Position numbers and translations under genes: made by a program. 41,097 nt of DNA. Origin: Bacteroidota bacterium (GTDB lineage Bacteria > Bacteroidota > Ignavibacteria > Tepidaquicellales > Tepidaquicellaceae). How positions within the stretch are numbered: position 1 is the stretch's first letter; every line of letters begins with the position of its first letter. Of this stretch, positions 1-41,097 are shown piece after piece. The notes beneath the pieces are model-generated. The model saw only the letters and a list, made by a program, of their open reading frames with translations, made no database searches and had not been told where the DNA came from. The DNA is taken from contig JAFDZQ010000004.1 of NCBI GenBank assembly GCA_018266895.1, positions 32,131 to 73,227 of the forward strand, given 5' to 3'.

Positions 1-410
1 CCGGATCTTGCGCAGGTATTATCGGGAATTTCCGCCCATGGTTTTCTTTTTTTGTAAGACAAAGAAACATAGTTAACTATCTGAACCAGTCCGTTCAGTT
101 TACCGCGGATTGTTCCGGAAATTCCGGGTTCGAAATGACATTCTACGCAGTCTACTTTGTTGTGAGCTGAAGTCCTCCAGCTTTGATAAAAGGTTTCCAT
201 GTAATGGCAGGTAGGACAGAAACTCGGTCTTGAAGTATATTCTGCTGATACGGACAATAGCAGAAGTAAACCGAAGATTGTAAGACCGGACATTAACAAA
301 AATCTTTTGAATCCCCTTACGCTTTTAAAAAACCGTTTTGGTTTTAATGGTTTTTGGTCTTTAGGAATATCCTGAGGGTTTAAATCAGGCTCTTTGATTT
401 CATTGCTCAT
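1..410 (-). CDS. NapC/NirT-type membrane-anchored multiheme cytochrome c (partial, runs off left edge)
   Basis: The reading frame starts at the ATG at 410 and stays open to base 1, so about 136 N-terminal residues are present and the C-terminus is missing. After a basic, proline-rich cytoplasmic tail there is one hydrophobic segment at about residues 38-55. It is followed at once by CPTCH and then CVECH heme c motifs. One membrane anchor followed by closely spaced hemes is the plan of the NapC/NirT/NrfH quinol dehydrogenases, which pass electrons from menaquinol to periplasmic cytochromes. The gene is last in the visible multiheme operon, 69 bases after the NrfD-type gene. A quinol-to-cytochrome role is inferred. 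The heme count is unknown because the gene is cut. Confidence 0.8.
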   Translation of the reverse strand, partial: MSNEIKEPDLNPQDIPKDQKPLKPKRFFKSVRGFKRFLLMSGLTIFGLLLLLSVSAEYTSRPSFCPTCHYMETFYQSWRTSAHNKVDCVECHFEPGISGTIRGKLNGLVQIVNYVSLSYKKRKPWAEIPDNTCARS

Positions 411-479
411 TTAATCGGAATATAAATTAATAAATAAATTAGTTGCATAAAATAAACAGAATTTTAGAAAAATAATAAA

Positions 480-1643
480 TCATTTAACTTCACCTGGTTT
501 TTCAAAAAACGGAAATACAATATCAAACAACTTTAACAATATAAATGGAATAAGTATGATACCGAAAGAAACTAATAAACCTTCTTTATCAAAATATCCC
601 GGAAAATATTCCGTAAACCCGCGCATACTTTTTGAAACAAGCTGACCGCCGATAACTACATTCCATCTCATAAGTAAAACCTGTATAAGCAGCATTCCTG
701 AAGCTATCCAGATCATGAAATTTTTTGTTTTTAAGGGTAGTGACTTTACTAAAGTGGTAACTGATAGAATCAGAAACGGTATTATGGAAAAAACAAGGAT
801 CTGAAGGTAAATATATGAAATCTTAAGTTTACCGTTTATTAAATGCTTCAGTACTTCCCATCTTTCAGTGTTTTCGTATGATATTGATAAAACTTCCATT
901 AATTCAAGTACAACCGCAATTATCATAAATCCCCATAGCCATTTTGACATTAACTCATAACTATCCTGATTGACAGGTTTTTTCCTTAACCAGTGAACAA
1001 ATTGATAAAGAAATATCAATACAGCAAGTCCGGAAACTATTGCAGAAAAAATGAAAATAATAAACATTAATGGAGTTGACCACCACAGATTAGCTTTTAT
1101 TGAACCAAATAAAAACCCGACATACCCATGCAGTACGCAGGCTACCGGAATTCCAAAGGCTGCTAAAAAGGTCACTATTTTCCTGTCATACACTTTTGTG
1201 AATTCATTAATTGTTGTATTTCCAAGTATTAATACCCAATAAATCTTTTTAACCATTCCTTTTGAATTTATATATTTATCAATAAGCTCACCTCTGTAAC
1301 TGAACCAGATCTCCAGAACAACAATTATCAGATAAAAAAGATAAACAAACCCAAAACCGCTCATTGCAGAATTAAAATTTGGAGTAACCATAATATTAAA
1401 TGCCCTGTCCGGTCTGCCAAGGTGATTTAATAACGGAACTGTTGCAAAGCAAAGAAATGCTAATGAGGATACAAGTGCAAATTTTGCAATTGGTTTTAAT
1501 TTCTCCATTCCGAAAACATGGTAAAATGAAGAAACTATAAATGCTCCCGCAACCATACCTGTAATATATGGATACAACACTATCATTACGGTCCATGTTG
1601 TATGCAATTCATTTGGAAAAACAAAACTACCAGGTATCTGCAT
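480..1643 (-). CDS. NrfD/PsrC-type polytopic membrane subunit of a quinone-interacting oxidoreductase
   Basis: This is a very hydrophobic protein of about 387 residues with roughly nine or ten predicted membrane segments. The opening, MQIPGSFVFPNELHTTW, followed by a GMVAGAFIVSSFYHVFG-like helix, is typical of the NrfD/PsrC family. Such subunits carry no cofactor but bind (mena)quinone and anchor a four-cluster ferredoxin partner. That partner is encoded directly upstream and ends one base before this start. A start at 1670 is possible but would overlap the upstream gene by 26 bases. I chose the ATG at 1643 because a strong GGAGGT lies just upstream of it, inside the end of the ferredoxin gene. 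The direction of electron flow cannot be read from the sequence. Confidence 0.88.
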   Translation of the reverse strand: MQIPGSFVFPNELHTTWTVMIVLYPYITGMVAGAFIVSSFYHVFGMEKLKPIAKFALVSSLAFLCFATVPLLNHLGRPDRAFNIMVTPNFNSAMSGFGFVYLFYLIIVVLEIWFSYRGELIDKYINSKGMVKKIYWVLILGNTTINEFTKVYDRKIVTFLAAFGIPVACVLHGYVGFLFGSIKANLWWSTPLMFIIFIFSAIVSGLAVLIFLYQFVHWLRKKPVNQDSYELMSKWLWGFMIIAVVLELMEVLSISYENTERWEVLKHLINGKLKISYIYLQILVFSIIPFLILSVTTLVKSLPLKTKNFMIWIASGMLLIQVLLMRWNVVIGGQLVSKSMRGFTEYFPGYFDKEGLLVSFGIILIPFILLKLFDIVFPFFEKPGEVK

Positions 1644-1644
1644 A

Positions 1645-2403
1645 TTATTTGACCTCCATATCCAAACCAATATAATAACATTTTGGGTTTGTTCCCATTT
1701 CCGGTTTCAATGTACCATATCTTCTCAGGTTAAGGATCTTCCTTATCTTGCTTTCAGGATCTTTAAGATTACCAAAAATTCTTGCAGCTCTCGGACATGC
1801 ATTTACACATGCAGGCGCTTCGCCTTTTTGAATCCTGTGATAACACAATGTACATTTGTCTGCTACCCCTTTTTCATGATCAATATACCTGCAGCCGTAT
1901 GGACAGGCCTGGACACAATAACCGCATCCAACACATCTTTCCTTGTCTATCAGTACCACGCCGTCAGGTGAATCATATGTAGCTCCTACAGGGCAAACCT
2001 GGGTACAGGCTGAATCCTTACAATGGTTGCATAATTTCGGAACAAAGAAAGACTTTACAATTTCAGCTTCATTAAAATTATCATCCTTGAAACTATCTAA
2101 AGCACCATTAGGTGAATCAACACGTACTCTGCCATTTTTATCAATTTCATATCTTTCTACCCATGTTCTGTAAAATGTATCAGGTACATTATTTTCAACT
2201 TTACAAGCCCTTACACAGGCACCGCAGCCGATACACCTGGTAGTATCAACAATAAAACCCCAGTCAAATTTGCTTAGATCTTCAGGACTTTTATAATCAA
2301 TTTCTCTGCCGGTTTTTGAAAATGCAAATAAAGAACCCATTACAATTCCGGCGGAAGAATATATTCCTAATTTTAAAAATTTGCGTCTTTCTATTTTATC
2401 CAT
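1645..2403 (-). CDS. NrfC/HybA-like iron-sulfur subunit with four [4Fe-4S] clusters, Tat-type signal
   Basis: The protein has 252 residues. The N-terminus has a twin-arginine motif (ERRKFLK) followed by a hydrophobic stretch, so Tat export or anchoring on the outer face of the membrane is likely. Four cysteine groups are visible: C57/60/63/67, C125/128/133/137, C157/160/163/167 and C184/187/199/203. This is the standard set for NrfC/PsrB/HmcB-type electron-wire subunits carrying four [4Fe-4S] clusters. It would connect the NrfD-type membrane subunit encoded next to the multiheme cytochromes of the same operon. An AGGAG lies just upstream of the start. No catalytic molybdopterin subunit is encoded nearby. 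Confidence 0.92.
   Translation of the reverse strand: MDKIERRKFLKLGIYSSAGIVMGSLFAFSKTGREIDYKSPEDLSKFDWGFIVDTTRCIGCGACVRACKVENNVPDTFYRTWVERYEIDKNGRVRVDSPNGALDSFKDDNFNEAEIVKSFFVPKLCNHCKDSACTQVCPVGATYDSPDGVVLIDKERCVGCGYCVQACPYGCRYIDHEKGVADKCTLCYHRIQKGEAPACVNACPRAARIFGNLKDPESKIRKILNLRRYGTLKPEMGTNPKCYYIGLDMEVK
1652..1657 (-). promoter_or_regulatory. Strong Shine-Dalgarno deciding the NrfD-type start
   Basis: On the minus strand GGAGGT lies eight bases before the ATG at 1643 and overlaps the last codons of the ferredoxin gene. It favours 1643 over the in-frame ATG at 1670 and suggests translational coupling of the two subunits. Most genes in this window lack such a good match. Confidence 0.7.
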
Positions 2404-2475
2404 TTTATCTCCTGAAAACTTAAAAATAATTCTCGGGTATTAATTCAAAATCATAATATGTTAATTTCATATGTG

Positions 2476-3753
2476 TTAATGACATGTTTTGCAAAAATCT
2501 TCTTTGTGGCAATTATTGCACAGTTCTTTACCTTTTTTAGAAATGAGTTCCATATGCGTTTCACCAAAATCTTCTGGATGTGGCATATCCAGTTTATGGC
2601 AGCCGTTACAGGAATTTTTCTTATGACACGTTTCGCATGATGAAGGATTTTTAATTCCTGATACTTTATGAAGATTTTTTCTCCAGTCAGCATTATGAGA
2701 AACGGGTTTGCTCTTCATATGACAGCTATAACAGCTGTTAGATGTATGACATTTATTGCAGATTTCCATATTTTGTTTTGCAATATCCCTATGTTCCGAT
2801 TTCCAGTTAACCGAATGCGGATTCTGTTCTTTTGTCAGGTGCATTTGATGAATCTTATCCTCGTGGCAGTTCAAACATATCTTTTCATCACTTTTTGAAA
2901 TAATCAAACCATTGCCTACATGTTTTGGCCATTCAATTTTCGGCGGATATTTTTCATCTTTAAATGATTTCTTCTCATGACAAAGCAGACAGAATTTTGC
3001 ATTTCCGTTTTTATAAATTCTGCCTGTGGTTTCATTTTCTTTGTGATATAAATGACATGTCCTGCAATCTATGTATTTACTATGCGGTTTACTGTTAAAG
3101 TCAGCAGTAATTTCATCATGGCAATCTTTACATTCAAATATAGTCGGATGATTTGCTACATCTTTGAATTCTTTTTTTTCCGGAGTTTTACTATGACACT
3201 CAGTACATTTATAGACTATCGGATGCAATCTGGAATTTTTTACATCCGTAAGCAAAAATATCGGTTCATGCGGATTATGACATTGAATACATTGTGTTTT
3301 CGGATCACTTACATGAAGGAATTTGAAATGATCTTCTTTCATTATCTGCGGAAAATCTGCAGGTCTGGCTTTTAACTTTTGATGACATAATAAGCAGCCG
3401 TCAAGTTTGAATTCTTTTTCAAGATATGCCTGCTCTTTTGTAATTCCCTTTAAGCTGTCTCCCTTAAAATATGCAACATGAACGTTTCCTGCCCCGTGAC
3501 AATCAACACAAGGTACATTATAATGAGCATCTTTTTCGTGTAAATTATAGATACTTTCATGACATTCCGAGCAGGTTTTACTATTCTGGTTTAAAACGGG
3601 CTGCTTCATTATTTCCTGGTTTGCATCCCATCTGTAATTTCCGGCAAAACCATAGCTGTCAGGCTGCATAGCTTTACGTATTATAAATCCTGCTATTAAC
3701 AGAAAAAACAGTATTGAAAATATTAAAACAATATGCTTAGAATTTTTAAACAT
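2476..3753 (-). CDS. 15-heme cytochrome c, membrane-anchored
   Basis: The protein has 425 residues, one N-terminal hydrophobic anchor or signal (about 8-27) and fifteen CxxCH motifs spread over the rest, starting with CSECH near residue 60. The last motif, CKTCH, is the extreme C-terminus and is followed directly by the stop codon. Many additional histidines could be distal ligands, so bis-His hemes are likely. I recognise no enzyme signature, and the protein resembles large electron-transfer cytochromes such as the HmcA class. It lies 27 bases after the cytochrome b gene and 72 bases before the ferredoxin subunit. Function as a periplasmic electron wire or store is inferred from heme density and neighbours. 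Confidence 0.88.
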   Translation of the reverse strand: MFKNSKHIVLIFSILFFLLIAGFIIRKAMQPDSYGFAGNYRWDANQEIMKQPVLNQNSKTCSECHESIYNLHEKDAHYNVPCVDCHGAGNVHVAYFKGDSLKGITKEQAYLEKEFKLDGCLLCHQKLKARPADFPQIMKEDHFKFLHVSDPKTQCIQCHNPHEPIFLLTDVKNSRLHPIVYKCTECHSKTPEKKEFKDVANHPTIFECKDCHDEITADFNSKPHSKYIDCRTCHLYHKENETTGRIYKNGNAKFCLLCHEKKSFKDEKYPPKIEWPKHVGNGLIISKSDEKICLNCHEDKIHQMHLTKEQNPHSVNWKSEHRDIAKQNMEICNKCHTSNSCYSCHMKSKPVSHNADWRKNLHKVSGIKNPSSCETCHKKNSCNGCHKLDMPHPEDFGETHMELISKKGKELCNNCHKEDFCKTCH

Positions 3754-3780
3754 AGAACAATAAACTACCTGATTTTAAAT

Positions 3781-4563
3781 TCACTGCTTATTGATATCCG
3801 GATCTGTTTCAGAAACAGCAATATTTTTAGTTTCTGTTTCATCCTTTGCTTTTTCTGATAAGTTTTCTTTTATATTATCTGTGTTTTGTTTCTCTGAAGT
3901 TTCAAGTTCCAGAGGATGTTCATGCTCCATTTGCTCGCGGGTAAGATAACCCTTTAACCATGCTTTGTTCATCGGATATACATCCGGATTAAGGAATATG
4001 AAATAAAAATGCCAGACAACTATTGCAAGACTTGCAAGAATCGCTTCGTAATAATGTATAGCTGATGAAATATCCATTCCCGTATTTGTTACATATTTCA
4101 GGAAAAAATTTTCAAACCACAATATCACTCCGGTTATTCCCATTATGAATGTTCCCCAGACTACTGCCCAGTATTCCATTTTTTCAATATAACTGAATCT
4201 TCCGAACAATGGTTTTGTATCTGATTTTCCAATCAGGTATTTCATGGAATTCATGAAATCCGTAACATCCTGTCTGTTAGGAAGGAAATCCTTAAACAGC
4301 TGTTTTCCCCTGACAGTGAAAAAAAGATAATAAACATGATATAAAGAAACCATTACAAGCACTACAGAAGCAATTCTGTGTACAATGCCTCTGGCTTCAA
4401 ATGTATTTTGTCCGATAACAGCAGCGATCCCTTTTACCCAGAATGATTCAGGAAATTTTAATGCGAATCCGGTAATTACCAGAACAATAAAACTTGACAG
4501 CAGTAAAAAATGCTGAACTCTTTCATTCGCGGACATTCTCAGATATTTATCTTCAGTCTTCAT
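3781..4563 (-). CDS. Di-heme cytochrome b561-type membrane subunit (formate dehydrogenase gamma / Ni,Fe-hydrogenase b-type)
   Basis: The protein has about 260 residues. It opens with a soluble segment containing NERVQHFLLLSSFIVLVITG, the typical first helix of this family, where the histidine is a heme b ligand. Further helices carry GIVHRIASVV...LYHVYY and AIHYYE...VVWHFYFIF, which supplies the usual four or so ligand histidines. The C-terminus has a long charged tail rich in Glu and Lys. The protein probably exchanges electrons between quinone and the flanking cytochromes. The frame can extend to an ATG at 4605, but that stretch has no ribosome site. The ATG at 4563, overlapping the end of the upstream 19-heme gene by 11 bases, begins a family-like N-terminus. 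Confidence 0.85.
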   Translation of the reverse strand: MKTEDKYLRMSANERVQHFLLLSSFIVLVITGFALKFPESFWVKGIAAVIGQNTFEARGIVHRIASVVLVMVSLYHVYYLFFTVRGKQLFKDFLPNRQDVTDFMNSMKYLIGKSDTKPLFGRFSYIEKMEYWAVVWGTFIMGITGVILWFENFFLKYVTNTGMDISSAIHYYEAILASLAIVVWHFYFIFLNPDVYPMNKAWLKGYLTREQMEHEHPLELETSEKQNTDNIKENLSEKAKDETETKNIAVSETDPDINKQ

Positions 4564-6454
4564 TAACTTTTTTAATTTTTTTCTTTTTCTTCCAGTCGAG
4601 CACATTGTGTAGAACCATAAATCCTATTATTCCGAATATTAAAATCATATATAATCTGGTAACCACAAATACCCACGGTGAATCCTTCTGCGTGTCACTG
4701 ACATGGATCTTTGAAGTAAAAAGAACCTCAGCTGCTCCTTCGTGACACTTGCCGCATGTTTTCGGGAGATTCTTTTTATTTATGGTTGACGATGTGTCGG
4801 AAGAAGGTTTTATACTGTGATTGCCGTGACAGCTTTCACAGTTGGCTACTTCAGCATAACCGCCTCTTGTTGCAAGTCCGTGAAAACTTTCATTATAAGT
4901 TTCGCTGACTTTTGTTGGGAGATCGTTTCTTTCAACTAACTCAACTGAAGAGTGACAGTTTGAACAAAGTTTTATAAGATTCTTCGATTTTGCTAGTTTA
5001 TCGTCTGACTTTTTAGTAACAATGGAATGATTGCCGTGACAGCTGTTGCATGTAGGCGCATCTTTATTATCTTCTGAAATGCCTTTCTGATGAACACTTT
5101 CAAGGTAATCTCTTTTCTGATCCTGATGACAGTTTGACTGACCGCAGGTCTGTGCAACATTTTTCTTGCTTATCTTTGATTCGGGATTATCTGCATTTTC
5201 CATTTCATGAGCTCCGTGACATTCCGAACACGTAGGAGCATCCAGATTACCTTTCTTAAGAGCTTCGTAATGAACGCTGTTACGGTATCCGCTTATAAGT
5301 TCTTCTTCTCCCTGATAATTTTTATGAGGTATCTTTCCGTCTTCATGACACTTAAGACATTTTTCCACAATATTTACCTTTGAGAATTCATCGGACAATA
5401 GAGTAGATTTTATGTCATGTTCACCGTGACAGGTAACACAGGACGGAGCTTTGTCGCTGTTTTTAAGATACTCGGTTCCGTGTTTCGATTTTTTAAATTT
5501 TTCCACGGTTTCCTTATGGCATTTTCCGCATGTCTCCAGCAAACGCGCTTTTGCAGTGGCTGAAGCAGGATTATCCGGAGTTTGAACCATATGATCCCCG
5601 TGGCAGTCAACACAACCGGCTGCTTCGGAATCTCCTTTTCTGAGTAAACCGTGAATGCTTGTCTTGTACTGTGCAACAAATTTCGCTGAACCCTTTTCCT
5701 CACCCGGAAATAATTTTTCGTTCAGGTGACAGTTCAGACATCCTTCGGATTCAATGGAAACTTTGCTTGTAAGTATATCATGTGAACCATGACAATCCGT
5801 ACATACAGGAGCGTTTTTGTTTCCTCCCTGCATAACAGTATGATGAATACTGTTCTTGAAAGCCATTTTGTTTTTATTATGACACTTCCCGCAGACTTCA
5901 TTTACTTCGTTCTTAGAGATCTTTGCCGTCTGATGTCCGCCCTTGTGGCAATCATCGCATCCTACATTCTTCTTTGCATGTATACTTGTGGAAAACTTTC
6001 TTATGTTTTTATTCTTATGACAATTAAGACAGCTTTGTGTCTGATTTTCTCTGATGAGTCTTACCGGCTTTACATCATGCTTTGAATGACATTCGTAACA
6101 GTTTACTTTATTATGAACGCTTTTTTCTATACCCTTAAGATTGTCATGACAGGAATTGCAACCTGCAAGTTCGTTTTTCTTTGAATGAGGAATTTCGTCC
6201 GGATTATAATTCAGGTGACAGTCAACGCATTCAGCTCCGGCATGGACAGAACTTTTATAATGTTCGGGACTGACAAACAGAGAAATCTTTTTACCGTTTT
6301 TTTCCATTGTCAAATCCTTGTCTTCGTGACAGGAAAGACAGGTTTCCGTATCTTTAGAGGAACTTAAAATATTTCTGTCAGCAATTATTAATATCAGACT
6401 GATTAAGAATGATATTGCAAATATTACAACTATATTTCTTCTGAGTGGTATCAA
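4553..6454 (-). CDS. 19-heme membrane-bound cytochrome c with internal repeats
   Basis: The protein has 633 residues. It has an N-terminal membrane segment (about 8-25), a periplasmic heme domain and a C-terminal membrane helix (about 595-618) followed by a lysine-rich cytoplasmic tail. I count eighteen CxxCH motifs plus one CX4CH at residues 437-443 (CGQSNCH). The middle is built of repeats of about 70 residues with the pattern S-V/I-H ... AP-T/S-C-x-x-CHG-x-H ... CGKCH, as in paired-CxxCH cytochromes. The start is TTG, overlapping the upstream stop as TTGA. An in-frame TAA lies three codons further upstream, so no ATG is available. It is probably the main electron conduit of the complex; its redox partners are inferred only from neighbours. 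Confidence 0.88.
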   Translation of the reverse strand: MIPLRRNIVVIFAISFLISLILIIADRNILSSSKDTETCLSCHEDKDLTMEKNGKKISLFVSPEHYKSSVHAGAECVDCHLNYNPDEIPHSKKNELAGCNSCHDNLKGIEKSVHNKVNCYECHSKHDVKPVRLIRENQTQSCLNCHKNKNIRKFSTSIHAKKNVGCDDCHKGGHQTAKISKNEVNEVCGKCHNKNKMAFKNSIHHTVMQGGNKNAPVCTDCHGSHDILTSKVSIESEGCLNCHLNEKLFPGEEKGSAKFVAQYKTSIHGLLRKGDSEAAGCVDCHGDHMVQTPDNPASATAKARLLETCGKCHKETVEKFKKSKHGTEYLKNSDKAPSCVTCHGEHDIKSTLLSDEFSKVNIVEKCLKCHEDGKIPHKNYQGEEELISGYRNSVHYEALKKGNLDAPTCSECHGAHEMENADNPESKISKKNVAQTCGQSNCHQDQKRDYLESVHQKGISEDNKDAPTCNSCHGNHSIVTKKSDDKLAKSKNLIKLCSNCHSSVELVERNDLPTKVSETYNESFHGLATRGGYAEVANCESCHGNHSIKPSSDTSSTINKKNLPKTCGKCHEGAAEVLFTSKIHVSDTQKDSPWVFVVTRLYMILIFGIIGFMVLHNVLDWKKKKKIKKVNED

Positions 6455-6807
6455 CTTTTTTTATTTTTAAATATACTTTCGACTGCTGCTGCAAGCTCGC
6501 TTAATTTCAATGGTTCGGAAATGTTCTTTATTCCATTGCCGTTATTTCCGCCGTCAGATTCAAGAGAAGGCAGACAAATAATAGATGCATTAATAAATAT
6601 TTCTTTGGCTTTTTCTCTGATCATTTTGTTTATACCGGAATCCATTATCAGACATTCTATCATTTCATTTGACTTGCCTGAATCAAAATCATCAGGGTTT
6701 TCACCGCTCGAACATGTGACATTATAACCTGAATTTATCAGTGTTTTTTTTATCAGAGAACAAATCTCAGGCTTTATGCATAAAATGTGAATTCTTCTAT
6801 GTTCCAT
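6451..6807 (-). CDS. Degenerate receiver-like (CheY-fold) protein
   Basis: This is a small protein of 118 residues whose pattern matches a response-regulator receiver domain. It has a beta strand IHILCI, a strand ending in LIMDS with Asp56 where the phosphoacceptor would be, IICLP as the next strand, and ISEPLKLSEL where KPF/L normally follows the fifth strand. The acidic pair after strand 1 is replaced by IKPE and the conserved lysine by Glu, so normal phosphorylation chemistry is doubtful. It has no output domain. It is the first gene after the sigma54-like promoter at 6837-6852 and is translationally coupled to the 19-heme gene. An adaptor or regulatory role for the operon is a guess. Confidence 0.6.
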   Translation of the reverse strand: MEHRRIHILCIKPEICSLIKKTLINSGYNVTCSSGENPDDFDSGKSNEMIECLIMDSGINKMIREKAKEIFINASIICLPSLESDGGNNGNGIKNISEPLKLSELAAAVESIFKNKKS

Positions 6808-6836
6808 TCTGAACCATGTATTATAACCACATAACT

Positions 6837-6852
6837 ATCAATACATATGCCA
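6837..6852 (-). promoter_or_regulatory. Candidate sigma54 promoter of the multiheme operon
   Basis: Reading the minus strand, TGGCATA-TGTA-TTGA matches the sigma54 consensus TGGCACG-N4-TTGC at the -24 box, with GG and the -12 G at the correct 12-base spacing. The -12 C is replaced by A. Predicted transcription would begin near 6826, about 20 bases before the ATG at 6807. The sigma54 activator gene is immediately adjacent and a palindromic site lies 78 bases upstream (centre to -24). Confidence 0.55.
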
Positions 6853-6920
6853 AAATAATTTTAGCAATAACACACAAATTTTGCATAAAATACTGTTTTA
6901 TTAAAAAGAAAAATTATGTT

Positions 6921-6937
6921 TGTAGATTAAATCTACA
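6921..6937. promoter_or_regulatory. Palindromic activator site (copy 1), TGTAGA-N5-TCTACA
   Basis: A perfect 17-bp palindrome (8-bp arms, one-base centre) lies upstream of the operon's sigma54-like promoter. Exactly the same half-sites and spacing occur at 8843-8859 in front of the divergent T9SS heme-protein gene, and I noticed no other copy in the window. The position suits an upstream activator sequence for an NtrC-type protein. The most likely binder is the product of the gene at 7082-8431, which is inference. Confidence 0.6.
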
Positions 6938-7081
6938 TTAATAGTGTTGAATAATAGAACTATCTGTGATATGAAAAAAGAGGAATAGCTAATAAAACGA
7001 ATGGTGTAAAAATCAAGGAATTTGTAGGATTATCTGACGAATACATATATATATCAGAAAGAAACAGAGGTAAGAAATAAT

Positions 7082-8431
7082 TTATTCTAACCCGTAATCA
7101 CGGATTTTTTTATACAGAGTTTTTCTGTCAATCCCCAGGATCTGAGATACTTTAAGTTTGTTCCAGCTGTTTTCTTCAAGGACTTTTGAAATATAATATT
7201 TTTCCATCTGTTTAATGTCGCCGGAAACCATTTCAGTATCAAACGGATTTTCATGACCGGCCATTTCAATAAGAAATTTAAAATTTTTCTTGGACAGAAC
7301 ATCATTTACAGAAGATATAACAGCTCTTTCTATTACATTTTCAAGTTCACGGATATTTCCTTTCCAGTCACTTTTAATGAGTATTTCCATTCCGTTTGCA
7401 TCAATTGACAGATTTCTTCCGAATTTATCTGAAAACTTTTTCAGAAGAAAATTAACAAGCAAAGGTATGTCTTCTTTTCTTTCGTTCAGAGGAGGGAGAT
7501 TTATATTGACAGTTGAGATTCTGAAGTACAGATCCTCCCGGAATTTTTTCTTTGAGATCATTTCACGGAGATTCTGATTTGTAGCGGAAATCAGCCTTAC
7601 ATCAATTTTCTTTACTTTGTCGCTGCCGAGTGGTTTTATTTCCCAGTCTTCAATTACTCTCAGAAGTTTTGACTGAAGAGTATACGGCATATCGGCAATT
7701 TCATCAAGAAGCAGAGTCCCTCCGTCCGCCTGTTCAAACACCCCGAGCTGAGTATCAACAGCTCCCGTAAAAGCTCCTTTTGTATGACCAAAAAGTTCGC
7801 TCTCGAGAAGATTGTCAGGTATGGCGCTGCAGTTTATTGCGATGAAAGGACCGTCCTTTCTGGCGCTGTTGAAATGAATGGCTCTGGAAACAAGCTCTTT
7901 GCCGGTACCGCTTTCTCCTTCAATAAGAACATTCACTTTTGCCTTGGCGACTTTTTCAATAAGTTCAAACACATTCTGCATTTTCCTGCTCTTGCCGATA
8001 ATATTACCGAACGAATAATTTTCTTCTACCTGTGACCGAAGTGAATTTATCTGCTTATTGAGCTTAAAATGCTCAGCTGCTTTACCGACTTTAAAAATAA
8101 ACTCATCCATATTGAAAGGCTTGCTGATATAGTCAAAAGCACCGTTTTTCATTGATTCAACAGCAGAATCAATAGAACCGAAACCCGTAACAAGAATAAA
8201 AAGCACATCTTCAGGTTTGGATTTAAGCAGATCAAGTCCGGTAAGCTCAGGCATCTGCATATCGGAAACAACAATATCAAAATTATTCTTTTGAATAAGT
8301 TCTTTTGCCCTGGTGCTGTTATTTTCTTCCGTGACAATGTAACCATTCTTAGACAGTATTTTTTTCATAAGTTTGGTCGAATTCACTTCATCGTCAACGA
8401 CAAGAATTCTTATGCTTTCATTCATTTTCAA
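7082..8431 (-). CDS. NtrC-family sigma54-dependent response regulator
   Basis: The protein has 449 residues and three domains in order. The receiver (about 6-118) has the acidic pair D13/D14, phosphoacceptor D57 (SDMQMPELTG) and K104. The AAA+ domain (about 140-375) has Walker A GESGTGKE at 172-179, the sigma54-contacting loop GAFTGA at 219-224 and Walker B TLLLDEIAD near 239-247. The C-terminal Fis-type helix-turn-helix (about 405-449) ends in LGIDRKTLYKKIRDYGL. All key residues are present, so it should be an active, phosphorylation-dependent activator of sigma54 RNA polymerase. It sits between two sigma54-like promoters sharing a palindrome, which are its likely targets. The PAS kinase at 9867-11081 is the likely partner. 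Confidence 0.95.
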   Translation of the reverse strand: MKMNESIRILVVDDEVNSTKLMKKILSKNGYIVTEENNSTRAKELIQKNNFDIVVSDMQMPELTGLDLLKSKPEDVLFILVTGFGSIDSAVESMKNGAFDYISKPFNMDEFIFKVGKAAEHFKLNKQINSLRSQVEENYSFGNIIGKSRKMQNVFELIEKVAKAKVNVLIEGESGTGKELVSRAIHFNSARKDGPFIAINCSAIPDNLLESELFGHTKGAFTGAVDTQLGVFEQADGGTLLLDEIADMPYTLQSKLLRVIEDWEIKPLGSDKVKKIDVRLISATNQNLREMISKKKFREDLYFRISTVNINLPPLNERKEDIPLLVNFLLKKFSDKFGRNLSIDANGMEILIKSDWKGNIRELENVIERAVISSVNDVLSKKNFKFLIEMAGHENPFDTEMVSGDIKQMEKYYISKVLEENSWNKLKVSQILGIDRKTLYKKIRDYGLE

Positions 8432-8577
8432 AAATATGAAAAATTAATGTGAATAATTAGTGATTTTAAATGACAATAATTAATCTTAATCCTTTGCCGT
8501 CCAAAATATTTTTGAATATGTAATTTTTATTTGTTTTTTAAATGTAATTCAAATTTATTTATGTATAATTAAAACAA

Positions 8578-8686
8578 GCCAGCCTCGCCGGTATGCCTCG
8601 CCCGCTTTCAGCGAGGTAAACCAAAGGCGGGCAGGGCGGGCGATTTTTCTTTGGTTCTTTCTTTTGATCAATTAAAAGAAAGAACA
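8578..8686. repeat. GC-rich palindromic intergenic repeat followed by a long hairpin
   Basis: In AT-rich surroundings, bases 8578-8646 are strikingly GC-rich and contain nested inverted repeats, for example CCTCGC...GCGAGG and GCCCGC...GCGGGC. They are followed by a perfect hairpin with 12-base arms (GTTCTTTCTTTT / AAAAGAAAGAAC, loop of 8) at 8655-8686. Similar GCCTGCC/GGCGGGC palindromic motifs occur inside the MITE-like element at 11312-11591. This looks like a REP-type mobile intergenic repeat rather than a gene. Confidence 0.55.
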
Positions 8687-8734
8687 AATCTGAAATTCTT
8701 AATTAATTTTAAATTAAACGTTTTAGACGGATGT
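8681..8734 (+). repeat. 54-bp dispersed repeat, copy 1
   Basis: Bases 8681-8734 (AGAACAAATCTGAAATTC ... GACGGATGT) match the reverse complement of 41015-41068 with one mismatch in 54 (TTTTAGACGG against TTTTGGACGG). Two intergenic copies 32 kb apart in opposite orientation point to a dispersed repeat family. Confidence 0.85.
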
Positions 8735-8840
8735 GATCTTAATGAATAAAAAATTATAATGAAAAGGATTGAATAAAATCAGTTTCCAGCCGGCAGATTA
8801 AATAAAAATTTTCAGATTAATTTTCATTCAATGTATAAAA

Positions 8841-8861
8841 TGTGTAGAAATTTTCTACACA
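8841..8861. promoter_or_regulatory. Palindromic activator site (copy 2), TGTAGA-N5-TCTACA core
   Basis: A perfect inverted repeat with 10-base arms and a one-base centre contains TGTAGA-N5-TCTACA at 8843-8859, the same half-sites and spacing as at 6921-6937. Its centre lies 60 bases upstream of the -24 GG at 8911-8912. It is the likely upstream activator site for the NtrC-type regulator encoded on the other side of this intergenic region. Confidence 0.6.
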
Positions 8862-8909
8862 AAATTTTTTTTCATTAAGGAAAACATTAAAAAGATAACT
8901 ATTTCACTC

Positions 8910-8924
8910 TGGCACGATTAATGA
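8910..8924 (+). promoter_or_regulatory. Candidate sigma54 promoter of the T9SS heme-protein gene
   Basis: TGGCACG-ATTA-ATGA has a perfect -24 box and a G at the correct spacing in the -12 box, but ATGA in place of TTGC. The operon promoter at 6837-6852 also has GA instead of GC at -13/-12, so this may be a local preference. Predicted start is near 8936, about 33 bases before the ATG at 8969. Confidence 0.55.
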
Positions 8925-8968
8925 ATTATTGCAAAGTAAAAATATTTTTTTAAATTAATAAACATAAA

Positions 8969-9772
8969 ATGAAAACTCTTAACAGCAAATACATTCTTGT
9001 ATTTCTAATGGTAATTTTCTTCACCGCAAGTTTATATCTTTATGCAGATCCGGACGGCAGAACCGGCAGAACTCTGAAAACTTCTACTTCCGGCTGCGGC
9101 GGTTGTCACGGATCATCTGCAACAACAGGAGTTACTGTAACGGTTAACGGACCTGACTCAGTCAATACCGGTCAAACCGTTCAGTATTCGCTCACAATAA
9201 ACAGATCAACTAAAACAGGCGCAGGTCTTGACATAGCTGTCAGAAGAGGGGCATTAAATCCTGTATCTTCAACAATTCACCTGGCAAGCGGTGAATTAAC
9301 ACACAATGCAAACATTCCGATGTCAAGCGGAACTGCTACGGTGCAGTTTAATTATACAGCTCCGTCAACAGTCGGTACAGATACGATCTGGGCAACCGGA
9401 CTTGCAACTAACAGTAACGGAGGTTCCAGCGGCGATGAGTGGAACTGGGCTCCAAGCAAAAGAGTCATAGTCAAACTTCCAACAGGGATTGAAAATATAT
9501 CGGCTGCATCTGATTTCAGTTTAAGTCAGAATTATCCGAATCCTTTTAACCCTCTAACCAGCATTAAGCTTGTGCTTTCAAAATCTATGGACATAAAAGT
9601 CAGGATTTTTAACAGCACTGGAAATGAAATCGAAGTGCTTCAGGATGGAAAGCTTATTGCCGGTGAACATTTATTCAAATGGGATGCATCAAAATATCCC
9701 AGCGGAGTTTACTATTACAAAACCGAAGGAAATGATTTCAGTACTACAAGAAAAATGATGCTTGTAAAATAA
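8969..9772 (+). CDS. T9SS-sorted secreted protein with one CxxCH heme motif (choice-of-anchor V-like)
   Basis: The protein has 267 residues. A signal peptide (about 1-26) is followed by a short Gly/Thr-rich stretch with a single heme c motif, GCGGCHGS, at C43-H47. A beta-rich domain (about 55-170) follows, with His104 and His112 as possible distal ligands. The C-terminus is a T9SS type A sorting domain starting near residue 183 (DFSLSQNYPNPFNP) and ending MMLVK. The GCxxCHG plus beta-sandwich layout resembles choice-of-anchor V proteins. It should be made in the periplasm, receive heme, and be exported through the outer membrane to the surface. A sigma54-like promoter and activator palindrome precede it, matching those of the multiheme operon. 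Confidence 0.85.
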   Translation: MKTLNSKYILVFLMVIFFTASLYLYADPDGRTGRTLKTSTSGCGGCHGSSATTGVTVTVNGPDSVNTGQTVQYSLTINRSTKTGAGLDIAVRRGALNPVSSTIHLASGELTHNANIPMSSGTATVQFNYTAPSTVGTDTIWATGLATNSNGGSSGDEWNWAPSKRVIVKLPTGIENISAASDFSLSQNYPNPFNPLTSIKLVLSKSMDIKVRIFNSTGNEIEVLQDGKLIAGEHLFKWDASKYPSGVYYYKTEGNDFSTTRKMMLVK

Positions 9773-9792
9773 AAGACGTAATTATTCCAATA

Positions 9793-9828
9793 AAAAAAGC
9801 CCCTGAATATTAATTCACGGGCTTTTTT
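9793..9828. terminator. Bidirectional rho-independent terminator
   Basis: The stem AAAAAAGCCC / GGGCTTTTTT has one C-C mismatch and an inner stem TGAAT/ATTCA around ATTA. A-tracts and T-tracts lie on both sides. It sits between the convergent genes ending at 9772 and 9867 and should stop transcription from both. Confidence 0.85.
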
Positions 9829-9866
9829 CTTTAGATTAAAATTACTTTAGAAACACATATAACTAA

Positions 9867-11081
9867 TTAATCAAACGGTAATGTTAAAATGAAGGTTGTT
9901 CCTTTGCCGGGATTCGATTTTACTTTAATGTCTCCGTTATGTTCTTTCAGAGCTTTTTTGGCAATAGAGAGTCCCAGCCCTGTGCCTTTTCCGTATTCTT
10001 TGGAGGAAAAGAACGGTAAAAAAATTTTTGACTGATTTTCCTTGGATATTCCCTGGCCGTCATCGGATATTTCTATATTAACGACATTATTGTCTGAAGA
10101 TGTTTTTATTCCGATCTCTCCTTTTGAATGAATTGCCTGAACAGCATTTGTAACAATGTTCAATATGCATTCTTCAATCTGAGCATAATCAAATTTTAAC
10201 AGAGGAAGATCTTTCTGAAGGCTTTTTCTTATTTTAATGTCTTTGTTGTCCTTAAGATATTTAATTTTTTTTGAAATTTTATTTATGACTTCGTTAAGAT
10301 CGTTTTCAGTTTTATTTATTTTTACGGGTCTTGAAAAATTCAGAAGATGTCTGATGGATTTGGTTATCCTGGTTGTTTCTTCGAGAATTGTATTCAGCTC
10401 TTCGTATCCTTCGCTTTTTTCATTTTTATTTAAAAGCAGAAAATCCGCATTACCTGAAATAATATTCAGAGGATTGGAAAGACTGTGAGCGATACTCGAT
10501 ACAACTTCTCCGATAAGCGCTAAATTTTCTTTCTCCCTTAATTCTTTTTCCAGCTTTTTTACAAGAGTTATATCCCTGATAATTCCTACTGATCCAATAG
10601 CTTCATTCTTTTCATTATTAACTGCAAACCTTGAGATACTTACATTGATGATCTCTCCGGATTTAGTGATGCGCTCTGTTTCATGATTAGCGAGAAATCC
10701 TTTTATTCTTACTTCATCTATAAGAAATTCCTTTTCGCCTTTTTCCTTTAAATACTGGGGAATCAGAAACGAAAAGTCCCTTCCCATAACCTCTTTTTTT
10801 GTATATCCGAAAATATTTTCCGCTCCCCTGTTCCACAGGAATATATGATATTCATTGTCAAAACCTACTATAGCGTCAATTGAATTAAGAATAATATCCG
10901 AAAAAAACTTTTCATGCGCTGATTTTCCCTCTTTCATCAGCTGAATCATCTGAACCAAAACGGTTTCAGTCGTATCAGCGATACTGTCAAGATCAGCTTC
11001 GGGTATATTATATTTTGTGCGGAGTTCGTTTTTAAGAAATTCTTTTTGTTTTTCGAACTCCGATGTAACCATATTTTCCAT
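9867..11081 (-). CDS. Soluble PAS-domain sensor histidine kinase
   Basis: The protein has 404 residues and no membrane segment. An N-terminal helical region (1-58) leads to a PAS domain (about 60-175: DAIVGFDNEYHIFLWNRGAENIFGYTKKE). The dimerisation/phosphotransfer helix has the variant H-box SSIAHSLSNPLN with H199. The ATPase domain has N-box N312, the G1 box DDGQGIS (340-346) and GKGTGLGLSIAKK. The architecture is NtrB-like and cytosolic, so a signal inside the cell is likely. It is convergent with the T9SS heme-protein gene, one gene away from the sigma54 activator, and is its probable kinase partner. The pairing is inferred from proximity only. Confidence 0.9.
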   Translation of the reverse strand: MENMVTSEFEKQKEFLKNELRTKYNIPEADLDSIADTTETVLVQMIQLMKEGKSAHEKFFSDIILNSIDAIVGFDNEYHIFLWNRGAENIFGYTKKEVMGRDFSFLIPQYLKEKGEKEFLIDEVRIKGFLANHETERITKSGEIINVSISRFAVNNEKNEAIGSVGIIRDITLVKKLEKELREKENLALIGEVVSSIAHSLSNPLNIISGNADFLLLNKNEKSEGYEELNTILEETTRITKSIRHLLNFSRPVKINKTENDLNEVINKISKKIKYLKDNKDIKIRKSLQKDLPLLKFDYAQIEECILNIVTNAVQAIHSKGEIGIKTSSDNNVVNIEISDDGQGISKENQSKIFLPFFSSKEYGKGTGLGLSIAKKALKEHNGDIKVKSNPGKGTTFILTLPFD

Positions 11082-11672
11082 ACTGAGATGTTTTTATTTC
11101 AATGCCGTGTATGATTAAATATCAGTAACTACAATTCAAAAATGATATCCGGCAAATTATAATTATATTTTTCTGTTTATATGACTTTAATCAAAATGAA
11201 TTTTGCAGTCACATAAAAATTCACAGAAAACTATAAATTCTTTATCTATAATAGCAAATTAATCTTTTTTAAAAAGTAACGAAATAATTCACATTAATCT
11301 TCCGCATCCTTTGTACACTACAAAACTTACGTGTATATGATTCAGTTAATATCTGTCATTCCCGCGCATGCGGGAATCTATAAAGTAATATACACTAAAT
11401 AGATTCAATTTTTATGAATTTTGTAAACCAAACTATATTTAAGTTTCAAACTGAAAACAATAAGTTTAATATCATCTGAAATATGTTTTTTGCATTATAG
11501 ATTAGATTCCCGCCCGCCTTGCCGCGAGGCAGGCATACGCAGGAATGTCTTAGTTTGAGTAAATTGAAAAAAATTAAATTTGTAGTGTACATAGTTCCGT
11601 ATCAGCAACGATTTAATTAACTTGAATGCTCTTTGGAATAATTTAATATTGAAATCAAAATATATTTAAACA
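11082..11672. other. Intergenic region holding a MITE-like element
   Basis: No gene is visible in these 591 bases. The first 230 are AT-rich and contain only the upstream region of the kinase gene. A 280-bp element with 13-bp terminal inverted repeats occupies 11312-11591. The remaining 81 bases lead into the M15 peptidase gene. Confidence 0.6.
11312..11591. mobile_element. MITE-like element with 13-bp terminal inverted repeats
   Basis: The ends are perfect inverted repeats: TGTACACTACAAA at 11312-11324 and TTTGTAGTGTACA at 11579-11591. The 280 bases contain no open reading frame of note but hold two inwardly mirrored palindromic REP-type motifs. These are ATTCCCGC-GCAT-GCGGGAAT at 11358-11377 and a longer relative at 11506-11546 (ATTCCCGC ... 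GCAGGAAT). Short size, terminal repeats and no transposase suit a miniature inverted-repeat transposable element. I see no convincing target-site duplication at the flanks. Confidence 0.65.
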
Positions 11673-12473
11673 ATGAATGCTTATAATTTAAAGTTAACTG
11701 CTGCTTTGTTCTTTGTACTGTTTAATTTATCCGGTTTCACTGAGATGTCGGAATGCGGCATAAGAGATAAAAGTAATTTTAATGAAGATAAAATCCCTGC
11801 CGGACTGCAAAAACTTCTCAAAGCATATCCGGATTTTCTGGATTCCGCAGGAGAGAATACATTGTACTGGAAAGACGGGACGGAAATGATTTATGATGAC
11901 GGAATTCAGAACAAGTCGCATGATGAAAAACTTGACAATCCTGACCTTGAGGATATGATGTCACAGGAATATACAGCAGGAGAAAAATTTAATAATCCTC
12001 CGGAAGAAAATTTTGAACCGGGAAGAATAAGGTATGAACCGTTTTTCAGAAAAATGTACGGTGACAATGCATCAGAGGTAAAACAAAATATTGAAAATGT
12101 GAAATGGGTTGACGGATCAGTGATACAGTTCAGTAGTGTGAACAGTGCATCGGATAAATTAAGATTGGTCGCGGAAGAGCTATCACAACTTCCGGCAGAG
12201 TATCAGAAATATTTAAAGAACATTGGCGGAACATTTGTCTGGCGGAACATTGCCGGAACGAACCGTCTGAGCAATCATTCTTTTGGTACGGCTATAGATA
12301 TAAATACTAAATATTCGGATTACTGGCAGTGGAGTAAAAGTATGATCTATAAAAACAGAATTCCGTTTGAAATAGTAGAAGTTTTTGAAAAATACGGATT
12401 TATCTGGGGAGGTAAATGGTATCATTACGACACAATGCATTTTGAGTACAGACCAGAGTTACTTGAAAAATAA
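11673..12473 (+). CDS. M15-family (VanY/DacB-like) peptidoglycan LD/DD-carboxypeptidase
   Basis: The protein has 266 residues. A signal sequence (about 1-24) is followed by an acidic linker region and a C-terminal peptidase domain. Zinc-site motifs are present: SNHSFGTAIDIN gives H202 and D209, and HYDTMHFEYRPE gives H251, D253 and the ligand H256. They match the HxxGxAxD...H plan of M15 peptidases that trim peptidoglycan peptides in the periplasm. It is the only complete copy; its last 34 codons or so and its downstream hairpin are repeated at 14753-14904, and a decayed stretch of the same 3' end lies at 16722-16801. It faces the T9SS cargo genes convergently. The substrate cannot be specified. 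Confidence 0.85.
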   Translation: MNAYNLKLTAALFFVLFNLSGFTEMSECGIRDKSNFNEDKIPAGLQKLLKAYPDFLDSAGENTLYWKDGTEMIYDDGIQNKSHDEKLDNPDLEDMMSQEYTAGEKFNNPPEENFEPGRIRYEPFFRKMYGDNASEVKQNIENVKWVDGSVIQFSSVNSASDKLRLVAEELSQLPAEYQKYLKNIGGTFVWRNIAGTNRLSNHSFGTAIDINTKYSDYWQWSKSMIYKNRIPFEIVEVFEKYGFIWGGKWYHYDTMHFEYRPELLEK

Positions 12474-12484
12474 ATTATAACAAA

Positions 12485-12518
12485 AAGAGGCAGCCGTAAA
12501 ATATTACAGCAACCTCTT
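12485..12518. terminator. Hairpin terminator between convergent genes (copy 1)
   Basis: AAGAGG ... CCTCTT with an inner GTAA/TTAC stem. The minus-strand side continues into a T-run, so it should end the minus-strand T9SS gene at 12554; the plus side ends the M15 gene less clearly. A nearly identical hairpin lies at 14871-14904. Confidence 0.65.
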
Positions 12519-12553
12519 AATTAATTTTAAGGATTAATTCTGATTCCTTAATT

Positions 12554-13216
12554 TTATTTTATCAGAACCATTTGTTTTATTTGATGAAAGTTACCTGCAA
12601 TTTTATAAAAATAAATACCGCTTACAAAATTAGACCCGTCAAACATTACTTCATAATGTCCGGAATTTTTTAAGTCATTTACTAAAGTTGCTACTTCTTT
12701 TCCTAATACATTAAATATTTTCAAAGTTACATTTGATGAATTTCCAATTTCAAAACTAATTTTTGTAGTTGGATTAAACGGATTCGGATAATTATTTATC
12801 AATTTATTTTGTAACACATTTTTTGAACTGTTTGCTAAATTTTGATTTGTTCGTATTCTGTTTTGAGCACTTGCAAATCGATTTTGCACAATATAATGAC
12901 CATCTACTTCGACTACATATTCTCTTACTTTCCCAGAAGCAGGCGGCGGAATATTTTTAAATAGTAATGTTATGTATCCGGCTGTAACATATGTATAAAG
13001 TGTTGCAGATGTTGAAGTAATATTTTCAATTCCAGCCCAAAAAGATTGATTATTTGTGCTTGCTGCGGAAAAACCCATAGATTTTGGTTTATCAACAGTG
13101 ACTTGTTGACCAGAGTTAAAATATATCGTTTTACTTAATTTGTACTTTTGAGCATGAAAGGTTAAAGTTGGTAATCCACATCCATTACTTTGCCATCCAA
13201 TATTTGGATTTCCCAA
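12554..13216 (-). CDS. C-terminal part of a frameshift-split T9SS-sorted protein
   Basis: The 220-residue frame begins at a TTG and lacks any signal peptide. It has a beta-rich, low-complexity first half and a T9SS sorting domain beginning near NNYPNPFNPTTKISFEI and ending QMVLIK. The gene just upstream (13219-13713) has a signal peptide but no sorting domain. The two frames differ by one base (-1), and together would give a normal secreted protein of about 385 residues. The shift can only lie within a few bases around 13219-13225. One missing T in the run GATTAGATTT would explain it. No functional family is recognised. Confidence 0.6.
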   Translation of the reverse strand: MGNPNIGWQSNGCGLPTLTFHAQKYKLSKTIYFNSGQQVTVDKPKSMGFSAASTNNQSFWAGIENITSTSATLYTYVTAGYITLLFKNIPPPASGKVREYVVEVDGHYIVQNRFASAQNRIRTNQNLANSSKNVLQNKLINNYPNPFNPTTKISFEIGNSSNVTLKIFNVLGKEVATLVNDLKNSGHYEVMFDGSNFVSGIYFYKIAGNFHQIKQMVLIK

Positions 13217-13218
13217 AT

Positions 13219-13713
13219 CTAATCATTATCAAAAGTTACAATTGCTTTTAGATCAGTTTGACATTGACCACTTATAACTCCACCTCCAGATTCTTTATAA
13301 ACTCTGAAGTAGCCATAATTCGTCTCTGTAGAGCTTGATGCATTGTTCCATTCTCTAACTACACATTTTAATTTTGCATTTAAATTCCAACATAATGGGT
13401 GATTAGGATTTACATTTATTGAAAAAGTTGCTATTCCCAGATGATTTTCAAATTGGTAAGTACCTATAGTTGTAGTAATATCATTTTGAATTAAATAAAA
13501 AGTAGCCTCATATCTATCTGTTTCCCATATATAAACATTATACATTTCAACAGATACATTAAAAACAAAAAAATCATTATTAGTTTCAAAAGATGAAGGG
13601 TAACATTGATTTGTTGAAATAGATAATAAACGTGAATTCCACGAATAACAATTATTTGAAAAGATAAATAAGAATACTATAAATAAAATTAGTTTATTTA
13701 TATTGGTTTTCAT
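13219..13713 (-). CDS. N-terminal part of a frameshift-split secreted protein
   Basis: The 164-residue frame has a clear signal peptide (KLILFIVFLFIFSNNCYS) and a beta-rich body with several aromatic residues and cysteines, then ends at TAG at 13221-13219. It lacks the sorting domain that its neighbours have. The downstream frame at 12554-13216 carries one and continues in the -1 phase. I therefore read this as the front half of one broken gene, or one interrupted by a sequencing error. No enzyme motif is visible. It follows the outer-membrane-like gene at 13733 after 19 bases. Confidence 0.6.
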   Translation of the reverse strand: MKTNINKLILFIVFLFIFSNNCYSWNSRLLSISTNQCYPSSFETNNDFFVFNVSVEMYNVYIWETDRYEATFYLIQNDITTTIGTYQFENHLGIATFSINVNPNHPLCWNLNAKLKCVVREWNNASSSTETNYGYFRVYKESGGGVISGQCQTDLKAIVTFDND

Positions 13714-13732
13714 AATTTTGTATTTAAAGTTT

Positions 13733-14359
13733 TTAAATTTTTAAATTTAAACCTAAGGTTAAATTTAATTGATTGGATTCGAAATATTTAAAATCTTTGT
13801 TTCTGTTTGTGAAACTAAAAGTAATGTCAATTAATAAAATGTCAGTTATTTTATAAAATTTCCCAACTGACAAACTAAGATAAATTTTATAATCATTGTC
13901 ATCTGGTCGAAGTTCTCCCAATTTTAACCCTACTATAAAAGTGTTATGGAAATGATATTTATAATACAATGCAACCCATGTCAAATTAGTATATTTATAA
14001 CCAGATGAATAAAAGTAAGTGGTATCGTATTTTATAATTTGAGATGAGGTTATAAAATTATCTGGTGATGTAAATGAGTTTTTCCCAATACTTAGTTCTA
14101 TTTCATTGTGATTTGAAATAAAATATCCTATTTCAAAATTAGTTATGTCCAAATTAAAACTGGAAGCTACGGGGACAAGTGTTTTTCCTTCTCCATATAT
14201 ATTTTTATCTAAATTAAATGTAACTCCTTCACTTAAGGATATTCTAAATCCAGAGTTAATGGGGTTTTTAGATTGGGAGTAAATAATAGTTGCATTCAAA
14301 AAAAGTAAAACTAATAGAATTAATTTATTAATCTTCGGAATGGATTTTATCTTTTTCAT
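13733..14359 (-). CDS. Small outer-membrane beta-barrel-like protein, unknown function
   Basis: The protein has 208 residues with a signal peptide (INKLILLVLLFLNATIIYSQ). The body alternates polar and hydrophobic residues in strands such as FEIGYFISNHNEIELSIG, LTWVALYYKYHF and NQLNLTLGLNLKI. It ends in a hydrophobic/aromatic pattern, as small outer-membrane barrels do. I recognise no specific family. It is the first of an apparent two-gene unit with the frameshifted T9SS gene. The unit sits between the complete M15 gene and a broken copy of the beta-propeller gene's 5' end, so it may have been inserted here. Confidence 0.6.
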   Translation of the reverse strand: MKKIKSIPKINKLILLVLLFLNATIIYSQSKNPINSGFRISLSEGVTFNLDKNIYGEGKTLVPVASSFNLDITNFEIGYFISNHNEIELSIGKNSFTSPDNFITSSQIIKYDTTYFYSSGYKYTNLTWVALYYKYHFHNTFIVGLKLGELRPDDNDYKIYLSLSVGKFYKITDILLIDITFSFTNRNKDFKYFESNQLNLTLGLNLKI

Positions 14360-14566
14360 TTTGAATAGTTTTTTATAATGGATTTTAGTTTTGTCAAAAT
14401 TATTGATTCCGGGATTAGAATAATATTTACAAATGAGATGCTTCTAATCCCGTTAATTTATTGGTTTGGTATCCGTATTTTATAATCTCCTTTTATGTAT
14501 TAATTAAAGTTTCTTATTGTTAGTGACGCTCGGCTCGTTTCACTCGCTAAACACCGGCAAGTGCTT
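14360..14566. other. Intergenic stretch with an 11-bp-arm inverted repeat
   Basis: This stretch contains no gene. A perfect inverted repeat CGGGATTAGAA / TTCTAATCCCG (14409-14451, 21-base loop) lies in the presumed leader of the minus-strand unit starting at 14359. A short GC-rich patch follows (about 14524-14562, CGCTCGGCTCGTTTCACTCG), ending where similarity to the beta-propeller gene's 5' end begins. That patch may mark an insertion junction. Confidence 0.5.
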
Positions 14567-14745
14567 CAATATTCTGATATTAACAATGCTAAAATTGTAT
14601 TAAAAAAGTTTTAACAGGAGGTGACTTTTCATAATTAATTCTCCTTAGACTATATAATTTTTTGACTGATAAATATCTATATTTGCAATTTAAAGTTTAA
14701 GTCTAATTGTATACTATTTATTTGGCAATGTAATTAGCAGGCAGA
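14567..14745 (-). pseudogene. Broken copy of the 5' end and leader of the beta-propeller T9SS gene
   Basis: These bases align with 16506-16690, which holds the signal-peptide codons, ribosome site and upstream DNA of the complete gene ending at 16574. Shared stretches include TAAAATTG, TTAAAAAAGTTTTAA, ATAATTAATTCTCCTTAGAC and TTGTATACTATTT. The copy keeps the AAGGAG ribosome site and an ATG at 14632 but runs into a stop after ten codons. The rest of the gene is gone and is replaced by the genes at 12554-14359. Confidence 0.75.
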
Positions 14746-14752
14746 AATCTGA

Positions 14753-14859
14753 TTGAGGTCATAGAAGTTTTTGAAAAATACGGATTTATCTGGGGAGGTA
14801 AATGGTATCATTACGACACAATGCATTTTGAGTACAGACCGGAGTTACTGGAAAAATAA
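14753..14859 (+). pseudogene. Truncated duplicate of the M15 peptidase 3' end (copy 2)
   Basis: This copy covers roughly the last 34 codons of the M15 gene (from about 12366 on), nearly base-for-base and still in frame to the same TAA. It is followed by the same terminator hairpin. It lacks the start, signal peptide and first zinc motif, so it cannot encode an active enzyme. Confidence 0.85.
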
Positions 14860-14870
14860 ATTATAACAAA

Positions 14871-14904
14871 AAGAGGCAGCCGTAAAATATTACGGCAACC
14901 TCTT
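14871..14904. terminator. Hairpin terminator (copy 2)
   Basis: Outer stem AAGAGG/CCTCTT and inner stem CCGTAA/TTACGG around a four-base AATA loop. It is a duplicate of the hairpin at 12485-12518 with better inner pairing. The T-run follows on the minus strand, so it should end the beta-propeller gene at 14940. Confidence 0.75.
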
Positions 14905-14939
14905 TTATCAATTATCAGATTGATTCTTTTACATGAATT

Positions 14940-16574
14940 TTATTTTATTAAAAGCATTTTCTTCGATGCCACAAATCCGTTTGATTCCAACTTATAAAAA
15001 TATACTCCGCTTGAAAAATTATTAGCATCAAAAGAAACTTCATAACTTCCCGGCTGAAGTTTTTCATTAACAATATTTGCCACCAAGCTTCCAAGTGCGT
15101 CATAGACGTACAGTTTTGTTTGCGACGGTTCGGAAATTTCAAATCTTATCTTTGTTGACGGATTGAACGGATTCGGATAATTTTGGGACAAGCTGAATTG
15201 TTCAGGCACTTCTGAAGATATTTGTCTTATTCCCACCGACTGTATATATTTCACAGTGCAAAAATCTTCTGAGTTTCCTGTCTGAACACTTGATCCTGTG
15301 ACAAAAATATTTCCTGAACTATCCAAAACAATTGAACATGCTGCGTCATATCCGTTAATTCCCTGCCCGTTATCATATCTTGTCATCCACAACTGTTCAC
15401 CGTTTGAATTGTATTTTATCGTGGTGAAGTCAAGGCTTGTTCCGTTAGCATCCATAATGCCTGTTATATAAACATTGCCTGTACCGTCAACATCAATAGA
15501 AGTTGCATATTCACCCCTGGCTCCTGCAGACGTATATCTTGCAGCCCACTGCTGATCACCTGATAAATTGTATTTGACAGTAACAAAATCGTAACCTGTT
15601 CCGCTGCCGTCACTTCTGCCTGTGACATAAACATTACCTGAACCGTCAGCTTTGATTCCATACGGAAAATCCAGATTATTACCGGTACCGTTGTATCTTG
15701 CAGCCCATTGCTGAACTCCCGCAGAATTGTATTTGACAGTAGCGATATCGTAATTTGTTCCGCTGCCCATACTTCTTCCCGTAATGTAAATATTGTGAGA
15801 CTGATCAAGATCACTAATAACTGTTGTTTCACCATTTGAAACAGCCACAGGCGCATTATATATTGCAGACCATTGTAAAACTCCTGCCGAGTTATATTTT
15901 ACTGTTCCGAAATTCCCGGGAAAACAAACACCTGTTATATAAACATTATTTGAGTCATCCAGAATAAGTGAAGTTGCAAGGTCTTCTCCAAACCCGGGTC
16001 CGTTAAATCTTCTTACCCAGAGTGAATCACCGTTTGAGTTGTATTTTATAGTGGCGTAATCACCGCTGCTTGATCCGCTTCCGCCTGTTACATAAACATT
16101 GCCAAAGTTATCCACGGCTATTGAAGTTGCAACATCGTACGAGGTAAAATAATCATATTTTTTTACCCAGACAGAATCACCGTTTGAGTTGTATTTTATA
16201 GTAACAAAATCCGAATTTATAGCAGTGCTATAGCTGTTGCCCGTAACATAAACATTACCAGAACCATCAACTGCAATTGCACGGGCTTCATCATCTACAT
16301 TACCAGTTCCGTTATATTTTGCCGCCCATTGCAAAACACCGGACGAATTAAACTTTACGGTGGCGAAATCATTAAATGCACCGAGCTGACTTCTGCCTGT
16401 TACATAAATGTTTCCTGAATTATCCAAAACCATAGTACTCGGTATATCAGCGGTATTTCCGGATCCGTTATACCTTGCCACCCATTGTTGTGTTACCTGT
16501 GAAACTGAATATTCTGAAATTAATAACGCTAAAATTGGGATTAAAAAAGTTTTAATAGAAATTGTCTTTTTCAT
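14940..16574 (-). CDS. SBBP-repeat beta-propeller protein with T9SS sorting domain
   Basis: The protein has 544 residues. A signal peptide (about 1-25) is followed by eight repeats of about 50 residues with the pattern YNSxGxxxWxxxYNGxG ... DxSGNVYVTGxS ... DFxTVKYN. These are the SBBP (seven-bladed beta-propeller) repeats common in secreted Ignavibacteria proteins. The C-terminus is a T9SS sorting domain (FSLSQNYPNPFNPSTKIRFEI ... KMLLIK). The strong AAGGAG ribosome site at 16583-16588 supports this start. It is probably surface-exposed or released, with a binding or structural role. No catalytic motif is visible. A broken duplicate of its 5' end lies at 14567-14745. Confidence 0.9.
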   Translation of the reverse strand: MKKTISIKTFLIPILALLISEYSVSQVTQQWVARYNGSGNTADIPSTMVLDNSGNIYVTGRSQLGAFNDFATVKFNSSGVLQWAAKYNGTGNVDDEARAIAVDGSGNVYVTGNSYSTAINSDFVTIKYNSNGDSVWVKKYDYFTSYDVATSIAVDNFGNVYVTGGSGSSSGDYATIKYNSNGDSLWVRRFNGPGFGEDLATSLILDDSNNVYITGVCFPGNFGTVKYNSAGVLQWSAIYNAPVAVSNGETTVISDLDQSHNIYITGRSMGSGTNYDIATVKYNSAGVQQWAARYNGTGNNLDFPYGIKADGSGNVYVTGRSDGSGTGYDFVTVKYNLSGDQQWAARYTSAGARGEYATSIDVDGTGNVYITGIMDANGTSLDFTTIKYNSNGEQLWMTRYDNGQGINGYDAACSIVLDSSGNIFVTGSSVQTGNSEDFCTVKYIQSVGIRQISSEVPEQFSLSQNYPNPFNPSTKIRFEISEPSQTKLYVYDALGSLVANIVNEKLQPGSYEVSFDANNFSSGVYFYKLESNGFVASKKMLLIK

Positions 16575-16721
16575 AATTAATTCTCCTTAGACCATTTTAT
16601 TTTTTTAACTTACAAATATCTATTTTTGCGATTTAAAAGTTAAGTCAAATTGTATACTATTTTTTTGCAATGTAACTTAACAAGCAGAACTGTAGCCCGG
16701 TACGTTGACCTGTTTTAAAAA

Positions 16722-16801
16722 TAATGGTTTATCCGTCGGGGAGAATAGTATCATTACGACACAATGCATTTTGAATACAGACCTGAGTTACTATTGAAAT
16801 G
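16722..16801 (+). pseudogene. Decayed third copy of the M15 peptidase 3' end
   Basis: The stretch GTATCATTACGACACAATGC and the following bases up to GAGTTACT match the M15 gene end (encoding YHYDTMHFEYRPELL). The preceding codons are recognisable but disrupted by small insertions and deletions (TTTATCCGTCGGGGAG against TTTATCTGGGGAG), and the stop context is altered. This is an older or faster-decayed copy than the one at 14753. Confidence 0.75.
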
Positions 16802-16857
16802 AAATTGAAGACTTCAAAAGTTACATTCATTTTTAAATAATTTCCCTGAAAATAAAA

Positions 16858-16887
16858 AGAGAGATTACCGTTTCCGGTAACCTCTCT
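16858..16887 (-). terminator. Rho-independent terminator of the subtilisin gene
   Basis: AGAGAG-A-TTACCG / CGGTAA-C-CTCTCT with a TTTC loop, followed on the minus strand by a T-rich run. It lies 24 bases after the stop of the S8 protease gene. Confidence 0.8.
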
Positions 16888-16910
16888 GCAAAAAAATTAT
16901 TTTACTAAAA

Positions 16911-19841
16911 TTATTTTATCAGGAACATTTTCTTAGTATCTGTATATCCTGATGTTTCAAGTTTATAAAAATATGCTCCGCTCGGTAAACCCGCAGCGTC
17001 AAACCTTAATTCATAAGTCCCTGCCGGTATGTTTGTATTCAGAAGTTCTGATACTTGTTTTCCGGTTATATCATAAACTTTCAGACTTGTAAATCCGGAA
17101 GTCGGTAATGCAAATTTTATTTTTGTAGCAGGGTTAAAAGGATTCGGGTAATTCTGTGATAAACTGTAACTATCGGGAATCTCCGAATTATAATTTACTA
17201 CAGAAAGCAAAAGATTATATTTATTCTTTGCGGCAATAGCATTTATCTTCAGGTCATTAAGATTGTCACCTGCGATCAGTGCAAATGCGATCGTTATTTC
17301 ACCGTTTGCAGGAATATTATATGGACCGCTTCCGATAACATTAGCCACATCCCTCCCGGCTGTAACACCGGCTTGTGTCCTGCCTATTCCCGAAGAAAGC
17401 GATGTGAATTTCTCCTGATCCGTGAATCCGTCATAAATTCCCCATGGATTACCGGCAACAGTGTTGTCATTGTCAATAGCCCAGTAAGCAGGGTTATTTG
17501 AAGAAAGAAGTGACATTCCCACATAAGTCGAAGGATTATTATCCGTTCTCCATACATATCCCATTTGATTTGCCGCATCCCAGTCCGCCTTATTAAGATC
17601 ACCATTTGCTCCGATATCCCAGTCTGCAAACAATCCTGCATAGAAATTGCTGATGGCGCTTGCAGTTGTATTTTTTATCCTGTATTTCATAATCACATAA
17701 TCTTCATCGGCTAAGCTCACAAATGCATAACTGCTCATGTTTATTTCAATTCCGATTTTGTTCGTACCGGCAGCGTCATCATTGAATTTTGCATTGCCGT
17801 CCTGATTTGAAATTATTCCCGGCTGTGTGATCTGAAACGGAATGATACTTGTGAATTCCGCATTCTGTACCGCCTGGTCGCTGCCTCTGACGGCATCCGA
17901 AACTTTTGTATTTGAAACTGCGCACATCAGTCCGCCTTCAAACAAAAGGCTTGCTCCGTTATTGTATTTGAAACCTACTCCCTGTGTATTGGTTGAATAA
18001 TTGTTATACCCGAAATTTCCGCGGCTGTTGATCGTTGTTGTTATCTTGTTTACATTCATATCGAAGTAACTCGGGTTCACTACAACAGAAAAATATTCAA
18101 AATCCGAATAAGATCCGTCTGTATAAGTTACCTTAAATTCAACAATTGAGTTTGTCGCAGCGCTTCCGCTTACTCTTACTTTGAATGGACTGGAATTATT
18201 GCTTACTGTTCCAAGTGTCGGAACTGCCCCGAGTGTCGATGAACCGTTCAGTAAAGTTACAGCTGCTGAAGATGTAGTAATTACGGCTGAAACATTCGCC
18301 GTTGCATCAAGGTAATTTTTAAAAGTTCCGATTATGTTCAGAGTGTCATTCGGCTGAGGAATGTTATTATTGCCGTCCGTAACTGTATATGAATTCAGTC
18401 TCACGGCAGGGGAATTAACAGTAAGTGCCCTGAGCATGTTTACTCTGCCCTTGCCTAATTTTCCCGCATAGGAAGGATTGAGACCGTCAATGTTGTCACA
18501 GGTAACTCTCACTTTTTCGCCGACCTGCAGAGCATTGTAAGAAGGGAACTGTGATTTTACTATTGCGCATACACCTGCAGCAATAGGTGAGGCCATTGAA
18601 GTTCCGTCGAATGATGCATAGGAATTATTCCATAATGTACTGTAGATATTTGAACCGGGAGCGCACACATCGATAGAACTTCCGAAATTGGAAAATGAAG
18701 ATCTAATGTCAGATGAATTTGTGGAAGCTACGCTCAGGACATATTTATATCCGGCAGGGTAGAATGTTTCACTCGAACTGTTGTTTCCCGCTGCGCAGAC
18801 AACAAGTGAATTTTTGTTTATAGTAGCGTAAGTAATTATATCCTGTTCGAACTGGCCTCCTCCACCGCCGCCCCATGAACAGTTAATGACAGCACATCCT
18901 TTGTCTGCCGCATATTTAATTCCTTCGTATCCTGTAATTATATATCCCGTACCTCCTGCTCCTCTTGTATCATTATCAGCCGCGCATTTGACTGCCATTA
19001 ATTTGCATTTGAATCCTGTTCCTGCTACTCCGACACCGTTATTTGTTACAGCCGATGCATCACCGGAGACATGTGAACCGTGATTATTGTTGCTGCCCAT
19101 TATCATAGGATTATTGTCTGCAACTATATTATTGTAGTCAGCACCGGCAAGGTCCCAGCCCCTGAAATTGTCAATGTAACCGTCACCGTCATCATCTATT
19201 CCGTTAATCGGATCTGCATAATTGTTTTTTATATTTGCTGCAAGGTCCGGATGATCCCAGTCTGTTCCTGAATCCACAATTCCGATAACCACGTTTGTAT
19301 CTCCCTGCTGAATGTCCCATCCTGCGGGAGCCTGTATTTTGTTTATGTAATACTGTGAACCGAGTGAAGGATCATTCGGAGTAAATGAAACCTGCTGAAT
19401 ATATTTTGGCTGTGCATACTCAACTTCACCCGAATTATAAATTAAATTTACGGCTTCTTCAATGCTTCTGGAAGAATTATACTTTATAATATAAATCAGT
19501 GATAAGTCTGACATTCTTTCTCCGTCAGCAGAAAAATCTTGTGATGGTTTAACTGCATCTGTAAACATCTTTAAAAGTCCTGCATTAAGTTCACTCAGTG
19601 AATTGTTCAATGCATCATTGTTTATCGCATTGATCCCGGCTACATTCCTGTTTCTTTCTTTCAGTTTGAAAATAACCGTTTTGGGCATATAATCATTTTC
19701 AGAAAGACCTTCAGCCAGTTTAAAATAATTACTGTTTGATTTTACAGGTTTATTATCCTCACGGTTTTTAAAAGAAAAGAATACAGCAGATATTAAAAAC
19801 AGAAAAAGAAAATAGTTTGTAAATTTAATTTTTTCCTTCAT
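16911..19841 (-). CDS. Secreted subtilisin-like (S8) protease with T9SS sorting domain
   Basis: The protein has 976 residues: a signal peptide (about 1-24), an inhibitor-type propeptide (about 50-150, MPKTVIFKLKER...), then the S8 catalytic domain (about 165-480). The catalytic triad is intact: D190 (GIVDSGTDWDHPDL), H254 (NNHGSHVSG) and S415 (FDGTSMASP), with oxyanion N353 (AAGNN). A calcium-site-like DDDGDGYID occurs near 216-224. A large beta-rich region (about 480-890) and a T9SS sorting domain (YSLSQNYPNPFNPATKIKFAL ... KMFLIK) follow. It is likely an extracellular, broad-specificity protease used for nutrient release or processing of other secreted proteins. Confidence 0.95.
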   Translation of the reverse strand: MKEKIKFTNYFLFLFLISAVFFSFKNREDNKPVKSNSNYFKLAEGLSENDYMPKTVIFKLKERNRNVAGINAINNDALNNSLSELNAGLLKMFTDAVKPSQDFSADGERMSDLSLIYIIKYNSSRSIEEAVNLIYNSGEVEYAQPKYIQQVSFTPNDPSLGSQYYINKIQAPAGWDIQQGDTNVVIGIVDSGTDWDHPDLAANIKNNYADPINGIDDDGDGYIDNFRGWDLAGADYNNIVADNNPMIMGSNNNHGSHVSGDASAVTNNGVGVAGTGFKCKLMAVKCAADNDTRGAGGTGYIITGYEGIKYAADKGCAVINCSWGGGGGGQFEQDIITYATINKNSLVVCAAGNNSSSETFYPAGYKYVLSVASTNSSDIRSSFSNFGSSIDVCAPGSNIYSTLWNNSYASFDGTSMASPIAAGVCAIVKSQFPSYNALQVGEKVRVTCDNIDGLNPSYAGKLGKGRVNMLRALTVNSPAVRLNSYTVTDGNNNIPQPNDTLNIIGTFKNYLDATANVSAVITTSSAAVTLLNGSSTLGAVPTLGTVSNNSSPFKVRVSGSAATNSIVEFKVTYTDGSYSDFEYFSVVVNPSYFDMNVNKITTTINSRGNFGYNNYSTNTQGVGFKYNNGASLLFEGGLMCAVSNTKVSDAVRGSDQAVQNAEFTSIIPFQITQPGIISNQDGNAKFNDDAAGTNKIGIEINMSSYAFVSLADEDYVIMKYRIKNTTASAISNFYAGLFADWDIGANGDLNKADWDAANQMGYVWRTDNNPSTYVGMSLLSSNNPAYWAIDNDNTVAGNPWGIYDGFTDQEKFTSLSSGIGRTQAGVTAGRDVANVIGSGPYNIPANGEITIAFALIAGDNLNDLKINAIAAKNKYNLLLSVVNYNSEIPDSYSLSQNYPNPFNPATKIKFALPTSGFTSLKVYDITGKQVSELLNTNIPAGTYELRFDAAGLPSGAYFYKLETSGYTDTKKMFLIK

Positions 19842-19881
19842 TTAGGTTTGCTTAAATTAATTAATATTTTTTAAAATAATT

Positions 19882-20298
19882 TCAGTTTAATTCGCTTTCA
19901 GCAAAAAAGAATGCAACTTCATTTCTTCCGTTTTCTTCAGAATCAGAACCATGAACGGCATTTTCCGATTTTGAATCAGCATAGAGTTTTCTTATGGTTC
20001 CTTCGGCTGCTTCCGAAGGGTCAGTAGCACCGATAAGTGTTCTGTAATCAGCGACTGCATTTTCTTTTTCAAGGGCTATAGCCACTACGGGACCGGAAGT
20101 CATGAAAGAACACAGCTCTTTATAAAACGGTCTTTCCTTATGTATTTCATAAAATTTTCCTGCGGTCTGATCTGCAAGATTAAGCATTTTCATACCGAGC
20201 ATTTTAAATCCGCTGTCGGAAATCTTCTGAATAATGTTTCCCTGTAAATTTTTCCTTACTGCATCAGGTTTAATGATGCAAAGAGTTCTCTGAATCAA
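19882..20298 (-). CDS. ndk: Nucleoside diphosphate kinase
   Basis: The protein has 138 residues, full length for the family. It transfers the gamma-phosphate of ATP to nucleoside diphosphates through a phosphohistidine. The opening [11 protein letters not shown] contains the conserved Lys10, and the active-site histidine is H116 in NAVHGSDS. The [18 protein letters not shown] stretch matches the family nucleotide-binding region. It lies 40 bases upstream of the subtilisin gene and downstream of the class A PBP gene. It is a cytosolic housekeeping enzyme. Confidence 0.97.
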
Positions 20299-20350
20299 TT
20301 AAATAATTCCTTTCTTAAAATAATTTATTAAAAATGATTTGTTAAAAAAA

Positions 20351-22648
20351 TTAATATCCTACGCTTTCCTTAGGGGGTTCCTGCGCTTCAACGGGTGTTT
20401 CCGAAGGTGCGGAATAATGGAATATATTACACTTTTTCTGATTGAATTTTTTTATTACAAGATCATTCACGGAAGGACATGTTCCGTTGCTTTTAAGACC
20501 CGTTACGGTACAGACACTGGTTTCCTCAACTCCGTCAGGCATAAGGAAATATGCCACAGGAAAATCAAAGTCGTCATCTGAATACAAAAGCTGCATGAAT
20601 TTCCCCCAAATCGGAGCTGCTGCTTTTCCGCCCTGTCCATAACCGCCTCCGAACTTGATCCTTGCGTCATCAAATCCCAGCCATACGCCTGCAGAAAACT
20701 GAGGCGTGAATCCCACAAACCAGGCATCTGTATAATTCTGTGTAGTCCCTGTCTTGCCTGCTGCGGGTCTGTGAAAATACTGTCTTATGGATGAAGCCGT
20801 ACCGTAATCGATTACATCCTCCATCATATCGCTCATTATGTATGCAGTTTCCTCGCTTAAGACTTCCTTTGTTTCCGGATGAAAATCTTCGATGATGTTT
20901 CCGTTGCGGTCTTCAATTTTTAATATCGGGGTAGGTTCGACCCAGATTCCTTCGTTAGCAAAAGTGCCGAAAGCATTTGTCATTTCAAGAGGAGTCACTT
21001 CGCCAGCTCCGAGAGCAAGAGAAAGTACATTTGGCAGTTCGGAGTTTACACCCATGTTGTGTGCAAGTTCGATAACTTTATCCATAGGAGCAAGATCCAT
21101 AGCTGTTCTGACAGCGATCACATTAACCGAGTTGGCAATTCCGTCTCTCATTGTCATTTTACCGCCTGAACCACCGCCTTTAGGAGACCACACTGTTCCG
21201 CCTACATTCACTGTTATGGGATCATTGGAAATCATATATGCGGGAGAATATCCGTTATTAACAGCCGTTGCATAGACAAATGGTTTAAACGAAGAGCCGG
21301 GCTGTCTTTTTATCTGAGTAACGTGATTAAGTCCGTATTTGAATGTCGTATTGGGATTGGAACCGATCATTGCTTTTATCTCGCCTGTTTTCGGATTCAT
21401 GACTACAAAGCCCACCTGAACAGTTGATGTTATGGTCTTAACTGAATCAATAAAAGATTTATCCGACTTCAGTTTGTCATATATCTTTTTACGTTCCTGT
21501 TCGGTCTTTGCTTTTTTATAATTTTCAGATTGCTTTATGGTTTTTTCTACTGCGTCATTAAGTATGTCCTTGTTTGCATTCCAGTTCCAGTAACCGTTAA
21601 AAGATCTCTGAAAAGGTCCAAGGAGAGTCTTAACGGCATCCAGTGCATGTTTCTGAAATCTTGTATCGAGTGAAGTATAGACTTTCAGTCCGTCCCTGTA
21701 TAGATCAAACCCGTACTTTTCGGCTTTCTTTTCGAGCAGCTGTCTTATGTACTCCGTAAACTGCGGGGCAGGGGAATTAAAGTTGGCGTAATCTTTTTTA
21801 AGATTGATTTTAAGAGGATCGTTCAGAGAGAGATCAAGATTTTCTTTTGTTATGAATTTTTCCTCGTACATTTCGTTAAGCACAAGGTTTCTTCTCTTGA
21901 GCGAAGCATCAGGATTATCCACGGGATCATAATTGCTCGGAGATTTTAATGTGGCCACAAGCACAGCGCATTCATCAAGAGTAAGGTCTTTAGCGTTTTT
22001 TTCAAAATATGTCTGCGCAGCGGCTTCAACGCCGTATGCACCTTTGCCGAAATAAACCGTATTCAGATAATAAGCAAGTATCTCTTCTTTGGTATAAGTC
22101 CTTTCTATCTGCACGGCAGTAAGAGCTTCGCGGATTTTTCTGTTAAGTGAAATTTCATTTCCTATGTCTTTGTAAAGATTTCTTGCAAGCTGCTGGGTAA
22201 TAGTAGAAGCGCCTTCTTTTGTCAGACTTCCCCGGAGAATATTTTTAAAGACCGCCTTGAAAATCCTGTCCACATCCACTCCCCAGTGATCATAAAACTT
22301 CTGGTCCTCCGTGGCTATTAATGCCTGAATCATATCTTTGGGAATATTGTCGAGAGTTACCTTTGTCCTGTTTTTAAGAAAAAATTTATCTATGAGTTCA
22401 CCGTCCGAAGAATAAATTTTCGTAGCTTCTTCGAGCTTGGGATTTTCAAGTTCGGCAAGAGAAGGAAGAGTTTTTGAAAGAAAAAAGATATACACTGATA
22501 AAACAACCATACCCGCCAGTATCATCACTAAAATTGTCCTGAAAAAATTGCTTGAGTTATTTTTACTCTTTGACTTTTTCTGACGGAAATTCTTATCGGA
22601 AAAATATTTATCTAATTCTTCGTCGTTATATTTGTTTTTACTGCTCAA
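20351..22648 (-). CDS. Class A penicillin-binding protein (PBP1A type)
   Basis: The protein has 765 residues: a cytoplasmic tail, one membrane helix (about 37-57), then a family 51 glycosyltransferase domain with catalytic E114 (IATEDQKFYDHWGVD) and GASTITQQLARNLY (146-159). The transpeptidase domain has S452xxK455 (PGSSFKPF), SVN at 507-509 and KTGT at 632-635. Both active sites are intact, so it should polymerise and cross-link peptidoglycan. The C-terminal tail has two cysteines in VCTVTGLKSNGTC, common in PBP1A relatives. The gene starts inside the last 11 bases of the LpxH-like gene, so the two are probably cotranscribed. Confidence 0.95.
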   Translation of the reverse strand: MSSKNKYNDEELDKYFSDKNFRQKKSKSKNNSSNFFRTILVMILAGMVVLSVYIFFLSKTLPSLAELENPKLEEATKIYSSDGELIDKFFLKNRTKVTLDNIPKDMIQALIATEDQKFYDHWGVDVDRIFKAVFKNILRGSLTKEGASTITQQLARNLYKDIGNEISLNRKIREALTAVQIERTYTKEEILAYYLNTVYFGKGAYGVEAAAQTYFEKNAKDLTLDECAVLVATLKSPSNYDPVDNPDASLKRRNLVLNEMYEEKFITKENLDLSLNDPLKINLKKDYANFNSPAPQFTEYIRQLLEKKAEKYGFDLYRDGLKVYTSLDTRFQKHALDAVKTLLGPFQRSFNGYWNWNANKDILNDAVEKTIKQSENYKKAKTEQERKKIYDKLKSDKSFIDSVKTITSTVQVGFVVMNPKTGEIKAMIGSNPNTTFKYGLNHVTQIKRQPGSSFKPFVYATAVNNGYSPAYMISNDPITVNVGGTVWSPKGGGSGGKMTMRDGIANSVNVIAVRTAMDLAPMDKVIELAHNMGVNSELPNVLSLALGAGEVTPLEMTNAFGTFANEGIWVEPTPILKIEDRNGNIIEDFHPETKEVLSEETAYIMSDMMEDVIDYGTASSIRQYFHRPAAGKTGTTQNYTDAWFVGFTPQFSAGVWLGFDDARIKFGGGYGQGGKAAAPIWGKFMQLLYSDDDFDFPVAYFLMPDGVEETSVCTVTGLKSNGTCPSVNDLVIKKFNQKKCNIFHYSAPSETPVEAQEPPKESVGY

Positions 22649-23420
22649 TTTTTTTTTGAATCTCTTTTAAATTACTGTTATCCGTATTTTTAAAATCGTA
22701 AAAAGTCTTCAGCTCGAAAATGCCGTCCTTAAATACTCCGTATGTAAAATAGTTTATCCAGTCTCCGAGATTAATGTAAAACCCTTTCTCAAAAGGCACA
22801 GCCTGAGGAATATGCCTGTGTCCCATTATCACATAATCAAAACCTTCGCTGATTTTCCTGAAACCGCTTTCCCTCATTCCGTCTGATACCGAATAGTCCT
22901 TTTGTCCGGTGTGCTTTCTGGAAGTCGATGAAGTTCCTTTTGCAATGCTGATCCCTATATCAGGATGTATCAGTGAATAAAGCTTCTGGATCGCTCTATT
23001 TCTTAATATCTTTTTTAAAATTCTGTAGCCGGTATCGTTGTAAGCAAATCCGTCTCCGTGATGTATAAAAAATTTCTTTCCTTCTATTTCTCTTTCAATA
23101 TGAGTGTGGCAGATATCTATGCCGAATTCTTTTCTGAAATAATCACCTTTCCAGAAATCATGATTACCTGCAATGTAATTGATTTTTATTCCGCTTTCGG
23201 CAATTTCCGAAATTTTTGTGAATAATCTGTAAAAACCCTTCGGAACAGTCTGCTTATACTCAATCCAGCAGTCAAAAAGATCCCCGACTATGAAAATCTC
23301 CTTAGCGTCAGTCTTTATTTCATTCAGGAATTCTATTAATTTTGTTTCTTTTAATTTCTCTTTATCTTCGGATTCCAGACCAAGGTGAACATCGGAAAAA
23401 AAATAATATGCATTGCTCAT
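22638..23420 (-). CDS. UDP-2,3-diacylglucosamine diphosphatase (LpxH-like metallophosphoesterase)
   Basis: The protein has 260 residues. Calcineurin-type metal-site motifs occur in order: SDVHLG (D10, H12), GDLFD (D47), GNHDFW (N86, H87), HHGDG (H120/H121) and GHRHIPQ (H201, H203). These, with the length, fit LpxH/LpxH2-type enzymes that cleave UDP-diacylglucosamine to lipid X in lipid A synthesis on the inner face of the membrane. It overlaps the class A PBP gene by 11 bases, an arrangement that makes sense for envelope biogenesis. LpxH against LpxH2 or a related phosphoesterase cannot be settled by eye, so I give no symbol. Confidence 0.82.
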   Translation of the reverse strand: MSNAYYFFSDVHLGLESEDKEKLKETKLIEFLNEIKTDAKEIFIVGDLFDCWIEYKQTVPKGFYRLFTKISEIAESGIKINYIAGNHDFWKGDYFRKEFGIDICHTHIEREIEGKKFFIHHGDGFAYNDTGYRILKKILRNRAIQKLYSLIHPDIGISIAKGTSSTSRKHTGQKDYSVSDGMRESGFRKISEGFDYVIMGHRHIPQAVPFEKGFYINLGDWINYFTYGVFKDGIFELKTFYDFKNTDNSNLKEIQKKIEQ

Positions 23421-23450
23421 TAATAATGATTCAGCTGATTATTTTCTGAC

Positions 23451-23894
23451 TTACTTTACTTTTGCTTTTACAGAAAAATTCTTAGTTGTGATTTTGCAGA
23501 CACCGTCCGCTGTAGTGCAGAATCCGAATTTTACACTGCCTGAAACGGTGATTGCAGATCCGCTTGCTGCTGCAGAGCTGACAGTGAAATTATATTTTAC
23601 TTTGGAATTGCTGATGTAATCGCTTTCTCCGCCGCTGTAATCCTGAAACCCGTGACCTTCAATGTCATTCGTTGTAAGAGTAATATCGACCCCCGGCTCT
23701 TTCGGGATTTTTACTTTTGCGCCTGTTTTAAAATTCAGTGTCAGCACTCCGGACTCTCCGGGACTGTATGATTTTTTATTCAGATAAGCTGTTAAAGAAG
23801 GTGCATTCTGAGCTTTGGATATATTTGAACCGGATAATAAAATAACTGAAAATATAATTATTATAATAGCTGAAAAACGAGTGTTATTAAGCAT
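23451..23894 (-). CDS. Small secreted protein resembling the DsbD N-terminal domain
   Basis: The protein has 147 residues with a signal peptide (about 1-28, ending SKAQ). The mature part is a single beta-rich domain. It contains a PGE-type strand near 45-60 and ends with SGSVKFGFCTTADGVCKITTKNFSVKAKV. Two cysteines eight residues apart within a final beta-hairpin are the hallmark of the DsbD N-terminal (DsbD-alpha-like) domain, which takes part in periplasmic thiol exchange. No transmembrane or thioredoxin parts are attached, so this would be a stand-alone version. The assignment rests on pattern only; it could be another immunoglobulin-like secreted protein. Confidence 0.6.
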   Translation of the reverse strand: MLNNTRFSAIIIIIFSVILLSGSNISKAQNAPSLTAYLNKKSYSPGESGVLTLNFKTGAKVKIPKEPGVDITLTTNDIEGHGFQDYSGGESDYISNSKVKYNFTVSSAAASGSAITVSGSVKFGFCTTADGVCKITTKNFSVKAKVK

Positions 23895-23955
23895 TTTTTC
23901 TTTGAAATTTCTTTAAATTGTAATTATAAAATATACTTAAATTGATTTTTTAATA

Positions 23956-23963
23956 CAAAGATA
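23956..23963 (-). promoter_or_regulatory. Possible Bacteroidetes-type -7 box
   Basis: On the minus strand TATCTTTG matches the TAnnTTTG motif of Bacteroidetes housekeeping promoters. It lies 62 bases before the ATG at 23894. A TTGAC lies upstream with a spacing a few bases longer than usual. Weak evidence. Confidence 0.25.
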
Positions 23964-24036
23964 AATTTATTTGCAGCCTGAATTGTCAATTAGTATAAAT
24001 AACCGCATTTTGTAATACTACTTCTCAGATATAGTA

Positions 24037-24882
24037 TCAGTATCTGCTTATCATGTAATCATCAGATTGTCCGTTGACAAGTACAGGGTGGGATTCAATA
24101 TGAGCATAGGCATTGTGATTATGTATGCTTTCAAAATTTTCAGCTTCGACACTAAACCACGTTATGCTTTTATTCTCCTTTATTTTCATTACGACATTCC
24201 TCACCAGATCTTCAACGAATACAGGATTTTCGTAAGCTCTTTCGGTTACGAATTTTTCATCTTCCCTTTTGAGAAGGGAATACAGTTCGGAGCTTGCGCT
24301 GCTTTCAACAATTGAAATAATATCTTCAATCCAGACTGTGTCCCGGAATCTTACCGATACAGTAACTTCCCCTCTCTGATTATGAGCTCCGTATTTTGAT
24401 ATATTCTTCGAGCACGGGCAGAGTGTGGTTACAGGAACATAAACAGTCAGTATGAAATCTTTTTTATTATGATTTCTCACTGCGTGAAATTTAACAGTAT
24501 AATCGAGTAATGAAGGTTTCCCTGTTACGGGTGCTTTTTTTTCCCTGAAATAAGGAAATTTTATTTCGATATGCGACGCAGAAGCGTGAAGTTTTTTCTG
24601 CATCTCTACAAGTATTGAATCAATGGAATCTACGTGTATTTCCCTGTCTTTGCACTGCAGAATCTCTACAAACCGGCTCATGTGCGTTCCCTTGAATTCT
24701 TTCGGAAGATCAACTGTCATTGAAATTGTGGCGATTGTGTGCTGTATCTCTTTTTCTTTATCCTTTACTGCTATGGGATATTTCAGGTTTTTTACACCGA
24801 CTTTGTCGATCGGGATTTGTCTGATATCTTTCTGATTCTGTGTATCGGGAAGATTATTTTTAACTGTAGCTGTGTTTTCCAA
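24037..24882 (-). CDS. folE2: GTP cyclohydrolase FolE2 (type IB)
   Basis: The protein has 281 residues. It makes 7,8-dihydroneopterin triphosphate from GTP, the first step to folate, and can also feed queuosine synthesis. Family hallmarks are DKVGVKNLKYPI near the N-terminus, GTHMSRFVE (65-73), VTTLCPCSKNISKYGAHNQRG (151-171) with the catalytic-site C155, and a C-terminal AHIESHP. Type IB enzymes use metals other than zinc. It is a single gene with 52 bases to the Nudix gene upstream. The queuosine gene queA also occurs in this window, though 5 kb away. Confidence 0.95.
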   Translation of the reverse strand: MENTATVKNNLPDTQNQKDIRQIPIDKVGVKNLKYPIAVKDKEKEIQHTIATISMTVDLPKEFKGTHMSRFVEILQCKDREIHVDSIDSILVEMQKKLHASASHIEIKFPYFREKKAPVTGKPSLLDYTVKFHAVRNHNKKDFILTVYVPVTTLCPCSKNISKYGAHNQRGEVTVSVRFRDTVWIEDIISIVESSASSELYSLLKREDEKFVTERAYENPVFVEDLVRNVVMKIKENKSITWFSVEAENFESIHNHNAYAHIESHPVLVNGQSDDYMISRY

Positions 24883-24934
24883 ATTTATTCCTTTTTTAAA
24901 GTTTGTTAACTGTATGATTAAACTTAATTCAATA

Positions 24935-25417
24935 TTATAAAATTTCAGATTGAATCTTTTTTATTTCCGGATATTCAGTACAATCAAGAGAATCCATGAA
25001 CACAATATCTTCATTATTCAGTATTTTATCCCAGATAAAAAGTTTGTCTGTTAAAGGTATGTTATGCTTTTCCAGATTCTCCGGATGAATAAAACTGAAA
25101 GCGCCTTCGTTGCATTCGGGAGGGATCTTATTCAGTAATTTCGTGTATTCCATCAGGAAGATCATAATATTCCCCGCTCCGGGAAAATTTTTCTCTGTGA
25201 TAATTCCTCTAAGATTCCAGTCTTTCCCGGAAGATTTGATTCCGCATTCTTCATTTGCTTCTCTTACAGCGCAGGCAGAAGGTGATTCAGCTGTTTCGGT
25301 GTGAAGCTTGCCTCCGGGAGGTGACATAAGCCCCTTGTTAGGTTCTCTCCTTCTTTCCATAAGCAGATATTCGCCTTTGCCGTTCTTAATGTATAATAAA
25401 GTAGCTAATTTCATCAA
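24935..25417 (-). CDS. Nudix hydrolase (MutT/MTH1-like)
   Basis: The protein has 160 residues. The Nudix box reads GGKLHTETAESPSACAVREANEECGI. The REANEECGI part fits exactly, while the segment between the glycine and the first glutamate is about two residues longer than the usual GX5E. The neighbouring LLMERRREPNKGLMSPPGG is like the 8-oxo-dGTP/2-OH-dATP-cleaving MTH1 group, so clean-up of oxidised nucleotides is a reasonable guess. The gene begins as ATGATG, overlapping the stop of the upstream degenerate amidohydrolase gene by four bases, so the two are translationally coupled. The substrate is not determinable. Confidence 0.85.
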   Translation of the reverse strand: MMKLATLLYIKNGKGEYLLMERRREPNKGLMSPPGGKLHTETAESPSACAVREANEECGIKSSGKDWNLRGIITEKNFPGAGNIMIFLMEYTKLLNKIPPECNEGAFSFIHPENLEKHNIPLTDKLFIWDKILNNEDIVFMDSLDCTEYPEIKKIQSEIL

Positions 25418-27174
25418 ACCTTTCTATTTGTATCTTCTTCTCCGAATCCGAATTTAAGCTTCTTGTTTCGGATTACAGGTTCAGCGATGACTTCTTTTTC
25501 AATGTCCTGTTTAATTTCTTCACTGCTTTTCTGAATACTTTTTTCATCTGTTTTATGCCCGCCGGAATTTGCGGGATCCGGTTCTCCTTTTGAAAACGTA
25601 TGTAACGATACTTCCTGTAACTCGTCTTGATCCAGAAAATCCACACCATCTTCAATAGAAATAATTTCCTCAATATTACCGGGATCTTCTATACCGGCAT
25701 TACCACGGCTCTGTTCGTAGTCTTCTTTTTTTATTCCTATGACTGTAAACTCACCTTCTCCCATATATTCAACTTCGGATAGTGTCATATCAACGAATAT
25801 TTCCCCGGATTTTTTTTCCTTACTGTCTTCGTTAAGTTTGTCAACTCTGCCTCTCATAAGATACTTTTCCTTGTACTCGAAAAATTTTCCTTCCGAATAA
25901 ATTCTTGCAGATATCTCTTCAGATTTTTTTCTTAGTAATGAAGGATCTTCTGTCAGCAGCTTTTTGTCACGGACTAAAACCCTGCCTCTTAATATTACAT
26001 CGCTGATATCTTTTACGGATAAATTTCTTATTACAAAATCAGCAAGAACTTCGCTTTCCATATCGGGCACTGCCGGTACATTCCTCAGATCATCAAGCGA
26101 TAATATGATCATGTCTGCGGATTTGTTCCTTTCAATGCTTCCGGTGATGTTTGAAATGCCGAAAAAATGCGACGGGTTCTGTATGGCAGTCTTTAAAAGA
26201 TCTTCGGAACTGATGATGTTCTTTGATATCATAGATGAAAGTGTCTTTAACTCTGCAAAAATATTGTCTCCGGTAAAACCGGTTCCGGTAATGATGTTCA
26301 CATCCGATAAAAACATTTCATCCAGATCAGTTTTCCTGTCCTGAAAATTCAGATAATCGGAAGGCGACAGAAGTATGGCAGATCTTTTCTTGGCTAAAAT
26401 ATCCAGCTCTATCTGATTCAGATGCGTAGGGTTTGAAATCACGGTTCCCTGTGAAAGCAGTTCCATCTCCGAAAGTACGTTGATGAAAGGTTTCCCGAAA
26501 TCTTTTTTTACAGACTCAAATGTTTTTTGTGAAAGTGACGCATTAATAAAAAGCCGGAGCCTGTTTCCGGACAGCACCTTTTTCATCGAAGCAAGCGAGT
26601 AATTATTTATATCTTCATCCGTCCTGAAGCCGAGAGAAATATTTTTCTCATGTCCCGTAATGTCCGATAAAAGACCGTAATCATAAACCGTCAGGTTGAA
26701 ATACTGCTCTATAAGATCGGAGTCTTTAAAATATCTGTCAAAAAAATCCTTGGATATTGAACTGCTGCTTTCGCTGATGAAAAGTTCGCCGTTCATAAGA
26801 GCTCTTGCATGGGATATGGAGAACAATTCGTGATTCAGATCCGAATTTTCCTTTGCAGAAAGGAATTTTTCTATGAGCTTCAGAGAAAGCCACGAGTTGA
26901 TGTTTTCGTATGTGCATTTCCTGAAAAAATATTTATTCAGCGCATACGAGGAGATCAGATTGGAATTGAAAAATCCCGGCATTATGATCCTGTCGGAGGC
27001 GTCAATAATTACAGCATCGGGATATTTTGCCTTAAAATCTTTTTCGTTGAATTTTTTTTCATAATCAATAAGATATATTTTACCGTTCCTGACAAGAATA
27101 TTGAAATACCCTGCTAAACCTTTCCTGTCAAGGGTTAATACCAAACCGTTTTTTATTACAATGAAATCTTCCAT
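25414..27174 (-). CDS. Degenerate amidohydrolase-superfamily protein with acidic C-terminal extension
   Basis: The protein has 586 residues. The first 430 or so follow the TRZ/ATZ-type amidohydrolase plan: beta domain IVIKNGLVLTLD, strand VIIDASDRIIMPGFFNS, barrel, and closing segment GSIERNKSADMIILSLDDL. Metal-binding residues are missing. The usual PGxxNxHxH reads with N72 and I74, the AHC-x-HL segment has N248 (only H251 kept), and the catalytic Asp of GTDG is Gly299. The last 150 residues are acidic and low in complexity, ending in KKLKFGFGEE. This looks like a catalytically dead scaffold or regulatory protein. It is coupled to the Nudix gene (4-base overlap) and follows the asparaginase-like gene by seven bases. 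Confidence 0.75.
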   Translation of the reverse strand: MEDFIVIKNGLVLTLDRKGLAGYFNILVRNGKIYLIDYEKKFNEKDFKAKYPDAVIIDASDRIIMPGFFNSNLISSYALNKYFFRKCTYENINSWLSLKLIEKFLSAKENSDLNHELFSISHARALMNGELFISESSSSISKDFFDRYFKDSDLIEQYFNLTVYDYGLLSDITGHEKNISLGFRTDEDINNYSLASMKKVLSGNRLRLFINASLSQKTFESVKKDFGKPFINVLSEMELLSQGTVISNPTHLNQIELDILAKKRSAILLSPSDYLNFQDRKTDLDEMFLSDVNIITGTGFTGDNIFAELKTLSSMISKNIISSEDLLKTAIQNPSHFFGISNITGSIERNKSADMIILSLDDLRNVPAVPDMESEVLADFVIRNLSVKDISDVILRGRVLVRDKKLLTEDPSLLRKKSEEISARIYSEGKFFEYKEKYLMRGRVDKLNEDSKEKKSGEIFVDMTLSEVEYMGEGEFTVIGIKKEDYEQSRGNAGIEDPGNIEEIISIEDGVDFLDQDELQEVSLHTFSKGEPDPANSGGHKTDEKSIQKSSEEIKQDIEKEVIAEPVIRNKKLKFGFGEEDTNRKV

Positions 27175-27181
27175 TATGTTT

Positions 27182-28141
27182 TCAAAGATCCTCTATGATA
27201 AATTTTTCGTTCAGAAAATACTTGCTGTCATACAATTTATTCTCATTGTCGTTGCAGACAGCGTACTGAAATCCTTCCCTTACACTGTAAGCTCCGTATT
27301 CTCCTTTTGCATTCAGCGCTATGAATCCGACCTGATAAATGTGGTCCCTGTTTATGTCAGAAAGCTTGTTCAGTCTGTAAACTCTTTCGCATGCAAGTCT
27401 GCATGCTTCCGTAGGAGTCTTTCCGTTTCGCATTAACTCAACTATCAGAAAACTTCCGCATGCCCTTATACATTCCTCGCCTCTTCCTGTTGACGCTGCG
27501 CCTCCGATCTCTCCGTCCACATAAAGTCCTGAACCTATGATCGGACTGTCACCGACTCTTCCGTGCAGTTTCCATGCCATTCCGCTTGTAGTGCACGATG
27601 CTGAAATATGACCTTCGCTGTCAATTGCCACCATCCCGATAGTATCATGATTACCGTCTTCATTTATTTTTAAAATTGTTTCCCTGTCAAGTTTAAAGTC
27701 ATCCGTATGAATTTCCTCAGCCTGTTTTTTTCCGGATGCCTTCCATTCCCGGAATCTTTTTATTGATTCTTCCGTGAGAAGGTTCTCCGGAATGAAATCG
27801 TTTTTAAGAGCAAAGTCATAAGCTCCTCCTGCCGCAAGTATCGTATGCTCAGTATCTTCCAGTACAAGTCTCGCAAGACTTATAGGGTTGTGAATGTTTT
27901 CCACGCAGATAACCGATCCGATCCTAGCCCTCCAGTCCATGATCGCAGCATCAAGAGTTACAACTCCTCTTTCATCCGGCAGTCCGCCGTAACCTACGCT
28001 CAGTACTGCCGGATCATCTTCCGAAACTTTAACTCCTTTTTCCACAGCATCGAGGGAGTTTCCTCCGCTTTCCAAAATCCTGTACGCTGCTTCATTGGCA
28101 GCAAGTCCGTGCTTCCATGTGGAGATCACAACTGGTTTCAT
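27182..28141 (-). CDS. N4-(beta-N-acetylglucosaminyl)-L-asparaginase / isoaspartyl peptidase-type Ntn hydrolase
   Basis: The protein has 319 residues. It begins PVVISTWKHGLAANEAAYRIL, continues VGYGGLPDERGVVTLDAAIMDW, and has the autoprocessing and nucleophile site at T167 in NHDTIGMVAID. This is the pattern of the glycosylasparaginase branch of the Ntn-type asparaginases, which cleave themselves before the threonine and then hydrolyse Asn-linked or beta-aspartyl bonds. GRVGDSPIIGSGLYVDGEIGGAASTGRGE is the conserved substrate-binding stretch. There is no signal peptide, so the protein is cytosolic. It lies directly upstream of the degenerate amidohydrolase and Nudix genes. The exact substrate is uncertain. 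Confidence 0.9.
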   Translation of the reverse strand: MKPVVISTWKHGLAANEAAYRILESGGNSLDAVEKGVKVSEDDPAVLSVGYGGLPDERGVVTLDAAIMDWRARIGSVICVENIHNPISLARLVLEDTEHTILAAGGAYDFALKNDFIPENLLTEESIKRFREWKASGKKQAEEIHTDDFKLDRETILKINEDGNHDTIGMVAIDSEGHISASCTTSGMAWKLHGRVGDSPIIGSGLYVDGEIGGAASTGRGEECIRACGSFLIVELMRNGKTPTEACRLACERVYRLNKLSDINRDHIYQVGFIALNAKGEYGAYSVREGFQYAVCNDNENKLYDSKYFLNEKFIIEDL

Positions 28142-28222
28142 TTATCTCAATTTATATTTTATTTGAATTAAATTTTCCGTGAAAATAAATTCCGGAAATC
28201 AATTTATCAATTTATCATTGAA

Positions 28223-29257
28223 CTATCTGTATTCAATACAATCAGAGATCACTTCAAATGTTCTGTCATATCTGTACTGAATGTTCATATGTCCCGCTTT
28301 GAATTCTTCGTGAATGAATTTAATGTTTTTTTTCTTCAATTTATTGCAAAAAATTCTCGATCCTATATGCAGATCGTACTCGTCATAAATTCCGGCATCT
28401 ATGTATATGAGGTTTAATTTCCTGAGATTCGAATCATATCGTTCCGCAAGTCTGACAGGATCATGTTTCAGCCATATATCAAACACCTTTTTATCAAGTT
28501 CACCTGTTTCGGGATCAAACGGCATGCTGAAATTATATCCCTTAGTCCTGAATCCTGAAGGATCCGGGGAATAACAGCTCGCCATTCCTATGTCGTTAAT
28601 AATCTCATGAAAATATTTCGGCTTCGGCTGTTTGAAGTTGATCTCCTTACGGATGAAATTCGCAATTGCCTTATGTCCCTTTCCGTAATTTTCTATGTTT
28701 GTTATGAACTTCGGAAAATGCGGGAGATAGCAGTATTCGAAATACATGTCACCTGAAGTCGAACACATTAATCCGAATATATCCGGGTTCTTCATCGATA
28801 GAACTACTGCTCCGTATCCTCCGCTGGACTTTCCGCAAACTGCGCGGCTGCTGCTGTGAGGAAGCGTTCTGTATTTTGAATCAATGTAATGAACTAATTC
28901 TTTAATTACGTAATCCTCGTATTTTCCCGTTGCAGTTGAGTTTATGAACTGGCTTCCCCCGTACTTCGTTATGCAGTCAGGCATCACTACTATCATTTCT
29001 CTCATCTTCTTTTCTGAAATGAGTCTGTCTAATCTCTGATGTATATTTTCTGAAAGAAAACTTACGTTAAGGTTCATTATTCCCTTTCCCGTAAATCCTG
29101 AGATAAGATATACGACAGGAAATCTTTGGCTGCCCTTGCTGAAATATGAAGGTGGAAGATATACGGGAAAATCTCTCACTGAAGGATCTCCGAGAGGATT
29201 GTTTTTCAGGATCCTGCTGTCGAAAGTTTCTAATACTATTGAACCTGTGTGTTTCAT
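28223..29257 (-). CDS. Alpha/beta-hydrolase esterase (esterase D/FrmB-like)
   Basis: The protein has 344 residues and no signal peptide. It contains YLPPSYFSKGSQRFPVVYLISGFTG, typical of the esterase D / antigen 85 group. The nucleophile elbow is GKSSG at 142-146 with S144, a likely acid residue sits in IYIDAGIYDEYDLH, and the catalytic histidine is in FKAGHMNIQYRYD near residue 328. S-formylglutathione hydrolases and siderophore or feruloyl esterases share this plan, so I do not name a substrate. It stands between ispD and the asparaginase-like gene on the same strand. Confidence 0.85.
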   Translation of the reverse strand: MKHTGSIVLETFDSRILKNNPLGDPSVRDFPVYLPPSYFSKGSQRFPVVYLISGFTGKGIMNLNVSFLSENIHQRLDRLISEKKMREMIVVMPDCITKYGGSQFINSTATGKYEDYVIKELVHYIDSKYRTLPHSSSRAVCGKSSGGYGAVVLSMKNPDIFGLMCSTSGDMYFEYCYLPHFPKFITNIENYGKGHKAIANFIRKEINFKQPKPKYFHEIINDIGMASCYSPDPSGFRTKGYNFSMPFDPETGELDKKVFDIWLKHDPVRLAERYDSNLRKLNLIYIDAGIYDEYDLHIGSRIFCNKLKKKNIKFIHEEFKAGHMNIQYRYDRTFEVISDCIEYR

Positions 29258-29289
29258 CTCTTTACTGTAAGTTTATTTATTTGTGCAAA

Positions 29290-29946
29290 TTACAAATCTG
29301 CTTTCAGAGTTATTTTAATGTTTTCTTTTTCACCTTCAATAACTTTTACTTTGTATCCCGCATGTTCCGCAAGAGACGATTCGTCCGTACCGGTAAAATT
29401 ATCTTCATACGCTTTTTCAAATGATTTTTTCAGTATATCATATCTGAACGCCTGCGGAGTCTGTATTGCCCATACATTTTCGCGGTCAACGGTTTTTTCA
29501 ACAAAGTTTTTTTTATTGATCTTCTTCAGTGTCTCTGTAACAGGCAGACCTGATATGACGCAGTTGAATTTTTTTACTTCCTTTATCAGTTCTGCAATTT
29601 TTTCCATGCTTACAAAAGGCCGGACGGCGTCGTGAACAAGTATGAAATCATTTTCACTGCACTCAAGATTCATAAGTGCCCTGAAAACCGAATCCTGCCT
29701 GAGTTTTCCGCCCTCGACAATTCTTCTTATTTTAAAAAAATTATTTTTTCTTATGATCAGTTTTATTCTTTCAAAATATTCCAGCCTGGAAGCGATAATG
29801 ATCTCATCTATCGATCTTATCTGATGAAAAGCGGAAACTGAGTGCGCCAGTATTTCTTTTCCTCCGATCTTCATGAACTGTTTCGGAGTATTTCCGCCGA
29901 ATCTCGTTCCGGTTCCGGATGCAGGTATGATCACTTTTATGCTCAT
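29290..29946 (-). CDS. ispD: 2-C-methyl-D-erythritol 4-phosphate cytidylyltransferase
   Basis: The protein has 218 residues, the family length. It forms CDP-methylerythritol in the non-mevalonate isoprenoid pathway. The nucleotide-binding loop is VIIPASGTGTRFGGNTPKQF with the conserved Arg and Lys. VHDAVRPFV (about 105-113) and the C-terminal TGTDESSLAE segment also match. It is a cytosolic enzyme. It starts 39 bases after the queA terminator hairpin and is followed by the esterase gene region on the other side. Confidence 0.95.
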   Translation of the reverse strand: MSIKVIIPASGTGTRFGGNTPKQFMKIGGKEILAHSVSAFHQIRSIDEIIIASRLEYFERIKLIIRKNNFFKIRRIVEGGKLRQDSVFRALMNLECSENDFILVHDAVRPFVSMEKIAELIKEVKKFNCVISGLPVTETLKKINKKNFVEKTVDRENVWAIQTPQAFRYDILKKSFEKAYEDNFTGTDESSLAEHAGYKVKVIEGEKENIKITLKADL

Positions 29947-29985
29947 ATATTCTTTTCCTGTCTTTGAATGTTAAAGTATAAAAAA

Positions 29986-30017
29986 TAAAAAAGCCCAAAC
30001 AAAAATCATTTGGACTT
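29986..30017 (-). terminator. Rho-independent terminator of queA
   Basis: On the minus strand AAGTCCAAA / TTTGGGCTT (one G-T pair) forms a 9-bp stem followed by a T-run. It lies 37 bases after the queA stop and before ispD. Confidence 0.8.
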
Positions 30018-30054
30018 TATATAACCGCATTTTCTTTTTTCTTCAGCAGGATCG

Positions 30055-31095
30055 TCAGACTATCATCATTGCGTCACCGTAGCTGTAAAATCTGAATTTT
30101 TCCTTTACGGCTTTTTTATAAGCTTTCATGATATAATCTCTTTCTGACATCGCACAGGCAAGCATCAGCAGTGTGCTCTGCGGCATGTGAAAATTGGTTA
30201 TCAGCTTGTCCACAATTCTCAGTTTCTGAGGCGGATGTATGAATCTGTCTGTCCAGCCTTTTCCCCATCTGACCTGTCTGCTTGTTATGACATTCGTCTC
30301 AAGCACTCTCGCAACAGATGTGCCTACTGCAATGACCTTTTTCCTCTTAGCAATGGATGCATTTATTATGTCGGCTGATTCCTTCGTCATTTCGTAATAC
30401 TCCGAATCCATTCTGTGTTTTGAGAGATCTTCCACTTCTACAAGCCTGAAAGTACCGAGTCCGATATGAAGAGTCAGGTATACTATCTTCACTCCCTTTG
30501 CTTCGATTTTCTTAAGAAGATCTTTTGTGAAATGCAGTCCTGCAGTGGGAGCTGCTACTGATCCTACGTGATCCGCGTCAGCATAGACAGTCTGATAATC
30601 TTCCTTGTCTTTTTCGGTTGATTCTCTTTTTATGTACGGAGGCAAAGGCGTTTTGCCGAGTTTCTCAATGTACTTTGAAAAATCGCCCTGATAATTGAAA
30701 CGGACTATCCTTCCTCTTGATGTAGTATTGTCAATTACCTCACAGAAAAGATTCTTGGTAAAAAATATCCGGTTACCGATTCTGACTTTTCTTGCCGGAT
30801 CCACTACTACGTCCCAGATGTTTTCTTCTGTGGAAAGCTGTCTGAGAAGAAATACTTCAATCTTTGCTTTTGTCTTTTCCTTCGTGCCGTATAATCTTGC
30901 ATTAAAAACCTTTGAGTCGTTTAAGACTAATACATCACCTTCATTCATATAATCAATCACATCCTTGAATTTCCTTGTTTCCAGTTCACCGGTTTCTTTG
31001 TCTAATACCATAAGTTTGCACTGATCTCTCGGAGTTTTCGGAACTTTTGCAATGAGATTCTTTGGAATCGGATATTTAAATTGGGAAAGTTTCAT
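30055..31095 (-). CDS. queA: S-adenosylmethionine:tRNA ribosyltransferase-isomerase
   Basis: The protein has 346 residues, full length. It transfers and isomerises the ribosyl group of AdoMet onto 7-aminomethyl-7-deazaguanine in tRNA, the penultimate step of queuosine synthesis. Recognisable stretches are FKYPIPKNLIAKVPKTPRDQCKLMV at the N-terminus, GDVLVLNDSKVFNARLYG, TPLPPYIKRE, AAPTAGLHFT and TNFHMPQSTLLML near the C-terminus. It has terminators on both sides (from eno upstream and its own at 29986-30017), so it is probably a single transcription unit. Confidence 0.97.
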   Translation of the reverse strand: MKLSQFKYPIPKNLIAKVPKTPRDQCKLMVLDKETGELETRKFKDVIDYMNEGDVLVLNDSKVFNARLYGTKEKTKAKIEVFLLRQLSTEENIWDVVVDPARKVRIGNRIFFTKNLFCEVIDNTTSRGRIVRFNYQGDFSKYIEKLGKTPLPPYIKRESTEKDKEDYQTVYADADHVGSVAAPTAGLHFTKDLLKKIEAKGVKIVYLTLHIGLGTFRLVEVEDLSKHRMDSEYYEMTKESADIINASIAKRKKVIAVGTSVARVLETNVITSRQVRWGKGWTDRFIHPPQKLRIVDKLITNFHMPQSTLLMLACAMSERDYIMKAYKKAVKEKFRFYSYGDAMMIV

Positions 31096-31110
31096 TTGTA
31101 AAATTAAATT

Positions 31111-31146
31111 AAAAAAATACAGCAGTTAAAATGATAACTGCTGTTA
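31111..31146 (-). terminator. Rho-independent terminator of eno
   Basis: On the minus strand ACAGCAGTTA / TAACTGCTGT makes a perfect 10-bp stem with a six-base loop and is followed by seven Ts. It lies between the eno stop (31162) and the queA start (31095). Confidence 0.88.
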
Positions 31147-31161
31147 TGGAAAACCGAACTT

Positions 31162-32490
<1,329 letters not shown>

Positions 32491-32720
32491 CTATAATTGA
32501 GCGGAAAGCAATTCAATTTCAGGGATATTCAGAAGAAAAAGCTTCATTCAATAAAAAATCGCTTAACTAAATTCTGTTTCATTTTTTCTTCGTTGAATAT
32601 TCAAAAATAAAACTTAATTTAAGGAAGTGTTCCGGATGAAATGATTTTAAAATATAATATGGTACAAGGTAAGGACGGTTGTAAATTATTTTTAAAACTT
32701 AACCGAAAAATATTATAATC

Positions 32721-33191
32721 ATGAAAATCAGAAGAGCGGAACCCGAAGAAACAGATCAGATAAGAACATTATTTTTTGATACTGTGACGAATATCAACTG
32801 TAAAGATTATGATGATGAGCAGATCTCAGTATGGGCTTCTGCTTACAACGACATAAAAAAATGGTCTTCAAAAATACAGGAACAGTATTTTATTGTTGCA
32901 GAAGATGAAAATAAGATAACGGGATTCGGTTCGATCACTTCAGACGGATATCTTGATTATATGTATGTTCATAAGGACCATCAGGGACAGGGTATTGCTA
33001 CCGGACTTCTGAATAATCTTGAACAGAATGCATTTGAACATGATGTGAAAGAGATACGCGCCGAGGTCAGCATTACAGCGAGACCTTTTTTCAGAAGCAA
33101 GGGATTTGAAATAAGCAGAACTTTTATTACCAGAATAGGTAAAGTTGAATTTGAGGACTGTGAGATGACTAAAGTTTTGCTAAAGAAATAA
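32721..33191 (+). CDS. GNAT-family N-acetyltransferase
   Basis: The protein has 156 residues. It begins MKIRRAEPEETDQIRTLFFDTV, continues with the strand pair FIVAEDENKITGFGSI and GYLDYMYVHKDHQGQGIATGLLNNLE, and ends TARPFFRSKGFEISRT. The Q/RxxGxG/A acetyl-CoA loop reads HQGQGIATG. This is a single-domain GNAT of the ElaA/YafP-like type; the acceptor is unknown. It is one of only three intact plus-strand genes in the window, divergent from eno and convergent with the dipeptidase gene, whose end lies 15 bases away. Confidence 0.88.
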   Translation: MKIRRAEPEETDQIRTLFFDTVTNINCKDYDDEQISVWASAYNDIKKWSSKIQEQYFIVAEDENKITGFGSITSDGYLDYMYVHKDHQGQGIATGLLNNLEQNAFEHDVKEIRAEVSITARPFFRSKGFEISRTFITRIGKVEFEDCEMTKVLLKK

Positions 33192-33206
33192 ATTAATCGG
33201 AACTGA

Positions 33207-34529
33207 TCACCCGCAAACCTGTTTAAATACCCTCAGAAAATTCCCCCCGAGAATTTTTTTTATCTCTTCTTCAGTATAACCTCTTTCAACGAGTTTTTTT
33301 GTGAGCTCGGGATAACAGCTTGCGTCATAGAGTTCGTTCGGAGGTGTTATGCCTCCGTCAAAGTCGGATCCTATGCCAATGTAATCAACTCCAACCAGAT
33401 TCTTAATATAGTCAATATGCTCGATCACTTTGTCTATCGTCGTTCCTGCTGCTATGTTTTTCTCCTGAAGGAATTTATTCCTTTCCTCGTTAAATTTAAT
33501 CAGATCATCTCCGTATTTTTCATTCAAGGCATTCAGTTCGTCAGGATATTTTTCATAAGCATTCATTGTCCTGTTTTTATCCGCGTCCTTATCAAGAAAA
33601 GCATCATAGAAATTTATTCCGATGTATCCTCCGCTTTTTGCTATTGCTTTGATCTGATCATCTTTAAGATTCCTGAAATGCGGAGCGATTGAATAGCAGT
33701 TGGAATGCGAAGCTATGACAGGCGAAGAAGAATTTTCCATCACATCCCGGAATCCTGCTTCGCTCAGATGGGAAACATCAATAAGCATCCCGACTTCATT
33801 CATTCTTTTTATTACTTCAATTCCGAATCCGGATAAACCGCCGGGCTTTCCGTTTTCTGTTTCTTCTTTTGCCGAAGTAGAAATAAAATTTGAATTGTTC
33901 CATGTAAGTCCTATGTATCTTACGCCGAGATCAAAGAATGCATTTATGTTGTCTAAATTTTTTTCAATCGCAGTGCCGCCTTCTATTCCTATCAGACCGC
34001 AGAGTTTCTTCTCTGAAGTTATTCTTGCTATATCGTCATAACTCTTTGCGAATTCAAATTCCTGAAAATAATCCGTTTCAAAACTTTTAAGTCTGTTTAT
34101 CTGTGATATCGTAAACCTGTAAGACTTTTTCACCTGATTCATCGGGATCCATACTGCGAAAATCTGCACATCCACTCCGCCTGCCTTGAATCTCGGCAGA
34201 TCAGACTGAGTGAAATCATTTTTCTGTCCGAATACTGCTCCCTTGTCGAAAACTTTCCATATAAAGTCATTATGCGTATCTACAAGCAAAGCGTCGAAGT
34301 GTATTTTAAGATAATCTTTTTTTGCTGAACTGTCTGTGGTTTTCAAGTTATAATTTGTTAAAATAATTTTATCACTGCTTTCGTCCAAAAAAGTATTTAC
34401 AAATCCGGAAGAGGAACCCTGACCGGTTACTTCATTTCCCGTAAATAAATTATTTCTGTCCGAAAACAGAAAAATGAGTACGGCAATGCAAAGAGGAATA
34501 ATTAAAAAAATTTTATTGATCATTTTCAT
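33207..34529 (-). CDS. Membrane dipeptidase (M19, renal dipeptidase family)
   Basis: The protein has 440 residues. An N-terminal membrane anchor or signal (about 5-22) is followed by a variable linker and the M19 domain. Metal-site motifs are present: LLVDTHNDFIW (H and D), GIEGGTAI (Glu), DVSHLSEAGF and VIASHSN (His), and GIGSDFDGG (Asp) near the C-terminus. Such zinc enzymes cleave dipeptides, including D-amino-acid ones, outside the cytoplasm. The gene ends close to the convergent GNAT gene. Only two bases separate it from the DUF2007-like gene upstream, so they are likely cotranscribed. Confidence 0.92.
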   Translation of the reverse strand: MKMINKIFLIIPLCIAVLIFLFSDRNNLFTGNEVTGQGSSSGFVNTFLDESSDKIILTNYNLKTTDSSAKKDYLKIHFDALLVDTHNDFIWKVFDKGAVFGQKNDFTQSDLPRFKAGGVDVQIFAVWIPMNQVKKSYRFTISQINRLKSFETDYFQEFEFAKSYDDIARITSEKKLCGLIGIEGGTAIEKNLDNINAFFDLGVRYIGLTWNNSNFISTSAKEETENGKPGGLSGFGIEVIKRMNEVGMLIDVSHLSEAGFRDVMENSSSPVIASHSNCYSIAPHFRNLKDDQIKAIAKSGGYIGINFYDAFLDKDADKNRTMNAYEKYPDELNALNEKYGDDLIKFNEERNKFLQEKNIAAGTTIDKVIEHIDYIKNLVGVDYIGIGSDFDGGITPPNELYDASCYPELTKKLVERGYTEEEIKKILGGNFLRVFKQVCG

Positions 34530-34531
34530 TA

Positions 34532-34801
34532 TCAGTATTCAAGATCATCTTCCATAAAAGAAGACTTATCTGTATTGATTGCGACTTTTGCAAGCTCCGC
34601 ATCGCTCTCACTGACAAAAAATTTTATAGGTCTTTTAAGCGCGATCCTACCGAGCTGCGTGTTGAAAGTTTCCATCGAAACGGAAATATTATAATCTCCC
34701 GTAACATTAAAAAAGATTTCTTCGTCCGTCAGCTTCGCCCGCACAAGGCTTGCCTCCATCGGATCATAAGTTACAAATACTTCAATTAATTTATTTTCCA
34801 T
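34532..34801 (-). CDS. DUF2007-like small protein
   Basis: The protein has 89 residues and is soluble. VFVTYDPMEASLVRAKLTDEEI followed by PIKFFVSESDAELAKVAI is the layout of DUF2007 proteins (ferredoxin-like fold, putative signal transduction). Their function is unknown. It sits three bases after the SPFH gene and two bases before the dipeptidase gene, which suggests one transcript. Confidence 0.7.
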   Translation of the reverse strand: MENKLIEVFVTYDPMEASLVRAKLTDEEIFFNVTGDYNISVSMETFNTQLGRIALKRPIKFFVSESDAELAKVAINTDKSSFMEDDLEY

Positions 34802-34804
34802 GAA

Positions 34805-35746
34805 TTATTTTGCAAGCTGGTTAAAGTTTAGCATAGGAACAAGTTTCTGATCATAAGGCGCGATGACAAACGAATTATTCGGAGAGTTTATGAGTTCTTT
34901 GAGCGTTTCTATATACTTCCACTGCAGGTACGAATTGCTTATTGTGCTGTTGATTATTCTCTGCGCTTCCGCAACTCCGGTTGCTTCTACCTGTTTTCTA
35001 TCAGCTTCCTGTCTTTCTTTCTGAAGCACATAGACCATCTGCTGTGCTCTCTGCTCCGCTGCGATTTTTTCGTCAATCGCTTCCCTGACTTTCTGAGGCA
35101 GTTCTACGTTTCTCAGCAGGACTTTTTCAAGTATTATGCCTCTGCCCTGAAAAGAATTCTCTAATTTCTTTGCAACATCATTTACATAATCGTCTCTCTT
35201 CGAAGAATAGATATCAGTCGCTACAAAATTCACGGCTATATCCCTTATGGCGGTTCTGATCGCCGGAAGGATTATCTTGGATTCATAATCAACTCCTATT
35301 GTCCTGATAAGATTCGGAGCATCATCTGCGCTTAGTCTGTACCATACTGTCACATCAAGAAGAAGAGTAAGTCCGTCCGAAGAAAGCGTCTGGATAGGAT
35401 CGCTTCTGTTACTTTTAACATCATTTACATCCTGATCATTTGCACCGCTCATTGTGTATGCCTGTGTTTTTATGTCTATCTTCTGAACTTCAATAAGAGG
35501 ATTTACGAGATTCAGACCGCTTCTGAGAACATTCTCCTGAACGTTTCCGAACAATATCTGGACTCCCACTTCTCCCGGTCCTATCTGTACGATCGATGCA
35601 AACAATATTGTAAGGAGTATTCCTATTCCCGCAAAAATTCTCAGTAAGTTTACTATTTTTTCAAGCTGAAGATTGCTTTTTAACTGTCCTCTCATAACAG
35701 TTAAAACTACTATTGCAATGATCAGAAAAATTATAATGCCTGTCAT
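34805..35746 (-). CDS. SPFH/Band 7 (prohibitin/HflC-like) membrane protein
   Basis: The protein has 313 residues with two hydrophobic N-terminal segments (about 3-17 and 34-52). The SPFH domain follows, with VQIGPGEVGVQILFGNVQENVLRSGLNLVNPLIEV and later LLDVTVWYRLSADDAPNLIRT. A coiled-coil region rich in Glu, Ala and Gln (about 225-270, AAEQRAQQMVYVLQKERQEADRKQVEATGVAEAQRI) is typical of prohibitin-type scaffolds that form membrane rings and modulate proteases such as FtsH. No protease gene is adjacent. It is probably the first gene of a three-gene unit with the DUF2007-like and dipeptidase genes. Confidence 0.92.
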   Translation of the reverse strand: MTGIIIFLIIAIVVLTVMRGQLKSNLQLEKIVNLLRIFAGIGILLTILFASIVQIGPGEVGVQILFGNVQENVLRSGLNLVNPLIEVQKIDIKTQAYTMSGANDQDVNDVKSNRSDPIQTLSSDGLTLLLDVTVWYRLSADDAPNLIRTIGVDYESKIILPAIRTAIRDIAVNFVATDIYSSKRDDYVNDVAKKLENSFQGRGIILEKVLLRNVELPQKVREAIDEKIAAEQRAQQMVYVLQKERQEADRKQVEATGVAEAQRIINSTISNSYLQWKYIETLKELINSPNNSFVIAPYDQKLVPMLNFNQLAK

Positions 35747-35776
35747 AATATTTTAGTTAATGTTTTTAAAATTAAT

Positions 35777-36898
35777 TTATATGTCAATCAAGTCTCTGCT
35801 TCTCTGAGCAAGTTCAATTGCTTTGTCAATGTCATCATTTAAAACTGTTATGTGTCCCATCTTTCTTCCTATTCCGGTTTCAGTCTTTCCGTAAATATGT
35901 AAAAATACATTTTCTGATTTTAGTAATCCGCACGCATTTTTAAGCTCAGCTTTTCCGTTTCTTGTTCCGAGTATATTGATCATCACTGCATTATCGCAGA
36001 TCATTTCAGTATTGCCCGGAGGATAGTTCAGTATCGCTCTAATGTGATTTTCGAACTGTGAAGTATGACATGCTTCGATTGTATAATGTCCCGAGTTATG
36101 CACCCTCGGCGCAAGTTCGTTAACAAGTATTTCTTCTCCGTTCAGAAACATTTCAATTCCCATTACGCCTTTATAATCAAGACCTTCCGCTATTTTTAAC
36201 GCTATTGCTCCGGCTTTGATTTTTATATCTTCAGATTGTTCCCGTGCTGAAATGACCTGATTGCAGATATGATCTTTCTGAATGGTTTCGACCACATTAT
36301 AAACTTTTATAACACCGGATCCGTTTCTGACAACCTGAGTTGCAAGTTCCTTTTCAAAATTCACAAAACTTTCGCACATCAGCTTCCCCCTCTTTGAAAG
36401 AACACCAAATGCCTCTTCTATCTGATCTTCTCTTTCAATTGTGAAATTTCCCTTGCCGTCGTAACCCATTGTTCTCGATTTAAGAATAACGGGATATGAA
36501 TTTTCAGACACAAACTCAAATATATCCTTCATTGAATCAGCTTTTGCAAATTCCGCAACCGGAATGCCTGACTTTCTTAGATACTCTTTTTGAAATAATT
36601 TATCCTGAATAAGTTTCACAATATCAGATGAAGGATATACATTCATCCCCTTATTTTCGAGAAACCTGATCTTATGATGATCAATGAATTCGTTTTCAAG
36701 CGTAATCAAATCGCACTTTTCGGAAAATGCGAGCAAAGTATCCTCATCGTTCCAGTCTCCCTTGTATTCGAACTTCGTGATCAGTCCTGCAGGCGAATTT
36801 TCTTCCTTAGAAAGAATGTGAAATTCAAATCCGAATTTATAGCATGCTTCCATCATCATCCTTGCAAGCTGACCTCCTCCGAGTATTCCTATCTTCAC
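35777..36898 (-). CDS. purK: 5-(carboxyamino)imidazole ribonucleotide synthase
   Basis: The protein has 373 residues. It carboxylates AIR using ATP and bicarbonate in purine synthesis. The N-terminal ILGGGQLARMM motif, the ATP-grasp segment VILKSRTMGYDGKGNF, the YKGVMGIEMFL strand and NELAPRVHNSGHYTIEAC are all characteristic of PurK. No purE gene is visible in the window. It is the middle gene of a same-strand run with the S41 protease (54 bases upstream) and the SPFH gene (30 bases downstream). Confidence 0.96.
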   Translation of the reverse strand: MKIGILGGGQLARMMMEACYKFGFEFHILSKEENSPAGLITKFEYKGDWNDEDTLLAFSEKCDLITLENEFIDHHKIRFLENKGMNVYPSSDIVKLIQDKLFQKEYLRKSGIPVAEFAKADSMKDIFEFVSENSYPVILKSRTMGYDGKGNFTIEREDQIEEAFGVLSKRGKLMCESFVNFEKELATQVVRNGSGVIKVYNVVETIQKDHICNQVISAREQSEDIKIKAGAIALKIAEGLDYKGVMGIEMFLNGEEILVNELAPRVHNSGHYTIEACHTSQFENHIRAILNYPPGNTEMICDNAVMINILGTRNGKAELKNACGLLKSENVFLHIYGKTETGIGRKMGHITVLNDDIDKAIELAQRSRDLIDI

Positions 36899-36952
36899 TT
36901 TAATGTAATATTTGTTTTAATGCCGGTTCAGTACAAATTATTGCTTAATTTT

Positions 36953-38617
36953 TTACATCCTGCCGAGCAGTCTGTTGTATTCGTTTTTATCCTTCAGAAT
37001 GCTGATCCCTTTCTGAAGCTGTACGTCATAAGGAAATATTGCTTCGATCTGTTCAGACCCGCTTATTATCATTTTATTTATCTCATTTGCAATGCTGAGA
37101 GATATTTCGGTTTTTGCTTTGTCAAGTTCAGCTGATTCCTCTGATTCTGCTTCAGTCTCTAATTTTGCAATTGTGCTCTGAAAATCGTTTTTGAAATTTT
37201 TTGCCGAAGCAAGCTCTTTTATCTCTTTCAGTTTTTTCTCTATCTGTGAATCATAGGAAAAGTTATTCTCCGAAAGGAATGTCTTGAAACCATTAAAGAG
37301 TTTATCATCAGGAACAACGGTTTTTATCCCCGGATTTTTTTCTTTGTAATAGTTCGCAAATTTAAAAAACATATCCTTTGAAAGCAGCCCCTGGTATATT
37401 TCGCTTTCAGCTTCGACGGATACTTCGACATCCGGCTCAATTCCGCCGTAAGCTTTTACGATCCTGCCGTCGAGGGTTTTAAAATCCGTCTGGTCGTATC
37501 TGTTCTTATCCACAAACACCCCGTACTTGTTTTCCTTGAAATAATTCTTTTCTTGAATCCATCTTCCGGACGGAGTAAAATATCTTGAACCTGTTATCTT
37601 TATCTGTGACTTTTTGTCAAGATCTTTAATCTGCTGAACAAGTCCCTTGCCGAAAGATTTTGTTCCCACTATCACACCTCTGTCAAGATCCTGAATCGCG
37701 CCTGAAACAATTTCGGATGCTGAAGCGGTCTTACTGTTTATAAGGACCGCAACCGGAATATCCGGAGAGATCATCGGCTCTTCTTTGGAGAAATATTTTT
37801 TTTCCGAATCTGCTCTTTTCCCTTTTGTGATTAGAAGCAGACTGTTTTTAGGAACGAGCTTGTTAAGGATTCCCGTTGCAGCGTCAAGCAAACCGCCTCC
37901 GTTATCACGGAGATCGAGTACAAGACCTTTTAGTTCTCCTTCTGATTTCAATGACTTAATTGCATTTTCAACTTCACTTTCGGATATGCCTGTAAATCTG
38001 TCAAGTTTAATGTATCCGATTCCGTCGCTTTTAGGTTCCGGATATCCGTAGTAAGAAACATTTTTCAGAATAATTTCCTGCCTCATGAGGTTAAAAGAAA
38101 TTTCCTCCCCGTCTCTTTCTATCTTCAGACTGACCTCCGTTCCTACAGGTCCTCTGACAAGATTTCTCGTGTTCTCAGCTTTCTGATTTCTTAAATCCAC
38201 GCCGTCAATCTCTACGATCCTGTCTCCCACTCTGAGACCTTTTTTCTGAGCTTCATAACCGTTCATTATCTCTGTAATGATTATGCTGCTGTCACGGAAA
38301 CTTACCGATATCCCGATTCCTCCGTATTTACCCGTGGAAATGAGATCCATCTGATCGCGGCTCTTTTCGTCAATGTAATTTGTATAAGGATCGAGCGTGG
38401 CGAGCATTCCTTCAATTCCTGCTGTCATGAATTTATCGGCATCAATCTCATCGACATAGTTAAGCGCGACTTCTTTATATACCTGTCCGAAAAGATCCAT
38501 ATTCCTGTTGATCTTTTCATAAATGTCATCGTCGCCCGAAAATGTAACTCCGAGAAACAATATGACGGTAATAATGAAAATAAAAGGAGATGTTCCGGAA
38601 AATTTTTTCTTTAGCAT
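36953..38617 (-). CDS. S41 carboxyl-terminal processing protease with PDZ domain
   Basis: The protein has 554 residues. An N-terminal signal or anchor (about 10-27) is followed by a PDZ domain (about 95-175, KYGGIGISVSF...GLRVGDRIVEIDG) and an S41 protease core (about 195-375). The serine-lysine dyad is visible: S299 in SKTASASEIVSG and K324 in SFGKGLVQ, with LDLRDNGGG upstream. The C-terminal extension (about 400-554) is charged and helical. Such CtpA/Tsp enzymes degrade or process periplasmic proteins. It lies 11 bases after tmk. Confidence 0.95.
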   Translation of the reverse strand: MLKKKFSGTSPFIFIITVILFLGVTFSGDDDIYEKINRNMDLFGQVYKEVALNYVDEIDADKFMTAGIEGMLATLDPYTNYIDEKSRDQMDLISTGKYGGIGISVSFRDSSIIITEIMNGYEAQKKGLRVGDRIVEIDGVDLRNQKAENTRNLVRGPVGTEVSLKIERDGEEISFNLMRQEIILKNVSYYGYPEPKSDGIGYIKLDRFTGISESEVENAIKSLKSEGELKGLVLDLRDNGGGLLDAATGILNKLVPKNSLLLITKGKRADSEKKYFSKEEPMISPDIPVAVLINSKTASASEIVSGAIQDLDRGVIVGTKSFGKGLVQQIKDLDKKSQIKITGSRYFTPSGRWIQEKNYFKENKYGVFVDKNRYDQTDFKTLDGRIVKAYGGIEPDVEVSVEAESEIYQGLLSKDMFFKFANYYKEKNPGIKTVVPDDKLFNGFKTFLSENNFSYDSQIEKKLKEIKELASAKNFKNDFQSTIAKLETEAESEESAELDKAKTEISLSIANEINKMIISGSEQIEAIFPYDVQLQKGISILKDKNEYNRLLGRM

Positions 38618-38628
38618 AAAATATTATT

Positions 38629-39255
38629 TTACTTTTTGATTTTCTGATGAAATTTATTGACTGAAAGTATGATCCTGTTTCTGATCTCGTCTTTTGACAT
38701 TGTGCCGTCTATAACAACGAACCTGCCTTTATCGTTTTTTGCGATCTTAAGATAACCATCCGTAACCTTATTAAAATAGGAAATAGTTTTCCTTTCAATC
38801 CTGTCCTCATTTTTATTCATTAGTTTCTTTCTTCTGATGCTTTCCTCAATACTGATATGAATGAGAAAAGTTATGTCCGGTATGAGATTACCGGTTGCTG
38901 TTTTGTTTATGCTTTTAATTACTTTAAGATCCACTTTTCCTCCGTATCCCTGATAAGCAGTAGATGAATCATAATACCTGTCGCACAGAACTATGTAATT
39001 TTTTTTGAGATGCGGAAGTATAATTTCTTTCGTAAGCTGCTGCCGTGAAGCTGAAAACAGAAGAAACTCAGTCAGATCTTCCATCTTTAGATGTTCCTTG
39101 TCAAGTAAAATATCCCTGATCTTCTCGGAAATAACAGTTCCGCCCGGTTCTCTGACGGCAATTACCTTTTTCTTTTCCGATTCAAAATGTTCTTTGAGAA
39201 GTCTTATCTGTGTGGATTTGCCGCTGAGATCAATTCCTTCGAATGTTATGAACAT
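38629..39255 (-). CDS. tmk: Thymidylate kinase
   Basis: The protein has 208 residues, full length. It phosphorylates dTMP to dTDP. The P-loop is FEGIDLSGKSTQ (about 5-16), the substrate-binding stretch is VIAVREPGGTVISEKIRDILL, and the DRYYDSSTAYQGYGG motif is intact. A lysine/arginine-rich lid occurs near RRKKLMNKNEDRIERK. It is the first gene of a run with the S41 protease and purK, with a 229-base AT-rich region upstream in which I see no feature. Confidence 0.97.
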   Translation of the reverse strand: MFITFEGIDLSGKSTQIRLLKEHFESEKKKVIAVREPGGTVISEKIRDILLDKEHLKMEDLTEFLLFSASRQQLTKEIILPHLKKNYIVLCDRYYDSSTAYQGYGGKVDLKVIKSINKTATGNLIPDITFLIHISIEESIRRKKLMNKNEDRIERKTISYFNKVTDGYLKIAKNDKGRFVVIDGTMSKDEIRNRIILSVNKFHQKIKK

Positions 39256-39484
39256 AAAAATTTTTGAGTCAAATTATGTATTTCACCATACAATTTCAAA
39301 ATAATTAAAAATGGCAGGAATTGAAAACCTTTAATGAAATTCGAATAAACAGGGACTACATGGACGGACAAAATTAGATCCGGCAAAATAAATAAAAAAC
39401 TTCTTACGCAGATCATAAAATCTTCATATAAAGAAGCCGTATCAAAATAAAAGAAACAGATTCCGCATTTTTAAATAACACACA

Positions 39485-40966
39485 TTAAACCGTTTCATTT
39501 TCAAGCTCACTTATTTTTCTAAGAAGCCAGTTTTTGTTTATTGTTTTATTTACAGTGATTTCTTTTTTCAGAGAGGAAAGTTTATAAGCATCGTGTTTTT
39601 CCCGGAGATTAAAAAGCGTTTTAATGTATTCACAATATTTTACTCTTGTTACTATTCTCGATTCATTTGTTAAATTGCTGCTTTTAATAAAATGCTTCAG
39701 AGCGTCATAAGAATAATCAAACGCAACCCTGTCATTCAATTCGTAATAAATATTCAACTGAAGGTGCTTAATGTCAAATTTCATAAACAAGTCTTTGCTC
39801 TGAACCTTCACTGCGTATTCAAGTGATTTTTCAAAATTCCCTTTTTTGTAATTTAAAACTGCCATTGAATAGAAATATACGTTATCTCTGAATTCAATGG
39901 GGATTTTATCCTTATATTTATTAATGAATTCTTCAGTGAATTTAACATCATTAGCAACGGATACATTTACTATTGAAGTAAACGCTCCGGGATCAATAGT
40001 GCCGTCAGGCTTTTGTATGATTTTGTTTTTAAAACCGATCTCAATTATGCTGAAATATTCATGATGAAAATTATTAGTAGTGATCTTTCTGTTGCCGAAG
40101 CTTGTCAGCAGACCGTTGTATAATCCTCTTAATTCTGTCTCGGAAAACAAACCGCTGTTCTGAGAAAGATTATCTTTAAATTCATTGAAGTATTCCAGAC
40201 TGTCATTTACTGATAAGGCTTTGTACATACAGTAATAGCAATTTAAAACCGGATAATTTTCATGAGAATGTTCTTTTATATAGTCCATAATATTCTTTAA
40301 AACCGAATGATCTTCCAGTTCTTTTAAAAACAAATATGTAATATTGCTTTTTACAGGCGAGTTATAATTCAGGCTGTTGAGTATTACATTATGAAATGTT
40401 TCAAAACATTTTATAAGAAAACCTGTAATCAGATTTTCCGGAGATCTTATTAGTTCGTCATTTTTTTTAAACTGATTGTTAGCCTGCAGAAATCTGACTT
40501 TCAAATGGTACAGATCTCTCATCCCTTCATAATAATCAGCCAGATAATCATATTTAACCGTTCTGAAATTTTTCAGGAATGCTTTTTCCGCCGATTCAAT
40601 TTTGTTTATGAAAATATTCAAAATATTCCTGCTGCTTATGGAATTTAAAAAATCCAGGCTTCTCTGCATTTCATTTATTTTATAGACTTCTTCCGAGAGA
40701 AATGACTCACATAATTTGCCCAGATCGTGTATCAGATTTTTCATTATTCCGTAATTGTAGCTTTTTCCCGGGAATATTTTCACCCACGCTTTTTCCTTTT
40801 CAAGATTATCATTTTCATAATGCGGAGCATATTTTTTTATCTCAAGAAATAATTTCAACACATTTTCTTTTTTATTGAAGTAAGGCGACCTGACAAAGTC
40901 CTCAAACTTTATCAGCTCCTGTTTTGAGAATGTGCGGAGGATCTCAAGTAATGAGCTTTTTAACAT
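39485..40966 (-). CDS. Large helical hypothetical protein typical of Bacteroidota/Ignavibacteria
   Basis: The protein has 493 residues, with no signal peptide or membrane segment. It begins MLKSSLLEILRTFSKQELIKFEDFVRSPYFNKKENV. The FxxFxxSPYFN pattern at the N-terminus recurs in uncharacterised proteins of this phylum. The rest is predicted all-helical, with regular Leu/Phe/Tyr spacing resembling tandem helical hairpins (TPR-like), for example YSMAVLNYKKGNFEKSLEYAVKV. No catalytic motif is visible. It stands alone, about 500 bases from the right edge of its strand neighbours. I do not recognise a function. Confidence 0.7.
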   Translation of the reverse strand: MLKSSLLEILRTFSKQELIKFEDFVRSPYFNKKENVLKLFLEIKKYAPHYENDNLEKEKAWVKIFPGKSYNYGIMKNLIHDLGKLCESFLSEEVYKINEMQRSLDFLNSISSRNILNIFINKIESAEKAFLKNFRTVKYDYLADYYEGMRDLYHLKVRFLQANNQFKKNDELIRSPENLITGFLIKCFETFHNVILNSLNYNSPVKSNITYLFLKELEDHSVLKNIMDYIKEHSHENYPVLNCYYCMYKALSVNDSLEYFNEFKDNLSQNSGLFSETELRGLYNGLLTSFGNRKITTNNFHHEYFSIIEIGFKNKIIQKPDGTIDPGAFTSIVNVSVANDVKFTEEFINKYKDKIPIEFRDNVYFYSMAVLNYKKGNFEKSLEYAVKVQSKDLFMKFDIKHLQLNIYYELNDRVAFDYSYDALKHFIKSSNLTNESRIVTRVKYCEYIKTLFNLREKHDAYKLSSLKKEITVNKTINKNWLLRKISELENETV

Positions 40967-41014
40967 AATTTCAAATTACAAATAAATTTAACTTTTAACT
41001 TTTAACTGCTAACT

Positions 41015-41068
41015 ACATCCGTCCAAAACGTTTAATTTAAAATTAATTAAGAATTTCAGATTTGTTCT
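41015..41068 (-). repeat. 54-bp dispersed repeat, copy 2 (inverted)
   Basis: This is the reverse complement of 8681-8734 with one mismatch. It lies between the helical hypothetical gene and the right edge of the window. The hairpin that precedes copy 1 is not present here; copy 2 is bordered instead by GGGCTGTCCAAAAG. Confidence 0.85.
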
Positions 41069-41097
41069 GGGGCTGTCCAAAAGTCATAAATACCTGT

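Follow-up and report, generated by a model that had tools for sequence, protein, structure and literature searches.

A Reeler-type C-x(n)-C-H protein and a nonaheme cytochrome, both with type IX secretion tails, are paired in a predicted sigma-54 regulon of Ignavibacteria

Can a protein addressed to the type IX secretion system (T9SS) carry heme to the cell surface, and could it serve there as the end point of a multiheme chain? This question is raised by an ORF at 8969..9772 (+) of the window, the whole 41,097-nt stretch of an Ignavibacteria genome (GenBank assembly GCA_018266895.1) that we analysed. The initial annotation described its 267-aa product as a c-type heme protein with a signal peptide, a GCGGCHG motif and a T9SS sorting domain, and all three features are present. 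The hydrophobic N-terminus is, by eye, a probable signal peptide (residues 1-25, 8969..9043, +) with likely cleavage after A25, and residues 6-25 form a helix in the structural model. The motif CGGCH (C43-C46-H47, 9095..9109, +) lies within GCGGCHG, and a T9SS type A sorting domain occupies residues 189-264 of 267 (9533..9760, +). Because this C-terminal Por_Secre_tail scores above cut-off in both models (TIGR04183, 35 bits, cut-off 23; Pfam PF18962, 35.6, cut-off 27) and a signal sequence can be seen by eye at the other end, the proposed T9SS address is supported and the protein classes as type A cargo. An inverted repeat followed by a T run 3′ of the gene (9790-9835) resembles, by eye, an intrinsic terminator.

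Between signal peptide and tail lies a Reeler-type beta-sandwich domain (residues 26-172, 9044..9484, +). The protein belongs to the NCBIfam family choice_anch_V (NF041895), which it matches over residues 18-163 (146 residues) with 131.6 bits against a cut-off of 42. Members of this choice-of-anchor V family likewise have an N-terminal Cys/Cys-His motif and variable C-terminal ends, and we see no defining difference from them; the anchor of the window protein is T9SS type A and its spacing is CXXCH. None of the cytochrome c Pfam models matches the protein, and TIGR01904 (GSu_C4xC__C2xCH) reaches only 14 bits at residues 38-57, under its cut-off of 27, so that it is not a member of that family.

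We examined how far the motif is conserved among 117 distinct family ORFs, 115 of which include the N-terminal region, the other two starting inside the domain. The two cysteines and the adjacent histidine occur in all 115 (the motif was located with a C-x(n)-CH pattern, and the histidine count thus relies on this pattern catching every full-length member, as happened). Homologues that keep the cysteines and lose the histidine, a result named beforehand as one that would speak against heme, were not found. Judged from this conservation, the CGGCH motif is not a chance occurrence. The spacing between the cysteines is, by contrast, variable: one residue in 74 of these relatives, two in 27, four in 12, and five and six in one each. 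This differs from the multiheme ORFs (those with at least three CXXCH) of the fetched loci: their 383 CH sites, in 36 ORFs, have a spacing of 2 (366 sites), 3 (6) or 4 (11), and never 1. The three paralogues of the window protein in its own genome read CICH, CVCH and CSCH, and one relative (locus L086, G027:C372:1-3600) carries three tandem paralogues with CNCH, CGGCH and CSSCH. A tree built with the spacer removed, by a quick method on 148 columns and with many unresolved forks, requires about 15 spacing changes; its strongly supported branches alone require at least three changes for spacing 1 and at least four for spacing 2. With neighbouring CXXCH sequences, the window protein sits inside a clade that is otherwise mostly CXCH, and the canonical CXXCH appearance of the window copy is probably secondary.

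Whether the motif carries heme is harder to decide. The invariant cysteines and histidine speak for a site that binds heme or a metal. The variable spacing speaks against ordinary heme c in the family as a whole, whose site is by sequence not a regular one. The designation as a c-type heme protein therefore stands in part: the window protein has CXXCH in an exported protein, a usual mark of c-type cytochromes, but heme-type spacing is not conserved among its relatives, most of which have spacing 1, and the heme is no more than a plausible assignment. In the CXCH relatives, which form the majority, the site may bind some other cofactor, carry a heme held by one bond, or be empty. System I can attach heme to peptides as short as 12 residues that contain CXXCH (PMC3601427). 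Since this short recognition sequence coincides with Ccm genes in the genome, heme on the CGGCH copy of the window is plausible. Three genes there match Cytochrom_C_asm (PF01578), and an extra CcmE and CcmF pair that adjoins the multiheme cluster (L130:8461-11258) is possibly a dedicated heme-attachment set. Three further leads were set aside. Co-occurrence with PF01578 is uninformative as a heme test, as nearly every genome has such genes, 77 of 78 where the family occurs and 80 of 80 where it is absent; a dedicated second CcmF for CXCH is unsupported, with only two PF01578 genes listed in many genomes that have CXCH members; and a mention of CXCH in PMC11218250 is merely the search pattern of a pipeline.

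The strongest alternative is that the site does not bind heme at all. The C-x(1-6)-C-H motif, together with His112 in most copies, would then bind a metal such as copper or zinc, or act as a thiol or disulfide, on a surface Reeler-type domain, and CXXCH in the window copy would be a one-residue coincidence. We regard this as a serious competitor, though one that falls somewhat short of an even chance. It accounts well for the prevalence of spacing 1 and the range up to 6, for the repeated changes on the tree, for sister tandem genes that differ in spacing, and for the absence of spacing 1 from true cytochromes; the domain has no further cysteine in 88 of 115 relatives, so that the pair can usually serve only itself. 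A disulfide alone, however, needs no histidine fixed behind the second cysteine, the spacings 2 and 4 of the deeper family branch are both known in real cytochromes, and the family copies at loci of the window type are tied to cytochrome genes.

Fold comparisons place the middle of the protein convincingly, as far as sequence and model allow, among Reeler-type beta-sandwiches. The assignment is convincing because a structural match and a sequence link agree; the fold alone would be weak. An AlphaFold2 model of residues 26-172 (pLDDT 85.6, pTM 0.82) has the F-spondin Reeler domain 2zot as its best structural match (Z 10.8, rmsd 2.9, 114 residues), with other Ig-like sandwiches below it at Z 9-10, and the full-length model returned generic Ig-like matches only. 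The sequence link runs through a deeper branch of the family, of which 10 of 20 members match Pfam Reeler (PF02014) and whose profile finds the F-spondin Reeler chains 2zou, 2zot and 3coo at E about 1e-6 (2zou, E 6.2e-7); core and deeper-branch profiles align with each other at 98.8% in hhalign. Membership by intermediates and a shared fold is thus what we find, and a direct search of the window protein against PF02014 gave no match up to E 0.1. A PDB sequence search with the core family profile returned nothing useful, and a Reeler search of the window's own genome was empty, with control queries silent as well. Unlike the Reeler proteins, which share its fold and profile link, the window protein has a C-x(n)-C-H motif and a bacterial T9SS tail. 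The CGGCH segment is of low confidence in both AlphaFold2 models, and its placement is unreliable.

That a beta-sandwich can carry heme c close to its N-terminus, attached at a CXXCH there, is known from cytochrome f. Like cytochrome f (PetA), the window protein is predicted to be a secreted beta-sandwich and has its CXXCH some 20 residues into the mature chain. Cytochrome f chains 6rqf_C and 4ogq_C are among the structural matches at Z 9.2, tied with many unrelated Ig-like sandwiches, and hhalign against cytochrome f (a comparison sequence identical to 1ctm) gave probabilities of 0.9 and 2.5%, which are not significant. We cite cytochrome f as a precedent for the window protein and not as a relative.

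The gene lies between two regulatory genes on the opposite strand, a sigma-54 (NtrC-type) response regulator with a GAFTGA loop (7082..8431, -) and a PAS histidine kinase, its probable partner (9867..11081, -). Past the kinase gene, the intergenic DNA has palindromic, repeat-like GC-rich stretches that were noted by eye (11358-11395 and 11500-11550). Next to the regulator, a multiheme operon is headed by a small receiver-like protein (6451..6807, -; by eye, no Pfam match), which is followed by an 18-CXXCH cytochrome with a NapC/NirT-like N-terminus (4553..6454, -), a b-type cytochrome (Ni_hydr_CYTB; 3781..4605, -), a 15-CXXCH cytochrome (2476..3753, -), an NrfC/DsrO-like 4Fe-4S protein (1645..2403, -), an NrfD-like membrane protein (480..1670, -) and, running off the window, the first part of a 17-heme-type cytochrome (3..410, -). 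Beyond the window follow, in order, two proteins with three hemes each, one of 433 aa, one with 14 hemes and one with six, and after them the CcmE and CcmF genes. The order regulator, family member, kinase is repeated in five other loci (L104, L105, L106, L109 and L113), with a nonaheme cytochrome gene inserted in it or, in L104, two other genes.

Porin-cytochrome and MtrC/OmcA-type systems for extracellular electron transfer have been reported in Ignavibacteria (PMC7399161). The present cluster resembles them in its trunk of quinone-side multiheme cytochrome, cytochrome b and NrfD and in its further multiheme cytochromes; it differs in that its surface candidates have T9SS tails, in its predicted sigma-54 two-component regulation, and in that no porin has been assigned. 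The 433-aa protein encoded between cytochrome genes (L130:13909-15207) has no Pfam match and looks by eye like an outer-membrane barrel; it could be the missing porin.

A second protein with a T9SS tail recurs beside the family. In nine loci (L102, L103, L105, L106, L109, L110, L111, L113 and L114), the family gene adjoins a gene for a cytochrome of 713-731 aa that has a T9SS tail, above cut-off wherever it was scanned, and nine CXXCH motifs, or eight in L114. The nonaheme gene lies upstream on the same strand in eight of these loci and is divergent in L102. Counted from coordinates, about 33 of the 59 relatives encode a near full-length homologue of this cytochrome; in 12 its gene is adjacent to a family member, and in one it is about 1.6 kb away; the named loci and these relatives are partly the same genomes, and the counts are not additive. 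In the genome of the window, the orthologue lies elsewhere (C58:54231-56330, L128:8232-10358; 52% identity). The nonaheme family (about 715 aa, with a sigma-54-type promoter) has partial similarity to domains II/IV of MtrC/MtrF.

Among heme proteins that have a T9SS address and a link to the cluster, the nonaheme cytochrome is by its sequence the clearest case, and it is a better candidate than the window protein for the surface end point of the multiheme chain. The window protein could still be a surface mono-heme cytochrome and itself the end point, with His104 or His112 as second ligand, a reading that we consider improbable. It would draw on the canonical CXXCH, the T9SS tail, the shared regulon and the cytochrome f precedent, yet neither candidate ligand is fully conserved. 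His104 (9278..9280, +) is not conserved, with mostly K, Q or R in relatives, and His112 (9302..9304, +) is His in 96 of 115 and otherwise Q, N or Y; neither is therefore an obligatory ligand. The end-point role would better suit the T9SS-tailed nonaheme cytochrome, which shares the regulon. The structural score of cytochrome f is equalled by many unrelated sandwiches, and its profile comparison gives only 0.9-2.5%.

The shared regulon was assessed with a weighted -24/-12 score over the 120 bp before each gene, using hand-set weights that were never tuned (the window's site had been seen beforehand) and also run against shuffles. A sigma-54 -24/-12-like site, TGGCACGATTAATGAA, lies 43 bp before the ATG of the window gene (8910..8925, +), and a second sigma-54-like site, TGGCATATGTATTGAT, precedes the receiver-like gene and with it the multiheme operon (6837..6852, -). 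The score was at least 22 for the receiver-headed operon in all 8 loci and for all 10 nonaheme genes, a level reached by only 1 of 184 background genes. Since orthologous promoters are not mutually independent, counting loci makes the evidence look stronger than it is; the difference from the background genes is nevertheless clear. Family genes without a same-strand upstream nonaheme gene score 27 (L116), 24 (L104), 23.5 (window) and 20 (L102), and the eight copies directly downstream of a nonaheme gene score 17 or less, all eight lacking a sigma-54 site. A pattern scan over the whole window is at chance level; only the position-specific test with its gene background is informative. With a -24/-12 element upstream and an enhancer-binding regulator nearby, the window gene is predicted to be sigma-54 dependent. 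Its co-regulation with the multiheme operon, which had been suspected from the outset, is well supported, because candidate sigma-54 sites precede both and because the gene lies between the sigma-54 regulator and the histidine kinase in several genomes.

The family has four members in the genome of the window and at least one in 47 of 59 relatives; loci fetched by name carry the labels Ignavibacteria, Ignavibacteriae, Chlorobi or Bacteroidetes MAGs. CXXCH or CXCH occurs in five of 47 sampled T9SS-tailed ORFs of the window's genome. These are the window protein and two of its CXCH paralogues, the nonaheme cytochrome and a fifth protein. Three more T9SS-tailed proteins are encoded near the gene (12554-19841), one of 220 aa, an SBBP propeller protein and a subtilase. 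In five loci (L161, L162, L164, L165 and L171), smaller CXXCH family members without a T9SS tail adjoin a gene for a propeller-like protein of about 335 aa, which is Vgb_lyase-like (PF24684) in the four that were scanned (L161, L162, L164 and L171). A last reading makes the window protein an ordinary T9SS surface protein, one of many, that takes no part in redox chemistry and is linked to the cluster only incidentally. It would suit a genome with at least 150 T9SS tails and a family whose members elsewhere adjoin unrelated genes such as Vgb-like propellers. We consider it very unlikely, given that many genomes keep the gene between response regulator and kinase and beside the nonaheme gene, and that sigma-54 sites accompany it.

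Sequence analysis shows the domains and Reeler fold, the sorting tail, the motif, the order of the genes and the promoter type that they share. These are consistent with an accessory protein that T9SS exports, that belongs to an electron-export regulon under sigma-54 control, and that probably has heme on its CGGCH motif. We give this reading about an even chance, and our judgement on heme attachment to the window copy, which we infer, is likewise finely balanced. The protein would be exported by Sec, after which its N-terminal segment would meet System I heme attachment in the periplasm and CGGCH would probably be given one heme c. The C-terminal tail, behind the Reeler-type beta-sandwich, would then route the protein through T9SS to a presumed location on the surface. 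There it may act in electron transfer as an outer partner of the multiheme chain, beside the T9SS-exported nine-heme cytochrome.

A bolder extension is that CXCH is a genuine heme-attachment motif of a large bacterial Reeler-type family, and that T9SS exports such proteins and the nine-heme cytochrome as holo-cytochromes. We hold this tentatively, as a possibility that is rather doubtful at present. The family offers a direct test of heme attachment at CXCH, as close relatives, which in one case are sister tandem genes, differ by one residue between the cysteines. A limited search of the open-access literature found no paper linking T9SS with multiheme cytochromes, which is not proof of novelty.

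What emerges as most useful from this work is that a Reeler-type C-x(n)-C-H protein and a nonaheme cytochrome with a T9SS tail occur as a pair in one predicted sigma-54 regulon, along with a family suited to testing heme attachment at CXCH. If the CXCH and holo-cytochrome reading is true, the surface end of electron transfer in these Ignavibacteria would be delivered by T9SS and not by the usual routes. More broadly, if T9SS carries matured cytochromes over the outer membrane, bacteria related to Bacteroidota would have a route for external redox proteins unlike the porin-cytochrome route.
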